From Pseudooceanicola nanhaiensis DSM 18065 (GTDB lineage: Bacteria > Pseudomonadota > Alphaproteobacteria > Rhodobacterales > Rhodobacteraceae), in contig NZ_JHZF01000001.1 of the NCBI RefSeq assembly GCF_000688295.1, positions 1 to 64,000 on the forward strand: a DNA stretch of 64,000 bases, written 5' to 3'. The notes under the pieces are model-generated. The model saw only the letters and a list, made by a program, of their open reading frames with translations, ran no database searches and was not told the DNA's origin. Of this stretch, positions 1-64,000 are shown in pieces (position 1 is the first letter of the stretch; every line of letters begins with the position of its first letter). A program made the translations under genes and the position numbers.

Positions 1-228
1 CAGCAGGATCTGCTGGCGCTCGTAACGGGTGAGGGTCGGGGTGTAGCCCTTCGCGATGGAGAAGGCCTCGCGCACATGTTCCGCGGTCCCGGCGGGGACC
101 GTGCCGATGACCTCGCCGGTATAGGGATATTCCACCGGCACCCGGTCCACCGTGTCGACCTTGCGGCCGGCGATCCGCATCGCCTCGTGCCGCATGGCGA
201 TCGGGGGCCGCGTCACGCGCTTGTCCAT
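1..228 (-). CDS. phnY: Phosphonoacetaldehyde dehydrogenase, N-terminal part (cut by window edge)
   Basis: Only the first 76 codons are in the window; the rest lies beyond base 1. The start ATG at 228 shares its A with the TGA stop of phnA, so the two are translationally coupled. The visible peptide begins [20 protein letters not shown] and contains a [12 protein letters not shown] stretch, typical of the N-terminus of aldehyde dehydrogenases. Family knowledge: PhnY oxidises phosphonoacetaldehyde, the product of PhnW, to phosphonoacetate with NAD+, and PhnA then hydrolyses it. The name rests largely on position next to phnA and phnW, because the catalytic cysteine and glutamate are outside the window. 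Another aldehyde dehydrogenase cannot be fully excluded. Confidence 0.8.
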
Positions 229-1481
229 CACTGCGCCGCCGCCATGCAGGCATAGCGGAAGGCGTCGAAATTGCGCAGCTCGGGCGCGGACGGCAGATCC
301 GGCATCACCCGGTTGACGATGAAGGGCACCTCCTGCTCGGTCAGCCCGCCGTGGCTCCTGAGCGGCTCGTTCAGCGCGGCGAGGTCATGGCGGTCCTCCG
401 ACGTGCCGATGGTCATGGTCTCGGTCGAGATCATCACGACGTCCCCGATCCGGTCGCCGGGCAGCTCGAACCGTCGGATCGCCTCCTCCTTGTCGACCAC
501 GACCATGATCCCCTCGACCGCTTCCAGCCGCGCGATGATCTCCGCCCGGTCCGCGCCCTCGGGCAGGTAGGCGGTCGCGAAGGAGCCGAGCGCCCCGTGG
601 TGCACCACGTAGGGGTCGGTGATCGGCAGGATCACCCGCGCGGCGGCCTCGCCCAGCCAAAGATCCAGCAGGTCCTGCACGTAGACCACCTTCGGCGAGC
701 CGTCCGCGTTATGCTTGGGCTTCATCCCGTGGTCGGCCGTCACCACGATGGCCGCGCCGAGCGCGTCCAATTCGGTGAGATAGGTGTCGAACATGCGGTA
801 GAAGTCCTGCGCCTCCGGCTGCTCGGGCGCGTATTTGTGCTGCACGTAATCGGTCGTCGTCAGGTACATCACGTCGGGCTGCCATTCCTTCAGGAGCTTC
901 ACGCCGGCGGCGAAGACGAATTCCGACAGATCCGCCGAATAGACCTCGGGCTGCGGCAGCCCGAGCCAGTCCGAGGCCTTCTCCTGCCCGTGCTCCGCCG
1001 CGGTGGAACTGGCCGATCTCTCCGCCGAGAAGCACCTCGCCCGGTCCTCGTCGAACCGCAGCCCGGCGCCCAGAAGCGCCCGCAGCTTGTCCTTCGCCGT
1101 CACGATGGCGACCCGGGCCCCCGCCTCGTAGAACGCCCCGAAGATTGTCGGCGCGCGCAGGAAGCGGACGTCGTTCATCATCACCTCCTCGCCGGTCTCG
1201 GGCTCGTAGAGGTAGTTGCCGCAGATCCCGTGCACCGCCGGCGGCCGGCCCGTGGCAATCGAAAGGTTGTTCGGGTTGGTGAAGGACGGGATCACCGAAT
1301 GGGCCAGCCGGTCGGTCCCGGTCTCGCGGATCCGCTTCAGCGTCGGCATCAGCCCCGCGGCAATCGCCGCATCCAGGTAGGCCGGTTCGCAGCCGTCGAG
1401 GCAGATCGCGATCGCCGGCACCTTGGGCCAGGGGTAATCGCGGCCGTTCACGGTGACGTCGCTGTGCTCGGTGTCTTTCAT
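228..1481 (-). CDS. phnA: Phosphonoacetate hydrolase
   Basis: A 417-residue alkaline-phosphatase-superfamily enzyme that cleaves the C-P bond of phosphonoacetate to acetate and phosphate using two zinc ions. Visible family landmarks are Asp29 in AICLDGCEP, the Thr68 nucleophile in PSFTNPNN, a TADHGM metal motif and a late SHGGL histidine. These match the metal ligands and nucleophile of characterised PhnA. The frame is open 30 codons further upstream, but ATG 1481 is preferred because an AGGA lies 8 bases ahead and the upstream extension is proline-rich and family-atypical. It is the middle gene of phnW-phnA-phnY, 37 bases after phnW. Confidence 0.93.
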
Positions 1482-1518
1482 CTCGGGTCCTTTCGGCGGC
1501 ATTGGATCGGGCGGCGGA

Positions 1519-2700
1519 TCAAGCGGCGAGCCTGGCGCGCTCGGCGATGGCGGCATCCGGGGGCGCGGCACTGTCGACGCCCATCTCGGCCAGCGCCTCT
1601 CCGGCGGCGGAGACGACGCGGCGCATGACGTGTTCGTCGAGCTGGCCGATGCAGCCGATGCGGAACGAGTCCACGACCGTCAGCTTGCCCGGATAGATGA
1701 TGAAGCCACGCGCCTTCATCGCGGCGTAGAAGCGCGGGAAGTCGAAATTCGGATCGGCCGGGCAGAAGAAGGTCACTATGATCGGCGACAGCCAGCGGTC
1801 CTTCAGCAGCGTCTCGAAGCCGAGCGCCCGCATCCCCGCGACCATTACGTCGCGGTTCCGGGTGTAGCGCGCGCCCCGCCCGGCGACGCCGCCCTCCGCC
1901 GCATGCAGGCGCAACGCCTCGAGAAACGCGGCGACCACGTGGGTCGGCGGGGTGTAACGCCATTGCCCGGTCTTCTGCATCGCCGCCCACTGGGCATGGA
2001 CGTCAAGCGCCAGCGAATGGCTGTTGCCCTGCGCCGCCTCCAGCGCCTCCGTCCGGGCGATGACGAAGCCGAAGCCCGGCACGCCCTCGATGCATTTGTT
2101 GGCCGAGGAGACCATCGCCTCGTAGCGGATCCTGCTGACGTCGAGCTCCAGCGCCCCGAAGGCGCTCATGCTGTCGACCAGCAGCTTCCGGCCCCGGGCA
2201 TAAACCGCCTCCGAGATCTCGGCGACCGGGTTCAGGATCCCCGACGAGGTCTCGCATTGCACGACGAACACATGCGTGATCTCCGGATCGGCATCGAGCG
2301 CCGCGCCCACCTCGTCCCCGCGCGGCGGCATGTAATCGCCCTTGTCGATCACCGTGTGCGCCCGGCCGAGATAGCGCATCGTCTCGGCGGCGCGCAGCCC
2401 GTAGGCCCCGTTCGCCAGCACCAGCACCTTGCCGTCGCGCGGCACGAAACTGCCCAGCATCGCCTCGACCGCGAAGCTGCCCGAGCCCTGCATCGGCACG
2501 CAGGCGAAGGCCCCCTCCCGGTCCCCCGCCATCGCGACCAGCTGGTCGCAGAGCATCCGGGTCATCGCCCGGAAATCCCCGTCCCAGGACCCCCAGTCCC
2601 GCAGCATGGCCTGCCTGGTGCTGAAGGCGGTGGTGAGCGGGCCGGGTGTCAGAAGATAGGGTTCGCCCATCTCGGGAGCGGGCAGCGCTTGGTCGGACAT
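1519..2700 (-). CDS. phnW: 2-aminoethylphosphonate:pyruvate aminotransferase
   Basis: A 393-residue fold-type I PLP enzyme that transfers the amino group of 2-aminoethylphosphonate to pyruvate, giving phosphonoacetaldehyde and alanine. The N-terminal LLTPGPLTT motif and the PLP-lysine segment SSANKCIEGVPG are typical of PhnW. The neighbouring phnA and phnY support this over related alanine-glyoxylate aminotransferases. Two starts are possible, at 2712 and 2700; ATG 2700 is chosen because GGAG sits 6 bases ahead. It is the first gene of the phn operon and is transcribed away from the LysR regulator at 2821. Confidence 0.93.
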   Translation of the reverse strand: MSDQALPAPEMGEPYLLTPGPLTTAFSTRQAMLRDWGSWDGDFRAMTRMLCDQLVAMAGDREGAFACVPMQGSGSFAVEAMLGSFVPRDGKVLVLANGAYGLRAAETMRYLGRAHTVIDKGDYMPPRGDEVGAALDADPEITHVFVVQCETSSGILNPVAEISEAVYARGRKLLVDSMSAFGALELDVSRIRYEAMVSSANKCIEGVPGFGFVIARTEALEAAQGNSHSLALDVHAQWAAMQKTGQWRYTPPTHVVAAFLEALRLHAAEGGVAGRGARYTRNRDVMVAGMRALGFETLLKDRWLSPIIVTFFCPADPNFDFPRFYAAMKARGFIIYPGKLTVVDSFRIGCIGQLDEHVMRRVVSAAGEALAEMGVDSAAPPDAAIAERARLAA

Positions 2701-2753
2701 CGGGAACTCCATCGGGGCCTGTCCCCATGTCCCACGTCACGCGGCAATCCGTA

Positions 2754-2784
2754 AAATCGTTAATCTAGATGCTTCCAACGATTT
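2754..2784. promoter_or_regulatory. Inverted repeat, candidate LysR operator of the phn operon
   Basis: AAATCGTT (2754-2761) and AACGATTT (2777-2784) form a perfect 8-bp inverted repeat separated by 15 bases. It lies in the 120-base space between phnW and the divergent LysR gene. LysR-type regulators usually bind such dyads near the divergent promoter. Binding by this regulator is inferred. Confidence 0.5.
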
Positions 2785-2820
2785 CACTTATACGTGGCGC
2801 GACCCGCCGAAAGGACCACC

Positions 2821-3690
2821 ATGCGCTACGTCCAGCTGCGCGCCTTCCACCACGTCGCGATCTGCGGCGGCTTCTCCCGCGCTGCAGAAGAGCTGCTGCT
2901 GACCCAGCCCGCCATCTCGGACCAGGTCCGCAAGCTCGAGGAAGACTACGACGTCCTTCTCTTCAACCGCCACAAGCGGCAGGTGCGCCTGACCCCCGAG
3001 GGCGAAGCGCTTCTCGCGATCACCCGGCGCCTGTTCGACAGCGAGGATCAGGCCCGCCAGCTCCTGTCCGAGACCCGAACGCTGCGGGCGGGGCGGTTGC
3101 GCATCATGGCCGACAGCCCGCTTCACCTGATCGCCATCCTCGCGCGGTTCCGCGACCGCTATCCCGGCGTCGCGATCGAGATCGGCGCGGGCAACAGCGC
3201 CGAGGTGATCGAGAGCCTCTACAGCTACCGCGCCGACATCGGCGTCATCGGCGAGGTGCCCGCCTCGCGCGACTTCACGACGCTCCTGCTGAACGCCACC
3301 CCGATCTCGGCCTTCGTCGCGAAGACGCACCCGCTCGCCACCCGCGCGGTGATCCGCTTCGCCGAGCTGGAGACGGTCCCGCTGGTGCTGCGCGAACGCG
3401 GCTCGAAGACCCGCATGAAGCTCGAACAGGCGGCCGAGGCGGCGGGCGTCGCGCTCTCACCGGCCATCGTCGCCGAGGGGCGCGAGGCGGTGCGCGAGAT
3501 CGTGGCCTCGGGCGCCGGGGTCGGCTTCGTCTCGGCGGCCGAGTTCGGCGAGGACACGCGGCTGGTGCGCATCCCGCTCGAGGACGAGGCGGGCATGGTG
3601 ATGGAAGAGGCGCTGATCTGCCTGCGCGAACGCCGCAGGGGGGCGCTTGTCAGCGCCTTCCTCGCCGTGGCCGGGGAGGCCACCGGCTGA
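2821..3690 (+). CDS. LysR-family transcriptional regulator, likely of the phn genes
   Basis: A 289-residue LysR-type regulator. Residues 1-60 form the winged helix-turn-helix (FHHVAICGGFSRAAEELLLT, then QPAISDQVRKLE), followed by a periplasmic-binding-like effector domain with the usual LRIMADSPLHLI start. The frame is open to 2794, but ATG 2821 has an AGGA 8 bases upstream and matches the normal N-terminus of the family. It is divergent from phnW with a dyad in between, so control of phnWAY by a phosphonate-pathway intermediate is likely. The effector cannot be read from the sequence. Confidence 0.85.
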   Translation: MRYVQLRAFHHVAICGGFSRAAEELLLTQPAISDQVRKLEEDYDVLLFNRHKRQVRLTPEGEALLAITRRLFDSEDQARQLLSETRTLRAGRLRIMADSPLHLIAILARFRDRYPGVAIEIGAGNSAEVIESLYSYRADIGVIGEVPASRDFTTLLLNATPISAFVAKTHPLATRAVIRFAELETVPLVLRERGSKTRMKLEQAAEAAGVALSPAIVAEGREAVREIVASGAGVGFVSAAEFGEDTRLVRIPLEDEAGMVMEEALICLRERRRGALVSAFLAVAGEATG

Positions 3691-3727
3691 CGGCCCGGCG
3701 CCCCCGGCGGGCACCGGACGCGCCCGG

Positions 3728-4822
3728 TCAGATCTTGTCGAAAACCTCGGTCTGAAGCGCCTTGATATAGGCCTCCTTGGACCCCTCGGCATCCGCCACG
3801 ATCCCGGTCCACTTGTCGACCAGCCCGAGGAAGGTGGTCACGATGGCCTCGGCATCCTCGATCCCGTCGGCCTGCCCCTTCTCGATGGTCAGGGCGACCG
3901 TCGCCTCCTGCTGCTCGGCCCAGGCGTCGACGAACGCCTGCCCCGGGTCGACGACCTTGCCGCCGTTCTCCTCGAAGGCCTTGATCGCCGCCTCGTCGTC
4001 GGCCTCGTAGGCCCAGACGATGTCGCCGATGTTCTGCGCCATGTTGCCCTTGAAGGCCTGCTGCTGCCCGGGGCTCAACGCGTCCCAGACATCGCGGTTG
4101 ATGGTCCAGTTCATCACCCCGAAATAGGATCCGAGCGGCACGGTCATCACCTCTGCCGCCACGTCCTTGAGGTTGTAGGTGTCGAGCCAGGCGCGCGAGC
4201 CGACGGCACAATCGAGCTGCCCGCGGTTCAGCGCCTCGTACATCTCGGCGGTGGTGATCGACACCGGCGTCATCCCGATCGCCTGCACCAGCGGCCCCAG
4301 CCCCGAGGGCGCCATGATCTTGCGCGCCTGAAGCCCGGCCAGATCGCCCGCCTCCTGGCGGCAGATGATGTGGACCGGAGAGATCGCGGACCACGAAAGA
4401 CCCACCACGTTGTTCGCCGCGCGCTCTTCCTCGCAGGCGGGACAGTTCAGCAGCTGCATCTCGTTCATCGCGCCCGCCATCACCCGGTGATCGCCGCCGA
4501 TCGCCATCATCGACGAGATCATCGCCGAGACGGGCAGCGAGGACTTCACGTAGATGTCGACCACCGAGGCGCTGTCCAGCACGCTGTTCGAGACGTTGCC
4601 GAGCAGCTCCTTCGGCCCGCCCATGGCACCGCCGGTGAAGGGCTCGAAGGTGATCTCGCCGTTCGAATCCGCCTCGATCCGCTCCATCGTGGGGAAGATG
4701 CCCAGCCGGTTGGTCGTATGCGTGGGCGAGGTGTAGGAGCCGTAGGTCAGCTCGATCGCCCGCGCCGGCAGGGCGGACAGGCACAGGGTGGCGGCAACCG
4801 CCGCCGTGGCAATGGTCTTCAT
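3728..4822 (-). CDS. TRAP transporter solute-binding protein (DctP family), orphan
   Basis: A 364-residue periplasmic protein with a Sec signal peptide (MKTIATAAVAATLCLSALPARA) and the DctP fold. The strong Shine-Dalgarno GGAGGAG just before ATG 4822 fixes the start. No small (DctQ) or large (DctM) membrane subunit is adjacent, unlike the three complete TRAP systems elsewhere in the window, so it must use membrane subunits encoded elsewhere or have another role. It lies on the same strand as the P450 gene, 80 bases downstream of it, with a stem-loop between. Two cysteines in a CPACEEE segment are unusual for this family and might form a disulfide. Substrate unknown. Confidence 0.85.
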   Translation of the reverse strand: MKTIATAAVAATLCLSALPARAIELTYGSYTSPTHTTNRLGIFPTMERIEADSNGEITFEPFTGGAMGGPKELLGNVSNSVLDSASVVDIYVKSSLPVSAMISSMMAIGGDHRVMAGAMNEMQLLNCPACEEERAANNVVGLSWSAISPVHIICRQEAGDLAGLQARKIMAPSGLGPLVQAIGMTPVSITTAEMYEALNRGQLDCAVGSRAWLDTYNLKDVAAEVMTVPLGSYFGVMNWTINRDVWDALSPGQQQAFKGNMAQNIGDIVWAYEADDEAAIKAFEENGGKVVDPGQAFVDAWAEQQEATVALTIEKGQADGIEDAEAIVTTFLGLVDKWTGIVADAEGSKEAYIKALQTEVFDKI

Positions 4823-4867
4823 GGTCTCCTCCGCGTTGACAGGGCCCTTCCGGACCCCGGAAAGGCG

Positions 4868-4897
4868 GCGGGCCGCGGCTCCTCCTCCGCGGCCCGC
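4868..4897 (-). terminator. GC-rich stem-loop after the P450 gene
   Basis: Perfect 11-bp stem (4868-4878 with 4887-4897) and an 8-base loop, between the P450 stop and the dctP start on the minus strand. Only a short TTT follows, so it may be a weak terminator or an mRNA-stabilising element. Confidence 0.45.
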
Positions 4898-4902
4898 GCC
4901 GG

Positions 4903-6180
4903 TCACAGCCTTCCGGGAATCACCACCGGAAGGGTCTCGTAGCCCTTCACGAAGCACGAGAAGGTGCGCTCGGGCTCTCCGACCACCTCGATCCGGGGGA
5001 AGCGCTGCAGCATCTCCTCCCAGAGGATGCGCAGCTGCAGCTCGGCCAGCCGGTTGCCCACGCAGCGGTGGATGCCGAAGCCGAAGCTGACATGGTTGCG
5101 CACGTTGGGGCGGTCGATGACATAGGCGTCCGGATCCTCGAAATGGTCGGTATCGCGGTTGCCCGAGACATACCACATCACCACCCAGTCGCCTTTCCGG
5201 ATGGTCCTGCCGTGCATCTCGACATCGCGCGTCGCGACCCGGGCCATGTGCGCCAGGGGCGTCTGCCAGCGGATCGTCTCGGACACCATCGAGGGGATGA
5301 GCGCCGGGTTCGCGCGCAGCTTCTCGAACTGGTCGGGGTTCTTGTGCAGCGCGTAGACCGACCCCGAAAGCGTGTTCCGCGTCGTGTCGTTCCCGCCGAT
5401 CACCAGCAGCGTCACGTTGCCGTGGAATTCCGCCTGGTCCATGTGCCGGGTCGCCGGATTGTTGGCCAGCATCGACACCAGGTCGAAGCCCGGCTCGGCC
5501 GAGTTCACCCGCTGGTTCCAGAGCCCGGTGAAGGCGTCGAAGCACCTGTTGGTCTCTTCCAGCTTCTGGTCCCAGCTCGTCACCGGCCCGTGGCCCGGCA
5601 CGTTGGTGAAGATGTCGGACCAATAGGTCAGCATCCGCCGGTCCTCGAACGGGAAATCGAACAGCGTCGCCAGCGTCATCGACACGAATTCCTTCGACAC
5701 CCGGTCGACCCAGTCGAATTCCTCGCCGATCGGCAGGCTCTCGAGCAGCTCGACCGCGCGCTCCCGCAGGATCGGCTCCAGCCGCTTCAGGTTCGGCGGC
5801 GCGACCGCCGGGCTCACCGCCTTGCGCTGCACGTCGTGCTCGGGCGGGTCCATCGCGATGAAGCTGTTCTTCGACTTCCGCCGGTTCTGCGCGAAGTCCA
5901 GGCTCTCGGGCGTCTGCAGCGTGATGCCCTCGGCGCTCGAGAACGTCCGGAAATCGCTGTCCACCGCCATGATGTCCTTGTAGCGGCTGATCGACCAGTG
6001 CGGGATGAAATCGCCCGTGTCGCACCAGTGGACCGGGTCCTCGGCCCTGAGCCGTTCGAACCACGGCCACATCGTGTCGGTGGCGAATCGCTCCCGCACC
6101 GCCACGTTCAGGTTGTCGAGCGGCGCCGCCGCCGCCTCGGCGCGTGCGCGCTCCATGTCCGGATCGAGAAGATCTTTCAC
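4903..6180 (-). CDS. Cytochrome P450, CYP153-like (alkane/fatty-acid terminal hydroxylase type)
   Basis: A 425-residue soluble bacterial P450. Visible motifs are the I-helix GGNDTTRN, the K-helix ETIRW (ExxR) and the haem-cysteine loop FGFGIHRCVG. The text after the cysteine, GNRLAELQLRILWEEML, and the C-terminal FVKGYETLPV segment follow the pattern I recall for the CYP153 family, as does the MDPPEHDVQRKAVSPAVAPP region. CYP153 enzymes hydroxylate terminal positions of medium-chain alkanes and fatty acids using a ferredoxin and a reductase. GTG 6180 is chosen as start because GGGAGGGAG lies just ahead. It is divergent from a ferredoxin gene and shares a promoter region with two identical palindromes. 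No ferredoxin reductase is present here. Confidence 0.88.
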   Translation of the reverse strand: MKDLLDPDMERARAEAAAAPLDNLNVAVRERFATDTMWPWFERLRAEDPVHWCDTGDFIPHWSISRYKDIMAVDSDFRTFSSAEGITLQTPESLDFAQNRRKSKNSFIAMDPPEHDVQRKAVSPAVAPPNLKRLEPILRERAVELLESLPIGEEFDWVDRVSKEFVSMTLATLFDFPFEDRRMLTYWSDIFTNVPGHGPVTSWDQKLEETNRCFDAFTGLWNQRVNSAEPGFDLVSMLANNPATRHMDQAEFHGNVTLLVIGGNDTTRNTLSGSVYALHKNPDQFEKLRANPALIPSMVSETIRWQTPLAHMARVATRDVEMHGRTIRKGDWVVMWYVSGNRDTDHFEDPDAYVIDRPNVRNHVSFGFGIHRCVGNRLAELQLRILWEEMLQRFPRIEVVGEPERTFSCFVKGYETLPVVIPGRL

Positions 6181-6224
6181 GTCGCTCCCTCCCTGAGCTT
6201 CGGTCAGGATCCCAGCAGAGGCGG

Positions 6225-6286
6225 CCGAACAGCGTTCGGCAAGCTTTCTCGCCCGGCGCAAAGAAAAGGTTCCCGAACAGCGTTCG
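6225..6286. promoter_or_regulatory. Two tandem palindromes, candidate TetR operators
   Basis: CCGAACAGCGTTCGG (6225-6239) is a perfect dyad with 6-bp arms. CGAACAGCGTTCG recurs at 6274-6286. The centres are 48 bases apart and both lie between the divergent P450 and ferredoxin starts. Short dyads like this are typical TetR sites, and a TetR gene follows the ferredoxin. Confidence 0.7.
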
Positions 6287-6324
6287 ACCCCCTTCCCTGC
6301 TTGCCGGAAAGAGGAGGAGAGCCC

Positions 6325-6645
6325 ATGCCCAGCATCATCTACATCACCGCCCAGGGCGACCGGCACGAGGTCGACGTGGCCGAGGGCACGAGCGTCATGC
6401 AGGGCGCGGTGCAGAACGCCATCCCCGGGATCGACGGCGATTGCGGCGGCTCCTGCGCCTGCGCCACCTGCCATGTCCAGGTGCCCGACGCCTGGCTGGC
6501 CCGGCTCGACCCGCAGTCCGACATGGAGCGCGCGATGCTCGAATTCGCCGACAGCGTGACCGACAATTCCCGCCTCGGCTGCCAGATCTCGGTGGGCCCG
6601 GGCCTGAGCGGGATCACCGTCCATCTACCTGAAAGCCAGCACTGA
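6325..6645 (+). CDS. 2Fe-2S ferredoxin, putidaredoxin/adrenodoxin type
   Basis: A 106-residue electron carrier. The cluster cysteines lie in DCGGSCACATCHV and, near the C-terminus, RLGCQ, the standard arrangement for vertebrate-type ferredoxins that serve P450s. A GAGGAGGAG ribosome site sits just before ATG 6325. It is divergent from the CYP153-like gene and most likely its redox partner, delivering electrons from an NAD(P)H-dependent reductase encoded elsewhere. It lies 72 bases upstream of a TetR regulator on the same strand, so the two may be co-transcribed. Confidence 0.9.
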   Translation: MPSIIYITAQGDRHEVDVAEGTSVMQGAVQNAIPGIDGDCGGSCACATCHVQVPDAWLARLDPQSDMERAMLEFADSVTDNSRLGCQISVGPGLSGITVHLPESQH

Positions 6646-6717
6646 GCGTTTGCGCAGCACCCGATCCGCTCTAGTCTCTCCGGCAGGAGGAGGCCGGACC
6701 GCCGGTGGAGGAGCCGC

Positions 6718-7362
6718 GTGCGGTCGGGCCCGTTTCAGGGACGGCACCGCATGAAAGACGGCCCGCGCGCGCGACCGGAGGCAGGACTGGCCAGCGACAT
6801 CGGAATCGGCAGCGTCCGGTCCCGCATCCTCGCCGCGGCGGGCGACCTGCTCGAGGAAACCGGGACCGACGATTTCTCGCTCCGCTGCCTCGCCGCGCGG
6901 GCGGACATCGGGCTGGCCACGATCTATTCGCATTTCGAGAACAAGGAGGCGCTGCTGCTCCGGCTCGCCTTGCGCGGCTTTGCCGAGCTGCGCGGCGACC
7001 TGCTGCAGGCCCGGGCGCGCGAAGACATCGCCACCGGCCCGATGCGGCGCACCGCGCGCGCCTATCTCAGCTTCGCGGCCGACCGCGGCGCGCTATTCGC
7101 GCTGATGTTCGACACGCGCCTGATGTCGCGTCACGCGGATCTCCGGGCGGCCGAGCAGGAGGCCTTCGCGGTCTATCTCGAATCTGTCACCGCCGACGCG
7201 CGCCTACCCGAGGGCACCCGCGCCGATTGCGCCGTCGCGGTCTGGGCGCTTGGCCGCGGCATGACGGCGATGCGCGCCTCGCAGCCCGACGGCAAGCTCC
7301 CGCAGGACACCGACGAAAGCCTCGCCCGCGGCATCGCCTGGATGCTGGATCGCCCGGGTTAG
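6718..7362 (+). CDS. TetR-family regulator of the P450/ferredoxin locus
   Basis: A 214-residue TetR-type repressor. The helix-turn-helix is seen in SLRCLAARADIGLATIYSHF followed by ENKEALLL; the C-terminal half is a divergent ligand-binding domain. GTG 6718 is taken as start because GGAGGAG is 4 bases ahead; ATG 6751 is an alternative that would remove an 11-residue tail. It lies downstream of the ferredoxin and is the obvious candidate to bind the two palindromes at 6225-6286. A hydrophobic P450 substrate or product may be the inducer, but this is inference. Confidence 0.85.
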   Translation: MRSGPFQGRHRMKDGPRARPEAGLASDIGIGSVRSRILAAAGDLLEETGTDDFSLRCLAARADIGLATIYSHFENKEALLLRLALRGFAELRGDLLQARAREDIATGPMRRTARAYLSFAADRGALFALMFDTRLMSRHADLRAAEQEAFAVYLESVTADARLPEGTRADCAVAVWALGRGMTAMRASQPDGKLPQDTDESLARGIAWMLDRPG

Positions 7363-7365
7363 AGC

Positions 7366-9168
7366 CTAGAACGGCGCCGGCGCCCTGCGTCCCGAGGGCA
7401 CCTCGACCACCACCTCCTCGGGCGGGGCCGGCATCCGGTCGCATTCGGCGAAGACCCGGGTCCGGCAGGTGGCGCAGATCTCGGGCACCATCCCGGCCAT
7501 CGCCGCCTCGACCGCGTCGCCCTTCGACACGTGCAGCTTGTCCTCGCCCAGCTCGTCGATGACGTGATAGCGATAGAGCGCCCGGATCAGCGGCGGATAG
7601 AGCGCGACGATCAGGTACTGCCGCCCCCGCGCATGGGCCTGCCGGATCTCGCGGATCAGCATGTCAGCCCCGGCCAGGTCGATGCTGCCGCCGCCCTTCA
7701 GCACCATGATGACATGCGGGTGATGCCGCCGCGCCGCCTCGATCCGCCGGATCGCCGCCTCGACATGCTCGACCGAGCCGAAATAGAGCGGCCCGTCCAG
7801 CCGCAGCGTCACCAGCTGCGGACATTCCGGCAGCCCGTGCGCGCGGGCGTTGCGGAACTTGCGCCGCCCGTTCTCCATCGTGGTCGGCACCGTCACCACC
7901 ACCTCGGGCCGCGCCGATTGCCACAGGAAGCCCGCGAAGCTGGCGATCACCCCCGCATAGACCGAGCTTTCGAGCGAGATCATCAGCCCCGCGCCCACGG
8001 TCATGCCCAGCACCACGGATTCCGAGGGGCTGCTCTCGAGGATGTGCTTGATCTCGGAGAACTGGATCAGCCGCCACGAGACGTAGAGGATCAGCCCCGC
8101 AATCGCCGGATAGGGGATGTAGGTGATCGCCGGCGAGAAGAAGACCAGCAGAAGCCCCATCACCGCGCTTGCGATCACCGCGGCGAGCGGCGTCCGCGCG
8201 CCCGCCTCGAAGTTCACGCCGCTGCGGGTGAAGGACCCCGAGCTCGCATAGCACTGGAAGAGCCCGCCGATCAGGTTCGAGGTGCCCTGCCCCATGATCT
8301 CGCGGTTCGGGTCGAACCCCTCGCCCCGCCGGAAGGCGAAGGAGCGGCCGATCGTGATCGCCTCGAGCAGGCCGAGCAGCGCGATGGCCGCCGCCCCCGG
8401 CGCCAGGAGCGAGATGTTGGCGAAGGAGAAATCGGGCAGCGTGAATTCCGGCAGCGGGGCCGAGAGCGGCGGGATCATCGCCACGCCCTGCGCGGGCCCG
8501 CCGATCGCCCAGGCAAAGCCGGTGCCCGCGCAGAGCGCGATGATGAAGCCCGGCGCCCGGGGCGCGAATCTCGCGAAGAGGATCAGCACCGCCAGCGTCA
8601 CCGCGGCGATCGACAGCGCCGCCGGGTTGTAGGCGCCGATGTTCTCGCCCACCCGGAACAGCCGTTCGACCACCGTGCCGCCGGGCGTCACCTCGATCCC
8701 GGCGGCGCCCGAGATCTGGCTGATCCCGATCAGGATCGCCGCCACCGCGGTGAAGCCCACGAGCACCGAATGCGACACGAAGCTCACCAGCCGCCCCAGC
8801 CGGGTGACACCCGCGGCCAGCTGGAAGACCCCCACGAGGATCGTCGTGACGAGCACGAAGTTGATATAGGTCGCCGAGCCGAGCGGCGCGAGGTTCGAGA
8901 TCGTCGAGAAGAGCAGCGCCGAGAGCGCCGTCGTCGCGCCCGAGACCATCACCATGGACGAACCCAGAAGCGCCGCGACCGCCGCCGAGATCATCGAGGT
9001 GTAAAGCCCGTATTCCGGCGGCAGCCCCGCGATGATGGCAAAGGCGATGCCCTGCGGCAGCACCACCGCGGCATTGGTCAGCCCCGCCATCAGATCGGCG
9101 CGCAGATCGCCCGGACCCATCTCGCGCAGCCAGTCGGGAAGCCGGGGGCGGAGGTGCATGCGTTTCAT
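7366..9168 (-). CDS. SulP-family anion transporter with STAS domain
   Basis: A 600-residue inner-membrane protein. The N-terminal two thirds carry the SulP hydrophobic segments, with the signature region LPQGIAFAIIAGLPPEYGLY near residue 40. A cytoplasmic STAS domain follows at about residues 440-560. SulP proteins carry sulfate, bicarbonate or dicarboxylates; the sequence does not decide among them. The last 40 residues contain a CATCR motif and another cysteine (EICATCRTRVFAECDR), unusual after a STAS domain and possibly metal-binding. ATG 9168 is preferred over GTG 9174 on Shine-Dalgarno spacing. It converges on the TetR gene with no gap to speak of. Confidence 0.88.
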   Translation of the reverse strand: MKRMHLRPRLPDWLREMGPGDLRADLMAGLTNAAVVLPQGIAFAIIAGLPPEYGLYTSMISAAVAALLGSSMVMVSGATTALSALLFSTISNLAPLGSATYINFVLVTTILVGVFQLAAGVTRLGRLVSFVSHSVLVGFTAVAAILIGISQISGAAGIEVTPGGTVVERLFRVGENIGAYNPAALSIAAVTLAVLILFARFAPRAPGFIIALCAGTGFAWAIGGPAQGVAMIPPLSAPLPEFTLPDFSFANISLLAPGAAAIALLGLLEAITIGRSFAFRRGEGFDPNREIMGQGTSNLIGGLFQCYASSGSFTRSGVNFEAGARTPLAAVIASAVMGLLLVFFSPAITYIPYPAIAGLILYVSWRLIQFSEIKHILESSPSESVVLGMTVGAGLMISLESSVYAGVIASFAGFLWQSARPEVVVTVPTTMENGRRKFRNARAHGLPECPQLVTLRLDGPLYFGSVEHVEAAIRRIEAARRHHPHVIMVLKGGGSIDLAGADMLIREIRQAHARGRQYLIVALYPPLIRALYRYHVIDELGEDKLHVSKGDAVEAAMAGMVPEICATCRTRVFAECDRMPAPPEEVVVEVPSGRRAPAPF

Positions 9169-9505
9169 CTTCACGTCTTCCGTCTCGGCGCGACCGCTGG
9201 GATCCGCCCGTCTAGGTCCCGCCTCGGGCTCGCCCAGGTCACCGGACACCCGCCCTCGCCCCGGGGCGAGGACGGCGCGTCCCTCACGCGGTCCGGGCCG
9301 CATTCCTCCGCGACGGATTCGTCGGCCCGGGGTCAATGAGGCGGGCAATGGACGAGTTCCGGGCCGGGCGCAAGCCGCGCCCCTTCCGTGACGGCATGCA
9401 TCGGCGCAAAGGCGTCGGTGCCGTTCCGTGCCGCTGCCCCGCCGCCGCTTGCCATGCCGGGCCTCGCATTCGCAAGCACCTGTAATATATATGTTTTTCC
9501 ATCTC
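9169..9505. other. Intergenic region upstream of the SulP gene
   Basis: About 340 bases with no convincing gene. It contains a perfect 18-bp palindrome, CCTCGCCCCGGGGCGAGG (9254-9271), and an AT-rich run near 9484-9498. The SulP promoter should lie here, but no clear -35/-10 pair is visible. Confidence 0.5.
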
Positions 9506-9519
9506 TTGCCAATTGGCAA
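9506..9519. promoter_or_regulatory. Candidate parS centromere-like palindrome (copy 1)
   Basis: TTGCCAATTGGCAA is a perfect 14-bp palindrome abutting the parB stop codon. A near-identical element, CTTGCCAAGTGGCAAG, lies just after the rep stop at 13419-13434. Both are preceded by TTTTCCA at 3-4 bases. Neither has a T-run, arguing against terminators. ParB-type proteins bind such palindromes near their own genes. Confidence 0.55.
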
Positions 9520-10524
9520 CTAGCTCTTGCCGGCGCTCCTGTCCTTCAGGAAGTCCTCGAGCGCCCGGCGCAGTGCCGCGTCCGGGACGTCCTTCTCGAA
9601 CTCCAGCTGAACCCGCGAGCCCTTGCGGCGCATCTGCACCCCGCGTTCTTCCGGATGACGCCGGTACACCTTGTCGACGGCGGCGCGCGTCTTCGGCGGC
9701 TGCGCAACCGTCTTGAGCCGGGCGACGACCTTCGCCGCGGGCACCGGCGCCCCCTGCCCGTCCCGCGCCTTCGCCTGCTCGGCCGCGATCACATCGGCCT
9801 CGGCCAGGATCGCCGCGCGCCCCGCGTCGGTCTTCATCAGCGGTTTGAGCGTCCGCGAATGCAGCTCCTTCACCGCATGCAGCGACGGAAACGCGGCGAC
9901 GACCCGCGGCTCGAGCTTCGCCATGTCGAGGAAGCGGGACAGCCATTGTTCCTGCACCTTCAGCCGCTCGGCCATCACGGATTGCCGCCCGTCGTAATAA
10001 TGCCCGAGCGCCTTGGCGTAGTCGCAGGCCCGCTCGTAATCCGAAATATCCTCGCGGTCGCGGTTCTCGATATCGGCAAGGCGGAAGGCCTCCTCGTCGG
10101 TCAGTTCGCGCTCTTCCACGAGGTACTGGAATTTCGGATAATTGTTCGCCCTGAGCCACGAGATCGCGAAATGCCGGCGCGCCCCGCAGATCACCTCGAA
10201 CTCCGGGCCGTCGCCGGAATGGGCGGGCCGGAGCCGGCGGACGATGGCCGGAAACTCCTGCTGGCCCTGGCTGAGGATGCCGTCGATCAGGTCGCGGCAA
10301 TTCTCCTCGGTCAGCAATTCGTAGGCGCGGTTGTGCCGCTCCCACATCACGCAGGTGGCGGGATCGACCAGGCGGAGCACCTTTTCCTGCCGCTGGCCCC
10401 CGGCCTGCTCGGCCATCGTGTTCGACCGCTTCAGGAACCGCGCGCCGCCCCGGTCGCGGGGTTGCGCCTCTTCCCCCAAATCCTTCAGGACGTCGTCGAA
10501 TACTGCATCGTGACGTTTGCTCAC
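9520..10524 (-). CDS. parB: ParB-type plasmid partition protein
   Basis: A 334-residue ParB-family centromere-binding protein. The N-terminal domain carries the box II motif CGARRHFAI, a CTP-binding/clamp element in the family. It is followed by a helix-turn-helix region (SVMAERLKVQEQWLSRFLDM) and a C-terminal basic part. The frame is open to 10566, but GTG 10524 overlaps the parA stop in a GTGA and has GGAGGG ahead, so it is the coupled start. It works with ParA to position plasmid copies before division. A candidate binding site lies directly at its stop codon. Confidence 0.93.
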   Translation of the reverse strand: MSKRHDAVFDDVLKDLGEEAQPRDRGGARFLKRSNTMAEQAGGQRQEKVLRLVDPATCVMWERHNRAYELLTEENCRDLIDGILSQGQQEFPAIVRRLRPAHSGDGPEFEVICGARRHFAISWLRANNYPKFQYLVEERELTDEEAFRLADIENRDREDISDYERACDYAKALGHYYDGRQSVMAERLKVQEQWLSRFLDMAKLEPRVVAAFPSLHAVKELHSRTLKPLMKTDAGRAAILAEADVIAAEQAKARDGQGAPVPAAKVVARLKTVAQPPKTRAAVDKVYRRHPEERGVQMRRKGSRVQLEFEKDVPDAALRRALEDFLKDRSAGKS

Positions 10525-11756
10525 AGGATGCCCTCCTTCCTCAGCGCCGCGTGATGGCTGGGCCATGTCTTGCGGATCAGGGTTTCGACCTCGCGCCCGA
10601 TCGCGTCGAGATAGACGCGGCAGCGCTTGTGCGTGTCGGTCCGGGTGGCCGGGCCGGTGATCTCGTAGACGCTCATCAGGTTGGCGGTCGCATTGTCGAT
10701 CTCGGCCGAATCCTTGAGGACGCTCTGCATCATGTCCATCGGGAACACCGCCTCCATCACCCGCTTGATCGCCTGGTGCGCGCTCTTCTGGTCGTTCATC
10801 TTGGTCGCGAGGATCTTGACGAAGTGATAACCCCGCGCGCCGCCATGCTCGGCCAGCTCGTTCAGGGTGGCGCCCATCATCTTCAGGAAATGCGCGGTCG
10901 ACCCGAAGTCGATGTTGTTCGGCGGCGCCGGGATCAGGAGCGCATTCGCCGCCCGCAGCACCGAGAGCGAGATCATCCCGAGCGCCGGCGGCGGGTCCAG
11001 CAGGATCACGTCGAACTGGTCGGAAATCGTCTCTATGCCTTGGCGAAGGCGGTCCAGCACGAAGCTCTGCTCGCGCAGCATCCGCGCCGCGAACTCGTAT
11101 TCCGCGTCATAGAGCCCTAGGTTCGCGGGGATCAGCGCGACGCCCGGCCAGTAGGTCGCCCGGAGCGCATAATGCAGCGAGGCCGGCCCGCCATGGCGGA
11201 AGAACGGGTAGAGCGTGTCCTCGTCCTCGTCGACATCCACGTCCGGGTTCAGCCCGAAGATCGAGGTCGTGGAGCCCTGGCTGTCGCAATCGATCACGCA
11301 GACACGGTAGCCCTGCAGCGCGAGATATTGCGCGAGATGGACCAGCACCGTCGACTTTCCGACACCGCCCTTGAAGTTCTGCACGGCCAGCACCGTCGCG
11401 GGATCCTCAGGCCCCCGCCGCGGCAGGGTTCCGAAGACCTCGCGCATGCGGTTCACGTCCTCGAGCCGATAGCCCGTCCGCCGCCCCGTCGCCGGGTCCT
11501 TCTCGGGCTCCGGCAGGCGGCCGTCCGCTTCGGCATCGCGGATCGCCTTCTCGGTCCGTCCTACCATGTCGGAGGCGTTCTTGACGCTGAACCGCAGGCC
11601 GAGCGTCTTCTGCGTGCCGGGCGAGAACACCCGGTCCCGCAGCCGCTGGATCACCGTGTCCGCCCGCCGCGCGAGCGCGTCGATCTCCTCCAGTGTCACC
11701 GGATAATCCTGCACCACTGCCATCCTCATATCATTCTGGTTATTGTGTCTCAGCAT
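10521..11756 (-). CDS. parA: ParA-type plasmid partition ATPase
   Basis: A Walker-type partition ATPase of about 411 residues. The N-terminal third contains a MerR-like DNA-binding segment (FSVKNASDMVGRTEKAIRDA), used in large plasmid ParA proteins to autoregulate the operon. The deviant Walker A box QNFKGGVGKSTV and the LLDPPPALG motif follow. The frame is open to 11987, but the extra N-terminal 77 residues are low-complexity and extend into the origin region; ATG 11756 has an AGGACGG ahead, and ATG 11729 is a second option. It is divergent from the initiator gene across the origin and overlaps parB. Confidence 0.92.
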   Translation of the reverse strand: MLRHNNQNDMRMAVVQDYPVTLEEIDALARRADTVIQRLRDRVFSPGTQKTLGLRFSVKNASDMVGRTEKAIRDAEADGRLPEPEKDPATGRRTGYRLEDVNRMREVFGTLPRRGPEDPATVLAVQNFKGGVGKSTVLVHLAQYLALQGYRVCVIDCDSQGSTTSIFGLNPDVDVDEDEDTLYPFFRHGGPASLHYALRATYWPGVALIPANLGLYDAEYEFAARMLREQSFVLDRLRQGIETISDQFDVILLDPPPALGMISLSVLRAANALLIPAPPNNIDFGSTAHFLKMMGATLNELAEHGGARGYHFVKILATKMNDQKSAHQAIKRVMEAVFPMDMMQSVLKDSAEIDNATANLMSVYEITGPATRTDTHKRCRVYLDAIGREVETLIRKTWPSHHAALRKEGIL

Positions 11757-12063
11757 GCCGCGTGGGCCGTCCTGCCTCAAGTGCGAAGTTTCAGGGGTGG
11801 TGGCCGAAAATCCGATAGTGAGGTGCCGAAGCCTCGGAATGCGGAAGTTGAGCGGAAGCGGTCCGGGGTGCGGAAGGCAGGTCGTCTTCGCAGGGCGCTG
11901 CTCCCGAAATGTTGCCGATCGGACGACCAGGGGCGAAACCGGCGGTCCTGGTGCCGAAAAACGCCGAATCCAAATATACAAAACCACTCTGCTTCTGGAT
12001 TCTAGGATTCATCTGTTCAGGGTCTCCGCGTCCCTTGCTGGCAGGCGTTTCGGCCCGGTTCAG
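11757..12063. other. Origin/parAB promoter region, left part
   Basis: Non-coding space between parA and the iterons. It holds scattered CCGAAA-type words, two of them (11804 and 11826) spaced 22 bases, and one CCGAAATGTTG at 11904. These resemble degenerate reverse-orientation iterons. A locally A-rich stretch lies at 11970-11990. The parAB promoter must be here, but I cannot place it. Confidence 0.45.
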
Positions 12064-12311
12064 ACTACATTCCGGGATGGGTTCGCTTACCTTCCGGGTG
12101 GGCTGGCCTTACGGATGGGGAGGTCTGGGCTTACATTCCGGAGGGCGCAGAACTTACATTTCGGGACGGCTCCCGAAGGTCGAATCGGGCGAGTCGGAAA
12201 GCCCTTGAAAAGCAGGGCCCTGCGATTCGCTCATGGGTCGCGCGCCGTCTCATGAGCTTACATTTCGGGTGCGGGCCATTTCACCTCCGGGCTTGTCAGC
12301 TTACATGCCTC
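12064..12311 (+). repeat. Iteron array of the replication origin
   Basis: Variants of the 12-mer CTTACATTCCGG start at 12064, 12086, 12108, 12130, 12153, 12257, 12279 and 12300, so neighbours are 21-23 bases apart (two helical turns) with one 104-base gap. The best copies are 12130-12141, 12153-12164 and 12257-12268; those at 12108 and 12279 are degenerate. Regularly phased iterons upstream of a Rep_3-type gene mark an iteron-controlled origin. The word GAAAAGCAGG occurs at 12207 and 12327. Confidence 0.8.
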
Positions 12312-12327
12312 GCGATACAAATGTAAG
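12300..12327. promoter_or_regulatory. Inverted half-iterons, likely rep operator
   Basis: CTTACAT (12300-12306) and ATGTAAG (12321-12327) form a perfect 7-bp inverted repeat 27 bases before the rep start. Rep dimers of iteron plasmids repress their own gene by binding inverted half-iterons at this position. Confidence 0.65.
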
Positions 12328-12354
12328 AAAAGCAGGTAATGGGCCCGAGCAGTC

Positions 12355-13386
12355 ATGGCCAAGCCGACCACAAGATATCGTACCATGGACGCGCGGCCGA
12401 GTCGCGACTCCCTGGTGAAGCCCGGCGAGCTGGTGGACCTGATCGAGGTCACGCCGCTGACGCTGACCGACCGGCGCATCTACAACCAGCTGCTCGAGAA
12501 CGCCTGGGAGGCGATCGACAAGCCGGTCCTGCATGTCATCGCCAAGGCCGACCTCCGGGGCTCGCACAATTCCAACGACCGCATCGGCGAGTCGATCGAG
12601 CGGCTGATGTCGGCCATCGTGAAGGTGGAGGCGGTCTGGGACGGCAAGCCCGCCGTGGAGCGTGTGCAGCTTCTGGGTGGCAACCTCGAGATGTCGCGGG
12701 CGGACGGGCTGTTCGAATACGAGATCCCGCCGCGGCTGCGGAAGATCATCTCGAACTCGACCGTTTTCGCCCGGCTTCAGCGCGAGGTGATGTTCGCGCT
12801 CAGCTCGAAATACGCGCTGACCCTCTACGAGATGGTGCAGAAGCGGGGAAACCTGCGCTGGCGGTCCTCCGAGAAGTTCACCCTCGATGCCCTGCGCGGG
12901 GTGCTGGGCGTGCCCAAGGGCAAGCTCACCTCGTGGTCGAACCTGCGGCTGCGGGCGATCGATCCGGCGGTCGCGGAGGTCTCGGCCCTGTCGGATTACG
13001 TGGTCGAGATCCAGCCGATCAAGACCGGGCGCAGCGTGACCCATGTGGAGCTGCGCTGGTGGCGCAAGGACGGCGAGGCGACGGACAAGGCCGAGAGGGC
13101 GCTGCAATTCGCCTCGCCGGGCCGCAAGGCGCGGGCCGAGGGCCGGGCCGAGGAACTGGCGCCCGAGGCGCGGCCGCTCAAGGCGCGGCCGGCATGGCTC
13201 GACCGGAGCGGGGCGGCGCTGAAGACGCAGACCTACGAGACGGCGCGGCTGCGCTACCCGGGCTATGACATCTATTTCGTCGAAGGCGAATGGCGGAGCT
13301 GGGCGGCCGGGAAAGAGCCGCCCGCCGATCCGGACCGCGCCTTCCTTGCCTTCTTCCGGCGCTACGCCGAAAGCAATCCGATCTGA
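12355..13386 (+). CDS. Plasmid replication initiator, Rep_3-like
   Basis: A 343-residue initiator with two winged-helix domains in the pattern of Rep_3/RepB proteins. The first covers about residues 30-170 (TLTDRRIYNQLLENAWEAI; FALSSKYALTLYEMVQKRG), and the second about 180-230 (FTLDALRGVLGVPKGKLTSW). The C-terminal 100 residues include an aromatic-rich end (ARLRYPGYDIYFVEGEWRSW), seen in initiators of alphaproteobacterial plasmids. The iterons and inverted half-iterons immediately upstream fit an initiator that binds the origin and represses itself. The ribosome site is weak. The exact Rhodobacteraceae replicon class (RepB-type versus DnaA-like) should be set by phylogeny. Confidence 0.85.
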   Translation: MAKPTTRYRTMDARPSRDSLVKPGELVDLIEVTPLTLTDRRIYNQLLENAWEAIDKPVLHVIAKADLRGSHNSNDRIGESIERLMSAIVKVEAVWDGKPAVERVQLLGGNLEMSRADGLFEYEIPPRLRKIISNSTVFARLQREVMFALSSKYALTLYEMVQKRGNLRWRSSEKFTLDALRGVLGVPKGKLTSWSNLRLRAIDPAVAEVSALSDYVVEIQPIKTGRSVTHVELRWWRKDGEATDKAERALQFASPGRKARAEGRAEELAPEARPLKARPAWLDRSGAALKTQTYETARLRYPGYDIYFVEGEWRSWAAGKEPPADPDRAFLAFFRRYAESNPI

Positions 13387-13418
13387 CAAACCATTGATGG
13401 CGCGTGGTTTTCCACGGT

Positions 13419-13434
13419 CTTGCCAAGTGGCAAG
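13419..13434. promoter_or_regulatory. Candidate parS centromere-like palindrome (copy 2)
   Basis: CTTGCCA-AG-TGGCAAG, 7-bp arms, lying 33 bases after the rep stop and overlapping nothing coding. It matches the element at the parB stop (9506-9519), including the preceding TTTTCCA. Together the two bracket the par-rep block. Confidence 0.5.
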
Positions 13435-14091
13435 TCAGGGGACGAGGGCGTATCCGAGCCGCTCTGCCGCCTCGGCGAGGCTGCGCCGCATCTCGGGATG
13501 GGCAAGCGGCTGCGTGGTCAGCGCGGTGTCGGGCATCGCATCCTCCGCGCGCTCGTAGAGCGCCAGCGCGATGCCGCTGCCGCCCGACATCGAGGAGCGG
13601 TAGCGCAGCCCGTCGATGGCGGGGTAGGCGGCGTGGAAATCCCGGCTCCAGCCGCGGGCGATGTCGCGCGGGCCCGAGGCGAGCGCGGCCGAGGCGCCGG
13701 CGCGGGTCGTCCAGTGGCCGGTCAGGTCGAGCAGCGTCAGGGCGCGGGTGGTGCGGAAGACGCTGACCGCGGGGCTCTCGTGGCGCAGGTCGATCAGGCG
13801 CTGGTGCTGGAAGACCTCGGCGAGGGCCGTGGTGAAGGCGAGGGGATGTTCCTCGACCGCGTAGAGGATCCCGCGGTCGCTCTCGGCGGGCAGGGCGCCC
13901 GGTCCGGGCAGGTGATGATCGAAACGCGAGGCGGTCGGGCCGAAGGTGCGGAACCGCGCGAACCCCGCCGGGTGCGGAGAGGTGGTGAACCAGATGCGGA
14001 GGAGAGGCGCGCCCGCCGGCAACACATGCAGCTGCGGCGGGATCGCGACCAGCGCCGCGGCACCGGGCGAGGGGGGCAGGGTCTCGGCCAT
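13435..14091 (-). CDS. RES-domain toxin of a type II toxin-antitoxin pair
   Basis: A 218-residue RES-family protein. Characteristic elements are an N-terminal FRTFGPTASRFDHH (arginine-containing entry motif of RES folds), YAVEEHPLAFTTALAEVF, and a C-terminal SSMSGGSGIALALYERAED segment carrying the catalytic-site serine region. Family knowledge: RES toxins degrade or phosphorolyse NAD+ and arrest growth. It starts 9 bases after the antitoxin stop, in the usual antitoxin-first order. Placement beside rep suggests a plasmid-stabilising role. Confidence 0.85.
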   Translation of the reverse strand: MAETLPPSPGAAALVAIPPQLHVLPAGAPLLRIWFTTSPHPAGFARFRTFGPTASRFDHHLPGPGALPAESDRGILYAVEEHPLAFTTALAEVFQHQRLIDLRHESPAVSVFRTTRALTLLDLTGHWTTRAGASAALASGPRDIARGWSRDFHAAYPAIDGLRYRSSMSGGSGIALALYERAEDAMPDTALTTQPLAHPEMRRSLAEAAERLGYALVP

Positions 14092-14100
14092 CGGTCGGGG

Positions 14101-14733
14101 TCAGAGAGCTGCGACGATCCGCTCCACGGGCGCGGGATCGCCCCCGGAGATCAGCCAGTCCCGCGGAGAGACGCCCCCGAGGTCGTCATCCGGCAGCGTG
14201 AAGGCCCGCGCGGCGGCGAGAACGGAAAGGTGGCGCTGCGCGGCGCCGAGCAGGGCGGCGAGATGCGGCAGTTCGCCCTCGGGGGTCAGCTGGAAGGCGG
14301 GGATCAGCCAGCCGCGGCCATGCGGGCGGCGGAGGGCGAGGAGCGTGCCTTCCCGGATGCGCTGGCGGAGGCGGCTCGGGTCGACACCCAGCCGGGCCGC
14401 CGCTTCGGCGATCGGCACGGCGGAGGCGATGAGTTCGGCATGCAGCCCCATGCCCTGGATCGCGGGACGGCTGCGCAACAGCGCCTCGGCCGGCATCGGG
14501 TCGGACGTGTCGATGCCGAACCGCGCCAAGGTGTCGGTTTCATCCGGGGACAGGGGGGCAGGCGCCTCGGCCCCGCCCGCCCGCTCGAGGATTTCCGCAG
14601 CGAGATGCAGGGCCGTTTCCGCCAGGGACGACAGCTCCGCATCGCCAAGCGCGCGGTCGATCACCTGCACGTCACGACGCAGCCGCGCGGCGCGCTGACG
14701 GCCGAGGGCCTGGGTGAAACCGAGTTGGGCCAT
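14101..14733 (-). CDS. Xre/MbcA/ParS-type antitoxin partner of the RES toxin
   Basis: A 210-residue protein. The C-terminal part has the toxin-binding pattern of Xre/MbcA/ParS antitoxins, ending FTLPDDDLGGVSPRDWLISG followed by a DPAPVERIVAAL tail. The middle contains a probable helix-turn-helix (PIAEAAARLGVDPSRLRQRI). It is longer than the commonest members of the family, which are nearer 120-170 residues, because of an N-terminal helical region of about 90 residues. It should neutralise the RES toxin and repress the operon through the direct repeats just upstream (14767-14805). Confidence 0.8.
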   Translation of the reverse strand: MAQLGFTQALGRQRAARLRRDVQVIDRALGDAELSSLAETALHLAAEILERAGGAEAPAPLSPDETDTLARFGIDTSDPMPAEALLRSRPAIQGMGLHAELIASAVPIAEAAARLGVDPSRLRQRIREGTLLALRRPHGRGWLIPAFQLTPEGELPHLAALLGAAQRHLSVLAAARAFTLPDDDLGGVSPRDWLISGGDPAPVERIVAAL

Positions 14734-14766
14734 GATCCTGCCTCCTGTATCGGAATAAACATAAGT

Positions 14767-14805
14767 CGTGAGGCATCGTTAGTCAAGATCGTGAGCCATC
14801 GTTAG
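14767..14805. promoter_or_regulatory. 16-bp direct repeats, candidate antitoxin operator
   Basis: CGTGAGGCATCGTTAG (14767-14782) and CGTGAGCCATCGTTAG (14790-14805) differ at one base and are 23 bases apart, about two helical turns. They lie 34-72 bases ahead of the antitoxin start. Confidence 0.6.
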
Positions 14806-14951
14806 CCGGTTCTGCGCCATCGGCGCGTCAGCGTCCCCGGCACCTCCGCCGGACAAGGGCCGGACGTGGCGGGTTGCACTTGCCGCCGCGTCGGGTCATT
14901 CATTCCGAGACAGCCGGTCTATTAATCCCGGCCCCCAAGGAGGAAGATCCC

Positions 14952-15530
14952 ATGAGTGCAGCCGAGCAGCCGATCAGCCGCTTTCCCGTCCCCGACCTGG
15001 CCGACATGCCCGAGGACATCCGCACCCGGATCGAGGCGGTGCAGGAAAAGTCGGGCTTCATCCCGAACGTCTTCCTCGTGCTGGCGCATCGTCCGGACGA
15101 GTTCCGCGCCTTCTTCGCCTATCATGACGCGCTGATGGACAAGCCCGGCAACCTGACCAAGGCCGAGCGCGAGATGATCGTGGTGGCGACCTCGAACCTG
15201 AACCAGTGCCAGTATTGCGTGATCGCCCATGGCGCGATCCTGCGGATCCGGGCCAAGGATCCGCTGATCGCGGACCAGGTGGCGATCAACTACCGCAAGG
15301 CGGACATCACGCCGCGTCAGAAGGCGATGCTGGATTTCGCCGTGAAGGTCTCGCAGGCGGCGCAGGAGGTGGGCGAGGCGGATTTCGATGCGCTGAAGGC
15401 CGAAGGCTTCGACCAGGAGGACATCTGGGACATTGCCGGGATCGCCGCCTTCTTCGGCCTGTCGAACCGGATGGCCAACGTGACCTCGATGCGCCCGAAC
15501 GCCGAGTTCTACAGCATGGCGCGGGAGTGA
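14952..15530 (+). CDS. AhpD-like peroxidase-related protein
   Basis: A 192-residue member of the AhpD/carboxymuconolactone-decarboxylase superfamily, in the 'peroxidase-related' branch. The redox motif CQYCVIAHG (CxxCxxxH) matches the catalytic site of AhpD, which reduces peroxides via a disulfide relay. A strong AAGGAGGAA lies before ATG 14952. Its TGA overlaps the GTG start of the next gene, a TetR regulator, so they are coupled. An AGAC-N5-GTCT dyad (14908-14920) lies upstream and may be the regulator's site. The substrate is unknown. Confidence 0.85.
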   Translation: MSAAEQPISRFPVPDLADMPEDIRTRIEAVQEKSGFIPNVFLVLAHRPDEFRAFFAYHDALMDKPGNLTKAEREMIVVATSNLNQCQYCVIAHGAILRIRAKDPLIADQVAINYRKADITPRQKAMLDFAVKVSQAAQEVGEADFDALKAEGFDQEDIWDIAGIAAFFGLSNRMANVTSMRPNAEFYSMARE

Positions 15531-16180
15531 GCGGACCCGCGCCGGACACGGCTCCGCGGCGCCGCGGCCGTCCGCCGCGCGCGGCGGGGCAGATGGCGGC
15601 CTCGCGCGAGCGGTTGTTGCGCGCGGGGGTGGCGCGGCTGACGGAACGCGGGTTCGGTGCCGTCGGTCTGGAGGAGGTGCTGGGCGCCGTCGGCGTGCCG
15701 AAGGGGTCGTTCTACCACTACTTCGGGTCGAAAACCGAGTTCGGGCTGGCGCTGATCGACAGCTACGACGGCTATTTCACCGCCAAGCTCGACCGCTGGT
15801 TCGGGGACGCGGCCCTTGCGCCGCTGGACCGGCTGCGGGGCTTCGTCGCGGACGCGCGGGCGGGCATGGCGCGGCACGCCTTCACCCGGGGCTGTCTGGC
15901 CGGCAACCTGGGCCAGGAGGTCGGCGCGCTGCCCGAGCCGTTCCGCGCCCGGCTGGTCGAGGTCTTCGAGGGCTGGGAGGCGCGCACCGCCGCCTGCCTG
16001 ACAGCCGCGCGGGAGGCGGGCGAGATCGCCCCGGACGCCGATTGCGCCCGGCTGGCGCAGGTGTTCTGGCTGGGCTGGGAGGGCGCGGTGCTGCGCGCCA
16101 AGCTCGAGCGCGACGCGGCCCCGCTGGATCATTTCGCGGCGGCCTTCTTCGACATGCTCGCCGGGCGGGCGCCGGGGTAA
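15527..16180 (+). CDS. TetR-family regulator, AcuR/NemR-like
   Basis: A 217-residue repressor. The helix-turn-helix reads VGLEEVLGAVGVPKGSFYHY, followed by FGSKTEFGLALIDSYDGYF. The body, including AFTRGCLAGNLGQEVGALPE and FWLGWEGAVLRAKLE, follows the pattern of AcuR from Rhodobacter, which responds to acrylate, and of NemR, which responds to electrophiles. The conserved GCLAGNLGQE cysteine may be the sensing residue. GTG 15527 overlaps the preceding stop. It likely regulates its own small operon with the AhpD-like protein; whether it also senses acrylate cannot be read here. Confidence 0.85.
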   Translation: MSGPAPDTAPRRRGRPPRAAGQMAASRERLLRAGVARLTERGFGAVGLEEVLGAVGVPKGSFYHYFGSKTEFGLALIDSYDGYFTAKLDRWFGDAALAPLDRLRGFVADARAGMARHAFTRGCLAGNLGQEVGALPEPFRARLVEVFEGWEARTAACLTAAREAGEIAPDADCARLAQVFWLGWEGAVLRAKLERDAAPLDHFAAAFFDMLAGRAPG

Positions 16181-16183
16181 CGC

Positions 16184-17086
16184 GTGCTGTTCTTCACCAT
16201 CTGGCCGCTCTTCGCGCTGATCTGCCTGGGCTTCCTGCTCGCGCGCAGGGGCTTTCCGGACGCGGGCTTCTGGCCGGCGGCGGAGCGGATCAACTACTTC
16301 ATCCTCTTCCCGGCGCTCCTGGTGTCGAGCCTGGCCGACGCGCCGCTGCGCGATCCCGAGATCCTGCGGCTTGGCGGGGCGGCGATCGTGACGATCCTCG
16401 TGGCCTCGGCGCTGCTGGCGCTGGCCCGGCGGGCGCGCGGCACCCCGGCGGCGCGGTTCGGCCCGGCGCTGCAGGGGCTGATCCGGTTCAACACCTACCT
16501 GGGGCTTGCCATCACCACGAGCCTTGCGGGCAGCACCGGGGTCGAGCGGGCGGCGGTCTACCTTGCCGTTGCGGTGCCGCTGGTGAACGTGCTCTCGATC
16601 ATGGCGCTGACCGGCGGGAACGCGGGGATCGGCGGGCTGGTGCGGACGGTGCTGCGCAATCCGCTGATCCTCGCCTGCCTCGCCGGGATGGCGCTGGCGC
16701 TGAGCGGCATCGGGCTGCCATGGGGCACGGGACGGTTCCTGTCGCTCGTGGGGCAGGGGAGCCTGCCGCTCGGCCTGCTCTGCGTCGGCGCGGCGCTGCA
16801 GCCCAGGGCCCTGCGGCAGGACATCGTGACGCTGGCCGGGAACGGCGCGCTCCGGCTGCTGGCGATGCCGGTCCTCGCGGCCGGGGTGGCGCTGCTCTTC
16901 GGGCTCGAGGGGCCGGCGGCGCTGGTGCTGGTGGTGTTCTCGGCCATGCCGACGGCGCCGACCGCCTATGTGCTGACCCGTCAGCTGGGCGGGGACGGCA
17001 CGCTGATGGCGGGTCTGGTGACGTTCCAGACGCTCGCCGCGGTGCTGACGATCCCGGTGGTGCTGACCCTGCTGGGCCACGGCTGA
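16184..17086 (+). CDS. AEC-family (auxin efflux carrier type) transporter
   Basis: A 300-residue inner-membrane protein with about ten hydrophobic segments in two inverted halves, the layout of AEC carriers such as malonate or malate permeases. The first segment begins FFTIWPLFALICLGFLLARR and the last region contains the family's late proline-rich stretch (FSAMPTAPTAYVLTRQLGGD). It starts with GTG 16184, 3 bases after the TetR stop, and so belongs to the same transcript. Substrate unknown; possibly a small organic acid or an electrophile-derived product. Confidence 0.82.
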   Translation: MLFFTIWPLFALICLGFLLARRGFPDAGFWPAAERINYFILFPALLVSSLADAPLRDPEILRLGGAAIVTILVASALLALARRARGTPAARFGPALQGLIRFNTYLGLAITTSLAGSTGVERAAVYLAVAVPLVNVLSIMALTGGNAGIGGLVRTVLRNPLILACLAGMALALSGIGLPWGTGRFLSLVGQGSLPLGLLCVGAALQPRALRQDIVTLAGNGALRLLAMPVLAAGVALLFGLEGPAALVLVVFSAMPTAPTAYVLTRQLGGDGTLMAGLVTFQTLAAVLTIPVVLTLLGHG

Positions 17087-17096
17087 GGCCGGGGGC

Positions 17097-18113
17097 TCAG
17101 ATCTGCGCGCCGGGGTGGTGGCAGGCCACGGTGCCGCTGCCCCCGTCCTTGGGTTCGAGCGGCGGTTCGACGCGGCGGCAGATGTCGGTCGCGGCGGGGC
17201 AGCGGGTGTGGAACCGGCAGCCCGGCGGCGGGTCGAGCGGCGACGGCAGGTCGCCCTTCAGCACGATGCGCCGGCGGCTGCGCTCGGCCCGCGGATCGGG
17301 GCGCGGGATCGCCGAGAGGAGCGACCGCGTATAGGGGTGCAGCGGGCGCGAGAAGAGCCTGTCCACCGGCGCCTGTTCGACGATCTTGCCGAGGTACATC
17401 ACCGCCACGCGGTGCGAGATGTGGCGCACCACGCCGAGGTCGTGGGCGATGAAGAGATAGGCGCAGCCGAGCTCGGCCTGCAGCTCTTCCAGGAGGTTCA
17501 GCACGCCCGCCTGGATCGACACGTCGAGCGCCGAGACCGGTTCGTCGAGCACCACGAGCTTCGGGCGGAGCGACAGGGCGCGGGCGATCCCGATGCGCTG
17601 GCGCTGCCCGCCGGAGAGTTCGAACGGATAGCGGTCTGCGGTGTCGGCAGGCAGGCGGACCATCTCGATCAATTCGCGGATCCGGGCGTCGAGTGCCGGG
17701 CGGTCGAGCGCGGCCAGGCGCAGACCCTCGGCGAGGATCTGGCGGATCGTCATCCGCGGATGGAGCGAGGCCATCGGGTCCTGGAACACGATCTGCATGT
17801 CGCGCCGCAGCTGACGCAGCCCGGCCGCATCGGCCCCGGTCACGTCCCGGCCCGCGAGCGTGACCTGGCCCGAGGTCGGCTCGATCAGCCGCAGGATGGA
17901 ACGGCCGAGGGTGGACTTGCCGCAGCCCGATTCGCCGACGAGGCCGAAGGTCTCTCCGGGTCGGATGTCGAAGCTCACGCCCGAAACCGCCTGCACCGCG
18001 CCGGTCGCCCGCCCGAGGATGCCGCTGCGCAGCGGGAATTCCTTGGTCAGGTCGCGCACCGACAGGACGCTGGGGGCCGTCACGGGCTGGGTCTGGGTCT
18101 GGGCCATGGTCAT
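17097..18113 (-). CDS. Dipeptide/oligopeptide-type ABC transporter ATPase (DppF/OppF-like)
   Basis: A 338-residue ABC ATPase. Walker [10 protein letters not shown], signature LSGGQRQR and Walker [12 protein letters not shown] are intact. The C-terminal oligopeptide extension has the cysteine cluster [17 protein letters not shown] 18113 overlaps the stop of the partner ATPase in an ATGA. It is the last gene of a five-gene nickel/peptide-type system (binding protein, two permeases, two ATPases) transcribed from about 23.9 kb. Confidence 0.92.
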
Positions 18114-19126
18114 GCGGGATCCCCGTCGAGGACGCGGGCGGGGCGCACCGCCTCCGCCGTTTCGGTCAGCGGGAAGTGGCAGGCGCAGGCGGTGCCGCCC
18201 CGGTCGAGAAGGCGCGGCGTGTCGACCGGGCAGGGCGCGCCCGCGCGGCCGCAGCGGGGGTGGAAGGCGCAGCCCGGCGGGCGCGAGAAGATCGAGGGCG
18301 GCGTGCCCTCGATCTGGCGCAGCGCCCCGGTGCCGTCGAGCGTCGGGACGGCGCCGATCAGCCCGGCGGTGTAGGGATGGGCGGTCTCGTAGAAGACGGG
18401 TTCGGTCGCGCCGCGTTCGACCACGCTGCCGCCGTACATCACCGCGATCTCGTCGGCGATCCCGGCCACCACGCCGAGGTCGTGGGTGATCAGCACCATG
18501 CCGATCCCGAGCTCCTCGCGCAGCTCGCCCAGCAGGTCGAGGATCTGGGCCTGCACGGTGACGTCGAGCGCGGTGGTCGGCTCGTCCGCGATCAGCAGGT
18601 CGGGCTTGTTGGCGAGCGCCATGGCGATCATCGCCCGCTGCCGCATCCCGCCCGAGAACTCGTGCGGATATTGCCGGACGCGGCGGGCGGGCTGCGGGAT
18701 GGCGACCAGCTCGAACAGGCGCTCGGCCTCTTTCAGCGCGTCGCGTTTCGAGATCGTGCGATCGTGCAGGCGGATCGCCTCGACCACCTGCTGGCCCAGG
18801 GTCTTCACCGGGTTGAAGGCCGACAGCGGGTCCTGGAAGATGCAGCCGATCGCCTTGCCGCGGATCTTGCGGATGCGGGCGGGGGCCATGCCGATCAGCT
18901 CTTCGCCGCGGAATTTCGCGCTGCCCTCGACGCGGGTGCCGCGGGGCAGGAGCTGGAGGAAGGCCATCATCGCGATGGATTTGCCCGAGCCGCTTTCCCC
19001 GACGATGCCCAGCACCTTGCCGGGCTCGAGCGAGAGGTCGATGCCGCAGAGCGCCTCGGCCCATTGTCCGTCGCGGGCCTGGAACGAGATGCGCAGGTCG
19101 CGGATGTCGAGAAGCGGGGCGGTCAT
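18110..19126 (-). CDS. Dipeptide/oligopeptide-type ABC transporter ATPase (DppD/OppD-like)
   Basis: A 338-residue ATPase with Walker A GESGSGKS, signature FSGGMRQR and Walker [12 protein letters not shown], plus the C-terminal cysteine-containing [14 protein letters not shown] segment. It pairs with the OppF-like subunit to power the permeases at 19123-21010. ATG 19126 overlaps the permease stop in an ATGA. The frame extends upstream to 19504, but only inside the permease gene. Confidence 0.92.
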
Positions 19127-19995
19127 GCGCTCCTCCGGTCGAAGAGGTCGCGGAGGCCGTCGCCCAGGAACGAGGTCGCCAGCACCACCGACAGGATCGC
19201 CATGCCGGGGCCGAAGGCGATCCACCACGAGTAGAACTTCGTCGCCCCTTCCGAGATCATCGAGCCCCATTCGGGCGACGGGGGCGTGGCGCCGAGGCCG
19301 ATGAAGCTGAGCGAGGCGGCGAGCAGCACGACCTGGCCGAAATCCATCGTGGCGTTGATGAGCGTGGGCGCCCAGCAGAGCGGCAGGATATGCACGCCGA
19401 GGACCCGGAGACGCCCGGCGCCGCCCGCGACGGCGGCCTCGACATGTTCGTTCTCGCGCTTTTCCAGCACCTGGGCGCGCATCAGGCGGGCGTAGATCGG
19501 CCACCAGACGATGACCATCGCGATCGAGGCGTTGGCCAGCCCCGGCCCGAGCACCGCGGCCACCGCCATCGCGAGCAGGATCGGCGGGAAGGAGACGGTG
19601 ACGTCGACGAGCCGCATGATGATGCTGTCGTTCCAGCCGCCGAAGAAGCCCGCGAGCGCCCCGAGGGTGGAGCCGATGACGACCGCGCAGGCCACCACGA
19701 CGAAGGCGATCGGGATCGACCAGATCGCGCCGTACATCGTCCGGGCAAAGACGTCGCGGCCGAGCGCGTCGGTGCCGAGCCAGTGCTCCCCCGACGGGGG
19801 CTGAAGGCGGCGGCCCACCATGGCGAGCGGGTCGGCGAGGGGCCAGAGGCTGACGGTCAGCACGGTGAGGACCCAGAAGAGCAGCATCAGCGCGCCGATC
19901 TTGGCGGTCACGGGCAGGCGGCGCCAGAGGTCGCGGCTGCCGGCGAAGCGGCGGCGGGGCGGGAGGCCGGCGGTGTCGGGAGAGGTCATCGCCAT
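19123..19995 (-). CDS. Dipeptide-type ABC transporter permease (DppC-like)
   Basis: A 290-residue inner-membrane subunit. It has an N-terminal membrane helix, the [20 protein letters not shown] motif typical of DppC/OppC, and the EAA-type cytoplasmic loop ([20 protein letters not shown]). ATG 19995 lies one base after the DppB-like stop; the open frame to 20031 would only add residues inside that gene. Confidence 0.9.
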
Positions 19996-19996
19996 G

Positions 19997-21010
19997 TCAG
20001 TGCACCTTGATCCGGGGGTTCGCCCAGGCATAGGCGATGTCGGTCAGCAGGTTCGCCAGCAGGAAGGCGACGGAGCCGACGATGGTCACCCCCCCGATCG
20101 CCGGGTAATCGAGCGAGGCGGCCGCGCGGACGGCGTAGGAGCCGATGCCGGGCCAGGCGAATATCGCCTCGGTCAGGACGGCGCCGGTGATGAGATAGGC
20201 GAAGGTGAAGCCGAGGATCGTCAGCAGCGGGATCATCGCGTTCGGCAGCGCGTGGCCGATCAGGACCCTGCGCTCGGGCGCGCCCTTGGCGCGGGCGGTG
20301 CGGGCGTAGTCCTGGCTGAGCCCCTCGATCAGGGACGAGCGGACGATCCGGGTGATGATCCCCGTGACGGCCCAGCCGAGCACGAAGGCCGGCAGCGCGA
20401 GATGCGCCAGCGCCTGCGTGAAGAGCGGCAGGTCCCCGGCGATGAGCGCGTCGATCGTGTAGAAGCCGGTGACGTCGGGTGGCGGCGTGACCCGCGGCGG
20501 CAGGCGCCCGGTGCCGGGCACGATGCTGAAGCGGACCGAGAAGATGTAGAGCAGGATCAGGCCCGACCAGAAGATCGGCAGCGAGGATCCGATAAGCGCG
20601 AAGACGCGCGCGAGCCCGTCGGTCGCCGTGCCCCGGAAGCGGGCGGAGAGCAGCCCCAGCGACAGGCCGAGCGCCGTGCCGATGATCATAGCGGCGATGA
20701 CGAGCTCAAGCGTCGCGGGCAGGCGTTCGGCGATGTCGGTGGACACCGGGCGGCGGGTGGTGAAGGAGGTCCCCAGATCGCCCTGCAGCAGGTTGCCGAT
20801 ATAGGTCACGTAGCGCAGGGGCAGCGGCTGATCGAGGCCCCATTCGGCCTTCACCGCGTTGACGATCTCGGGGTTCGACATCATCCGTTCGGGAACAAGG
20901 GCGGCCAGCGGGTCGCCCTTGGTCATTTGCGCGAGGACGAAGGAGACGCTCGCCACGCCAAGCAGCAGGAACGGGATCGCGATCAGCCGTCTGACGATAT
21001 AGGCGAGCAT
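19997..21010 (-). CDS. Dipeptide-type ABC transporter permease (DppB-like)
   Basis: A 337-residue inner-membrane subunit starting MLAYIVRRLIAIPFLLLGVA, the usual DppB N-terminus. It has the EAA loop (DYARTARAKGAPERRVLIGH) and about six membrane helices. It starts 6 bases after the binding-protein stop, so no stem-loop separates them, unlike most transporter operons in this window. It forms the membrane channel with the DppC-like subunit. Confidence 0.9.
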   Translation of the reverse strand: MLAYIVRRLIAIPFLLLGVASVSFVLAQMTKGDPLAALVPERMMSNPEIVNAVKAEWGLDQPLPLRYVTYIGNLLQGDLGTSFTTRRPVSTDIAERLPATLELVIAAMIIGTALGLSLGLLSARFRGTATDGLARVFALIGSSLPIFWSGLILLYIFSVRFSIVPGTGRLPPRVTPPPDVTGFYTIDALIAGDLPLFTQALAHLALPAFVLGWAVTGIITRIVRSSLIEGLSQDYARTARAKGAPERRVLIGHALPNAMIPLLTILGFTFAYLITGAVLTEAIFAWPGIGSYAVRAAASLDYPAIGGVTIVGSVAFLLANLLTDIAYAWANPRIKVH

Positions 21011-21016
21011 CCGTCC

Positions 21017-22600
21017 TCAGTTCCGCGAGATTTCGGCCAGCGGCAGGTTGCAGCAGGCGGAGTAGCGTACGCCCTCGATGTCGTTCCGGTAGGCGAGCAC
21101 GAGGTTCGGCGAGACGAGCGGGATGATGATCGCATCCTTCATCATCTCTTCGCCGAGCTTCTGGTAGGCCGCGTCGGCCTCGTCGCCGGCGGAGGCGAGT
21201 GCCTGGGCGTAGAGGTCGGATTCGGCCGGGTTCACCACCAGTTCGTCATTGCCGACGCCCGCGCGGCCGACCCAGGGGAAGCCCTCGATCATGCCGAAAT
21301 AGGCGACATACTGGCCCGAGCCGTAGTAGTCGGGCGCGTAGTAGATCGCCGTCACCGGCCATTCGCCGGTGCCGAGCTCATCGCGCCAGACGGCCCAGGT
21401 CAGCGGCTTCAGCTCAAGCTCGACCCCGATGGCGGCGAAGTCCTGCTGGACCTTCTGCATCATGATGTTGAAGTCGACGCCGTAGATGTTGTCGTTCGGA
21501 TAGCCCGCGACCAGCTTCAGATCCGAGAGCCCGGCATCCGCCAGCACCTGCTTGGCCTTCTCGACATCCTGGCTGCGCGGGGTCAGGCCCGCGGTGCCCG
21601 GGAAGCCGTTCGGGATCGGGGCGGCCTGCTTCTCGCCGTTGCCGCCGACGGTGAAGTCGAGCATCCCGTCGTAGTCGATGGCCGAGGCGAGGGCGTCGCG
21701 GACCTCGGCGGTCAGCTTGCCGTCCATGCCCTTCGCGCCGGGGATGAAGCCGATGTAGACGAAGTTGTAGGAGGGGATCACCTCGGTCGTCACCTCGGGC
21801 GAGCGGATCGATTGCGCCGTGTCAGGGTCGATCTGCATGGCGATGTCGACCTGTCCGGTCTCCAGCGCCTGCGCCTGGCTAACGGCATCCTGGATCTGGG
21901 TCACGACGACCTCGGCGAAGGCCGGGGCCTCTCCGTGGTAGGACTCGTTGCGGCTCAGACGCAGCTCGGCCTCGGGCGAATAGCTCGCCAGCTGGAAGGG
22001 GCCGGAGCCCGCGGAATTGGCGAGGAACCAGGATTCCGCCTTGTCGGCCTCGGCCGCCGTGTCGTCCGAGACGGCGCCGTTCGCCTCGGCCACCTCGGCG
22101 TTGATGATGCCGGTGTAGGGGGCGGAGACCTTGTTCAGGAATTCCGAGTTGGGCGCGTCCACGGTGAATTTGACCGTCTTCGCGTCCACCGCTTCGGCCG
22201 AGGTCAGCCCGTCCATCAGGAACGAGGGCGAGCCCTTCACGTTCTTCAGCCGGTTGAAGGTCCAGATCACGTCCGAGGCCTCGACCGGAGAGCCGTCGGC
22301 GAAGGTCGCGTCCTTCAGCTTGAAGGTGAATTCGGTGAAGTCCTCGTTGACCTCCCAGCTTTCGGCGAGGTTCGGCACCAGCGACTGGTTGTCCGGCGCA
22401 AGCGTCACGAGCGTCTCGTAGACCGCCGTCAGGTAGAACTGGCAGGTGTCGCAGAAGGCGCGGCTCGGATCGAGCGAGTTCACGTCCATCGAGCGCGCGA
22501 TCACCAGCGTGTCGCTGTCCTGCGCGAGGGCCGGCGGCGCGATCAGCGCGCTTCCGGCGAGCATGAGGGCCGCGAGGCCCTTTCGGGGGTGGTAGGTCAT
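21017..22600 (-). CDS. ABC transporter substrate-binding protein, family 5 (DppA-like)
   Basis: A 527-residue periplasmic protein with a Sec signal peptide ending ALIAPPALAQ. It has the family 5 entry motif (SMDVNSLDPSRAFCDTCQFY) and the usual three-domain length. A CDTC motif near the N-terminus is notable and may form a disulfide. Family members bind di- and oligopeptides, opines, nickel chelates or other amino compounds. The aminotransferase immediately upstream suggests an amino compound, but that is inference. Confidence 0.9.
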   Translation of the reverse strand: MTYHPRKGLAALMLAGSALIAPPALAQDSDTLVIARSMDVNSLDPSRAFCDTCQFYLTAVYETLVTLAPDNQSLVPNLAESWEVNEDFTEFTFKLKDATFADGSPVEASDVIWTFNRLKNVKGSPSFLMDGLTSAEAVDAKTVKFTVDAPNSEFLNKVSAPYTGIINAEVAEANGAVSDDTAAEADKAESWFLANSAGSGPFQLASYSPEAELRLSRNESYHGEAPAFAEVVVTQIQDAVSQAQALETGQVDIAMQIDPDTAQSIRSPEVTTEVIPSYNFVYIGFIPGAKGMDGKLTAEVRDALASAIDYDGMLDFTVGGNGEKQAAPIPNGFPGTAGLTPRSQDVEKAKQVLADAGLSDLKLVAGYPNDNIYGVDFNIMMQKVQQDFAAIGVELELKPLTWAVWRDELGTGEWPVTAIYYAPDYYGSGQYVAYFGMIEGFPWVGRAGVGNDELVVNPAESDLYAQALASAGDEADAAYQKLGEEMMKDAIIIPLVSPNLVLAYRNDIEGVRYSACCNLPLAEISRN

Positions 22601-22636
22601 TGCGGGGTTCCCTGTCGGCGCATGGTTGTAGACCGC

Positions 22637-23905
22637 TTATGCCTCCATGAGGGCCATCAGGACCTGCGATGGCTGGAGCGTGTCACGGTTCTGCTTGATC
22701 TCCTCGAAGGCGGCGCCTGTCGCCTCGAGGGTCTCGGCGATGTCCGCTTCGGTCATCGCCGCATTGATGAACATGTTGTGGTAGGGGGAGAGGTAGACGC
22801 CGCGCTTCATCGCCGCCGCGCAGAAGGCGTAGCCGAGGCGGAAGTCGGGGTCCTCTTCGAACAGCACCATCGGCAGGGTCTCGGGCCCGGTGTGGCGGAG
22901 CGTGAAGCCGTAGCCCGTCGCCTGTCCGGTCAGGGCGGAACGGAAGAGCTCTCCGATGATCTGCATGTGTTCGAGGTAATCGGTCTCGCGCACGATCCGC
23001 AGCGTCTCGAGCGCGGCGGCCATGGGCACGGCGGAGAACCAGTAGGAGCCGGTGACGAAGATGTTCGCCGCCGCCTCGCGCGCCCGGTCGTTGCCGAGCA
23101 GCGCCGAGATCGGCTGGCCGTTGCCCAGCACCTTGCCCCAGGCCGAGAGGTCGGGGCGGACGCCGATCGTCTCCCACGAGCAGTCGCGGGACATCCGGAA
23201 CCCGGCGCGGACGTCATCCACGACGAGCAGCGCGTCGTGTTCGTCGGCCAGCCGCCGCGCGGCGCGGGCGTATTCGGCATCGGGCAGGGTCTGGTCGTGG
23301 AACGTGTCGTGCCGGAAGGGCGTGGCGAAGATCCCGGCGAGGTCGTCGCCCGCCTGCTTCACCGCGTCGGCCAGCGCCTGCGGGTCGTTGTAGGTGTAAT
23401 AGATCAGGTGCGCGCGATCCTCGGCCACCACGCCGCCGGGGCGCGGCGTGCTCCAAGGCAGCGAGCCGTGATAGGCGCCGGTCGCCACCAGCACCTTGCG
23501 CTTGCCGCGATAGGCCCGCGCCGTCATCAGCGCCATGGTCGTGGCGTCCGATCCGTTCTTGCAGAACATCGCCCAATCGGCGTGGGAGATCATCCCGACC
23601 AGCGCCTCGGCGAGGTCCACGATCAGCGGCGAGGGGCCGGTGGAGGTGTCGCTCAGCGCCTGCTGGCGTTCGATGGCGGCCATGACCCGGGGGTGCTGGT
23701 AGCCCAGCAGGTTCGGGCCGTAGGCGCACATGAAGTCGATGTAGGTGTTGCCATCGGCGTCGGTGATCCTGGTGCCGTCCGAGCGGGTGAAGAACTGCGG
23801 GAAGCCCTCGGGCATGAGGACGGTGGACTGGTGGCCGTACATCCCGCCCGGGATGACCTGGGCTGCGCGGTCGCGCAGGGCGCGGTCCTTGGCATTGCTC
23901 CACAT
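22637..23905 (-). CDS. Class III PLP aminotransferase, glutamate-1-semialdehyde-aminomutase-like (copy 1)
   Basis: A 422-residue fold-type I PLP enzyme. The cofactor sites are VVDDVRAGFR (Asp) and SAWGKVLGNGQP (Lys); the N-terminus carries IPGGMYGHQS. It resembles glutamate-1-semialdehyde aminomutases but lies at the head of a transporter operon, away from haem genes, so a catabolic transaminase is likelier. A second protein of the same type is at 31460-32713. It is followed after 36 bases by the DppA-like protein, suggesting that the transported compound is an amine that this enzyme deaminates. Confidence 0.85.
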   Translation of the reverse strand: MWSNAKDRALRDRAAQVIPGGMYGHQSTVLMPEGFPQFFTRSDGTRITDADGNTYIDFMCAYGPNLLGYQHPRVMAAIERQQALSDTSTGPSPLIVDLAEALVGMISHADWAMFCKNGSDATTMALMTARAYRGKRKVLVATGAYHGSLPWSTPRPGGVVAEDRAHLIYYTYNDPQALADAVKQAGDDLAGIFATPFRHDTFHDQTLPDAEYARAARRLADEHDALLVVDDVRAGFRMSRDCSWETIGVRPDLSAWGKVLGNGQPISALLGNDRAREAAANIFVTGSYWFSAVPMAAALETLRIVRETDYLEHMQIIGELFRSALTGQATGYGFTLRHTGPETLPMVLFEEDPDFRLGYAFCAAAMKRGVYLSPYHNMFINAAMTEADIAETLEATGAAFEEIKQNRDTLQPSQVLMALMEA

Positions 23906-24085
23906 GGCGATCGCCGTTTCCCTGAATTATCTCTAGTTAAAGGAAGCGTAGAGACGGAAATTTCATGCTGCAACTGAAAACTTCCAGACTTTCGCCCGGT
24001 ATCCGAAACCTGCCCGAAAATTGAGTTAAGTGACGCGAATGCGCGCCAGAAGCGGCGGGCTTCACGCCGCGGCACCACGGACATC

Positions 24086-24105
24086 CGGGCGGCTGCCGCC
24101 GCCCG
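24086..24105. other. Perfect 8-bp stem-loop in the intergenic region
   Basis: CGGGCGGC / GCCGCCCG with a TGCC loop. It lies in the 249-base space between the aminotransferase promoter and the transketolase 3' end. No U-tract follows on the minus strand; on the plus strand AAGTTT follows. Confidence 0.4.
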
Positions 24106-24130
24106 AAGTTTAACATAGATTATTCAGCTA

Positions 24131-24150
24131 TCTCGGGCGAGAGCCCGAGA
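24131..24150 (-). terminator. Stem-loop after the split transketolase operon
   Basis: TCTCGGGC-GAGA-GCCCGAGA, a perfect 8-bp stem with a tetraloop, just past the transketolase stop on the minus strand. The following sequence is AT-rich but lacks a T-run, so termination may be weak. Confidence 0.45.
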
Positions 24151-24154
24151 CGCT

Positions 24155-25186
24155 TCAGCCCCGGGCCTTCAGGAACTCCCGCGCGACGGCGGTCACGCCG
24201 GGCGCGTCGAGCCGGTAGGCGTCGTAGAGCGCGGCGGGGGGGCCGACCTCGACGTAGCGGTCGGGCACGCCGTGCTTGAGGAAGGGCAGGCGGGGCAGGT
24301 CGACCAGCACCTCGGCCACCGCGCTGCCGAGGCCGCCGGTGATGTTGTGCTCTTCCACCGTCATGATCGCGCCGGTTTCGCGGGCGGCCGATTCGATCTC
24401 GGCCCGGTCGAGCGGGCTGATCGTGTGCATGTCGACCACGCGGACCGAGACGCCGTCCGCCGCCAGCGCCTCGGCCGCGTCGAGCGACGCCCGCACCTGG
24501 CTGCCGGTGGCGACGAGGGTCAGGTCGGAGCCCTCGCGCAGGCGGATCGCCTTGCCGATCTCGAGCTCGGGCACCTCGGCATAGACCTCCGGGTCGCGGC
24601 CCCGGCCGAGCCGGATGTACATCGCCCCCGGATGATCGACCGACTTGCGCAGCACCGCGCGCAGGTGGTTCGCGTCGGTCGCGCAGATCACCGTCAGGTC
24701 GGCCATCACCCGCAGCATCCCGAGGTCCTCGAGCGCGTGGTGAGACGAGCCGTAGAAGCCCATGGACATGCCCGAATGCGTCCCGATCACCCGCACCGGC
24801 ATCTTCGGATAGGCGCAGTCGGTGCGGATCTGCTCGGCGCCCAGGATGGCGGCGAAGCTCGCGAAGGTGGCGACGTAGGGGACGAGGCCGCAGGCCGCCA
24901 TGCCGGCGGCGGCGGTGATCATGTTCTTCTCGGCGATGCCGAAGTCGAAGAACCGCTCGGGGTGGACGTCCTTGAAGTCGTTCGTCCGGTTGGCCGAGGC
25001 GAGGTCGGCGGTGGCGACGACGATCCGGTCGTCGGTCTTCGCCAGCTCCGCCAGCTCCTCGCCCAGCACGAAGGCCGGCATGCCCGCCCTGGGCGTGCCC
25101 CGGACCGAGCGGTGGTCCTTGAACCGGGTCGCGCCCTCGGTCGTGCCGCGGAAGATCTCCGCCTCGTTCTGCATTTCGGTGCTCAT
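24155..25186 (-). CDS. Transketolase, C-terminal subunit
   Basis: A 343-residue protein equal to the pyrimidine-binding and C-terminal domains of transketolase. Visible features are FFDFGIAEKNMITAAAGMAA (glutamate that activates thiamine), the ATFASFAAILGAEQIR region, and a transketolase C-terminal domain with ITGGLGSAVAEVL. ATG 25186 overlaps the stop of the N-terminal subunit. Two-gene transketolases are often dedicated to sugar catabolism, such as apulose phosphate and sulfoquinovose pathways, rather than the pentose phosphate pathway. The substrate here is unknown; a ketose phosphate from this cluster is plausible. Confidence 0.9.
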   Translation of the reverse strand: MSTEMQNEAEIFRGTTEGATRFKDHRSVRGTPRAGMPAFVLGEELAELAKTDDRIVVATADLASANRTNDFKDVHPERFFDFGIAEKNMITAAAGMAACGLVPYVATFASFAAILGAEQIRTDCAYPKMPVRVIGTHSGMSMGFYGSSHHALEDLGMLRVMADLTVICATDANHLRAVLRKSVDHPGAMYIRLGRGRDPEVYAEVPELEIGKAIRLREGSDLTLVATGSQVRASLDAAEALAADGVSVRVVDMHTISPLDRAEIESAARETGAIMTVEEHNITGGLGSAVAEVLVDLPRLPFLKHGVPDRYVEVGPPAALYDAYRLDAPGVTAVAREFLKARG

Positions 25187-26049
25187 TCCGCGGGCTCCGG
25201 TTCATAGGGCTGAAGCCCGGCTTCCAGTTCGGCCATGACCTCGTCGTAATCCTCGCCGACGAGGTTCCCGACATGCCAGTCGAGCGACATCTCCATCCGC
25301 TTCACGCCGCGGCCCTTCACCGTGTCGAAGACGATCGCCTGCGGCTTGCCGGTGGTGCCCTCGGGCAGGGTCTCGAAGGCGCCCATGACGGAGGGAAGGT
25401 CGTGGCCGTCGACGCGCTGCACGTCCCAGCCGAAGGCGGCGAAACGGTCGTGCACCGGCTCGATCCCCATGATGTCCTCGGTATGGCCGTCGATGCTGAG
25501 GCCGTTCCGGTCGAGCAGGATCACCAGGTGGCCGAGCTGGAAATGCCCGGCCGAGATCACCGCCTCCCAGATCTGGCCTTCCGAGATCTCGCCGTCGCCC
25601 AGCATCACGTAGGTGCGGTAGTCGCGGCCCTGCATCCGCCCCGCCAGCGCCATGCCGACGCCGACCGACAGGCCGTGGCCGAGCGAGCCGGAGGAGAAGT
25701 CGAGCCCGCGGACCTTCTTCATGTCCGGATGGTCGCCGTAGTTCGACCCGAGCCGGGTGTAGGTGTCAAGCTCGGACGGGTCGAAATAGCCGAGATCGGC
25801 GAGCACCGGGTAGAGCCCGATGGCGGCGTGTCCCTTCGACATGATGAAGCGGTCGCGGTCGGGCCATTTCGGGTCCGACGGCTCGATCCGCATCTGGGCG
25901 TAATAGAGCGCCGCGAGGATCTCGGCGCAGGAGAAGGTCGAGGAATAATGCCCCGCCCCGGCGATCCGCGTCAGCCGGACGGTTTCGGTGCGGATGAACT
26001 TCGCCCGGTCCTCGAGGACGGCATAGTTCACGTTGGAGCGGTGAGTCAT
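25183..26049 (-). CDS. Transketolase, N-terminal (thiamine-diphosphate-binding) subunit
   Basis: A 288-residue subunit with the family landmarks KGHAAIGLYPVL, GSLGHGLSVGVGMALAG and the thiamine diphosphate motif GDGEISEGQIWEA...DRNGL. ATG 26049 is preferred over upstream in-frame starts because the extension to 26154 runs into the operator region. With the next gene it gives about 631 residues, close to a one-piece transketolase. It is divergent from the GntR regulator, with TGATATATCA at 26084-26093, 35 bases from its start. Confidence 0.9.
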   Translation of the reverse strand: MTHRSNVNYAVLEDRAKFIRTETVRLTRIAGAGHYSSTFSCAEILAALYYAQMRIEPSDPKWPDRDRFIMSKGHAAIGLYPVLADLGYFDPSELDTYTRLGSNYGDHPDMKKVRGLDFSSGSLGHGLSVGVGMALAGRMQGRDYRTYVMLGDGEISEGQIWEAVISAGHFQLGHLVILLDRNGLSIDGHTEDIMGIEPVHDRFAAFGWDVQRVDGHDLPSVMGAFETLPEGTTGKPQAIVFDTVKGRGVKRMEMSLDWHVGNLVGEDYDEVMAELEAGLQPYEPEPAE

Positions 26050-26083
26050 CGGCGCCCTGTCTCCTCGTTTCTTGACGCCTTTC

Positions 26084-26093
26084 TGATATATCA
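26084..26093. promoter_or_regulatory. TGATATATCA palindrome, candidate GntR operator (site 1)
   Basis: Perfect 10-bp palindrome 35 bases before the transketolase start. The same 10-mer recurs at 26180-26189, with centres exactly 96 bases apart. GntR/FadR-type regulators bind short palindromes of this kind. Confidence 0.6.
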
Positions 26094-26179
26094 GCCGTGC
26101 AGTCCGATCAAGCATTCTCGCAGTGCTTCGGCCATTTTCACGCGATGCGGTCATATTTTTCTGTCATTCCCGCCATTTG

Positions 26180-26189
26180 TGATATATCA
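26180..26189. promoter_or_regulatory. TGATATATCA palindrome, candidate GntR operator (site 2)
   Basis: Part of the 12-bp palindrome GTGATATATCAC (26179-26190), 94 bases before the GntR start. One-mismatch and two-mismatch relatives lie at 33035-33044 and 32770-32779. Confidence 0.6.
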
Positions 26190-26283
26190 CCACACCGCCC
26201 TCCCATGGTGGGGGCTTGCAAGGTCGGTCCGGGTGCGCGATGCGGCGAAGAGGCCCGGTGCAGACAGAGATGGCGGAGTGCTC

Positions 26284-27003
26284 ATGAACGAGGTGACGGT
26301 CGAATCGGAGACCGGGGACAAGTCCCTGCCGCTGTCCGAGATCGTCTATGCGAAGCTGCGGCGCGCGCTGATGCGGGCCGAGCTGAAACCGCATGAACGG
26401 CTCAAGGTCCGCGACCTCGCCCAGAAGATGGGAACCTCCGAGACACCCGTGCGCGAGGCGCTGTTCCAGCTGGCGCACGAGGGCGCGATCGAGATCCGGC
26501 CGCGCTATTACATCCGGGTGCGGCGTCTGACGCTGGCCGAATATACCGAGGTGCGCGACATCCGCCTGCAGCTCGAACCGCTGGCCGCGGAACGCGCCCT
26601 GCCACATATCGACGATGCCGCCATCGACGCGCTGGCCGCGACCCACGACGCGCTCGTCGCGGCCGAGGCGCGCGGCGACTGGCAGACGGCGCTGCAGAGC
26701 AATTTCGACTTTCATTTCGGCCTCTACACGCGGTCCGGCATGCCGACCCTGACCGAGGTGCTGGAGGGGCTCTGGATCCGGATCGGCCCGCTCCTGAGCG
26801 AGCTCTACCCGGACGCGCATCCGACCTATTCCGAGCGGCACCAGCACCTGAACGTGCTCGACGCGCTGCGCGCCCGCGACGCCTATGCCCTGCGCGAGGC
26901 GATCCGGATGGACCTGATGGAGGGCGGGCGCAACCTGCGCCAGCACCTGATGGAGTACGAAGCCGCCGCGGCGGCGCAGGCCGGGACGCGCCGCCGACGC
27001 TAG
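26284..27003 (+). CDS. GntR-family regulator with FCD domain
   Basis: A 239-residue regulator. The winged helix-turn-helix spans residues 18-80 (RLKVRDLAQKMGTSETPVRE), followed by an FCD ligand-binding domain rich in arginine and histidine. FCD regulators often bind organic acids or sugar acids. It is divergent from the transketolase pair and is followed after 27 bases by a short-chain dehydrogenase on the same strand. Two copies of TGATATATCA flank its promoter, so it probably represses both directions. I infer that it also governs the pot-like and aminotransferase operons at 33 kb. Confidence 0.88.
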   Translation: MNEVTVESETGDKSLPLSEIVYAKLRRALMRAELKPHERLKVRDLAQKMGTSETPVREALFQLAHEGAIEIRPRYYIRVRRLTLAEYTEVRDIRLQLEPLAAERALPHIDDAAIDALAATHDALVAAEARGDWQTALQSNFDFHFGLYTRSGMPTLTEVLEGLWIRIGPLLSELYPDAHPTYSERHQHLNVLDALRARDAYALREAIRMDLMEGGRNLRQHLMEYEAAAAAQAGTRRRR

Positions 27004-27030
27004 GCGCGGCCATTCTCCGGGAGGCAGGGC

Positions 27031-27771
27031 ATGATCATCGTGACGGGCGGGACCCACGGCATCGGGCGCGCGGCGGCCGGGATCCTTCTGGCGGAGGGGC
27101 GCGAGGTGCTGATCGCGGGCCGCGACGCCGCAACCGGAGAGGCGCTGGCCGCGGCGCATGAGCGGCTGCATTTCCACAGGACCGACGTGTCGGTCGAGGC
27201 CGAGTGCCGGGCGCTGGTGGACCGCGCGATGGACCTGGGCGGCGGGAAGATCGCCGGGCTGGTGAACAATGCCGGGATCGGACGCCGCCACGTCTTTGCC
27301 GAGACGACCCTTGCCGACTGGGACGAGGTCATGGCCGTGAATGCCCGCAGCGTCTATCTGATGACGCGGCTCGCGCTCGACGGGCTGGTGGCGGGGCAGG
27401 GGGCGGTGGTCAATGTCGCCTCCATCGCCGGGAAGGCGGGCGAGGAGGAACTGGCGATCTACACCGCCTCGAAGGCCGCGGTCATCGGGCTGACGCAGGC
27501 GCTGGCGCTGGAGCTGGGGCACCTCGTGCGGTTCAACGCGGTCTGCCCGGGCCAGATCGGGACGCGGATGATGGGGCGGGTGCTGTCGGACGACCGGCGG
27601 CGGCAGGAGCTGGAGCTGCGGATCCCCGCGGGCCGCATCGCCCGGCCGGAGGAGGTGGGCGATGTGATCGCCTGGCTTCTGTCGGAGCGGTCGTCCTATG
27701 TGAACGGCGCGGTCCTTCCGGTCGACGGGGGCGAGACGGCAGGGCTGCGGACACCGCGCCACCCGGAGTGA
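27031..27771 (+). CDS. Short-chain dehydrogenase/reductase
   Basis: A 246-residue classical SDR oxidoreductase. The cofactor loop TGGTHGIG, NNAG, the catalytic serine region (VNVASIAGKAG) and YTASK are all present. Acidic residues typical of NAD+ preference are not obvious after strand 2 (LIAGRDA), so NADP(H) is possible. It follows the GntR gene and converges on the OtnC-like aldolase gene. It could oxidise or reduce a carbonyl or alcohol produced by the transaminases in the cluster. Exact substrate unknown. Confidence 0.85.
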   Translation: MIIVTGGTHGIGRAAAGILLAEGREVLIAGRDAATGEALAAAHERLHFHRTDVSVEAECRALVDRAMDLGGGKIAGLVNNAGIGRRHVFAETTLADWDEVMAVNARSVYLMTRLALDGLVAGQGAVVNVASIAGKAGEEELAIYTASKAAVIGLTQALALELGHLVRFNAVCPGQIGTRMMGRVLSDDRRRQELELRIPAGRIARPEEVGDVIAWLLSERSSYVNGAVLPVDGGETAGLRTPRHPE

Positions 27772-27775
27772 GGTC

Positions 27776-28438
27776 TCAGCCCTTCGCCGTGCCGGGCTTT
27801 CCGTAGCCGTAGGATTTGTAGGCCGCGTGGACCTCGTCCATCTCCGCGCCGCTCAGCAATGTCACCGCGCCCATGGTCCGGGCGAGCTGGTACTGGCGCG
27901 CCAGCACCTCGAGCTTTTCGGTCAGGTCGAAGGCCGCGCCGAGGCTGCCGGCGAGCGCGATCATCCCGTGGTTCGCCATCAGGCAGGCGCGGTAGGTCGT
28001 GCCCATGGTCTCGGCCACCGCCTCGGCCAGCTCCGGGCCGCCGAAGGTGCGGTAGGGGGCGCAGGGCACCTCGTTCCCGCCGAAGGAGGCGACCATGTAG
28101 TGGAACGCGGGCATCGGCTCGCGCAGGACCGAGAGCGCGACGCAATAGGTCGGGTGGGCGTGCACGATCCCCTGCGCCTCGGGCCGGTTGCGGTAGAGCG
28201 CGGCGTGTAGCGCCCATTCGCTGGAGGGCTTCCAGTCGCCCCTGAAGCTGCCGTCGAAGGCGACCTCGGCGATCTGGTCCTCGGTCATGCGGTCCGGCGC
28301 GATGCCGGAGGGGGTGATCAGCATCCCCTCGCCGAAGCGGACCGAGAGGTTCCCGGCGGTGGCGTTCGAGAGGCCGCGTGTCACGGACTCGCGGCTGTAA
28401 TGCACGAGCGCCGCGCGGATCTCTGCTTCGGTTTTCAT
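27776..28438 (-). CDS. Class II aldolase/decarboxylase, OtnC-like
   Basis: A 220-residue class II aldolase/adducin-type protein. The zinc ligands appear in IVHAHPTYC (His-x-His) and NHGMIAL, with an upstream SEWALH glutamate. In known four-carbon acid pathways OtnC decarboxylates a 3-oxo-tetronate 4-phosphate to dihydroxyacetone phosphate. ATG 28438 overlaps the stop of the OtnK-like kinase, a pairing that is conserved in such pathways. Other L-fuculose-phosphate-aldolase-type reactions are not excluded. It is the last gene of a four-gene unit from 32713. Confidence 0.82.
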   Translation of the reverse strand: MKTEAEIRAALVHYSRESVTRGLSNATAGNLSVRFGEGMLITPSGIAPDRMTEDQIAEVAFDGSFRGDWKPSSEWALHAALYRNRPEAQGIVHAHPTYCVALSVLREPMPAFHYMVASFGGNEVPCAPYRTFGGPELAEAVAETMGTTYRACLMANHGMIALAGSLGAAFDLTEKLEVLARQYQLARTMGAVTLLSGAEMDEVHAAYKSYGYGKPGTAKG

Positions 28439-29694
28439 CGGCTTCCCTCTTCGATTTCCTCGAGCGCGCGGAGCAGGACATCCGTCGCGCCGAGCTTGCC
28501 GGATTTCAGGAAGAACGACACCGGGTCCGGCCCTTCCGAGACGCAGAACCCGCCGCCGTTCGGCCCGCGCGGAAAGGGGCGGACGGAGCGGATGCCGAGC
28601 GCGGTGACGATGGAGCCCGAGGTCTCGCCTCCGGCCACGACGAAGCGCCGGACGCCGCTCGCGTGCAGCCCCTGCGCGACCCGTGCGAGGATGCGCTCCG
28701 CCAGCCGGGCCGCGCCGAGCCGGCCAAGCGCGGCCTGCGCGGCCTTGACGCCGGACTCGTCGGCGCAGGTGGTGATCCCGAACGGCGTCCCGATCCGGTC
28801 CGTGGCCCAGTCGAGCGCCTGTCCGGTCAGCGCCGCTTCGTCGCCGGCCAGAAGGTCCAGCCGCAGCACCGGGTGTTTCGCCTCGAAGGCGGCCAGCTGC
28901 GCCTCGGCCACCGGGCCGACGCTGCCGCCCAGCACCACGGCGGGCCCCTGCGCATGGCGCGGCGCGGCGGCGGTCCCCGCGTGACCTCGGCCGAGCGCGA
29001 GGCCCAGCGAGATCACCAGCGGATCGCTCGCCACGATGCAGCGGCGGTCGAGGGCGAGCGTGGTGCTCATCTCGACATCGCCCGCGTCGGAACAGTCGAG
29101 CAGGACATGCCGGTGCCCGGCCTTCACATGCGCGGCGAGCGTGTCGCGCGCCGTGGTCTCGTCCAGCAGGTCGAGATGCGTGACAAGGCCGAGCGGCGTG
29201 GCGGTCTGCCGCGACAGGAACCGCACGAGGTTCGGGTCGGGCATCGGCGTGACCGGGTCGAAGCGCTTCACCGACTCGTTCACCAGCATGCCCTGATAGA
29301 ACAGGTGGCCCTGGTGGACGGTGCAGCGGAACTCCGGGAAGCCCGCGCTGAAGAGCACCGGCAGGTCGCCGTAGCGCTCGGCCAGCATGTCGGCGGCGGG
29401 GCCGATGTTGCCCTCTTCGGTCGAATCGAAACTGGCGCAGGCCTTGTAGGCGACGGTGCCGCAGCCGAGCGCGTCGAGCGCATCGAGGGCGCGGGCGATC
29501 TCGGCCTTCGCCTCTTCGACCGGGGTCAGCCGCGTGCGCGCGGCGATGACGACGATCGGCGCCTCCGTGTCGGCCTCGCCTGCCGCGTCCGTGTCGAAGA
29601 AGACCGGACATTCGATCCCGGCCTCCTCGAAATAGGAGGCGACCAGCAGCCCGCCGGTGAAATCGTCCGAGAGGATGCCGTAGGCCGGGCTCAT
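28435..29694 (-). CDS. Four-carbon acid sugar kinase, OtnK-like
   Basis: A 419-residue DUF1537-type kinase. The N-terminal LSDDFTGG motif and the C-terminal VAGGETSGSIVTALG nucleotide-binding segment are diagnostic of this family, which phosphorylates 3-oxo-tetronates, D-threonate or D-erythronate. It is coupled to the OtnC-like gene by an ATGA overlap and starts 37 bases after the amidohydrolase-like gene. The sugar-acid substrate implied by kinase plus aldolase is a four-carbon 3-oxo acid, but the upstream enzymes are atypical, so the natural substrate may differ. Confidence 0.82.
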   Translation of the reverse strand: MSPAYGILSDDFTGGLLVASYFEEAGIECPVFFDTDAAGEADTEAPIVVIAARTRLTPVEEAKAEIARALDALDALGCGTVAYKACASFDSTEEGNIGPAADMLAERYGDLPVLFSAGFPEFRCTVHQGHLFYQGMLVNESVKRFDPVTPMPDPNLVRFLSRQTATPLGLVTHLDLLDETTARDTLAAHVKAGHRHVLLDCSDAGDVEMSTTLALDRRCIVASDPLVISLGLALGRGHAGTAAAPRHAQGPAVVLGGSVGPVAEAQLAAFEAKHPVLRLDLLAGDEAALTGQALDWATDRIGTPFGITTCADESGVKAAQAALGRLGAARLAERILARVAQGLHASGVRRFVVAGGETSGSIVTALGIRSVRPFPRGPNGGGFCVSEGPDPVSFFLKSGKLGATDVLLRALEEIEEGSR

Positions 29695-29731
29695 GGCCTG
29701 CCGTCCCCGTCGCTGTGCATCGCGCCCATCG

Positions 29732-31399
29732 TCATGCCTCGCCGCCGAACCGGTCGAGCGCGTTGCGGGTGATCGCCTCGGTGAAGGGGTCGCGGCGGGT
29801 CAGGCCCATGATCCATTCGCAGGACCCGGCGGTCAGCACCTCGCCCTTGCCGCGCTTCATGCTCGTTACCATGCCCGAACCGTACTGGTAGTTCCGCCGG
29901 GCGACGGGCGTCTCCTCGGCGGCCAGCTCCGCCAGCCCGACGAGATCGGAATCCCGCACGTAGTAGCGGTAGCCCGGGCCTTCGTGTTCGTATTCGAACA
30001 GCACGGCCGGGCTCATGGCGAGGATGTCGATCCCTTCGGGCACGCCCGGATCGGCGACGGGGTAGGGCAACCCGCGCTCGAAGGTGTAGTTCAGCCCGTC
30101 GACCTCGTAGCCGAAGATCCCGGCCTCGGCGCCGAAGACATCGGCATAGCGCAGGTCGGTGCCCTCGAAGACCCAGTGTTCGGGACGATAGACGGTGAAC
30201 CCGCGCGAGCCGCGCGGCGCGAAGCCGCCCCAGCTTCCGTACATGCCGTGGCAGCCGTTCACCCCCACGGTCGAGGCGCCGGGCCAGTTCACCCCGCCGC
30301 TTTCCCACGAGGCGGTGAGCAGGTGCTTTTGTTCGGGGTCGTCGCGCACCGGGTCCATCTTGGGCGCCTTGGTCTTCCAGCAGACCTGCCGGGCGCCGTC
30401 CTCCTCCAGCCGGATCTGCCACAGGAAGTTGCCGCCGAAGCGCGAGAAGTTGCCGCCCCGCTCGACGAAATCCTCGACCGTCTTCCGCATGTCCCAGGAC
30501 CAGTATTCGTCATGCCCCACGGTCACGAGGCAGGTGTAATCGTCGAGGATCCCGGGCCGCAGGTGCAGGTCGGTCTGGGTGATGATGTCGAAGCCGTAGC
30601 CCTGCCGTTCGGCCCAGACGGCGAAATGCCGGTCGAACTGGGCCCAGCCGGCGGCGGCGTAATACTGGCCGAAGCCGTGCGAATAGCCCCATTCCTTCGA
30701 CGGGTAGCCGGGCAGGTCGTTCATCTCGGGGATGCGGTTCTGCGCGATCCGCGCGGCGCCCTTGGGCAGCCAGAGCATCCCGCGCGTCCAGGGCCGGTGC
30801 AGGCTGAGATGCGGCGAGCCCTCGTTCCCGTTCGGCCCCCATGTCCCGAAGTAATGGTTCGCGCCGCCCCAGTCGTTGTAGGCGGTCCATGTGCCCGTCG
30901 CGAGCATGAAGAGGATCCTGCCCTGCCGCGTCTCGGGCGTCGGGCGGACGACGAAGAAATGGTGCTGGACGAAGCGCTCCCCGTCCTTGCGCATGCAGGT
31001 CGACACCACGCGGTAGAAACCCGGGCGCTGCCCCTCGGGGATCGTCCAGGAATGCAGGACCGGCCAGTCGCAGCCGTCCATGTAGGCGGTCTCGGAGGTT
31101 CGGGTGAAGGTCCCGGGCAGGTCGAAGGCTTCGTGCGCCATCTCGGGCGCATGGCCGTCCCGGTAGATCTGGAGCGTCCATCTGTCCGCCGTGGTCGAGC
31201 CGTGGAACTCGACCGTCTCGCCCGGGTCGTAGGACATCCGGGGCGTGTAGACGAAGACCTCGGCCAGCTCGGGATCCTCGCGCGGCGCCTGGAAGCGGTA
31301 GTCCGACAGGAAGTGCTCGTCGCCGTAGCCCTTCCGCACGCCCCAGGGCGCGACGGCATGGGGGCCGGTTTCGGGGAAACGGAATTTCGAACGGGTCAT
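29732..31399 (-). CDS. N,N-dimethylformamidase large-subunit-like protein
   Basis: A 555-residue protein resembling the C-terminal part of the large subunit of dimethylformamidase, including the GHDEYWSWDMRKTVEDFVER segment, AYNDWGGANHYFG and a conserved C-terminal WIMGLTRRDPFTEAITRNAL. Known enzymes are about 760 residues, use a mononuclear iron and pair with a small subunit; here no small-subunit gene is adjacent and the chain is about 200 residues shorter. It may hydrolyse another amide. It lies 60 bases downstream of the class III aminotransferase and upstream of the kinase/aldolase pair. Confidence 0.75.
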   Translation of the reverse strand: MTRSKFRFPETGPHAVAPWGVRKGYGDEHFLSDYRFQAPREDPELAEVFVYTPRMSYDPGETVEFHGSTTADRWTLQIYRDGHAPEMAHEAFDLPGTFTRTSETAYMDGCDWPVLHSWTIPEGQRPGFYRVVSTCMRKDGERFVQHHFFVVRPTPETRQGRILFMLATGTWTAYNDWGGANHYFGTWGPNGNEGSPHLSLHRPWTRGMLWLPKGAARIAQNRIPEMNDLPGYPSKEWGYSHGFGQYYAAAGWAQFDRHFAVWAERQGYGFDIITQTDLHLRPGILDDYTCLVTVGHDEYWSWDMRKTVEDFVERGGNFSRFGGNFLWQIRLEEDGARQVCWKTKAPKMDPVRDDPEQKHLLTASWESGGVNWPGASTVGVNGCHGMYGSWGGFAPRGSRGFTVYRPEHWVFEGTDLRYADVFGAEAGIFGYEVDGLNYTFERGLPYPVADPGVPEGIDILAMSPAVLFEYEHEGPGYRYYVRDSDLVGLAELAAEETPVARRNYQYGSGMVTSMKRGKGEVLTAGSCEWIMGLTRRDPFTEAITRNALDRFGGEA

Positions 31400-31459
31400 G
31401 GCGGCGGCTCCCTATGCCGGGGGGTGGTCAGGTCGGGCGCGGAGCGCGGACGACAGGGA

Positions 31460-32713
31460 TCATGCGTCCGCGCTCCGGTCCCGTGCAAGCGCTGCGAAGG
31501 CGTCGTCGATGGCCGAGAGCGCCTCATCGACGACCGCGTCGGTATGCGCGAGCGACAGGAACATGTTGTGCTTGTTGTGCAGGTAGACGCCGCGGGCGAG
31601 GGCCTGCTGGCAGAAGGCCTCGCCCAGCTTCGCGTCCGGGTCGTCGGCGAAGTGCATCAGCGGGATCGCCGGCGGGCCGGACATCGTCACCTCGAACCCG
31701 TGCCGCGCGGCCGCCTCGGTGAGGCCGGTGCAGAACCGCTCTCCGGCGGCGGCCAGCCGGGCCGGGCCGTCCTCGCGTTCGAGGATCTCGAGCGTCTTGA
31801 CCGCGGCGGCCATCGGCGCGCCGGAATACCAGAAGGAGCCGGTGACGAAGACCTGCTCGGCGGCGGGGCGGAAACGGTCGTTCCCGGTCACGGCCGAGAG
31901 CGGGTAGCCATTGGCGATCGCCTTGGAATAGCCGGCAAGGTCGGGCCGGATGCCGACGTTCTCCCAGCTTCCGCCGAGGTTCAGGCGGAACCCGGCGCGC
32001 ACGTCGTCGAGCACCAGCGCCGCGCCGGTCCGGTCGCAATGCGCGCGGGCCGCCCGGGCGAAGGCCGCGTCGGGCAGCTGCTGGCGGATGGCGAGGTCAT
32101 GCTTGAAGGCGGAGGCCACGATGGCGGCAAGGTCGTCGCCCGCCTCGGCCACGGCGGCATCGAGGCTCTCGACGTCGTTGTAGGTGTAGTAGATCAGGTG
32201 CGCCCGGTCCTCGGCGGTGACGCCCAGCACCGAGGGCGAGCACCAGGGCACCGCGCCGTGATAGGCGCCCTTCGCGACCAGCACCTTGCGCCTGGCCGTG
32301 CCCGCGCGGGCGAGCGTCACGCAGGTGGTCATCGCGTCCGAACCGTTCTTCTGGAAGAGCGCCCAGTCCGCATGGGGGATCAGCGCGACCATCTTCTCGG
32401 CCAGCCGCACCGCGTGCTCGGTCGGCCCGTCGAGGCAGTCGCCCCGGTCGAGCTGCTCGCGCGCCGCGGCTTCGACCTCGGGGTGCCGGTGGCCGAGGAT
32501 GATCGGCCCCCAGGAGCACATGAAGTCGATGTAGTCGCGCCCGTCCACGTCCCGCACCCGCGCGCCCTCGCCGCCCGCGAAGAACTGCGGATAGCCCTCG
32601 GGCACCGCGGCGGCGCGCATGTGGCCCCACATGCCGCCGGGGATCACGGAGGCCGCCCGCCGGCGCAGCTGTGCGTCCAGGCTGTTCGGCAGGTCTGGGC
32701 TTGCGTCGGTCAT
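31460..32713 (-). CDS. Class III PLP aminotransferase, glutamate-1-semialdehyde-aminomutase-like (copy 2)
   Basis: A 417-residue PLP enzyme, paralogous to 22637-23905. Cofactor residues lie in LVLDDVRAGFR and AGYSKAIANGYP, and the N-terminus has IPGGMWGHMRA. It heads the unit aminotransferase, amidase-like, kinase, aldolase, so it probably acts on the same compound. Shared sequence blocks with copy 1 (AEDRAHLIYYTYND; EQVFVTGSFWYSGAPMAAA versus NIFVTGSYWFSAVPMAAA) show that the two are closely related, yet they sit in different operons. Confidence 0.85.
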   Translation of the reverse strand: MTDASPDLPNSLDAQLRRRAASVIPGGMWGHMRAAAVPEGYPQFFAGGEGARVRDVDGRDYIDFMCSWGPIILGHRHPEVEAAAREQLDRGDCLDGPTEHAVRLAEKMVALIPHADWALFQKNGSDAMTTCVTLARAGTARRKVLVAKGAYHGAVPWCSPSVLGVTAEDRAHLIYYTYNDVESLDAAVAEAGDDLAAIVASAFKHDLAIRQQLPDAAFARAARAHCDRTGAALVLDDVRAGFRLNLGGSWENVGIRPDLAGYSKAIANGYPLSAVTGNDRFRPAAEQVFVTGSFWYSGAPMAAAVKTLEILEREDGPARLAAAGERFCTGLTEAAARHGFEVTMSGPPAIPLMHFADDPDAKLGEAFCQQALARGVYLHNKHNMFLSLAHTDAVVDEALSAIDDAFAALARDRSADA

Positions 32714-32769
32714 CCGTGGCTCCGTCTCTGGTCATGTGCGCGTGCCGGGCTCGGGCGGGCGCCGTTATT

Positions 32770-32779
32770 CGATATACCA
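32770..32779. promoter_or_regulatory. CGATATACCA, weak GntR-type site upstream of the aminotransferase operon
   Basis: Matches TGATATATCA at 8 of 10 positions and lies 57 bases before the aminotransferase start at 32713. It may be a weaker site for the regulator encoded at 26284. Confidence 0.35.
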
Positions 32780-33024
32780 AAAATCCGAGTCTGAGGGGCT
32801 TCGTCAAGACGTACTTCTCATTTAGATGGAGATTATTCAGGAATACGCAGGCCCTCGCCGACGGCGCTCGATCTTTGGAAATTCGGCGTATTTTCCCGGA
32901 ATATAGGGCTTTTGTCCCGCACCAGAGTCTCCGATGGTGCGAAGAAGCCGGCCGAAAAAGCCTCAAAACTCCGCCCGGAAACCCTATGACTGCACCTCAT
33001 CCGAGCACCCCAAGCTGAAATCAA

Positions 33025-33054
33025 TTGTCACATCTGCTATATCATGCCTATGAT
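33025..33054 (+). promoter_or_regulatory. Sigma-70-type promoter of the polyamine-type ABC operon
   Basis: TTGTCA (33025-33030) and TATGAT (33049-33054), spaced 18 bases, lie 40 bases before the ATPase start. TGCTATATCA, a one-mismatch GntR-like site, sits within the spacer (33035-33044), where a bound repressor would block polymerase. Confidence 0.5.
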
Positions 33055-33093
33055 TCTCACCACGACGTGAGCAAGAATCGAAGTGGGGACCAC

Positions 33094-34185
33094 ATGGCGA
33101 ATGGCGCGCAGACCACCGCGGGGGCCGAGATCACGGTGCGCGGGCTGGAGAAGAAATTCGGTCAGCTCAAGGCCGTGGACGATCTGTCGCTCGACATCCC
33201 CAGCGGAGAATTCCTGGCGCTGCTCGGCCCCTCGGGGTCCGGCAAGTCGACGGTGCTGATGATGCTCGCCGGGTTCGAGGTGCCGACCGCCGGGGCGATC
33301 ACCATCGACGGGCGCGACTGCACCCGGCTGACGCCGCAGAAGCGCAACATCGGCATGGTGTTCCAGCATTATTCGCTGTTCCCGCATCTCTCGGTCATCG
33401 ACAACGTCGCCTTCCCGCTGAAGATGCGCGGCGCGTCCCGGGCCGACCGGCGCCGCCGCGCCGCCGAGGCGCTCGAGGTCGTGCGGCTCGAGGGCTACGG
33501 CGACCGGATGCCCTCGCAGCTCTCCGGCGGGCAGCGGCAGCGCGTGGCGCTGGCGCGGGCGATCGTGTATCAGCCCCGGCTTCTGCTGATGGACGAACCG
33601 CTCTCGGCGCTCGACAAGAACCTGCGCGAGGAGATGCAGCTCGAGATCAAGCGCCTGCACTCCGAACTGGGCGTGACCGTCGTCTTCGTCACCCACGACC
33701 AGGGCGAGGCGCTGACCATGGCCGACCGCGTCGCGATCCTGCGCGGCGGGCGGATCCAGCAGATCTCGGCCGCGCGCGAGCTTTACGAACGCCCGGCGAA
33801 CCTGTTCTCGGCAGGGTTCATCGGCGAGATGAACATGATCCCCGCGCAATGGGACGGCAGCGGGCTGATGCTGGCGCAGGGCGACCGGCTGGCGCCGCCC
33901 GAGGCCGCGCTGATCGGTGCGGTGCCGTCGGGCGTGGCCACGCTCGCGATCCGGCCGGAACGGCTGCGGGTCTCGGCGCCCGACGCGCCCGGGGCCCTCG
34001 CCGCCACGCTGGAGGAGGTCGTCTATGCCGGGGCCGGCACGCTGCTGATCGCCCGCCTCGCGGACGGGACCGAGATCCGCGCCCGCGTCCCCTCTGCCGG
34101 GCTGCCGCGGCTGGCCGAGGGCGAGCGGATCGGGCTGACCTTCGATCCCGACGCGCTGCTGGTCTACGGCGAGGCGGCGGCATGA
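33094..34185 (+). CDS. Polyamine-type ABC transporter ATPase (PotA-like)
   Basis: A 363-residue ABC ATPase with Walker A GPSGSGKST, signature LSGGQRQR and Walker B LLLMDEPLSALD, followed by a TOBE-type C-terminal domain (ATLAIRPERLRV). ATG 33094 has GGGGA just ahead; the frame is open to 33025 but only across the promoter. It drives the two permeases that follow. PotA-like systems carry spermidine/putrescine, but relatives also carry other amines, opines and betaines. Confidence 0.9.
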   Translation: MANGAQTTAGAEITVRGLEKKFGQLKAVDDLSLDIPSGEFLALLGPSGSGKSTVLMMLAGFEVPTAGAITIDGRDCTRLTPQKRNIGMVFQHYSLFPHLSVIDNVAFPLKMRGASRADRRRRAAEALEVVRLEGYGDRMPSQLSGGQRQRVALARAIVYQPRLLLMDEPLSALDKNLREEMQLEIKRLHSELGVTVVFVTHDQGEALTMADRVAILRGGRIQQISAARELYERPANLFSAGFIGEMNMIPAQWDGSGLMLAQGDRLAPPEAALIGAVPSGVATLAIRPERLRVSAPDAPGALAATLEEVVYAGAGTLLIARLADGTEIRARVPSAGLPRLAEGERIGLTFDPDALLVYGEAAA

Positions 34186-35051
34186 GCATGGCCGGCTTCC
34201 TCCAGCCCGACGGGCGGAACCTCTCGAAGGCGGGGATCCTGCTGCTGATGGCGCCCTTCTTCCTGCTGATCGGCTTCGCCTTCCTCTACCCGCTGCTCAG
34301 CCTGCTCTCGATCTCGGTCACCGAGCCGCAGACCGGGCTGCAGAACTACGAGCGGATCCTCGACACGCCGGTCTACGGCAAGGTCCTTCTGCGGACGCTG
34401 TGGATCGCGCTGCTGGTGTCGATCCTGTCGCTCTTCCTCGCCTTCCCGGTGGCGATGGCGATGGTCTCGTCCTCCGGCGCGATGGCGGTCTTCATCACCG
34501 CCTGCATCCTCTTGCCCTTCTGGTCCTCGGTGCTGGTGCGCACCGCCGCCTGGGCGGTCCTGTTGCAGCGCAACGGGATCGTCAACGACCTGCTGCAGGC
34601 GATCGGGATCATCGACGCGCCGGTCAGGCTGCTCTACACGCAGGGCGCCGTCGTGGTCGCGATGACCCACGTGCTGATGCCCTTCATGGTGCTGCCGATC
34701 TACGGCGCGCTCAGGAACATCCCGCCGGATTACGGCCGCGCCGCCGCGATCTGCGGGGCGGGGCCCCTCCGCAGCTTCTTCGAGGTGACCCTGCCGCTCG
34801 CCATGCCCGGCGTCCTGGGCGGCTTCATCCTCGTCTTCCTGACCGCGCTCGGCTATTTCATCACCCCCGCGCTGCTCGGTTCCCCGCAGGAGATGATGAT
34901 CGCCACGCTGATCTCGCAGCAGCTGCGCGAGTTCCTCGACTGGCCCTTCGCCGCCGCGCTCGTCGGTGTGCTGACCCTCTTCGTCACCGCGATCACGCTG
35001 CTCTTCAGCCGGGTGTTCCGCTTCGACCGGATGCTGGGGGGCCAGGTATGA
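34182..35051 (+). CDS. Polyamine-type ABC transporter permease (PotB-like)
   Basis: A 289-residue inner-membrane subunit with six predicted helices and an EAA loop (DYGRAAAICGAGPLRSFFEV). ATG 34182 overlaps the ATPase stop in an ATGA. It forms the channel with the PotC-like subunit. Confidence 0.9.
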   Translation: MSMAGFLQPDGRNLSKAGILLLMAPFFLLIGFAFLYPLLSLLSISVTEPQTGLQNYERILDTPVYGKVLLRTLWIALLVSILSLFLAFPVAMAMVSSSGAMAVFITACILLPFWSSVLVRTAAWAVLLQRNGIVNDLLQAIGIIDAPVRLLYTQGAVVVAMTHVLMPFMVLPIYGALRNIPPDYGRAAAICGAGPLRSFFEVTLPLAMPGVLGGFILVFLTALGYFITPALLGSPQEMMIATLISQQLREFLDWPFAAALVGVLTLFVTAITLLFSRVFRFDRMLGGQV

Positions 35052-35863
35052 GCGGCAAACTCACCCCCGGCCGCCTGATGCTGATGGCCTATGTCTATCT
35101 CGTGCTGATCTTCGTGCTGGCGCCGATCGTGGTCATCCTGCCGATGGCCTTCAGCGAGCCCGATTACCTGACCTTCCCGCCCGAGGGCTTCACCTTCAAG
35201 TGGTTCGGCGCCTTCTTCGGCAATGCGCGCTGGATGGACGCCTCGGTCTTCTCGCTGAAGATCGCCGTCCTGACCTCGATCGTGACGGTGGTGGTCGGCA
35301 CCATGGCGACCTATGCGCTGATGCGCGGGGCGGGGCGGCTCGGCACCCTGTTCCAGGGGTTGCTGATCGCGCCCATCGTGGTGCCGCATATCGCGCTGGC
35401 GGTCGCGCTCTACCTGTTCTTCCGGCAGACCGGGCTTTCGGGCACCGTCACCGGATATGTCATGGCGCATGCGATCATCGCCATGCCCTTCGTGGTCTTC
35501 ACCGTGGCCGCCGCGCTCAGTTCGGTGGACGCGACGCTCGAGGACGCGGCGATGAGCTGCGGCGCCTCGCGGTTCGATGCCTTCCGGCTGGTGACGCTGC
35601 CGCTGATCCTGCCCAACGTGCTGTCGGGGGCGCTCTTCGCCTTCATCCTGTCCTTCGACGAACCGGTGATCTCGTTCTTCCTCGCCGGCATCCGGGACAA
35701 GACCCTGCCGCGCATGATGTTCGACAACATCGAACAGAACCTCACCCCGGTGATCCCGGCGATTGCCGTCCTGCTCACCGGCGTCTCGATCCTCGTTCTG
35801 GTCTGTGCCGCGGTCCTGCGGCGCATGGCCCAATCCCGGAGCATCCCCGCGGAAGAGGGGTGA
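35048..35863 (+). CDS. Polyamine-type ABC transporter permease (PotC-like)
   Basis: A 271-residue inner-membrane subunit with six helices and the EAA loop (TLEDAAMSCGASRFDAFRLV). It overlaps the PotB-like stop. The SFDEPVISFFLAG segment is typical of PotC proteins. Confidence 0.9.
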   Translation: MSGKLTPGRLMLMAYVYLVLIFVLAPIVVILPMAFSEPDYLTFPPEGFTFKWFGAFFGNARWMDASVFSLKIAVLTSIVTVVVGTMATYALMRGAGRLGTLFQGLLIAPIVVPHIALAVALYLFFRQTGLSGTVTGYVMAHAIIAMPFVVFTVAAALSSVDATLEDAAMSCGASRFDAFRLVTLPLILPNVLSGALFAFILSFDEPVISFFLAGIRDKTLPRMMFDNIEQNLTPVIPAIAVLLTGVSILVLVCAAVLRRMAQSRSIPAEEG

Positions 35864-35897
35864 TCCGGTCCACCAAGGCAACGACAAGGAGGTTGAC

Positions 35898-36941
35898 ATG
35901 AAGACGATGAAACGGGCCGGGCTGCTGGCCCTGGCGATGCTGGCGGCCGGAACGGCGGCGCGCGCCGACGAGCTGGTGATCGCCACCACCGGCGGGCTGA
36001 TGCGCAACGAGATGGAGAAGTGGTTCTACCTGCCCTTCACCGAAGAGACCGGGACCGAGGTGATCCCCTTCGACATCGAGGTTCCCGACCAGTGGGCCCG
36101 GGCCGAAGGGATGATCCGCACCGGCAATGTCGAGTTTGACATCGTCACCGCGACCGGTCCGGACCTTGTCGACAAGGCCGAGATGCTGATGGACATCCCC
36201 TGCGACACGCTGGAGAACGTCAAGGAATACGCCCTGCCGGGCGCCTGCCAGCCGAAGGGGATCGCCCGGACCACGGGCGGCATGGTCCTGACCTACAACA
36301 CCGAGACCTACGCCGATAACCCGCCGGAGTCCTGGGCCGATTTCTGGGATGTCGAGACCTACCCCGGCCCGCGCGGCCTGCCCGACACCGGCGACCGCGA
36401 CTGGTGGCTGCCGACCGTCGCGCTGCTGGCCGACGGGGTGGCGAAGGAGGATCTCTATCCGCTCGACCTCGACCGCGCCTACGCGAAGCTCGAGGAAATC
36501 CGCCCGCATATCGCGGTGTGGTGGAAGACCGGCAACCAGGTCCAGCAGATCATGCGCGACAACGAGGTCGCGATGACCATGGCCTATTCCGGCCGCGCGC
36601 TGAAGGTGATCCAGGACGGCTCTCCCTTCGCGATGGCCTGGGACGGGGCGATCCGCGACACGGGCTATCTTGCCGTGCTGAAGGGGGCGCCGAATCCCGA
36701 GGGGGCGATGAACTTCATCAACTTCTTCTACGGGGCGGCCGACGGGCATCCGGGCTTCATCCAGGCGGTCGGCTACGCGACCTCGTCGACGATCGGCCTG
36801 AGCCAGCTGCCCGAGGACGAACAGAAGCTCTACGCCACCTACCCGGCGAACTACGAGGTCCTCGTCGATCCAGACTTCGAATGGATCGGCGCGAACCGCG
36901 ACGAGCTGCGCGAGCGCTGGACGAACTGGCTTCTCCAGTGA
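35898..36941 (+). CDS. ABC transporter substrate-binding protein, PotD-like
   Basis: A 347-residue periplasmic protein with a Sec signal peptide (MKTMKRAGLLALAMLAAGTA then ARA). It has the PotD-type ELVIATTGGLMRNEMEKWFY start and an aromatic-rich binding region (DRDWWLPT; VWWKTGNQ). An AAGGAGG lies before ATG 35898. As the last gene of the operon it is followed by a strong stem-loop. Its ligand is unknown; the acidic residues that grip polyamine ammonium groups cannot be located with confidence. Confidence 0.88.
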   Translation: MKTMKRAGLLALAMLAAGTAARADELVIATTGGLMRNEMEKWFYLPFTEETGTEVIPFDIEVPDQWARAEGMIRTGNVEFDIVTATGPDLVDKAEMLMDIPCDTLENVKEYALPGACQPKGIARTTGGMVLTYNTETYADNPPESWADFWDVETYPGPRGLPDTGDRDWWLPTVALLADGVAKEDLYPLDLDRAYAKLEEIRPHIAVWWKTGNQVQQIMRDNEVAMTMAYSGRALKVIQDGSPFAMAWDGAIRDTGYLAVLKGAPNPEGAMNFINFFYGAADGHPGFIQAVGYATSSTIGLSQLPEDEQKLYATYPANYEVLVDPDFEWIGANRDELRERWTNWLLQ

Positions 36942-36950
36942 CAGACCGGC

Positions 36951-36976
36951 CCGGGGGCGGCCCCGTCCGCCCCCGG
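36951..36976 (+). terminator. Stem-loop after the PotD-like gene
   Basis: CCGGGGGCGG-ccccgt-CCGCCCCCGG, a perfect 10-bp stem starting 10 bases after the stop. No U-tract follows. Confidence 0.55.
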
Positions 36977-36998
36977 CGCCACGGGATTGCAAACTTGT

Positions 36999-37014
36999 GG
37001 CATGCGGCCATGCC
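36999..37014. promoter_or_regulatory. GGCATG-N4-CATGCC dyad, candidate TetR operator
   Basis: Inverted repeat of 6-bp arms (36999-37004 and 37009-37014), 37 bases before the TTG start of the TetR gene. Autoregulation is the usual role. Confidence 0.4.
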
Positions 37015-37050
37015 CTCTAGATTGGCGCCGCGTCCGCAGGGAGCCGAACC

Positions 37051-37773
37051 TTGACCACATCACGAGACTTGCTGGCCGAACTGACCCAGAACCGGCCGAT
37101 GCGGCGCCGGGGGATCGAACGCTACCACCGCATCCTCGACGCGACCGAAGAGCTGCTGTCGGGCAGCGGCGACGAGGACATCAGCCTCGCCCAGATCGCC
37201 GAGCAGGCCGAGATCTCGCTCGCCTCGGTCTATTACTTCTTCCCGAACCGCAATTCCGTCTACGTGGCCCTCGCCCTGCGGTTCAACGAGGAGATCTATG
37301 ACCGCTCCATCCGCCCGCTGACCGACCCCGAGCCGCAAACCTGGCAGGAGTTGCTGGAGCGCAAGCACAAGGCGGCCGCCGAGTTCCAGAACAGCCGCCC
37401 CGCCGCGCTCCGCCTCTTTCTCGGCGCCGGCGTCTCGGCCGCGGTCCGCAGCGCGGATTTCACCGGGAACGCCCGGCTGGCCCGCAGCCGCGCGCGGATG
37501 TTCGAGGCCTATTTCGACATCCAGAACATGCCCGACCTGCCGCACTGGCTCGAGATGTCGGCGGCGGCGATGGACGGGATCTGGTCGCTCTCCTACGGCT
37601 ATCACGGCGTCATCACCGAGGAATATCGCGCCGAGGCGACCGCCTGCGCCGTCACCTACCTGCGCCGATACCTGCCCGAATACCTCGCCCGGATCCCGCT
37701 GACGCAGGAGGCGCTGGAGCGGGTGCGCATCGACCTCGACGCGCCGGCGCCCGCGCTCGTCGCCAACGACTGA
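37051..37773 (+). CDS. TetR-family regulator
   Basis: A 240-residue repressor with a TetR helix-turn-helix (ISLAQIAEQAEISLASVYYF) and an all-helical C-terminal domain. The start is TTG 37051 with GGGAG ahead. It follows the pot-like operon on the same strand but past a stem-loop, and converges on a methyltransferase gene. It may regulate the transporter. Ligand unknown. Confidence 0.82.
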   Translation: MTTSRDLLAELTQNRPMRRRGIERYHRILDATEELLSGSGDEDISLAQIAEQAEISLASVYYFFPNRNSVYVALALRFNEEIYDRSIRPLTDPEPQTWQELLERKHKAAAEFQNSRPAALRLFLGAGVSAAVRSADFTGNARLARSRARMFEAYFDIQNMPDLPHWLEMSAAAMDGIWSLSYGYHGVITEEYRAEATACAVTYLRRYLPEYLARIPLTQEALERVRIDLDAPAPALVAND

Positions 37774-37779
37774 AGGCCG

Positions 37780-38520
37780 TCAGGCGCGGCGCGCGCTGAT
37801 CGCGTAGCGATGTTCGGACCGCCGCAGCAGGGATTTCCGCCATCCGAATTGCGCCGCCTGCGCGCGGTGGATCGCGCCCAGCCTCGTGTCGATGCGCAGA
37901 TCGCGGAAGCCCGCGGCGCGCATCAGCGCCGCCACCGCGTCGGCCCGCGCCCCGTGCGAGAAATGCACGCGCGAGAGGATGTCGGCGTGCCGCGTGCCGT
38001 CGCCATGCGGTTTCGCGGGCGCACGCCGCGCCAGCATCCGCGACAGCCATCCGCGCGAGACGAAGTCGCCATCCACCACCAGCACCTGCCCGCCCGGTGC
38101 GAGAACGCGGTGCCATTCCGCGAAAGCGGCGGCGGGATCGACCAGCGTCCAGACGAGGTGGCGGGTCACGATGATCTCCATGCAGCCGTCGGGCAGCATC
38201 GTGCGCTCGGCATCCGCTTGCAGGAAGGTCACGCCGGGCAGCTTGGCGCGGGCGCGGTCCAGCATCGGCTCCGCCCAGTCGAGCCCGGTGACCTCGAACC
38301 CCATGTCATGGCAGAGGCGCGCGATCTCTCCGGTGCCGGAGGCGAGGTCGAGCAGCCGCCGCCCCCCGGCCGGGCCGAGGTGACGTGCGAAGAGCGCCCG
38401 CCACGCCGCCATCTCGGCGCCCTCGGCGATACGGTGGCCGGGGTCGTCGTCGAAGGTGGCGGCCCGGTCGGACCAGTAGTCGCGGATATCGTCGCGCAGA
38501 TCGCGGTTTGTCAGGGTCAT
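37780..38520 (-). CDS. SAM-dependent methyltransferase, class I
   Basis: A 246-residue Rossmann-fold methyltransferase of the UbiE/COQ5-like group. Motif I is LLDLASGTGEIA, followed by GLDWAEPMLDRARAKLPG and a motif IV region. It is divergent from the iron-chelate-type ABC operon, with 122 bases between. In such a position it could modify a metallophore or its precursor, but the acceptor cannot be read. Confidence 0.75.
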   Translation of the reverse strand: MTLTNRDLRDDIRDYWSDRAATFDDDPGHRIAEGAEMAAWRALFARHLGPAGGRRLLDLASGTGEIARLCHDMGFEVTGLDWAEPMLDRARAKLPGVTFLQADAERTMLPDGCMEIIVTRHLVWTLVDPAAAFAEWHRVLAPGGQVLVVDGDFVSRGWLSRMLARRAPAKPHGDGTRHADILSRVHFSHGARADAVAALMRAAGFRDLRIDTRLGAIHRAQAAQFGWRKSLLRRSEHRYAISARRA

Positions 38521-38642
38521 CGTGCTGTCCGTCTTTTGCCGGCTGGCTTCGGCCTATCGCGCGGAGGTGTCAACCGGCATTCTTGACGAAATCAGTCGGA
38601 AACCGTAGGGGGGCCATGTCTGATCCAAATGAGGACCCCTTC

Positions 38643-39779
38643 ATGACCCTTCGTTCCGTCCTCGGCGCCTCGGCGCTGAGCCTGATCGCCGCCAGCCTCG
38701 CGCAAGCCGACCCCATCACCCTGACCGACATCGCCGGTCGCGAGGTCACGGTCGACGCGCCGGTGGACCGCGTGATCCTCGGCGAGGGGCGGCAGGTCTT
38801 CTTCACCGCCGTGCTGGATGGCGACAACCCCTTCGCCCGCGTCGTCGGATGGCGCGACGACCTGCGCCAGGCCTCGCCCGAGAGCTACGAGGCCTATGCG
38901 GAGAAGTTCCCCGAGCTGGCCGATATCCCGACCTTCGGCGGCTTCAAGGACGGCACCTTCGACATCGAGCAGGCGGTCTCGCTCCAGCCCGATGTCATGC
39001 TGATGAACCTCGAATCGAAGCAGGCGACCGAGGAGGCCGGCTACGAGGAGAAGCTCGCCAAGGTCGGCATCCCGATCGTCTATGTCGATTTCCGCGAGAA
39101 GCCCTTCGAGCACACGCCCGCCTCGATGGAGATCATCGGCAAGCTCTTCGGCGAGGAGGACCGCGCGGCCGAGTTCAACACCTTCTATGCCGAGCAGATG
39201 GCGCGGGTGACGGACGTGATCGAGGCGCAGGAGAACCTCGAGCGGCCGCTGACCTTCGTGGAACGCGCGGCGGGCTATTCCGAGGATTGCTGCATGTCCT
39301 TCGGCGACGCCAACTTCGGCCGCTTCGTGGAGCTGGCAGGCGGCGAGAACATGGCGAGCCCGTTCATCCCCGGCACCTTCGGCACGGTGAACGCCGAGCA
39401 GATCATCGCCTCGGATCCCGACCAGATCATCGCGACGGGCGGCAACTGGGAGGCCTATGTCCCCGGTGGCGACTGGATCGGCGTCGGCCCCGGCGCGGAC
39501 GAGGACGAGGCGCGCCGCAAGCTGGCCGCGCTGATGGAGCGGCCGGGCTTCACCGGGGTGAAGGCCGTCGAGACCGGGCAGGTCCACGCGATCTGGCACC
39601 AGTTCTACAACGCGCCCTACAGCTTCGTCGCGGTCCAGCAGCTGGCCAGGTGGATCCATCCGGAGCTCTTCCCCGACCTCGATCCCGAGGCGACGCTGAA
39701 GGAATTGCACGCGCGCTTCCTGCCGGTCGACTACCGCCCCGGCTACTGGGTCTCGCTGAGCGGCGACGAAACCAACTGA
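38643..39779 (+). CDS. Iron-chelate-type ABC transporter substrate-binding protein (FecB/BtuF type)
   Basis: A 378-residue class III binding protein with a signal peptide ending LIAASLAQA and a TDIAGREVTVDAPVDRVIL segment typical of siderophore, haem or cobalamin binding proteins. A CCMSFGDANFGRFVELAG region lies in the second lobe. ATG 38643 fits the signal peptide; ATG 38616 is an alternative that adds nine residues. Members bind siderophores, haem or cobalamin and the choice is not decidable from sequence alone. No riboswitch is visible upstream, which argues mildly against cobalamin. Confidence 0.85.
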   Translation: MTLRSVLGASALSLIAASLAQADPITLTDIAGREVTVDAPVDRVILGEGRQVFFTAVLDGDNPFARVVGWRDDLRQASPESYEAYAEKFPELADIPTFGGFKDGTFDIEQAVSLQPDVMLMNLESKQATEEAGYEEKLAKVGIPIVYVDFREKPFEHTPASMEIIGKLFGEEDRAAEFNTFYAEQMARVTDVIEAQENLERPLTFVERAAGYSEDCCMSFGDANFGRFVELAGGENMASPFIPGTFGTVNAEQIIASDPDQIIATGGNWEAYVPGGDWIGVGPGADEDEARRKLAALMERPGFTGVKAVETGQVHAIWHQFYNAPYSFVAVQQLARWIHPELFPDLDPEATLKELHARFLPVDYRPGYWVSLSGDETN

Positions 39780-39786
39780 ACGCGAC

Positions 39787-39806
39787 GGGCGGCCTTCGGG
39801 CCGCCC
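39787..39806 (+). other. Intercistronic stem-loop with UUCG loop
   Basis: GGGCGGCC-TTCG-GGCCGCCC, a perfect 8-bp stem, lies between the binding protein and permease genes. Such structures commonly raise the binding-protein to permease ratio by protecting the upstream mRNA. Confidence 0.65.
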
Positions 39807-39823
39807 TCTGCACGAGGGGCATC

Positions 39824-40885
39824 ATGTCGAGCGTCACCACCGAACCCGCCGCGCAGGCGCTGAATTACCGGGGACTGGTCGCGCGCCGGATCCTCATCCT
39901 CGCCGGTCTGGTCGCGCTGCTGGTCCTGTCGGTGGCGACGGACGTCTCGCTGGGCCCCGCGCGCTATGCCCTGCCGGACGTGCTGAAGACGCTCTTTGCG
40001 CCGGGTTCGGCCGATCTGCAGATGCGGGTGGTGGTCTGGGACATCCGGATGCCGATGGCCCTGCTCGCCGTGACGGTGGGCGCGAGCCTGTCGCTGGCGG
40101 GCGCGCAGATGCAGACGATCCTCGCCAACCCGCTCGCGAGCCCCTTCACGCTGGGCCTGTCGGCCGCCGCAAGCTTCGGCGCGGCGCTGGCCATGGTGCT
40201 GGGCGTGGCGGTCTTTCCGGCGGCGGTCGGACTGATGGTGCCGATCAACGCCTTCGCCATGGCGATGGCGGCCTCGCTCCTGATCTTCGGCCTGTCGACG
40301 ATGCGCGGCGTGACGGTCGAGACCATCGTCCTTCTGGGCATCGCGCTGGTCTTCACCTTCAACGCGGCGCTCGCACTGCTGCAATACTTCGCCTCGGAAC
40401 AGGCGCTGTCGGCGGTGGTGTTCTGGACCATGGGCAGCCTGACGAAGGCGACATGGGGCAAGGTCGCGATCACCGCCGCCATCCTCGCCATCTGCACGCC
40501 GCTCTTCGCCCGCCGGGCCTGGGAGCTGACCGCGATCCGGCTGGGCGAGACGCGGGCCGCGGCCATGGGCGTGCCGGTCAAGCGGCTGCGGCTCGAGGCG
40601 CTGTTCCTCGTGGCGCTCTTGGCCGCGGTGCCGGTCTCCTTCGTCGGCACGATCGGCTTCATCGGCATCGTCGGACCGCATGTGGCGCGGCTGTTGCTGG
40701 GCGAGGATCAGCGCTTCTTCCTGCCGGGCGCGATGCTGTCGGGCGCGGTGATCCTGTCGGCGACCTCGGTCATCTCGAAGGCGCTGCTGCCGGGCGCGGT
40801 GCTGCCCATCGGGATCATCACGGCGCTCGTGGGCGTGCCGTTCTTCGTGGCGCTGATCCTGACGAAAGGACGCAAGGGATGGTGA
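39824..40885 (+). CDS. Iron-chelate-type ABC transporter permease (FecCD family)
   Basis: A 353-residue polytopic protein with about ten helices and the FecCD motifs, including TLGLSAAASFGAALA near the middle and the GIVGPHVARLLLGEDQRF region. It lies 45 bases after the binding protein and overlaps the ATPase gene by 7 bases. A single permease gene implies a homodimer. Confidence 0.88.
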   Translation: MSSVTTEPAAQALNYRGLVARRILILAGLVALLVLSVATDVSLGPARYALPDVLKTLFAPGSADLQMRVVVWDIRMPMALLAVTVGASLSLAGAQMQTILANPLASPFTLGLSAAASFGAALAMVLGVAVFPAAVGLMVPINAFAMAMAASLLIFGLSTMRGVTVETIVLLGIALVFTFNAALALLQYFASEQALSAVVFWTMGSLTKATWGKVAITAAILAICTPLFARRAWELTAIRLGETRAAAMGVPVKRLRLEALFLVALLAAVPVSFVGTIGFIGIVGPHVARLLLGEDQRFFLPGAMLSGAVILSATSVISKALLPGAVLPIGIITALVGVPFFVALILTKGRKGW

Positions 40886-41631
40886 AGCTGGCACTCGAGG
40901 GGCTGGGCGCGCGCTACGGCCGGCGCGAGATCATCGCCGAGGCGACGACGCCCTGGATCGCGGGCGGGACGCTGACCGCGCTGGTCGGGGCGAACGCGGC
41001 CGGCAAGTCGACGCTGTTCCGCCGGATGGCCGGCCAGCTGCGCGGGGCAGGGGCCGTGCGTCTGGACGAGGCCGGGGCAGGTGACATCCGCTACATGCCG
41101 CAGGACACGGCGATGACGGCGGCGCTGACGGTCTATGAATCGGTGATCCTCGCGCTGAAGCAGGGCGGCGGCGGCTGGCGGCTGACCGCAAGCGAGCTGG
41201 CGGCGGTGGACGAGGTGCTGCACCGCTTCGGCATCGCGCATCTGGCCGAGCGGCAATTGCCCGAGCTTTCGGGCGGGCAGCGCCAGTCGGTGTCGATCGC
41301 GCAGACGCTGGTCTCGCGCCCGAAGGTGGTGCTGATGGACGAACCGACCTCGGCGCTGGATCTCTACCGGCAGTTCGAGATCCTCGAGGCGCTGCGCCGC
41401 TACGCGGCCGAGACCGGGGCCGTGGTGGTGCTGGCCCTGCACGACCTCAACCAGGTGATGCGGGCCTGCACGACGACCATCGCGCTGGCCGGGGGCCGCA
41501 TCCTCGCGACCGGTCCCACGCTCGAGGTGCTGACGCCCGACCTCATCCGCCAGCTTTACGGCATCGACAGCCGGGTCGAGCGGTGTTCGCGCGGCTGTCC
41601 GATGATGATCGTGGACGGTCCCGCGGCCTGA
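40879..41631 (+). CDS. Iron-chelate-type ABC transporter ATPase (FecE-like)
   Basis: A 250-residue ABC ATPase. Walker A reads GANAAGKST, signature LSGGQRQS, Walker B VVLMDEPTSALD. It overlaps the permease stop. The Walker A and signature differ slightly from the commonest forms (GANAAGK rather than GPNGAGK, and QRQS rather than QRQR), but both are tolerated in the FecE family. Confidence 0.88.
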   Translation: MVKLALEGLGARYGRREIIAEATTPWIAGGTLTALVGANAAGKSTLFRRMAGQLRGAGAVRLDEAGAGDIRYMPQDTAMTAALTVYESVILALKQGGGGWRLTASELAAVDEVLHRFGIAHLAERQLPELSGGQRQSVSIAQTLVSRPKVVLMDEPTSALDLYRQFEILEALRRYAAETGAVVVLALHDLNQVMRACTTTIALAGGRILATGPTLEVLTPDLIRQLYGIDSRVERCSRGCPMMIVDGPAA

Positions 41632-41633
41632 TC

Positions 41634-42443
41634 CTACGGGCCCGCGCAGGGTGTCGTGGTCGCGGCCAGCTCGGCCTCGATCGTGTCGACGCCGTAGCAG
41701 GAGACCGACTCCGGCTCCAGGAGGATCACCGCGTAGTTCGGCCGGCCGACGATCCAGTCCGGCGCCGGGTTGCCGAAGTCCTGCCGGAACTGGTGCGCCG
41801 GTCCGCGCCCGGCGGTGTAGCCGATCCCGCCGGCGAGGGTGCCGGTCAGCGGGATGTGGATATGGCCGAAGAAGATGTGCCGGATCCCGCCCGGATGCGC
41901 GCGCAGGATCTCCATCAGGGCCTGGCGGTCGGTCAGGCCGATATTGTCGAAATGCGCCATCACGTGATCGACCGGCGGGTGGTGCAGGAAGACCGTCACC
42001 GGGCTGTCCGCCGCGGCCGCGAGGGTCCGGCGCAGCCAGTCGCGCCGCGTTTCGCAAAACCGTCCGCCGTTCAGGCCCGTCTGGTTGGTGTCGAGGAAGA
42101 GCAGCCGGTCATCCGTTCCCGGGATCTCCATCAGCGACTGGACGAAGCCTCCATCGTCGCGGGGCTCGTCGGGGAAGGCCGCGCAGAAGGACTCGCGGTT
42201 GTCGTGGTTGCCGAGCAGCAGCCGCACCGGGAAGGGCAGGTCGCCCAGCATCCGCTTCAGCCGCGCGTAGGAGGCCGCATCGCCCCGGTCGGTCAGGTCG
42301 CCGGTGAGGACCATGAGGTCCGCATCCGCGTGGTGCCCGCGGGCGTGGGAGAGCACCGCCTCCAGCCGTTCGGCGGGGTCGAGCGCGTGGAGCGTCTCGC
42401 CCTCGGGGACGATGTGGGTGTCGGTGACGTGCAGGATCTTCAT
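41634..42443 (-). CDS. Calcineurin-like phosphodiesterase, GpdQ/CpdA type
   Basis: A 269-residue binuclear metallophosphoesterase. The metal motifs are DTHIVP, GDLTDRGD, GNHDNR, HHPPVDHV and GHIHIPL. The order and spacing match GpdQ and CpdA, which cleave glycerophosphodiesters or cyclic nucleotides. Divergence from a Ugp-like transporter across a PhoB-box-like region favours a phosphorus-scavenging role. It converges on the FecE-like ATPase with 2 bases between. ATG 42443 is taken as start; the frame is open to 42542. Confidence 0.82.
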   Translation of the reverse strand: MKILHVTDTHIVPEGETLHALDPAERLEAVLSHARGHHADADLMVLTGDLTDRGDAASYARLKRMLGDLPFPVRLLLGNHDNRESFCAAFPDEPRDDGGFVQSLMEIPGTDDRLLFLDTNQTGLNGGRFCETRRDWLRRTLAAAADSPVTVFLHHPPVDHVMAHFDNIGLTDRQALMEILRAHPGGIRHIFFGHIHIPLTGTLAGGIGYTAGRGPAHQFRQDFGNPAPDWIVGRPNYAVILLEPESVSCYGVDTIEAELAATTTPCAGP

Positions 42444-42486
42444 GCCGGGCCTTCCTTCTAGCTGCGCGCGGTCCTGCCCTCTCGAC

Positions 42487-42504
42487 ATGACGGCTGCATG
42501 ACGG
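42487..42504 (-). promoter_or_regulatory. Candidate PhoB box for the phosphodiesterase
   Basis: On the minus strand CCGTCAT-GCAG-CCGTCAT is a direct repeat of 7-mers with 4-base spacing, the exact geometry of the PhoB box (CTGTCAT-N4-CTGTCAT), with each 7-mer matching 6 of 7. It lies 43 bases before the phosphodiesterase start. Confidence 0.6.
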
Positions 42505-42554
42505 CCGGGGCCGGGGTGGGCAAAAAACGGCACCGTGGGCAAATCTTCACGCAG

Positions 42555-42594
42555 GTATCACGCAGCTGTCGTCGGAGTGTCGGCAAATCGTCAT
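42555..42594 (+). promoter_or_regulatory. Candidate PhoB-box array for the Ugp-like operon
   Basis: Half-sites CTGTCGT (42566), GTGTCGG (42577) and TCGTCAT (42588) recur every 11 bases, with a weaker GTATCAC at 42555. This is the phasing of tandem PhoB half-sites. It lies 87-127 bases before the binding-protein start. Confidence 0.55.
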
Positions 42595-42681
42595 GTCCCG
42601 GGGGCTACCCCTCGCGCCAACCGCCGCGGCGCCATCCGGCGTCCCGGACGCGGCGGCACCGACACCACGAGGGGAACTCTC

Positions 42682-43956
42682 ATGTCCATCCGTATTGCGG
42701 CCATCGCGGCCGCCCTTGTTTCCGCAGGCGCCGCGCAGGCGCAGGTCGAGATCACCTGCCTGACCAACGCAGGCCACCTGTCGCGCCAGCACGAGCCGCT
42801 GGCCCAGATGTTCAACGAGATGCAGGACGAGGTCCGCGTCACCTATGCCGCGCCGGCCCAGAACTACGCCGACACGCACCTCAAGCTGTTCCGTGCCTCG
42901 GCCACGAACACGCTGCCCGATTGCGCCTTCGAGGCCTACAACCAGCTGCCCTCGCTCGCCCGGGCGCTGGCCGAGCGCGGCCAGATCATCGACCTCGGCC
43001 AGTTCATGGAGACCGAGGGCGGCGACTGGGTCGCCGACAATTACTCCGAGCAGATGCTGAAACTCGGACAGGTGGACGGCACCCAATACGGGATGCCGTT
43101 CAACGCTTCGGTGATCCAGTGGTATGTCAACGCGGACCTGCTGGAACAGGCCGGCACCTCGGTCGAGGACTTCCCGACCGACTGGGACGGCGTTCTGGCG
43201 CTGGCCGCGAAGATCGACGCGCTCGGCGACGACATCGAGGGGATCTCCTACGCGGTCGACCAATGGGGCGACGACTGGCCCTTCCAGGTGCTGATCGAGC
43301 AGCAGGGCGGCGCGATGCTGAACGATGCGGGCGACGCGGTGGCCTTCGACGAGGATGATCGCGGCCTGAAGGCGATGGAGATCGCCCGCCGCATCGTCGA
43401 AGAGGGCGGCTACGACCCGGCCACCGACCTCGAGACGCAGACCACCGCCTTCACCGAGGGCAAGCTCGGGATCTACGCCAACTCGCCCGCCTCGGCCAAG
43501 CTGCTGCAGGAACGCGTCGGCGGGGCATTCGACCTCCGCTCGGTGAAGTTCACCGTCTGGGACGATGCCAACGGCACCCTGCCGACCGGCGGCAACGCCG
43601 CGATCATGCTGACGCAGGACGAGGCCAAGCAGAAGGCCGTCTGGGAATACTTCAAGTTCCTGACCGGTCCGAAGGGCCAGGAGATCACCGCGAAGAACAC
43701 CGGCTACCTGCCCACCAACAAGGCCGCGCTCAAGGATGAATACCTCGGCGCCTATTATGCCGAGAACCCGTATTTCGCGACGCCCTCCAGCCAGTACGAC
43801 CGGGCGGGCGCCTGGTACGGCTACCCCGGCACCCAGTCCGAGAAGATCTGGCGCGAGCAGCGCAGCATCATCCGCGCGGTCATGCTGGGCGAGACCACGC
43901 CCGAGGATGGCGCGGCGCAGCTGAAGACGGCCGCCGAAGACCTGATGACGCGCTGA
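42682..43956 (+). CDS. ABC transporter substrate-binding protein, UgpB-like (family 1)
   Basis: A 424-residue periplasmic protein with a signal peptide (MSIRIAAIAAALVSAGAAQA) and family 1 sugar/glycerol-phosphate binding features, including YGMPFNASVIQWYVNADLLE and a GWYGYPGTQ-like C-terminal region (GAWYGYPGTQSEKIW). UgpB proteins bind glycerol 3-phosphate or glycerophosphodiesters. The divergent phosphodiesterase and the PhoB-box-like repeats support that, but a sugar ligand is not excluded. Confidence 0.85.
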   Translation: MSIRIAAIAAALVSAGAAQAQVEITCLTNAGHLSRQHEPLAQMFNEMQDEVRVTYAAPAQNYADTHLKLFRASATNTLPDCAFEAYNQLPSLARALAERGQIIDLGQFMETEGGDWVADNYSEQMLKLGQVDGTQYGMPFNASVIQWYVNADLLEQAGTSVEDFPTDWDGVLALAAKIDALGDDIEGISYAVDQWGDDWPFQVLIEQQGGAMLNDAGDAVAFDEDDRGLKAMEIARRIVEEGGYDPATDLETQTTAFTEGKLGIYANSPASAKLLQERVGGAFDLRSVKFTVWDDANGTLPTGGNAAIMLTQDEAKQKAVWEYFKFLTGPKGQEITAKNTGYLPTNKAALKDEYLGAYYAENPYFATPSSQYDRAGAWYGYPGTQSEKIWREQRSIIRAVMLGETTPEDGAAQLKTAAEDLMTR

Positions 43957-43986
43957 GCCCCCGGCGCAGAGACCATCGCCGGGGGC
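43957..43986 (+). other. Intercistronic stem-loop after the UgpB-like gene
   Basis: GCCCCCGGCG / CGCCGGGGGC, a perfect 10-bp stem with a 10-base loop, immediately after the stop. It separates the binding-protein gene from the ATPase gene. Confidence 0.6.
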
Positions 43987-44030
43987 CCGCGCGGCCCCCG
44001 GCATTTCCCCAAGAGACGAACGGAACACCC

Positions 44031-45221
44031 ATGGCCCGGCTCACGCTGACCGACATCCGGAAATCCTATGGCGGCACCGAGGTGCTGCGCGGCATCGACC
44101 TGACCGTCGCGGATGGCGAATTCCTGTCGCTGGTCGGCGCCTCGGGCTGCGGCAAGTCCACCCTGCTGCGCATCATCTCGGGGCTCGAGAGCCCGGATGC
44201 GGGGAAGATCGCGCTCGACGGGCGCGACGTGGGCAGCGCGACGCCCAAGGAACGCGGCGTGGCGATGGTGTTCCAGGATTACGCCCTCTATCCCCACATG
44301 AGCGTGGCGCAGAACATGGCGATGCCGCTCATCATGGCGCGCCTGCCGATGTATGCCCGGCTGCCCGGCGCGCGCTGGCTGACGCCGAACCACCGCGGCA
44401 CCCGCAGCGGGGTCGCGGCGCAGGTGGAGCGGGTGGCCAGGCAGCTCCGCATCGACCATCTTCTCGACCGCCGGCCCGCGCAGCTCTCCGGCGGGCAGCG
44501 CCAGCGGGTGGCGCTTGGCCGGGCGCTGGTGCGCGATCCCTCGCTCTTCCTGATGGACGAGCCGCTGTCGAACCTCGACGCGAAGCTGCGGGTCGAGGTC
44601 CGGCGCGAGATCGTCGAGCTGCACCGCGCCTCCGGCCTGACCTTCGTCTACGTGACCCACGACCAGACCGAGGCGATGACGATGTCGGACCGGGTCGCGT
44701 TGCTGCGCGACGGCCGTCTTCTTCAGGTGGCAGCGCCCGGCACGCTCTATGCCGATCCGGCCAGCGTCGAGGTCGCGCGCTTCGTCGGCACGCCCGAGAT
44801 CAGCCTGCTGCCCGCCGTCGCGGAGCCCGGCGGGTTGCGCATCGGCACCGTGCTGGCGCCCTGCGCCCATGGCCTGACCTCCGGCCGCGACGTGATCGTC
44901 GGCTTGCGGCCCGAGGCGCTGGCCCCCGTCGGCATGCCTGCGCTGCAATCGCCCGGGGGCCGCGGGCCCCGCCTTCGGCTGGAGCTCGCCGTCGAGGCGG
45001 TGGAGGATCTGGGCGCGGAGGTGGTGATCCACGCCCGCCTGCGCGACTTCCCCGATCTCGCCGTCCGGATGCGCAGCCAGAAGACGCTGGAGCGCACCGG
45101 CCCCGTGCCTCTGCCGGACCATCTCACCGCCGAGGCCCCGCTCTCCGCGCTGCTGATGTTCGACGCGGAGGGACAGCGCCTGCGCGATCCCGCCCCGGTG
45201 CAGATGGCGGGTGCGCAATGA
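44031..45221 (+). CDS. ABC transporter ATPase, UgpC/MalK-like
   Basis: A 396-residue ATPase. Walker A is GASGCGKST, signature LSGGQRQR, Walker B LFLMDEPLSNLD, with a regulatory C-terminal domain. Between Q-loop and signature (residues about 105-132) it has an insertion of roughly 27 residues (ARLPMYARLPGARW onward) absent from the usual MalK/UgpC. It overlaps the next permease gene in an ATGA. Confidence 0.88.
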   Translation: MARLTLTDIRKSYGGTEVLRGIDLTVADGEFLSLVGASGCGKSTLLRIISGLESPDAGKIALDGRDVGSATPKERGVAMVFQDYALYPHMSVAQNMAMPLIMARLPMYARLPGARWLTPNHRGTRSGVAAQVERVARQLRIDHLLDRRPAQLSGGQRQRVALGRALVRDPSLFLMDEPLSNLDAKLRVEVRREIVELHRASGLTFVYVTHDQTEAMTMSDRVALLRDGRLLQVAAPGTLYADPASVEVARFVGTPEISLLPAVAEPGGLRIGTVLAPCAHGLTSGRDVIVGLRPEALAPVGMPALQSPGGRGPRLRLELAVEAVEDLGAEVVIHARLRDFPDLAVRMRSQKTLERTGPVPLPDHLTAEAPLSALLMFDAEGQRLRDPAPVQMAGAQ

Positions 45222-46111
45222 TCGGCGGCGCGGAGCGGCTGGCGCGGCGCCAGAGACGGCTGGCCTTCGCGCTGGTCGCGCCGGCCGTGCTGCTGATACT
45301 CGTGATCTACGTGATCCCGATGGTGCTCGTGGTGCTGACCTCGTTCACCGACTATTCGCTCGTCAGCAACGGCTTCGACTGGATCGGGCTCGAGAACTAC
45401 CGGCACATGGCGGAGGACGAGCAGTTCGGCAACGCGCTCCGCAACACGCTGGTCTACGCGCTCGTGTTCCTGCCGGGCGCCTTCTTCGTCCCGCTGTTCC
45501 TCGCCATCGCGATCCAGTCGCAGAAGCGCTTCCGCTCGGTCTTCGAGATCGTCTACTTCCTGCCCGTCACCTCGACCCTGACCGCCATGGCGCTGGTCTG
45601 GTCGGCGCTGATGGACAGCCGCCAGGGGATCCTCAACAACGTGCTGACCTCGGCCGGGCTGCCCGCGATCAACTTCCTCGGCAGTCCCGACGTGGTGCTC
45701 TATTCGCTGGCGGGCATCACGCTGTGGTCCATCATCGGGTTCAACATGGTGCTGTTCCTCGCCGGGCTGACCGCGATCCCGTCGAGCCTCTACGACGCCG
45801 CCGAGATCGACGGCGCGAGCCATCCCGTCGACCGCTTCTTCAAGGTGACATGGCCGATGCTCGCGCCGACCTCGGTCTTCGTGGCGGTCACCTCCTCGAT
45901 CACCGCGTTCAAGCTCTTCGACGTCGTGGCGATCCTCACCCAGGGCAAGCCCGCCCACGCCTCGGAGGTCTTCCTCTACCTCACCTTCCTCGAGGGGTTC
46001 GAGTACTTCAACATGGGCTATTCCGCCGCGCTGTCGGTGGTCTTCCTCGGGGTGATCTTCCTCTTCGCGCTGGTCCAGACCCTGCTGGCCGACCGCACCA
46101 CGCATCACTGA
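45218..46111 (+). CDS. ABC transporter permease, UgpA/MalF-like
   Basis: A 297-residue inner-membrane subunit with six helices and the EAA loop (LYDAAEIDGASHPVDRFFKV). ATG 45218 overlaps the ATPase stop. It pairs with the permease at 46120. Confidence 0.9.
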   Translation: MIGGAERLARRQRRLAFALVAPAVLLILVIYVIPMVLVVLTSFTDYSLVSNGFDWIGLENYRHMAEDEQFGNALRNTLVYALVFLPGAFFVPLFLAIAIQSQKRFRSVFEIVYFLPVTSTLTAMALVWSALMDSRQGILNNVLTSAGLPAINFLGSPDVVLYSLAGITLWSIIGFNMVLFLAGLTAIPSSLYDAAEIDGASHPVDRFFKVTWPMLAPTSVFVAVTSSITAFKLFDVVAILTQGKPAHASEVFLYLTFLEGFEYFNMGYSAALSVVFLGVIFLFALVQTLLADRTTHH

Positions 46112-46119
46112 GGCCGCCG

Positions 46120-46986
46120 ATGACCGACATGACCGCAATCGCCCCCGCCCGGATCCGGCTGGCCAGGATCAGCCCCGGCCGCGTCCTGGGCTTCGTCATC
46201 CTCGCGCTCGGCGCCTGGGTGGTGGTGTTCCCCTACATCTGGATGATCTCGTCGAGCCTCAAGCCCACGGACGAGGTCTATGACGCCGATTTCACCATCT
46301 GGCCCAGGACCTTCGCGGGCGTGCAGAACTATTGGGACGTGCTGGTCGGCCAGCCCTATCCGACGTTCCTGCTGAACAGCCTGATCGTCTGCGGCGGCAT
46401 CCTCGCCGCCCAGCTCGTCACCGCGATCCCCGCCGCCTACGCGCTGGCCAAGCTGCGTTTCCGGGGTCAGACGATCCTGCTTGGCACGGTGGTGGCCTGC
46501 CTGACGATCCCGATCAACGTGACCTCGATCCCGCTCTACCTGGGCGTGGTGAAGGCGGGGCTGCTCGACACCTACCTGTCGATGATGCTGCCCTTCCTCG
46601 TCTCGGTCTTCGCCATCTTCCTGTTCCGGCAGTTCTTCCGCGCCTACCCGGATTCGATCATCCAGGCGGCCCGGGTCGACGGCTTCTCCGAGATCGAGAT
46701 CGTCCTGCGCCTGATCGTTCCGGCGGCGGTCCCGGCGGTGGCGGCCTTCTCGGTCTTCTCCTTCGTCGCGCATTGGAACGACCTCTACTGGCCGCTGATC
46801 GTGGTCCAGAGCCAGGAGAAGATGACCGCCTCGCTCTCGATGATGCAGTACCGCTCCGAGTTCGACATCAACTACGGCCGCACCTTCGCCGCCGCGACCG
46901 TGGTCACGATCCCGATGCTCATCGTCTTCCTCTTCGCGCGCCGGGCCTTCATCCGCGGCATCACCATGAGCGGGGTGAAGGGGTAG
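46120..46986 (+). CDS. ABC transporter permease, UgpE/MalG-like
   Basis: A 288-residue inner-membrane subunit with six helices, the PYIWMISSSLKP N-terminal motif and the EAA loop (IIQAARVDGFSEIEIVLRLI). It starts 8 bases after the UgpA-like stop and is the last gene of the operon, converging on a TRAP large subunit. Confidence 0.9.
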   Translation: MTDMTAIAPARIRLARISPGRVLGFVILALGAWVVVFPYIWMISSSLKPTDEVYDADFTIWPRTFAGVQNYWDVLVGQPYPTFLLNSLIVCGGILAAQLVTAIPAAYALAKLRFRGQTILLGTVVACLTIPINVTSIPLYLGVVKAGLLDTYLSMMLPFLVSVFAIFLFRQFFRAYPDSIIQAARVDGFSEIEIVLRLIVPAAVPAVAAFSVFSFVAHWNDLYWPLIVVQSQEKMTASLSMMQYRSEFDINYGRTFAAATVVTIPMLIVFLFARRAFIRGITMSGVKG

Positions 46987-47001
46987 GGGACGCTTGTCCG
47001 G

Positions 47002-48297
47002 TCACCGCATCGTCGTGGGCAGCCAGAGCACGATCCACGGGACCGCCACCAGCAGGACCAGCCGCAGCACGTCGGCGATCACGAAGGGCAACACGCCCCG
47101 GAAGATCGTCGTGATCGGGATCGTCCGGGCGATGGAGTTGATGACGAAGACGTTCATGCCCACCGGGGGCGTGATGAGCCCCAGCTCCACCGTCATGACG
47201 ATGATCACGCCGAACCAGATCGGATCGAAGCCGAGCTGGGTGATGACCGGGAAGACGATCGGGACGAGCAGGATGATCATCGCCATCGCGTCGAGGATGC
47301 AGCCCATCAGGACGAAGAAGACGAGGATCAGCGCCAGCGTGCCGTAGGCGCCGAGGTCGAGCGCCACCAGCCAGGCGGTGATCTTCTGCGGCGACTGGGT
47401 GACGGCGAGGAAATAGCCGAAGAGGATCGCCCCGATCAGGATCGTGTAGATCGCGACCGAGGTCCGGAGCGCCTCGACCAGCGCGTCGAGCAGGCCGCGG
47501 GGCGTCAGCCGTCCGCGGGCGAAGCCGATGGCGGCGGTGAGGAAGGATCCGACGGCGGCGGCCTCCGTCGCGGTGGCGAAGCCGAAGTAGATCGAGCCGA
47601 TGATGGCGAGGAAGAGCAGCATCACCGCCCAGATCCCCCGCAGCGAGATCAGCGCCTCGCGCAGGACGAAGCGGTCGCCCGCGGGCAGGCGGCGGCCATG
47701 GGCGATCCGGACCGTGCCCATGTACATCAGCACCGCCAGCAGGCCGGGGACCATGCCCGCGATGAAGAGCTTGCCGATGTCCTGTTCGGTGATGAAGCCG
47801 TAGACGGCGAGCACGACGGAGGGCGGGATCAGGATGCCCAGCGTCCCGCCCGCCGCCACCACGCCGGTCGAGACCTCGTCGGGATAGCCCGCGCGCTTCA
47901 TCTCGGGCAGGGCGATCTTCGTCATCGTGGCCGCCGTCGCGACCGAGGAGCCGCAGATCGCGGCGAAGCCCGCGCAGGCGCCGATGGTGGAAATCGCCAT
48001 GCCCCCGCGCAGGTGGCCGAACCACTTGCGCCCGGCCTGGAACAGCTCGCGCGACATGCCCGAGTTGGTGGCGAGCACCCCCATCAGGATGAAGAAGGGG
48101 ATCAGCGAGAGGTTGAAGTCGGTGATCGTGCGGATCGGCGATTGCGCCAGCAGGTTCAGCGCCGGCTTCAGCCCGGCGACGCCCGCAAAGCCGAAGACGC
48201 CGACAAGGCCCATGGCGATGCCGACGGGCACCCGCAGGATCATCATCGCGAAGAGCGCCGCGAAGCCGAGGGGCGCGAGCAGGTCGATCGGGATCAT
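47002..48297 (-). CDS. TRAP transporter large membrane subunit (DctM)
   Basis: A 431-residue protein with about twelve helices, the DctM motifs (LRVPVGIAMGLVGVFGFAG; CGSSVATAATMTKIALPEMK) and a GILIPPSVVLAVYG re-entrant region. It lies 7 bases after the DctQ gene and closes the unit ligase, hydratase, DctP, DctQ, DctM. It is the sodium-driven translocation subunit. Confidence 0.9.
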   Translation of the reverse strand: MIPIDLLAPLGFAALFAMMILRVPVGIAMGLVGVFGFAGVAGLKPALNLLAQSPIRTITDFNLSLIPFFILMGVLATNSGMSRELFQAGRKWFGHLRGGMAISTIGACAGFAAICGSSVATAATMTKIALPEMKRAGYPDEVSTGVVAAGGTLGILIPPSVVLAVYGFITEQDIGKLFIAGMVPGLLAVLMYMGTVRIAHGRRLPAGDRFVLREALISLRGIWAVMLLFLAIIGSIYFGFATATEAAAVGSFLTAAIGFARGRLTPRGLLDALVEALRTSVAIYTILIGAILFGYFLAVTQSPQKITAWLVALDLGAYGTLALILVFFVLMGCILDAMAMIILLVPIVFPVITQLGFDPIWFGVIIVMTVELGLITPPVGMNVFVINSIARTIPITTIFRGVLPFVIADVLRLVLLVAVPWIVLWLPTTMR

Positions 48298-48304
48298 GCC
48301 TGCC

Positions 48305-48823
48305 TCACTCCGGCGTCTCGGCGGGGTCGAACTGGTCGAGCGTGCCGCGCCCGGTGACGACGAGGATCAGCCGGGCGAGGATCGCGGGGATCGAGACGAG
48401 GAACCCCGCCCAGATCAGCGCCATGAAGGGCCATGCGGGCAGGCGGAGGTCCATCGTCGCCTCGCCGCTCAGCCCCGCGCTGCGGACCCGGGCGAGCATC
48501 ATCCAGACGAGCAGGACGGTGAAGAAGAGGAGCACGCTCCAGGCGAAGGCGTCGATCCGGCGGCGGGCGCGCTCGGGCAGCACCTCGGCCACGATGTCGA
48601 CCTTGATGTGCGAGCCGCGGTAGCCGACCGAGGCGAAGCCCCAGGCGATGGCCGCGGCCAGCAGAAGGCGCGAGAGGTCGAAGGCGTCGGGCAGCGGGAA
48701 GGCGAAGAGGTATCGCCCCGCCGCCGAGGCCACCACCAGCACCGTCACCACGCCCATGAGCACGCCCGCCACCTTCTCGATGGCGCGCGCGAGGCGGTCG
48801 AGCGCCCGTTGCAGTTTCAGCAT
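48305..48823 (-). CDS. TRAP transporter small membrane subunit (DctQ)
   Basis: A 172-residue protein with four predicted helices and the DctQ pattern (SVGYRGSHIKVDIVAEVLPE). GGAGGGGAG precedes ATG 48823. It bridges DctP docking and the DctM subunit. Confidence 0.87.
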   Translation of the reverse strand: MLKLQRALDRLARAIEKVAGVLMGVVTVLVVASAAGRYLFAFPLPDAFDLSRLLLAAAIAWGFASVGYRGSHIKVDIVAEVLPERARRRIDAFAWSVLLFFTVLLVWMMLARVRSAGLSGEATMDLRLPAWPFMALIWAGFLVSIPAILARLILVVTGRGTLDQFDPAETPE

Positions 48824-48841
48824 GAACTCCCCTCCGGCGAT

Positions 48842-48875
48842 GCGGGGCGCGCGCGCGCGCGGTGCGGCGCGCCCC
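48842..48875 (-). other. Intercistronic stem-loop after the dctP gene
   Basis: GCGGGGCGCGC and GCGCGCCCCGC form a perfect 11-bp stem with a 12-base loop, between the dctP stop (48886) and the dctQ start (48823). Confidence 0.6.
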
Positions 48876-48885
48876 GCCTCCTGTC

Positions 48886-49905
48886 TCAGAACTTCGCGTC
48901 GTTGGCTTCGAGCGCGTCGACATAGCCCTGGTAATAGCCGTCGGCCCCCTCGCCGACGTCGGACGTCCACTGCTCGAGAAGCGGCGCGGCGGCGTCCCGC
49001 CAGGCCTGCACCTCCTCCTCGGTCGGCGCGTAGAGGGTATGCTCGCCGCTCTCGATCATCTTGTCACGGCCCGAGGCCTCTTCGGCGGCCCAGCCCTCCG
49101 AGAACTTCTGCGACCATTCCGGGGTGCAATGGTCGTCGATCACCTTCTTCAGGTCGTCGGGCAGCCCGTCGTACTTGGCCTTGTTCAGCAGCATCAGCTG
49201 GGCCGAGATGTAGAACGGCATGTCGAGGTGATGCTTCGTCTCGGAATCGATCCCGAAGATGTAGATCGACCCCCAGGGGAAGGTGATCGCATCGGCCGTG
49301 CCGTTGGCGATCGCCTCGCGCGCCTCGGGGGCGGGCACCTGCACCGGCGCGCCGCCCAGCATCGACACGAAACGCGCCATGGTGGCGTGGGCGGGGCGGA
49401 CCGACTTGCCCTGGATGTCGGCGGGCAGCTTCACCTCGGTCTTCGAGTGGATCGTGCCCGGATCATGCGGGTTGGCGAGGCAGAACTTGACGTCCGACAT
49501 CTCCTCCTCCGCGATCGGGGCGTACCATTCGTGCATCGCCTTCGCGCCGCGGGGCGCGTTGTCCATGTGGAAGGGGATCTCGACCAGCGAGTAGATCGGG
49601 AAGCGTCCCGCCTGGTAGCCGGGGTTCACGTAGCCGATGTCGGCGATCCCGTCGCGCGTCATGTCGTAATGGTCGGGCGCCGCGCCGAGCTGCTGTGCCG
49701 GGAAGACCTGGAAGTCGATCCGGCCGTCCGAGGCCGCCTTGATCGCATCCATCCATTCGGTCATTCCCATGGTCTGCACCGGGTGGGTCGGCGGCAGCCA
49801 GTGCGCCAGCCGGAAGGTCACGTCCTGCGCGGCCGCCTGGCCCGCGGACAGCGCGGCGAGCGCGGTGGCGGCGAGTACTCTCTTCAGTCCCTTGGTCTTG
49901 GTCAT
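48886..49905 (-). CDS. TRAP transporter solute-binding protein (DctP)
   Basis: A 339-residue periplasmic protein with a signal peptide ending ALAALSAGQAAAQ and DctP features (VTFRLAHWLPPTHPVQTMGM; FPAQQLGAAPDHYDM). It lies 66 bases downstream of the enoyl-CoA hydratase on the same strand. The ligase beside it suggests that the ligand is a carboxylic acid that is then activated to a CoA thioester. Confidence 0.9.
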   Translation of the reverse strand: MTKTKGLKRVLAATALAALSAGQAAAQDVTFRLAHWLPPTHPVQTMGMTEWMDAIKAASDGRIDFQVFPAQQLGAAPDHYDMTRDGIADIGYVNPGYQAGRFPIYSLVEIPFHMDNAPRGAKAMHEWYAPIAEEEMSDVKFCLANPHDPGTIHSKTEVKLPADIQGKSVRPAHATMARFVSMLGGAPVQVPAPEAREAIANGTADAITFPWGSIYIFGIDSETKHHLDMPFYISAQLMLLNKAKYDGLPDDLKKVIDDHCTPEWSQKFSEGWAAEEASGRDKMIESGEHTLYAPTEEEVQAWRDAAAPLLEQWTSDVGEGADGYYQGYVDALEANDAKF

Positions 49906-49971
49906 TGTCGGTCCTCCCTGTGGTCCGTTGCGGCGGCGCGGGTCTCTCCTCTGCCCGCGACCGCCGGTTTC

Positions 49972-50778
49972 TCAGCGCCCCTCGTAGACGGGGCTGCGCT
50001 TCTCCATGAAGGCGCGCGGTCCTTCCCGCGCGTCCTCCGAGCCGAGGACCTCCGCCCTGGCGGCGTCCTCCAGATCGTATCCCTCGTCGAGCGTCAGCCC
50101 CGAGCTGCCCAGAACCGTCCGCTTGATCGCGCGCACGGCCAGCGGCCCGTTGGCGGCGATCCGGGAGGCAAGGCGCATCGCCTCGGGCATCAGCTCCTCG
50201 GGCGGCAGGATGCGGTTCACCAGCCCCATGCCGGCGGCGCGGTCGGCGGTGATCGTCCCGCCCGCGAGCAGAAGCTCCATAGCCAGCGGCCGCGGCAGCT
50301 CGCGCGGCAGACGCACGAGCGCGCCGGCGAAAGGGATCAGCGCATGGCGCGCTTCCGGCAGGCCGAAGCGCGCGCCGGGCACCGAGAGACGGATGTCGGT
50401 CGCCAGCATCGTCTCGAACCCGCCGGCGAGGCAATGTCCGTTGATCGCCGAGATCACCGGCTTCTCCAGCCGGAACCGGCGGAGCGCGCTGCGGTCCATC
50501 ACCTCGGGCTCTTCCAGGACGCGACGGTCCCACTCCGTCTCGGCCGTGCGCGCCCCGGTGAGAAGCGGCAGCATCGTCGCGAGATCCCCGCCCGAGCAGA
50601 AGGCCCGGTCGCCCGCGCCGGTCAGCACGCAGACGCGGAGCGCATCGTCCCGGTCGAAGGCGGTGAAGGCGTCGGCGAGGCGGCAGGCCATCTCGGGCGA
50701 GATCGCGTTCATCGCCTGCGGACGGTTCATCGTCAGGATCAGGACCGGCCCCTCGGCGCGGCTCAGGAGCGCGCTCAT
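49972..50778 (-). CDS. Enoyl-CoA hydratase/isomerase family protein
   Basis: A 268-residue crotonase-fold enzyme. The oxyanion-hole and catalytic regions are visible (FCSGGDLATMLPLL; GHCLAGGFETMLATDIRLS; FGLPEARHAL), ending in a helical C-terminal domain. It overlaps the CoA-ligase stop in an ATGA. It probably hydrates or hydrolyses the acyl-CoA made by that ligase. Reaction type within the crotonase family is not decidable. Confidence 0.88.
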   Translation of the reverse strand: MSALLSRAEGPVLILTMNRPQAMNAISPEMACRLADAFTAFDRDDALRVCVLTGAGDRAFCSGGDLATMLPLLTGARTAETEWDRRVLEEPEVMDRSALRRFRLEKPVISAINGHCLAGGFETMLATDIRLSVPGARFGLPEARHALIPFAGALVRLPRELPRPLAMELLLAGGTITADRAAGMGLVNRILPPEELMPEAMRLASRIAANGPLAVRAIKRTVLGSSGLTLDEGYDLEDAARAEVLGSEDAREGPRAFMEKRSPVYEGR

Positions 50779-52421
50779 GTCGTCACCTCCGCGACGCGGC
50801 GCGCGGCCATCTCGCGCAGCTCCACCTTGCGCACCTTGCCGTTCGGGGTCATCGGAAAGGCCTCCACCATCTCGACGAAGCGCGGCAGCTTGTGCCGGGC
50901 GAGCCCCGCGCGGCAGAAGGCGCGCAGCGCCTCCGCCTCCGGCGTCGTGCCGGGGCGGGGGATGACGAAGGCGAAAACCTCCTCGCCCATCTCGGGGTCC
51001 GGCACGCCCACCACCTGCGCGTCCGAGATCTCCGGATGGGTCAGCAGGAAGGCCTCGATCTCGGCCGGGTAGATGTTCTCTCCGCCACGGATCAGCATGT
51101 CCTTGATGCGCCCCACGATGCGGACATGACGGTTCCCGTCGACCACGGCGAGGTCGCCGGAGCGCAGCCAGCCGTCGGGCAGCAGCGTCTCGGCCGTCTT
51201 CTCGGGCATGTCGAAATAGCCCGCGGTCGTGAGGTAGCCGCGGATCTGCAGCTCTCCGGTCTCGCCGAGGCCGACGACCTCTCCGGTCTCGGGCGAGACG
51301 ACGCGGATCTCGGTGTGGGGCAGGGGGGTGCCCGCCGTGGCGATCCGGGTCTCGAAATCGTCCGACGGGTCGGTCTGGGTGATGATCGGCGAACATTCCG
51401 TCATCCCCATGATGATCATCGGTTCGGCCCCCACCTCGTCGCGGATGCGCCGCATCAGGCTGGCCGGGATGTCGGTGCCGCCGGTGAAGGCGATCCGCCA
51501 CGAGGACAGGTCCCGCACGGCGAAGCCCGGGTCCTCCAGCATGCGGATCATCATCGTCGGCACGGCATTGGTCACGGTCCCCCGGTGCCGCTCGATCTGG
51601 TCGAGCATCGCGGCCGCCTCGAAGTTTTCCAGCGCGACGAGGCAGCCGCCCGCGGCGAGCATGCCCATGACGTTGCAGACGCAGCCCGCCGTGTGGAAGA
51701 AGGGCATCGCGCTGACCAGCCGGTCCCCGGCGTGGAAGCCCGCCCGGTCGGCCATCAGCCGCGCGTTGTTGACGGTGGAATGATGCGTCAGCATCGCCCC
51801 CTTGGGCGCCCCGGTCGTGCCCGAGGTGTACTGGATCTGCGCCACGTCCCCGCTGCCGACCGACGCCTGCCGCGCGGCAAGCTCTTCCTCCGTCACGCGG
51901 TCGGCGAGGTCCGTGACCTCGGCCAGCGTGGCCGCGCCCGGAATCGCCCCTGCACCGAGGGTCGCGAGTCTTCGGAGATCCGGCAGGCCCCCTGCCAGCC
52001 CGGCGATGGCGGCCCCGGTGTCGTAGCCGCGGTAGCTGCAGGTGGTGACCAGCGTCGAGGCCCGGCTCTGGCGCAGCAGGTACCCGAGTTCGTTCGCCCG
52101 CAGCGCCGGGTTCACGGTGACGAGCACAGCGCCGACCTTGGCCAGCGCAAGCTCGAGCAGGATCCACTCGGGCGCATTGGGCGAAAGGACCGCCACCCGG
52201 TCCTGCGCCGCGACGCCCCACCCGATCAGCCCGCGGGCCAGCCGGTCGGCCCTGTCGCGCAGGTCGTCATAGCTCCACTCCACGCCGAAGCTCTCGAAGA
52301 TCAGCGCCGGGCGCGCGCCGTGACGCGCCGCCTGCCGGTCGAGCAGCCCGCCCAGGGTGAGCGCCTCCAGCCGCGGTCCGCGATCGGAGGGCGCGAGATG
52401 CGCCTTGGTCGTCTGGCCCAT
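50775..52421 (-). CDS. Acyl-CoA ligase (AMP-forming)
   Basis: A 548-residue adenylate-forming enzyme. Motifs include YTSGTTGAPKGA (A3), MGMTECSP (A5), SGDLAVVDGN (A7) and GGENIYPAEIEAF (A8), with the C-terminal PNGKVRK lysine. GGAGGAGAC precedes ATG 52421. Length and motif order fit medium-chain or aromatic acid:CoA ligases. It is first of the unit with the hydratase and the TRAP transporter and is divergent from a MarR regulator, as in hydroxycinnamate-type degradation clusters. Confidence 0.9.
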   Translation of the reverse strand: MGQTTKAHLAPSDRGPRLEALTLGGLLDRQAARHGARPALIFESFGVEWSYDDLRDRADRLARGLIGWGVAAQDRVAVLSPNAPEWILLELALAKVGAVLVTVNPALRANELGYLLRQSRASTLVTTCSYRGYDTGAAIAGLAGGLPDLRRLATLGAGAIPGAATLAEVTDLADRVTEEELAARQASVGSGDVAQIQYTSGTTGAPKGAMLTHHSTVNNARLMADRAGFHAGDRLVSAMPFFHTAGCVCNVMGMLAAGGCLVALENFEAAAMLDQIERHRGTVTNAVPTMMIRMLEDPGFAVRDLSSWRIAFTGGTDIPASLMRRIRDEVGAEPMIIMGMTECSPIITQTDPSDDFETRIATAGTPLPHTEIRVVSPETGEVVGLGETGELQIRGYLTTAGYFDMPEKTAETLLPDGWLRSGDLAVVDGNRHVRIVGRIKDMLIRGGENIYPAEIEAFLLTHPEISDAQVVGVPDPEMGEEVFAFVIPRPGTTPEAEALRAFCRAGLARHKLPRFVEMVEAFPMTPNGKVRKVELREMAARRVAEVTT

Positions 52422-52465
52422 GTCTCCTCCCTGAAACCGATGGACCGCGCCACATGCCACGATTA

Positions 52466-52489
52466 GAATTGTGGTCGGAAGCGAATTGT
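52466..52489. promoter_or_regulatory. Direct repeat GAATTGT, possible MarR operator
   Basis: GAATTGT occurs at 52466-52472 and 52483-52489 (17-base period) in the 143-base space between the ligase and MarR genes. Both copies are followed by GTCG-like words. A MarR site is plausible, but no clean dyad is seen. Confidence 0.35.
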
Positions 52490-52564
52490 TCGACCCCGAA
52501 CTAACATGAGATCCGTGCCACCTGTCAATCGGCCTGTGCACGGACAGACAGAACGGAGCACGCG

Positions 52565-53089
52565 ATGCAGGACGCAAGCGACAGGGACGGGGCCGAGACC
52601 CTGACGGCCGGGGACGGCGAAAGCCAGATCGCCTACAAGCTGCGGCTGGCGCAGATCGCGGCCTACCGCGCCTTCGAGGAGCGGGTGACGGGCTACGGCA
52701 AGGCGCCGCGCTACCTCGGGTTGCTCATGATCATCGGGGCGAATCCGGGCTCCAACCAGTCCTCGCTGGCCGAGGCGGTCGGCCTGCGCCGGTCGAGCCT
52801 CGTCGCGATCCTCGACCAGCTGGAACGGGACAGGATCGTCCGACGCGACCCGGCGCCCGACGACCGGCGATCGAAGGCCGTGCGCCTGACCGGGCACGGC
52901 AGCCGCGTGCTGAAGGAGCTGACGGAGGAGGCCGAGGCCCACGAGGCCGCGCTGACCCGCGGGATCCCCGAGGCGGATCTTGCCATTCTGCGGGCAGCGC
53001 TTGACCGGATCATCCTCAACATGCGGGCGCTCGACATGCCCGCGGCCAACGCCGCCGCCGACCGCACCGACAGCCTCTCGCGCAGCTGA
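52565..53089 (+). CDS. MarR-family regulator of the ligase/TRAP unit
   Basis: A 174-residue winged-helix regulator (SSLAEAVGLRRSSLVAILDQ; wing DPAPDDRRSKAVRLT). It is divergent from the CoA-ligase gene. MarR regulators in this position (such as CouR and FerR types) bind acyl-CoA thioesters and release the promoter; that this one does so is inference. Confidence 0.85.
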   Translation: MQDASDRDGAETLTAGDGESQIAYKLRLAQIAAYRAFEERVTGYGKAPRYLGLLMIIGANPGSNQSSLAEAVGLRRSSLVAILDQLERDRIVRRDPAPDDRRSKAVRLTGHGSRVLKELTEEAEAHEAALTRGIPEADLAILRAALDRIILNMRALDMPAANAAADRTDSLSRS

Positions 53090-53200
53090 CGGCGCCGGCA
53101 GACCCCTCACGATCTTCCGGCCGGAGTGGTCCGCGGGGCCGGTCCCGAACGTAGACAGGGACAGGCGCCGCAGATGCGCCCGGGGTCGAGGGAGTGGCAG

Positions 53201-54463
53201 GTGAGATCAGCCCAGGGGAACAAGGACCGGTTGTCGGCCTATGCATTGTTCGCGGGTGTGCTCGCGGCGGCGGGGCTGCCGATCTACCTGCATGCGCCGA
53301 AGTTCTTCTTCGACCAGTACGGCGTCGGGCTGGGCACGCTCGGCTCGGTCCTCTTTGCGCTGCGGCTCTTCGACGTGATCCAGGACCCGGTGCTCGGCTG
53401 GGCCTCGGGCGTGCTGGAGCGGCGCCGCCGGGCCGTCGTCGCGCTGGTCGGCGTGGCGATGGCGGCCGCGATGGTCGGCGTCTTCGCCGTCACGCCGCCC
53501 GTCGCGCCGCTGGCGTGGTTTGCGCTGACCCTCGGCGCGCTCTTCACGGCGTTCAGCTTCCTGTCGATCACCTTCTACGCGCAGGGCGTCGAAAAGGCCG
53601 GTCGCGCGCCGGGGCTGGGCCATGTCCGCGTCGCGACCTGGCGCGAGACCGGGGCGCTGATCGGCGTCTGCCTCGCGGCGGTGGCACCGACCCTGCTGGG
53701 CCTCGTCTCGGCCGCACCCTTCACGCTCTTCGCATGGCTCTTCGCGGCGGCGACGCTCGTGGCCGTCGTCGCGATGCGCCGCGAATGGCGCCCGACGGGG
53801 GCGGACACCCGGCCCGCCTTCGAGGCGATCCTCCGCGACCCCGGGGCGCGCCGCCTGCTGTGGATCGCCTTCGCCAATGCCGCGCCGGTGGCGGTGACCT
53901 CGACGCTGTTCCTGTTCTTCGTGGACTACCGGCTCCAGGCGCCGGGGATGGAGGGCCCGCTCCTCTTGCTCTTCTTCGTCTCGGCCGCGATCAGCGCGCC
54001 GTTCTGGGGCCGCGCGGCCGCGCGCAACGGGCTGCGCAGCTCGCTGCTGGCGGGCATGGTGCTGGCGATCGTGACCTTCACCTTCGCGGCCTTCCTGGGC
54101 GCGGGCGACGTGATCCCCTTCGCGCTGGTCTGCGTCGCCTCGGGCGCGGCGCTCGGGGCGGACATGACGCTGCTGCCGGCCGCCTTCTCGTCGCACGTGG
54201 CCTCGGGGCAGGGCAATCCGGGGCAGGCCTTCGGGCTGTGGAACTTCGTCTCGAAGCTCACGCTGGCCTTCGCCGCGGTGACCGTCCTTCCGGCGCTGGA
54301 GCTCGCCGGGCTCTCGGCGGATCAGCCGGCGGGCGACGGCGCGCTGCTGATGCTGACCCTGCTCTATGCCGTGCTGCCCTGCGCGCTGAAGCTGGTCGCG
54401 GTCTGGCTGCTCGTCACCTCGACCGCGCTCACCGCGCTCGACCGGCCCGCGGCGCAGGGGTGA
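53201..54463 (+). CDS. MFS transporter, GPH/MFS_2-like
   Basis: A 420-residue polytopic carrier with about twelve helices. The first conserved block (YALFAGVLAAAGLPIYLHAP) and RLFDVIQDPVLGWASG resemble the sugar:cation symporter (GPH) branch. GTG 53201 has GGGAG ahead; ATG 53174 is an alternative. It stands alone between the MarR gene and a converging FNT gene. Substrate unknown. Confidence 0.8.
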   Translation: MRSAQGNKDRLSAYALFAGVLAAAGLPIYLHAPKFFFDQYGVGLGTLGSVLFALRLFDVIQDPVLGWASGVLERRRRAVVALVGVAMAAAMVGVFAVTPPVAPLAWFALTLGALFTAFSFLSITFYAQGVEKAGRAPGLGHVRVATWRETGALIGVCLAAVAPTLLGLVSAAPFTLFAWLFAAATLVAVVAMRREWRPTGADTRPAFEAILRDPGARRLLWIAFANAAPVAVTSTLFLFFVDYRLQAPGMEGPLLLLFFVSAAISAPFWGRAAARNGLRSSLLAGMVLAIVTFTFAAFLGAGDVIPFALVCVASGAALGADMTLLPAAFSSHVASGQGNPGQAFGLWNFVSKLTLAFAAVTVLPALELAGLSADQPAGDGALLMLTLLYAVLPCALKLVAVWLLVTSTALTALDRPAAQG

Positions 54464-54469
54464 TCCGCC

Positions 54470-55396
54470 TCACATCTCCTGACTGATCTGACCGTAGGCG
54501 AGCATCGCGAAGAGCCCGGTGCCGCCGATGATGTTGCCGACGAGCACCGGGAAGATGTGGTGCGTGAAGGCGGTGACGATCCCGAGTTCGCCGTTCATCA
54601 CGAGGCAGAAGATCTCGTTCGATCCGGCGACGACGTGGGTGAACCCGCCCGCGGCGATGAGCCAGGTGAAGAGGACGATGACGATGACCTCGGACCCCTT
54701 GGACGAGGGCAGCATCCAGACCAGCGCCGCGATGAAGAACCCCGCCGGGATGCCGTGCAGAAGGGAGGTCGAAGGGGACAGCGCGGCCACGTGGCGCGAC
54801 ACGTCGAGCACCGCCAGCATGATGTCGTCGGACAGGATGCCGCCGTGGATCGTGATGGCCGCCGTCAGGAAGGTTCCGACCATGTTGGCCGCGAAGACGA
54901 GCCCCCAGAGACGCAACGTGCTGTACAGGCGGCCACGGTCCGGATTGGCCAGCAGCGGCAGGACGACGGTGATCGTGTTCTCGGTGAACAGCTGCATGCG
55001 GCAGAGGATCACCAGAACGAAGCCCACCGTGTAGCCCAGACTGCCGACCAGCCAGAGATAGGGGAAGTCGGGCCCGAGCCCGGCGCGGAAGATGCCGAGG
55101 CCCAGCACCGAGGCCGAGATGCCGATGCCCGCCGCCACCCCCGACCACCAGAGCGAGGTCTTGGGGCGGTGCAGCTCTTCCTCGCCCTCGCGCAGGATGA
55201 TGGCATAGACCGTCAGCGCCGAGAGCCGGCCGTTGTCGCTCACCGCCTCGCGTTCATGCGGCGTCAGCGAGCGTTCGGTCTCGGTCGGGGTCTGTTCGCG
55301 CGACTGGCGGGAGGCCCGGCGCGCCTCGCGTTCGGCCTGTTCCATGCGCTCTTCGAGCGTGGGGGATGTCTCGGGGCTGTCGTCGTGATCGTCCAT
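54470..55396 (-). CDS. Formate/nitrite-transporter (FNT) family channel, YfdC-like
   Basis: A 308-residue inner-membrane protein. Residues 1-65 are a charged, repeat-poor hydrophilic tail (many Asp, Glu, Arg) absent from FocA but seen in YfdC-type relatives. Six helices follow, with FNT features such as the MNGELGIVTAFTHHIFPVLVG region. FocA/NirC selectivity residues could not be verified. It converges on the MFS gene with 6 bases between. Formate, nitrite or another small anion is possible. Confidence 0.82.
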   Translation of the reverse strand: MDDHDDSPETSPTLEERMEQAEREARRASRQSREQTPTETERSLTPHEREAVSDNGRLSALTVYAIILREGEEELHRPKTSLWWSGVAAGIGISASVLGLGIFRAGLGPDFPYLWLVGSLGYTVGFVLVILCRMQLFTENTITVVLPLLANPDRGRLYSTLRLWGLVFAANMVGTFLTAAITIHGGILSDDIMLAVLDVSRHVAALSPSTSLLHGIPAGFFIAALVWMLPSSKGSEVIVIVLFTWLIAAGGFTHVVAGSNEIFCLVMNGELGIVTAFTHHIFPVLVGNIIGGTGLFAMLAYGQISQEM

Positions 55397-55825
55397 GGTC
55401 CTGCCTTCTTGCCCGTTCCGGCGGACCGGGCCCCGCTGTCTGTTCCACATCGCGCAACGCCCGCGACCGGGATTTGCACGGTAGTGCCTGTTGCGCCGGG
55501 CCGGAAGCCTCTGAATGGCGGCGACCCGGATCCGCCGTGGCATGGAGAGGATAGGACGGCCCGGCCCCCCTGCGACTCCGCGAGCGGCATAAGTCGGATT
55601 ATGTCACCAGCGCGCCACACCCGCACGATCCGCCGCGCTTGCGGGGCCATCCTGCGCCGCCGATCGCCCCGAGGAGCAGAAACGTGCTGCGCCACACAAT
55701 CTTCCACCCGGGATTGCACGTTGCTGCATGGACATTCCGCCCCACGAGAGACTACTTAACGTAGGGATGGAGGGCCGCTGCGAGATGCGACCCCCACTCC
55801 ATCTGGAAATTCATGGGAGGACACC
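55397..55825. other. Intergenic region between FNT and TRAP genes
   Basis: A 429-base gap between divergent promoters. It contains two related words beginning CCGGGATT, at 55467-55487 and 55708-55727, sharing TTGCAC-like centres, and a CATAA-N6-TTATG dyad (55588-55603). I see no open frame worth calling. Confidence 0.5.
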
Positions 55826-56920
55826 TTGGATCGTCGTTCGTTCATCCGCACCGCGGGCACCATGGGGGCGGCTGCGGCCACCGCCGGCCTCGCGGCACCG
55901 GCCATCGCGCAGGGCAACATCACCTGGCGCATGGTCACCACCTGGCCCAAGAACTTCCCCGGCCTCGGGGTCGGGGCGCAGCGGCTTGCCGACCGCATCA
56001 CCGCCGCGTCGGGCGGCCGCCTGACCGTGCAGGTCTTCTCGGCCGGCGAACTGGTGCCGCCGCTCCAGTCGCTCGACGCCGTGATCGACGGCACCGCCGA
56101 GATGAGCCACGGCGCCGCCTATTACTGGCAGAACAAGTCGCCCGCGCTGTCGTTCTTCACCGGCGTGCCCTACGGCATGACCTCGCGCGAGCTGACCGCA
56201 TGGATCCGCTACATGGGCGGTCAGGAGATCTGGGACGAGATCTATGACCAGTTCGGCGTCCAGGGCTTCCTGTCCGGCGACACCGGCACCCAGGCCGGCG
56301 GCTGGTTCCGCAACGAGCTGACCGGCGTGTCGGACGTGCAGGGCCTGCGCTTCCGCACCCCCGGCCTCGGCGGCCGTGTCTGGGAGAAGCTGGGCGCCAC
56401 CGTGACCAACATGGCGGCGGGCGAGATCTTCCAGGCGCTCCAGTCGGGCACGCTGGACGCGGCCGAATTCGTCGGCCCCTACAACGACCTCGCGCTCGGC
56501 TTCTACCAGGTGGCGAAGAACTACTACTTCCCCTCCTTCGTGGAACCCGGCCTCGCGACTGAGCTGGTCGTCGACAAGGCCAAGTACCAGGCCCTGCCCG
56601 ATGACCTGCAGGCGCTGATCAAGGACATCAGCCAGGCCGAATACGACCAGGTCGCATCGGACTTCTATGCCAACGATCCGCGGGCGCTGCAGACCCTGAT
56701 CAACGACCACGGCGTCAACGTGATGCAGTTCCCCGAAGAGATCCTCCAGGCCGGCGCCGAAGCCGCGAAGGAGATCATGACCGGGCTGCGCGAGTCGGAC
56801 GATCCGCTGGTCAAGAAGACCGCCGAGAGCTTCATCGAGTCGCTCAACATCGTGCGGACGCGGTCGCGCGACACCGACGGCGCCTTCGTCCAGGCGCGTG
56901 AGAAGTACTTCACGCTCTGA
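55826..56920 (+). CDS. TRAP transporter solute-binding protein, TakP-like, Tat-exported
   Basis: A 364-residue periplasmic protein. The N-terminus MDRRSFIRTAGTMGAAAATA has a twin-arginine (RR) signal rather than a plain Sec signal. The start is TTG 55826 with GGGAGGA ahead. Segments such as WRMVTTWPKNFPGLG, VFSAGELVP, GGWFR and FVGPYND follow TakP from Rhodobacter, an alpha-keto-acid binding protein with a sodium site. It starts a complete system with DctQ and DctM. An alpha-keto acid is the likely class of ligand, but relatives bind other acids. Confidence 0.88.
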   Translation: MDRRSFIRTAGTMGAAAATAGLAAPAIAQGNITWRMVTTWPKNFPGLGVGAQRLADRITAASGGRLTVQVFSAGELVPPLQSLDAVIDGTAEMSHGAAYYWQNKSPALSFFTGVPYGMTSRELTAWIRYMGGQEIWDEIYDQFGVQGFLSGDTGTQAGGWFRNELTGVSDVQGLRFRTPGLGGRVWEKLGATVTNMAAGEIFQALQSGTLDAAEFVGPYNDLALGFYQVAKNYYFPSFVEPGLATELVVDKAKYQALPDDLQALIKDISQAEYDQVASDFYANDPRALQTLINDHGVNVMQFPEEILQAGAEAAKEIMTGLRESDDPLVKKTAESFIESLNIVRTRSRDTDGAFVQAREKYFTL

Positions 56921-56940
56921 GGCCTGACCTTCGCCACGGA

Positions 56941-56968
56941 ATGGCCCGGGCCGCACCGCCCGGGCCAT
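56941..56968 (+). other. Intercistronic stem-loop after the TakP-like gene
   Basis: ATGGCCCGGGC / GCCCGGGCCAT, a perfect 11-bp stem with a 6-base loop, between the binding protein and DctQ. Confidence 0.65.
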
Positions 56969-57017
56969 ACCCGTAAGAAAGGCACGGCCCCGCGGTTCCG
57001 AGGGAAAGGGAAGCTGG

Positions 57018-57596
57018 ATGCGCATACTCGCCTGGGTGGCCGCCGCGATCTGCGGCCTCAACTACGTGATCGGCCGGGTCTTTTCATGGCTCGCCCTGGG
57101 GATCGTCCTCGTCTGCTTCACGGTCGTCGTGCAGCGCTACCTCTTCGCAACCAGCTACGTCTGGATGCAGGACCTCTATATCTGGATGAACGGTGCCATG
57201 TTCACGGCCGTGGCGGGCTTTGCCCTGCTCAGGGATGACCACGTGCGGGTCGACATCTTCTACCGCCCGGCCCGGATGCGCACCCGCGCGATCGCGGACC
57301 TTGCCGGGGTGGTGGTCTTCCTGCTTCCGTTCTGCTGGATCGTCTACACCTATTCCATGCCCTTCGTGGCCCGTGCCTGGGGCTATTTCGAGGCCTCCGC
57401 CAATGTCGGCGGGATGCCGGGCCTCTTCATCCTGAAATCCTTCGTCATCGCCTTCGCCGTGCTGATGGCGCTGCAGGGCGTGGCCATGGCGATCCGGTCG
57501 ATCCTGATCCTTGCCGGACGGCCCGAGCTGGTCCCGGCCATGATGCGCTATTCGCCGGACAAGACCCCCGTCGGGTCGCACGAGGAGGCCGCCTGA
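57018..57596 (+). CDS. TRAP transporter small membrane subunit (DctQ)
   Basis: A 192-residue protein with four helices and LLRDDHVRVDIFYRP, the usual DctQ motif. It shares one base with the DctM start in a TGATG. Confidence 0.88.
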   Translation: MRILAWVAAAICGLNYVIGRVFSWLALGIVLVCFTVVVQRYLFATSYVWMQDLYIWMNGAMFTAVAGFALLRDDHVRVDIFYRPARMRTRAIADLAGVVVFLLPFCWIVYTYSMPFVARAWGYFEASANVGGMPGLFILKSFVIAFAVLMALQGVAMAIRSILILAGRPELVPAMMRYSPDKTPVGSHEEAA

Positions 57597-58987
57597 TGGA
57601 TCCGGTCCTGATCGGCGAGCTTCTCGCCGCGCTCATGTTCTTCGGCGTGATCGGCTTCCTGCTGATCGGCTTCCCCGTCGCCTTCACCCTCGCCGGGGTG
57701 TCGCTCCTGTTCGGCGCCGCGGGTCTCTGGCTCGGCGTCTTCGATCCGAGCAACTTCGGCTCCCTGCCGAACCGCTACATCGGCTTCATGACCAACGAGG
57801 TGCTCGTCGCCGTCCCGCTCTTCATCTTCATGGGCGTGATGCTGGAGCGCAGCCAGATCGCCGAGCAGCTTCTGCTGACGATGGGCAAGCTCTTCGGCAA
57901 CCTGCGCGGGGGGCTCGGGATCTCGGTCATCCTGGTCGGCGCGATGCTGGCCGCCTCCACCGGGGTGGTCGGGGCGACCGTGGTGACGATGGGGCTGATC
58001 TCGCTCCCCGCGATGCTGCGGGCGGGCTATGACCCCAAGCTCGCCACCGGCGTGATCTGCGCCAGCGGGACGCTCGGGCAGATCGTGCCGCCCTCGACCG
58101 TGCTGATCTTCATGGGCGACATGCTCTCGGGCATCAACAGCCAGGTCCAGATGGCCAAGGGCAACTTCGCGCCGGTGCCGGTCTCGGTCGGCGATCTCTT
58201 CGCGGGCGCGCTGCTGCCCGGCGTGCTGCTGGTGGTGCTCTATCTGGCCTGGGTGATCTTCAAGGCGCTGACGGATCCCGCCTCCTGCCCCGCCACGCCG
58301 GTGCCCGCCGAAGAGAAGGGCGCGCTCGGCCGCGAGGTCCTGATCGCGCTGCTGCCGCCGCTGCTGCTGATTCTCGCGGTCCTCGGCTCCATCCTCGGCG
58401 GTATCGCCACCCCGACCGAGGCGGCCTCGGTCGGCGCGGTCGGCGCGATGATCCTCGCCGCGCTGCGGCTGAGGCTCAGCTTCGGGGTGCTGCAGGCGAC
58501 CGTGATCTCGACCGCCACGATCACCAGCATGGTCTTCGTGATCCTGCTCGGCGCCTCGGTCTTCTCGGTCGTGTTCCGGATGATGGGCGGCGACAACCTG
58601 GTGCACGAATTCCTCGGCAGCCTGCCGGGCGGACGTCTCGCGGCCGTGGCCGTGGTCATGATCATCATGTTCTTCCTCGGCTTCATCCTCGACACGTTCG
58701 AGATCATCTTCATCGTCATCCCGGTGACGGCGCCGGTCCTGCTGGCGCTGGACGTGGACCCGGTCTGGCTGGGGGTGATCGTGGGGGTGAACCTGCAGAC
58801 CTCGTTCCTGACCCCGCCCTTCGGCTTCGCGCTCTTCTACCTGCGCGGGGTGGCGCCGGACGACATGCCGACCTCGGCGATCTACCGCGGCATCATTCCC
58901 TTCGTCGGGCTGCAGATGGTGGCGATCGTGCTGCTCTTCGTCTTCCCGGAGCTGGTGACATGGCTCCCGCGGGCGATCGCGGGCTGA
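57596..58987 (+). CDS. TRAP transporter large membrane subunit (DctM)
   Basis: A 463-residue polytopic subunit with the DctM pattern (GVIGFLLIGFPVAFTLAGVS; GAMLAASTGVVGATVVTMGL; GQIVPPSTVLIFMGD). It carries about 30 residues more than the 47002 paralog, mainly in a middle cytoplasmic loop (TDPASCPATPVPAEEKGALG). A stem-loop overlapping the stop follows. Confidence 0.9.
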   Translation: MDPVLIGELLAALMFFGVIGFLLIGFPVAFTLAGVSLLFGAAGLWLGVFDPSNFGSLPNRYIGFMTNEVLVAVPLFIFMGVMLERSQIAEQLLLTMGKLFGNLRGGLGISVILVGAMLAASTGVVGATVVTMGLISLPAMLRAGYDPKLATGVICASGTLGQIVPPSTVLIFMGDMLSGINSQVQMAKGNFAPVPVSVGDLFAGALLPGVLLVVLYLAWVIFKALTDPASCPATPVPAEEKGALGREVLIALLPPLLLILAVLGSILGGIATPTEAASVGAVGAMILAALRLRLSFGVLQATVISTATITSMVFVILLGASVFSVVFRMMGGDNLVHEFLGSLPGGRLAAVAVVMIIMFFLGFILDTFEIIFIVIPVTAPVLLALDVDPVWLGVIVGVNLQTSFLTPPFGFALFYLRGVAPDDMPTSAIYRGIIPFVGLQMVAIVLLFVFPELVTWLPRAIAG

Positions 58988-59015
58988 CGGGCAGGCCCGC
59001 GCGGGCCGTCGTCAG
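58984..59015 (+). terminator. Stem-loop overlapping the dctM stop codon
   Basis: CTGACG (58984-58989) pairs with CGTCAG (59010-59015), enclosing a GCCCGCGCGGGC palindrome. It is probably a terminator for the TakP-like operon; no U-tract is visible. Confidence 0.45.
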
Positions 59016-59134
59016 ATCTGCTGGATGACGTGCAGGTGGCCACCACCGGAGGCTGCGCTATTGTGTGGCCGGGACGGCGGCGCCCTGTCCGGGCGCCCCT
59101 CCCCCAGAAACGGAACGGACGGGACATATCGACC

Positions 59135-60910
59135 ATGGAACTGGGCCTGATCGGCAATTGCTCTGTTGCGGCGCTCGTCGACCCGCACGCCACCATCAAC
59201 TGGTTCTGCCTGCCGCGGTTCGACGGCGATCCCGTGTTCCATTCCCTGCTGGGCTCCGGCACGAAGAACCCCGATGACGGCGCCTTCTCGATCGAGGTCG
59301 AGGGCTTCAAGTCGGCCGAACAGGCCTACATCCCGAACACGCCGATCCTGCGCACGCTGCTCCACGCCGAGGGCGGCGTGGTCGAGGTCACCGATTTCTG
59401 CCCCCGGTTCGAGGCCCGCGACCGCGCCTTCCGCCCGCGCATGATCATCCGCCGCATCCGGCCCGTCGAGGGCTGGCCCCGGATCCGGGTCAAGGTCCGC
59501 CCGCGCTTCGACTGGGGCAAGACGGAGCCAAAGGTGACCTATGGCTCGAACCACGTGCGGTTCGTCGGCAGCCGCGAGGTCGTCCGCATGACCACCGATG
59601 CGCCGGTCGATCACGTTCTGTCGGAACGGCTCGTGACGCTCGACCGGCCCTGCACCTTCGTCATCGGTCCGGACGAGACGCTGCAGGAGGGCCCGGCCGA
59701 GATCGGCGAGCGTTTCATGCTCGACACCCAGCGGTACTGGCAGCGCTGGTCGCAACGGCTCGCCGTGCCGTTCGACTGGCAGGACGCGGTGATCCGCGCC
59801 GCCATCACGCTGAAGCTCTGCAACTACGAACAGACCGGCGGCATCGTCGCGGCGGTCACCACCTCCCTGCCCGAGGCGCCGGGAAGCGAGCGCAACTGGG
59901 ATTACCGCTACTGCTGGGTGCGCGACGCCTTCTTCACCGTGCGGGCGCTGAACAGCCTCGCCGCGACGCGCACGATGGAGAACTACTTCCAGTGGCTGAT
60001 GAACCTGGTGGCGGACGCGCGGGGCGGCCACATCCAGCCGGTGCTGGGCATCGGGCTGGAAACCGACCTGCGGGAATGGCAGGCCGAGAACCTGCCGGGC
60101 TATCACGGCATGGGGCCGGTCCGCGTCGGCAACCAGGCGCATGAGCATTTCCAGCACGACACCTATGGCCACGTCATCCTCGGCGCCGCGCCGGCCTTCT
60201 TCGACCAGCGCCTGCAGATGACCGCGGGCGAACACGCCTTCCGCCTGCTCGAGGACCTCGGCGAACAGGCCTGGGCCTTGCACGATCAGCCCGACGCCGG
60301 GATCTGGGAACTGCGCAGCCGGGCCCGGATCCACACCTCATCGTCTCTGATGTGCTGGGCCGCCTGCGACCGGCTGGCCCGCATCGCCGCCCGGCTCGGG
60401 CTGAGGGACCGCGCCGGCTACTGGCGCGGGCGGGCCGACGTCATCCACCGCAAGATCCTCGAAGGCGCCTGGAGCGAGGAACGGCAGGCCTTCGTCGAGA
60501 GCTTCGGCGGCCGGACGCTCGACGCCAGCGTCCTGCTCATGGGCGAGGTCAACTTCCTGCCGTCGACCGACCCGCGCTTCGGCGCGACGGTGGACGCCCT
60601 GTCGCGCACCCTCGGGCGCGGCCCGCACATGCTGCGCTACGAGGAGGCGGACGATTTCGGTGTCCCCGAGGTCGGCTTCAACATCTGCGCCTTCTGGCGG
60701 GTCGATGCGCTGGCCCGGATCGGCCGGGTCGAGGAGGCGCGCGAGTATTACGAGGAACTGCTCGGCGCGCGCAACGGGCTGGGCCTGATGTCCGAGGACA
60801 CCTCGTTCGAGACCAATGCGGGCTGGGGCAACTTCCCGCAGACCTATTCCATGGTGGGCATCATCAACGGCGCCATGCGCCTGTCGCGAAGCTGGGAAAG
60901 CCAGCTCTAG
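59135..60910 (+). CDS. Glycoside hydrolase family 15 protein (glucoamylase/trehalase type)
   Basis: A 591-residue enzyme. An N-terminal beta-sandwich domain (residues 1-240; LIGNCSVAALVDPHATINWF) is followed by an (alpha/alpha)6 barrel with RNWDYRYCWVRDAFF. The acid is probably the Glu of GIWELRSRARIHTSSSLMCW and the base the Glu of LGLMSEDTSFETNAGWGNFP. Family members cleave starch-like glucans or trehalose; the sequence does not decide. There is no signal peptide, so it acts in the cytoplasm. It is not obviously linked to its TRAP neighbours. Confidence 0.85.
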   Translation: MELGLIGNCSVAALVDPHATINWFCLPRFDGDPVFHSLLGSGTKNPDDGAFSIEVEGFKSAEQAYIPNTPILRTLLHAEGGVVEVTDFCPRFEARDRAFRPRMIIRRIRPVEGWPRIRVKVRPRFDWGKTEPKVTYGSNHVRFVGSREVVRMTTDAPVDHVLSERLVTLDRPCTFVIGPDETLQEGPAEIGERFMLDTQRYWQRWSQRLAVPFDWQDAVIRAAITLKLCNYEQTGGIVAAVTTSLPEAPGSERNWDYRYCWVRDAFFTVRALNSLAATRTMENYFQWLMNLVADARGGHIQPVLGIGLETDLREWQAENLPGYHGMGPVRVGNQAHEHFQHDTYGHVILGAAPAFFDQRLQMTAGEHAFRLLEDLGEQAWALHDQPDAGIWELRSRARIHTSSSLMCWAACDRLARIAARLGLRDRAGYWRGRADVIHRKILEGAWSEERQAFVESFGGRTLDASVLLMGEVNFLPSTDPRFGATVDALSRTLGRGPHMLRYEEADDFGVPEVGFNICAFWRVDALARIGRVEEAREYYEELLGARNGLGLMSEDTSFETNAGWGNFPQTYSMVGIINGAMRLSRSWESQL

Positions 60911-61183
60911 AACCGTCGGCCCCGCCGACCCTCCCCGTGTGACGTCCCGCCCGAACCCGCTGCGTCCTACGCAGCGGCACCGGCCCCGGCCTGGACGGTC
61001 GCAGGCGATTCAATCCCGTCAGTTTTTGATCCCGTCGCCGGCGGAACTGCCTAATATTCGAGCATGTGATGTCTGGGAACAGGTTTCTTGCCCGTGGGCC
61101 TTTCTATAGGATACAGGTGGTATACTGAAAGTCGGGCAGGTCGCCACGCGGCCGTTCTGATGACACCAACAGGGAATCGACAG

Positions 61184-62167
61184 ATGAAATACGGAATTGG
61201 GATCGGCATCGTCACGCTGGGCATGGCGCTCGGCTCTGCCGCCGCGGCACAGACCAGCTGGGACATGTCGGTCGTCTGGCCGGAAGGCAACTTCCACACC
61301 CAGAACGCGATGACCTTCGCCGAACAGGTGAGCGAGGCCACCGACGGCGAGGTGCAGATCACGGTGCATTCGGGCGGCGCGCTCGGCATCAAGGGCCCCG
61401 AAGGCATGGCCGCGGTGCGCGACGGGCTGGTCCCGATCGCCGACATCCTGATGAGCCAGCAGGTCGGCGAGAACCCGGCGCTCGGCGTCGAGACGCTGCC
61501 CTACCTCGCACCGACGCTTCCGGACCTCGCGCTGCTGCACAAGTTCTACCGCCCGATGGTCGAGAGCATCGCCGAGGACATGAACCAGAAGCTGCTCTAC
61601 ATGGTGCCCTGGCCGGGCCAGGCGGTCTATTCGCCGAACAAGATCGAGACGCTCGCCGACCTCGAGGGGCTGACCATCCGCGTCGTGGACGCGAACGGCG
61701 ACGCCTTCTTCAACGCGCTCGGCGCCGCGCCGCTGCAGATGCCCTGGGGCGAGGTCGTGCCCTCGCTGGCCGCCGGCACGATCAAGGGTGTGACCACCTC
61801 GTCCTCCTCGGGCGTGGACGGCGCGTTCTGGGAGTTCATGGACAACATGAACACCTTCAACTGGCAGGCCTCGTCGAACATCGTCACCGTGAACCTCGAT
61901 TCGTGGAACGCGCTCGACCCCGAGGACCAGAAGGCGATCGAAGAGGTCGCGGCCGCGCTCGAAGGTGATTTCTGGATGAACTCCGCCAACGAGGACGCGG
62001 CGAAGATCGCCACGCTGAAGGAAAACGGCATGACCGTCACCGCCCCTTCGGAAGAGCTGCGCGCCGCGCTCGTCGAAAAGGCGAAGCCGCTCTGGGAAGA
62101 GTTCAAGACCCGGGTGCCGGAAGCCGCCCCGGTGATCGACAACTACCTCGCCGTCCGCGGGGAATGA
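61184..62167 (+). CDS. TRAP transporter solute-binding protein (DctP)
   Basis: A 327-residue periplasmic protein with a signal peptide ending ALGSAAAAQ. DctP features include WPEGNFHTQNAMTFAEQVSE and IRVVDANGDAFFNALGAAPL (conserved arginine that contacts the ligand carboxylate). AGGGA precedes ATG 61184; the open frame upstream to 61088 is probably not translated. A TATACT box at 61121-61126 could be the -10 of its promoter. It is the first gene of the third complete TRAP system of the window. Confidence 0.88.
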   Translation: MKYGIGIGIVTLGMALGSAAAAQTSWDMSVVWPEGNFHTQNAMTFAEQVSEATDGEVQITVHSGGALGIKGPEGMAAVRDGLVPIADILMSQQVGENPALGVETLPYLAPTLPDLALLHKFYRPMVESIAEDMNQKLLYMVPWPGQAVYSPNKIETLADLEGLTIRVVDANGDAFFNALGAAPLQMPWGEVVPSLAAGTIKGVTTSSSSGVDGAFWEFMDNMNTFNWQASSNIVTVNLDSWNALDPEDQKAIEEVAAALEGDFWMNSANEDAAKIATLKENGMTVTAPSEELRAALVEKAKPLWEEFKTRVPEAAPVIDNYLAVRGE

Positions 62168-62176
62168 TCCCTCGGG

Positions 62177-62199
62177 CCGGGCCCTTCCGCGGGGCCCGG
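62177..62199 (+). other. Intercistronic stem-loop after the third dctP
   Basis: CCGGGCCC / GGGCCCGG, a perfect 8-bp stem with a 7-base loop, between dctP and dctQ. Confidence 0.6.
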
Positions 62200-62242
62200 T
62201 CCTCTCAGCCCCGCGACAGACGGCAGCAAGGACGTGACGACG

Positions 62243-62800
62243 ATGGACAGCAGCGTGGAGCGGGGCGGCGCCCCGGCATCTTCCGGACGGTTCGGGGCGA
62301 TCATCGCGCCGATCGACGCGGTGACCCGGGCCGGCAACATCGTCGCCGGCCTCGCCCTGCTTGCGATCCTCGTGATGATCACGGCCGAAATCGTCTCGCG
62401 CAACCTGATGGGGCGCTCGCTGCCGTTCTCGTGGGATTACTCGGCCTATGCCATGGGCACGGCCTTCATGATGGCCTCGGCCGACGCGCTGCGCCGGGGC
62501 GCGCATGTCCGGGTGTCCGCGGTGCTGGAAGCGGTGCCCTACCGGCTGTCGCGGGTGCTGGAGTTCGGCGCCTGCCTGGTCGGACTGGCCGCCTGCGCCG
62601 CGCTTGCATGGGCCCTGACCGAGATGGCGTGGCTTTCGTTCCAGCGTGGATCGACCTCGGCCACGGTGATGCGCACGCCGCTCGCCTGGCCGCAGGGGCT
62701 GACCGCGCTCGGCGCCATCATCCTCACCCTGCAATGCGCGGCGCAGATCCTGCGGCTCGCCCGCGGCGAACGGCTCGCCGAAGGCGCCGCGATCGAATGA
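62243..62800 (+). CDS. TRAP transporter small membrane subunit (DctQ)
   Basis: A 185-residue protein with four helices and the DctQ motif RRGAHVRVSAVLEAVP. ATG 62243 is preferred over GTG 62234 because AAGGA is better spaced. Confidence 0.87.
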   Translation: MDSSVERGGAPASSGRFGAIIAPIDAVTRAGNIVAGLALLAILVMITAEIVSRNLMGRSLPFSWDYSAYAMGTAFMMASADALRRGAHVRVSAVLEAVPYRLSRVLEFGACLVGLAACAALAWALTEMAWLSFQRGSTSATVMRTPLAWPQGLTALGAIILTLQCAAQILRLARGERLAEGAAIE

Positions 62801-62837
62801 ACGCCGCCTCCCCCCAGATCCCCCGAAAGGCCCCGCG

Positions 62838-64000
62838 ATGACGCAAGTTGCAACCTCCCTCGTCGGGATCATGGTCGTCCTGCTGGGCTCCGGCATGTGG
62901 ATCGGCCTCGGCCTCGTCGCCACCGGCGCGGCGATGCTGGCGCTCTTCCGGCCGCAGATGCCCTTCATCAAGCTGCTCGCCCAGCAATCCTGGAACGTGC
63001 TCTCCTCGCCCGAGCTGCTGGCCCTGCCGCTCTTCATCCTGATGGCCGAGGTGCTCTTCCGCACCAACATCTCCGCCTCGCTCTTCACCGGGCTGACGCC
63101 CTGGCTGCGGCGGGTGCCGGGGCGGCTCACGCATATCAACGTGATGGGCTGCACGCTCTTTGCCTCGGTCTGCGGTTCCTCGGCCGCGACGACGGTCACC
63201 GTCGGGCGGATCACCGCGGGGGAGCTGCTGAAACGCGGTTACGACCGCGACCTCGTCATCGGCTCGCTGGCGGGCGCCGGGACGCTCGGCTTCCTGATCC
63301 CGCCCTCCACGATCATGATCATCTACGGGGTGATGGCCGAGGAATCGATCCTGCGGCTCTTCATGGCGGGCATCCTGCCCGGTGCCCTGCTGGCCGCCGC
63401 CTACATGGGCTATATCGGCATCCGCGCCCTCCTCTCGCCCGACGCCATCGGCGAGGCGCCGCCCCCCTCTTCCATGATGCACAAGCTGGGCGCGCTGGCC
63501 GATCTCGGCCCGCTCCTGCTGCTGATCCTCTTCGTCATCGGCTCGATGTACGGCGGCATCGCCTCGCCCACCGAGGCGGCAGCGGCCGGCGTCATCGGCG
63601 CCATGGTGATCGGCTTCGCGCAGCGCAAGCTCGACCTGCCCGGCCTGCTCGCCGCCGCGCGGCAGGCGGCCGAGAACAGCGCGATGATCGGCCTCATCAT
63701 GGTCGGTGCGATGTTCCTGTCGACGGCGATCGGCTATCTCGGCCTGCCGCGCTACATCGCCGGTGTCATCAACGGCTGGGGCCTCTCGCCGCTGGCGCTG
63801 ATCGCGGTGCTGCTGGTGTTCTACATCCTGCTCGGCATGGTGATGGAGGGGCTCGCGATCATCGTGATGACCCTGCCGATCACCCTGCCGCTGGTCGAGG
63901 CGGCGGGCTACGACAAGGTCTGGTTCGGCGTCTTCATCGTGATCGTCGTCGAGATGGCGCAGATCTCGCCGCCCGTGGGCTTCAACCTGACCGTGCTCCA
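62838..64000 (+). CDS. TRAP transporter large membrane subunit (DctM), cut by window end
   Basis: The first 387 codons are visible and the frame is open at base 64000. DctM features include CTLFASVCGSSAATTVTVGR, GTLGFLIPPSTIMIIYGVMA, and a late ISPPVGFN segment. AAAGG lies before ATG 62838. It starts 37 bases after DctQ. About 40-50 further residues would be expected. Confidence 0.9.
   Translation, partial: MTQVATSLVGIMVVLLGSGMWIGLGLVATGAAMLALFRPQMPFIKLLAQQSWNVLSSPELLALPLFILMAEVLFRTNISASLFTGLTPWLRRVPGRLTHINVMGCTLFASVCGSSAATTVTVGRITAGELLKRGYDRDLVIGSLAGAGTLGFLIPPSTIMIIYGVMAEESILRLFMAGILPGALLAAAYMGYIGIRALLSPDAIGEAPPPSSMMHKLGALADLGPLLLLILFVIGSMYGGIASPTEAAAAGVIGAMVIGFAQRKLDLPGLLAAARQAAENSAMIGLIMVGAMFLSTAIGYLGLPRYIAGVINGWGLSPLALIAVLLVFYILLGMVMEGLAIIVMTLPITLPLVEAAGYDKVWFGVFIVIVVEMAQISPPVGFNLTVL

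What the first reader, a model, noticed from the sequence alone, without database searches (positions are those of the whole stretch)
24155..36941. Undescribed-looking catabolic cluster: split transketolase, amidase-like enzyme, two aminotransferases, four-carbon sugar-acid kinase and aldolase, two ABC importers
Seen: a single region holds a GSAM-like aminotransferase with a dipeptide-type importer (17097-23905), a two-gene transketolase, GntR/FCD, an SDR, OtnC-like aldolase, OtnK-like kinase, a dimethylformamidase-like protein, a second aminotransferase and a polyamine-type importer. Established: OtnK plus OtnC turns 3-oxo-tetronates into dihydroxyacetone phosphate, and split transketolases serve sugar catabolism. 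Inference: an amide or amine with a C4 polyol backbone is imported, hydrolysed, transaminated and phosphorylated, and the split transketolase handles a ketose phosphate branch. I know of no described pathway with this gene set.
Basis: partly seen in the sequence, partly recalled or inferred. Interest (0 to 1): 0.72.

Follow-up and report, generated by a model that had tools for sequence, protein, structure and literature searches.

The report
Amino-alcohol breakdown locus with transketolase
A bacterial gene cluster that probably imports an amino-alcohol-type compound, strips off its amino group with a relative of the fumonisin-detoxifying aminotransferase, and cuts the resulting hydroxy-ketone with an unusual two-part transketolase; similar partnerships with interchangeable parts recur in other soil and marine bacteria, and my searches listed no paper describing it.

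Summary
The gene set is real, but labels change. Both "GSAM-like" aminotransferases are FumI-family (fumonisin deaminase): AT1 58%, AT2 50% identical to FumI; AT1 falls in the FumI clade. The "polyamine" binding protein is closest to mannopine/agropine binders. The constant partnership is split transketolase plus FumI-like aminotransferase: 9 of 9 close transketolases in 292 genomes of the order have it; 0 of the next 36 do. Kinase/aldolase occur in 4 of those 9, the DMFA2 protein in 5. Paired TGATATATCA operators tie regulator, transketolase, AT2 operon and importer together. Of 80 FumI-like loci, 46 carry a C-C-cleaving module, 28 an amide hydrolase, 24 neither. Most likely an (N-acylated) 2-amino-3-hydroxy compound is imported, deacylated, transaminated to a ketol and cleaved by the thiamine enzyme, the reverse of the synthetic transketolase-transaminase route to aminodiols. 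The substrate is unknown, nothing is assayed, and the kinase/aldolase role is unexplained. Novelty: new variant of a known kind.

The parts
17097..18113 (-). dppF-like ABC ATPase of the Dpp-type importer
   Evidence: ABC_tran and oligo_HPY in the frame of 17097-19064; gene start read from translation
18110..19126 (-). dppD-like ABC ATPase
   Evidence: translation (Walker and signature motifs seen by eye; not scanned separately)
19123..20031 (-). dppC-like permease
   Evidence: BPD_transp_1
19997..21010 (-). dppB-like permease
   Evidence: BPD_transp_1
21017..22600 (-). dppA-like solute-binding protein (SBP_bac_5)
   Evidence: Pfam 9e-70
22637..23905 (-). AT1: FumI-clade class III aminotransferase
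   Evidence: 58% identity to 6hbs over 416 aa; nine-member clade with FumI, support 1.0
24155..25186 (-). tktC: C-terminal half of split transketolase
   Evidence: Pfam; acceptor-pocket residues changed
25183..26049 (-). tktN: N-terminal half of split transketolase
   Evidence: Transketolase_N; closest solved structure is the split transketolase 6yak
26084..26093 (.). predicted operator TGATATATCA (exact)
   Evidence: conserved in relatives
26180..26189 (.). predicted operator TGATATATCA (exact)
   Evidence: conserved in relatives
26284..27003 (+). GntR/FCD regulator
   Evidence: GntR and FCD over cut-off
27031..27771 (+). short-chain dehydrogenase, accessory
   Evidence: adh_short_C2 7.7e-57; kept in 3 of 9 loci
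27776..28438 (-). class II (FucA-like) aldolase, accessory
   Evidence: Aldolase_II; FucA 193 bits, OtnC 118 bits, both under cut-off
28435..29694 (-). DUF1537-family (SBD_N/NBD_C) kinase, accessory
   Evidence: Pfam; OtnK model 261 bits, cut-off 350
29732..31399 (-). DMFA2_C protein, short form, putative amide hydrolase
   Evidence: Pfam 1.2e-68; 5 of 6 DMFase catalytic or ligand residues kept by alignment
31460..32713 (-). AT2: FumI-family class III aminotransferase
   Evidence: 50% identity to 6hbs over 400 aa; outside the FumI clade proper
32770..32779 (.). weak operator-like site CGATATACCA (2 mismatches)
   Evidence: 0-2 mismatches at the matching place in L034-L037
33035..33044 (.). predicted operator TGCTATATCA (1 mismatch)
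   Evidence: conserved in relatives
33094..34185 (+). PotA-like ABC ATPase
   Evidence: ABC_tran + TOBE_2
34182..35051 (+). PotB-like permease
   Evidence: BPD_transp_1
35048..35863 (+). PotC-like permease
   Evidence: BPD_transp_1
35898..36941 (+). solute-binding protein, closest to mannopine/agropine binders
   Evidence: 5l9s 168 bits against 43 bits for the spermidine/putrescine binder 1pot
37051..37773 (+). TetR-family regulator, conserved at the importer end in L034 and L035

Best explanation
The locus breaks down a compound with a 2-amino-3-hydroxy unit, probably a 2-amino-1,3-diol HOCH2-CH(NH2)-CH(OH)-R whose amine may be acylated. Steps: (1) import by the PotABCD-like and/or Dpp-like ABC systems; (2) amide hydrolysis by the DMFA2 protein (other loci carry an amidase or a penicillin-amidase-type enzyme instead); (3) transamination by AT2 or AT1, as FumI does with hydrolysed fumonisin B1, giving a ketol HOCH2-CO-CH(OH)-R; (4) cleavage of the C2-C3 bond by the split transketolase, moving the two-carbon ketol onto an aldose phosphate and freeing R-CHO; (5) where present, dehydrogenase, kinase and FucA-like aldolase process a further hydroxylated fragment to dihydroxyacetone phosphate. 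The FCD regulator controls the set through paired TGATATATCA operators. Shown by sequence: gene families, conservation, the conserved palindromes, active-site residues. Inferred: the substrate, every reaction, the order of steps, and that the FCD protein binds the palindromes.
For: FumI relationship of both aminotransferases; FumI converts the 2-amino group of HFB1 to a 2-ketone next to a 3-hydroxyl (PMC2933618, passages), and relatives at 62-74% identity were reported to detoxify fumonisin (PMC9858248, abstract and section 3.1). Transketolase C-halves at least 70% identical to the window's: 9 of 9 (window included) sit beside a FumI-like aminotransferase of 59% identity or more; of the next 36 by score (52% identity or less, all split), 0 has an aminotransferase above 31% in the fetched stretch, 32 of these with at least 8 kb on both sides. 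In 80 FumI-like loci split transketolase occurs in 22, a fused thiamine-dependent E1 in 20, kinase+aldolase in 26, any of these in 46. In Shinella the E1 is partnered by an E2 over the acetoin-dehydrogenase cut-off (374 against 307 bits), an acyloin-cleaving system. Pocket residues: His26, 66, 100, 261, 473 kept in the window enzyme, but R91, R358, S385 and D469 replaced by T, A, A and Y; S385 and D469 are positions changed in laboratory evolution toward non-phosphorylated and aromatic aldehydes, S385 contacts the substrate phosphate and D469 pairs with R91 (PMC5073344, passages; PMC7661550 names R358, S385, D469, R520, passages). The transketolase/transaminase route to aminodiols is the reverse chemistry (PMC5073344, passages and reference list). 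Operators: 3 sites with at most 1 mismatch in the window against a mean of 0.17 in 60 simulated sequences; 26 of 29 such sites in 12 chosen loci lie at cluster promoters. Binding protein near mannopine binders.
Against: None of 40 split-transketolase C-halves examined in the order keeps D469, including the 36 without a FumI-like neighbour, so pocket loss is not specific to this partnership. Kinase+aldolase stand together with a thiamine enzyme in 20 of 26 loci, so they are not simple alternatives for one step and their job is unexplained. 24 of 80 FumI-like loci have neither a C-C module nor an amide hydrolase, and 12 of these 24 have at least 8 kb on both sides. The short DMFA2 protein lacks the iron ligand Y440 needed by DMFase, so its hydrolase activity is uncertain; the same-genus relative lacks it in its whole genome and has no Pot importer in the 19 kb fetched. 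FumI's known product is a methyl ketol, not a hydroxymethyl ketol. With two mismatches allowed the operator is only mildly enriched in the window (8 sites, 3.8 expected), and L073, with AT2, DMFA2 and Pot but no FCD match, has no site better than 7 of 10 in the gaps looked at. No substrate is identified.
Confidence: 0.5

Rival explanations
1. One reading: an amide or amine with a C4 polyol or acid backbone is hydrolysed and transaminated straight to 3-oxo-tetronate, which the kinase and the aldolase/decarboxylase turn into dihydroxyacetone phosphate; the transketolase is a side branch.
For: In Mesorhizobium (L120) the linked kinase passes the OtnK cut-off (399 against 350 bits). 3-oxo-tetronate is itself a ketol of the predicted type (inference). 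Kinase+aldolase are near 26 of 80 FumI-like aminotransferases, while PF07005 gave 63 matches in 100 genomes of the window's family, so chance adjacency should be rare. A solved relative of the long DMFA2 proteins is an N-acetyl-(R)-beta-phenylalanine acylase.
Against: Kinase and aldolase are absent from 5 of 9 loci with the close transketolase. The window kinase is under the OtnK cut-off and the aldolase is more FucA-like than OtnC-like. The transketolase is the constant partner in those loci.
Confidence: 0.2
2. Sphingoid-type substrate: the locus degrades ceramide- or sphingoid-like 2-amino-1,3-diols with long alkyl chains. The amide hydrolase acts as ceramidase, the transketolase frees a fatty aldehyde.
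For: FumI acts on hydrolysed fumonisin, a sphinganine analogue (PMC2933618, passages; the analogue label from the listing of PMC7711896). Penicillin-amidase-type genes occur in 10 of 80 loci and aldehyde dehydrogenase in 14 of 80. The transketolase acceptor pocket is stripped of several polar residues.
Against: Small-solute ABC importers, one with a binding protein closest to opine binders, do not suit long-chain lipids. DUF1537 kinases are known on sugar acids (recalled).
Confidence: 0.1
3. Two or more independent catabolic units are merely neighbours: AT1 + Dpp importer; AT2 + DMFA2 + Pot importer; split transketolase + FCD; SDR + kinase + aldolase.
For: FumI-like aminotransferase + Dpp importer occurs without a transketolase on Pseudosulfitobacter and Variovorax plasmids. 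DMFA2 proteins at 50% identity or less sit in 24 regions without any aminotransferase, transketolase or kinase match (L039-L062). No operator of fewer than three mismatches lies in the tktC-AT1 gap in the window.
Against: 9 of 9 against 0 of 36 linkage of transketolase and aminotransferase. Shared operators across the FCD/tktN and AT2/potA gaps in orthologues; at AT, tktN and kinase promoters in L113, and at KIN/AT and AT/tktN in L090. AT1 lies downstream of tktC in L034, L185 and L186.
Confidence: 0.15

Closest known systems
Fumonisin catabolism in Sphingopyxis sp. MTA144 (FumI aminotransferase)
   Same: Aminotransferase family (58% and 50% identity); predicted reaction 2-amino-3-ol to 2-keto-3-ol
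   Different: I did not look for the fumonisin esterase FumD; ABC importers and a split transketolase here; natural substrate unknown
Split transketolase of Carboxydothermus hydrogenoformans (6yaj/6yak)
   Same: Two-gene architecture, closest solved relative of both halves
   Different: The Carboxydothermus enzyme keeps the GEDG motif and has none of the engineered substitutions at R358, S385, D469, R520 (PMC7661550, passages); the window enzyme has GFYG and lacks R358, S385 and D469
3-oxo-tetronate kinase/decarboxylase (OtnK/OtnC) catabolism
   Same: DUF1537 kinase beside a class II aldolase-family protein
   Different: Both score under the OtnK and OtnC cut-offs, the aldolase higher as FucA; the usual tetronate dehydrogenase and isomerase (recalled) did not appear among the window genes scanned; kinase and aldolase optional
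N,N-dimethylformamidase / N-acetyl-(R)-beta-phenylalanine acylase family (DMFA2_C)
   Same: Residues matching Y399, H519, E521, N547, E657 kept
   Different: Single short chain, no small-subunit match, Y440 ligand replaced in 39 of 39 short forms aligned; no PDB match for the window protein by single-sequence search
Synthetic transketolase/transaminase route to chiral aminodiols
   Same: Same two enzyme classes and same type of intermediate
   Different: Laboratory biosynthesis; here predicted to run in reverse as natural catabolism

Membership tests
FumI (aminopentol aminotransferase) family | closer to FumI than to GSAM or other class III aminotransferases of known structure | tested here: met
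   AT1 571.6 bits, AT2 427.2 bits to 6hbs; best GSAM 157.1 and 169.9 bits; AT1 inside the FumI clade, support 1.0, AT2 outside it
FumI (aminopentol aminotransferase) family | activity on hydrolysed fumonisin B1 | not testable with these tools
   needs an assay
Transketolase (split type) | N- and C-halves with the catalytic and donor-site histidines | tested here: met
   H26, H66, H100, H261, H473 kept (E. coli TktA numbering; roles partly recalled)
Transketolase (split type) | phosphosugar acceptor pocket R358, S385, H461, D469, R520 | tested here: not met
   A, A, H, Y, R in the window; the genome's own full-length transketolase keeps all five
DMFase (2-Tyr-1-carboxylate iron amidase) | iron ligands Y399, Y440, E521 | tested here: not met
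   Y399 and E521 kept, Y440 is H in the window; 0 of 39 short forms have Y, 11 of 11 readable long forms have it (two short forms are counted twice)
DMFase (2-Tyr-1-carboxylate iron amidase) | catalytic H519, N547, E657 | tested here: met
DMFase (2-Tyr-1-carboxylate iron amidase) | small subunit gene beside the large one | tested here: not met
   no dmfS match (tblastn E 1e-12) in window 16001-39000; dmfS stands beside long forms in other loci
OtnK/OtnC tetronate pathway | kinase over the OtnK cut-off | tested here: not met
   261 against 350 bits in the window; the Mesorhizobium homologue L120 passes with 399
OtnK/OtnC tetronate pathway | aldolase-family protein over the OtnC cut-off | tested here: not met
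   118 against 250 bits; FucA 193 against 264, also under its cut-off
GSAM (HemL) | over the TIGR00713 cut-off 527 | tested here: not met
   AT2 216 and AT1 193 bits
Polyamine (PotD) binding protein | closest solved relative is a spermidine/putrescine binder | tested here: not met
   mannopine binder 5l9s 168 bits, spermidine/putrescine binder 1pot 43 bits

The most novel reading that the evidence does not exclude
A widespread, modular and undescribed catabolic route for N-acylated 2-amino-3-hydroxy compounds: FumI-family transamination to a ketol, then thiamine-dependent C-C cleavage by a dedicated split transketolase (or a fused E1). It would be nature's reverse of the engineered transketolase-transaminase aminodiol pathway, with natural transketolases already changed at the positions that laboratory evolution had to alter. 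A second transketolase subtype in 8 of 28 cluster enzymes (H100 to N, D469 to L) would use methyl ketols.
Probability: 0.4. Interest if true: 0.75.

Novelty: new variant of a known kind. Interest (0 to 1): 0.6.

Why it matters
FumI-family aminotransferases are studied for mycotoxin detoxification, but I met no account of their natural role in the passages and listings I saw. If this reading holds, they serve a common soil and marine pathway for amino-alcohols, which gives a source of new detoxification enzymes and of natural transketolases fit for non-sugar aldehydes. It would also show one route built from interchangeable parts: three families of amide hydrolase, up to three kinds of C-C-cleaving enzyme and two kinds of importer. 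The claim can be tested with a few purified enzymes.

Tried and rejected
Rejected: GSAM identity of the aminotransferases; a polyamine cargo as default; kinase and transketolase as plain alternatives (20 of 26 kinase+aldolase loci also have a thiamine enzyme); D469 loss as a mark of the aminotransferase partnership (0 of 40 keep it). Considered and left open: chloramphenicol-like, sphingoid-like, aminopolyol and 3-amino-tetronate substrates. Led nowhere: an AlphaFold model of the DMFA2 protein (mean pLDDT 50), for which I ran no fold search; a single-sequence PDB search with that protein (no match); paper searches for a described cluster, for thiamine enzymes in fumonisin degradation and for chloramphenicol breakdown (titles and abstract starts of the listings only, no matching pathway seen). 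My memory that the fum cluster also holds an acetolactate-synthase-like gene was not confirmed and is not used. Those 12 loci were picked by me, not all 80.

Full report
Observation. The window holds, from right to left, a PotABCD-type importer (33094-36941, +), then on the minus strand AT2, a DMFA2_C protein, a DUF1537 kinase and a class II aldolase; an SDR and a GntR/FCD regulator on the plus strand; a split transketolase on the minus strand; and AT1 with a Dpp-type importer.

What the enzymes are. Both aminotransferases match FumI far better than any GSAM; identities are 58% over 416 positions for AT1 and 50% over 400 for AT2. In a tree of 100 sequences AT1 lies in a nine-member clade with FumI (support 1.0; branches inside it are weak); AT2 does not. 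FumI moves the 2-amino group of hydrolysed fumonisin B1 to pyruvate, leaving a 2-ketone beside the 3-hydroxyl (PMC2933618, passages). The transketolase keeps H26, H66, H100, H261 and H473 (E. coli TktA numbering, checked on the K-12 gene) but has T, A, A, Y for R91, R358, S385, D469. The genome's own full-length enzyme keeps all 13 positions looked at. S385Y, D469T and R520Q are the changes of an evolved variant active on aromatic aldehydes (PMC5073344, passages), and H100L was used to let the enzyme accept pyruvate, which lacks the donor hydroxyl (PMC10787763, passages). Among 28 cluster transketolases with both halves found, 20 keep H100 with Y469 and 8 have N100 with L469; none keeps R358; R520 and H473 are kept in all 28 (two loci are counted twice). 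The DMFA2 protein keeps residues aligned with Y399, H519, E521, N547 and E657 of DMFase, but Y440, an iron ligand whose mutation abolishes activity (PMC7686228, passages), is replaced in all 39 short forms aligned; 11 of 11 readable long forms keep it.

Conservation around the transketolase. A search of 292 genomes of the order gave nine transketolase C-halves at least 70% identical, the window included, in eight genomes. All nine lie beside a FumI-like aminotransferase. Among the nine: FCD regulator 7, DMFA2 5, Pot importer 5, kinase+aldolase 4, AT1-type aminotransferase 4, SDR 3. The next 36 C-halves by score (L189-L224, 52% identity or less, all split) have no aminotransferase above 31% identity in the fetched stretch; 32 of the 36 have at least 8 kb on both sides. 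In the same-genus relative (L185) DMFA2 and Pot are missing; in L186 AT1, Dpp and an amidase accompany the transketolase without AT2.

Conservation around the aminotransferase. A scan of named genomes gave 80 loci (the best of 555 relatives). Of 80: solute-binding protein 60, FCD 38, kinase+aldolase 26, split transketolase 22, fused E1 20, DMFA2 19, aldehyde dehydrogenase 14, penicillin-amidase type 10, amidase 9. At least one C-C module is in 46, at least one amide hydrolase in 28; 24 of 80 have neither, half of them with at least 8 kb on both sides. Of 57 loci with at least 8 kb on both sides, 24 have the kinase, while PF07005 gives 63 matches in 100 genomes of the window's family, in 47 of them. 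I take this as far above chance, with two cautions: loci share ancestry, and other families were not measured. Transketolase and E1 stand together in 2 loci only. Kinase+aldolase come with a thiamine enzyme in 20 of 26. In Shinella the E2 passes the acetoin-dehydrogenase cut-off, which fits an acyloin intermediate.

Regulation. TGATATATCA occurs twice exactly in the tktN/FCD gap and once with one mismatch in the AT2/potA gap; these are the only sites with at most one mismatch in the window, against a mean of 0.17 in 60 first-order simulations. With simulations of each gap's own composition, two such sites in the tktN/FCD gap came up in none of 3000 and one in the AT2/potA gap in 0.8%. With two mismatches allowed the window has 8 sites against 3.8 expected. 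In 12 chosen non-redundant loci, 26 of 29 sites lie at cluster promoters. L187, L188 and L076 have no FCD match; two have no site and L076 has one outside the cluster promoters. L073 has no FCD match and no good site in the gaps looked at. No such site lies between tktC and AT1 in the window (best 7 of 10).

Mechanism. I favour import, deacylation, transamination to a ketol and thiamine-dependent cleavage, with kinase and aldolase as an optional second branch. The chemistry is the reverse of the transketolase-transaminase synthesis of aminodiols (mentioned in PMC5073344). The retained H100 in the window enzyme suggests a hydroxymethyl ketol; the N100 subtype suggests methyl ketols like FumI's own product. 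The substrate stays open; the opine-like binding protein speaks for a polar amino-polyol-like cargo.

Limits. No activity is shown. Loss of D469 is general among the split transketolases examined in this order (0 of 40 keep it) and so supports a non-sugar aldehyde only in general terms. Residue roles come from the cited passages or from recall; the roles of H26, H66, H261 and H473 are recalled. Searches of open-access papers listed no paper describing this cluster, but I saw listings only, and most subscription papers are not held.

Noticed in passing
L196, L197, L199, L202, L204-L209, L211-L223: A second family of split transketolases in the order: 23 of the 40 C-halves examined have Y at the S385 position, the same change as in the laboratory-evolved S385Y enzyme; all 23 have an SDR match nearby and 12 an FCD match.
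   Followed up: partly
L079, L087, L095, L104, L110, L118, L140, L063: A transketolase subtype with Y26, N100 and L469 beside FumI-like aminotransferases, possibly a methyl-ketol lyase.
   Followed up: partly
L107, L114, L116, L119, L120, L124, L128, L130 (Mesorhizobium): A closely similar FumI-like cluster with fused E1 and kinase in 8 of 8, a hydantoinase/oxoprolinase in 7 and a CoA-transferase III gene in 7, hinting at yet another amide-opening enzyme.
   Followed up: no
L064, L099, L127, L136, L143: FumI-like clusters with E1 and acetoin-dehydrogenase-type E2, an acyl-CoA dehydrogenase and a class IV aminotransferase.
   Followed up: partly
L071, L063: Short DMFA2, long DMFA2 and a small-subunit match in one locus, so the short form is not a simple replacement of the long one.
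   Followed up: no
window 38385-40885: Peripla_BP_2 and FecCD genes next door: an iron or corrinoid type importer, apparently unrelated.
   Followed up: no
window 42535-45221: A further SBP_bac_8/SBP_bac_1 binding protein and ABC ATPase pair, part of another importer in the window.
   Followed up: no
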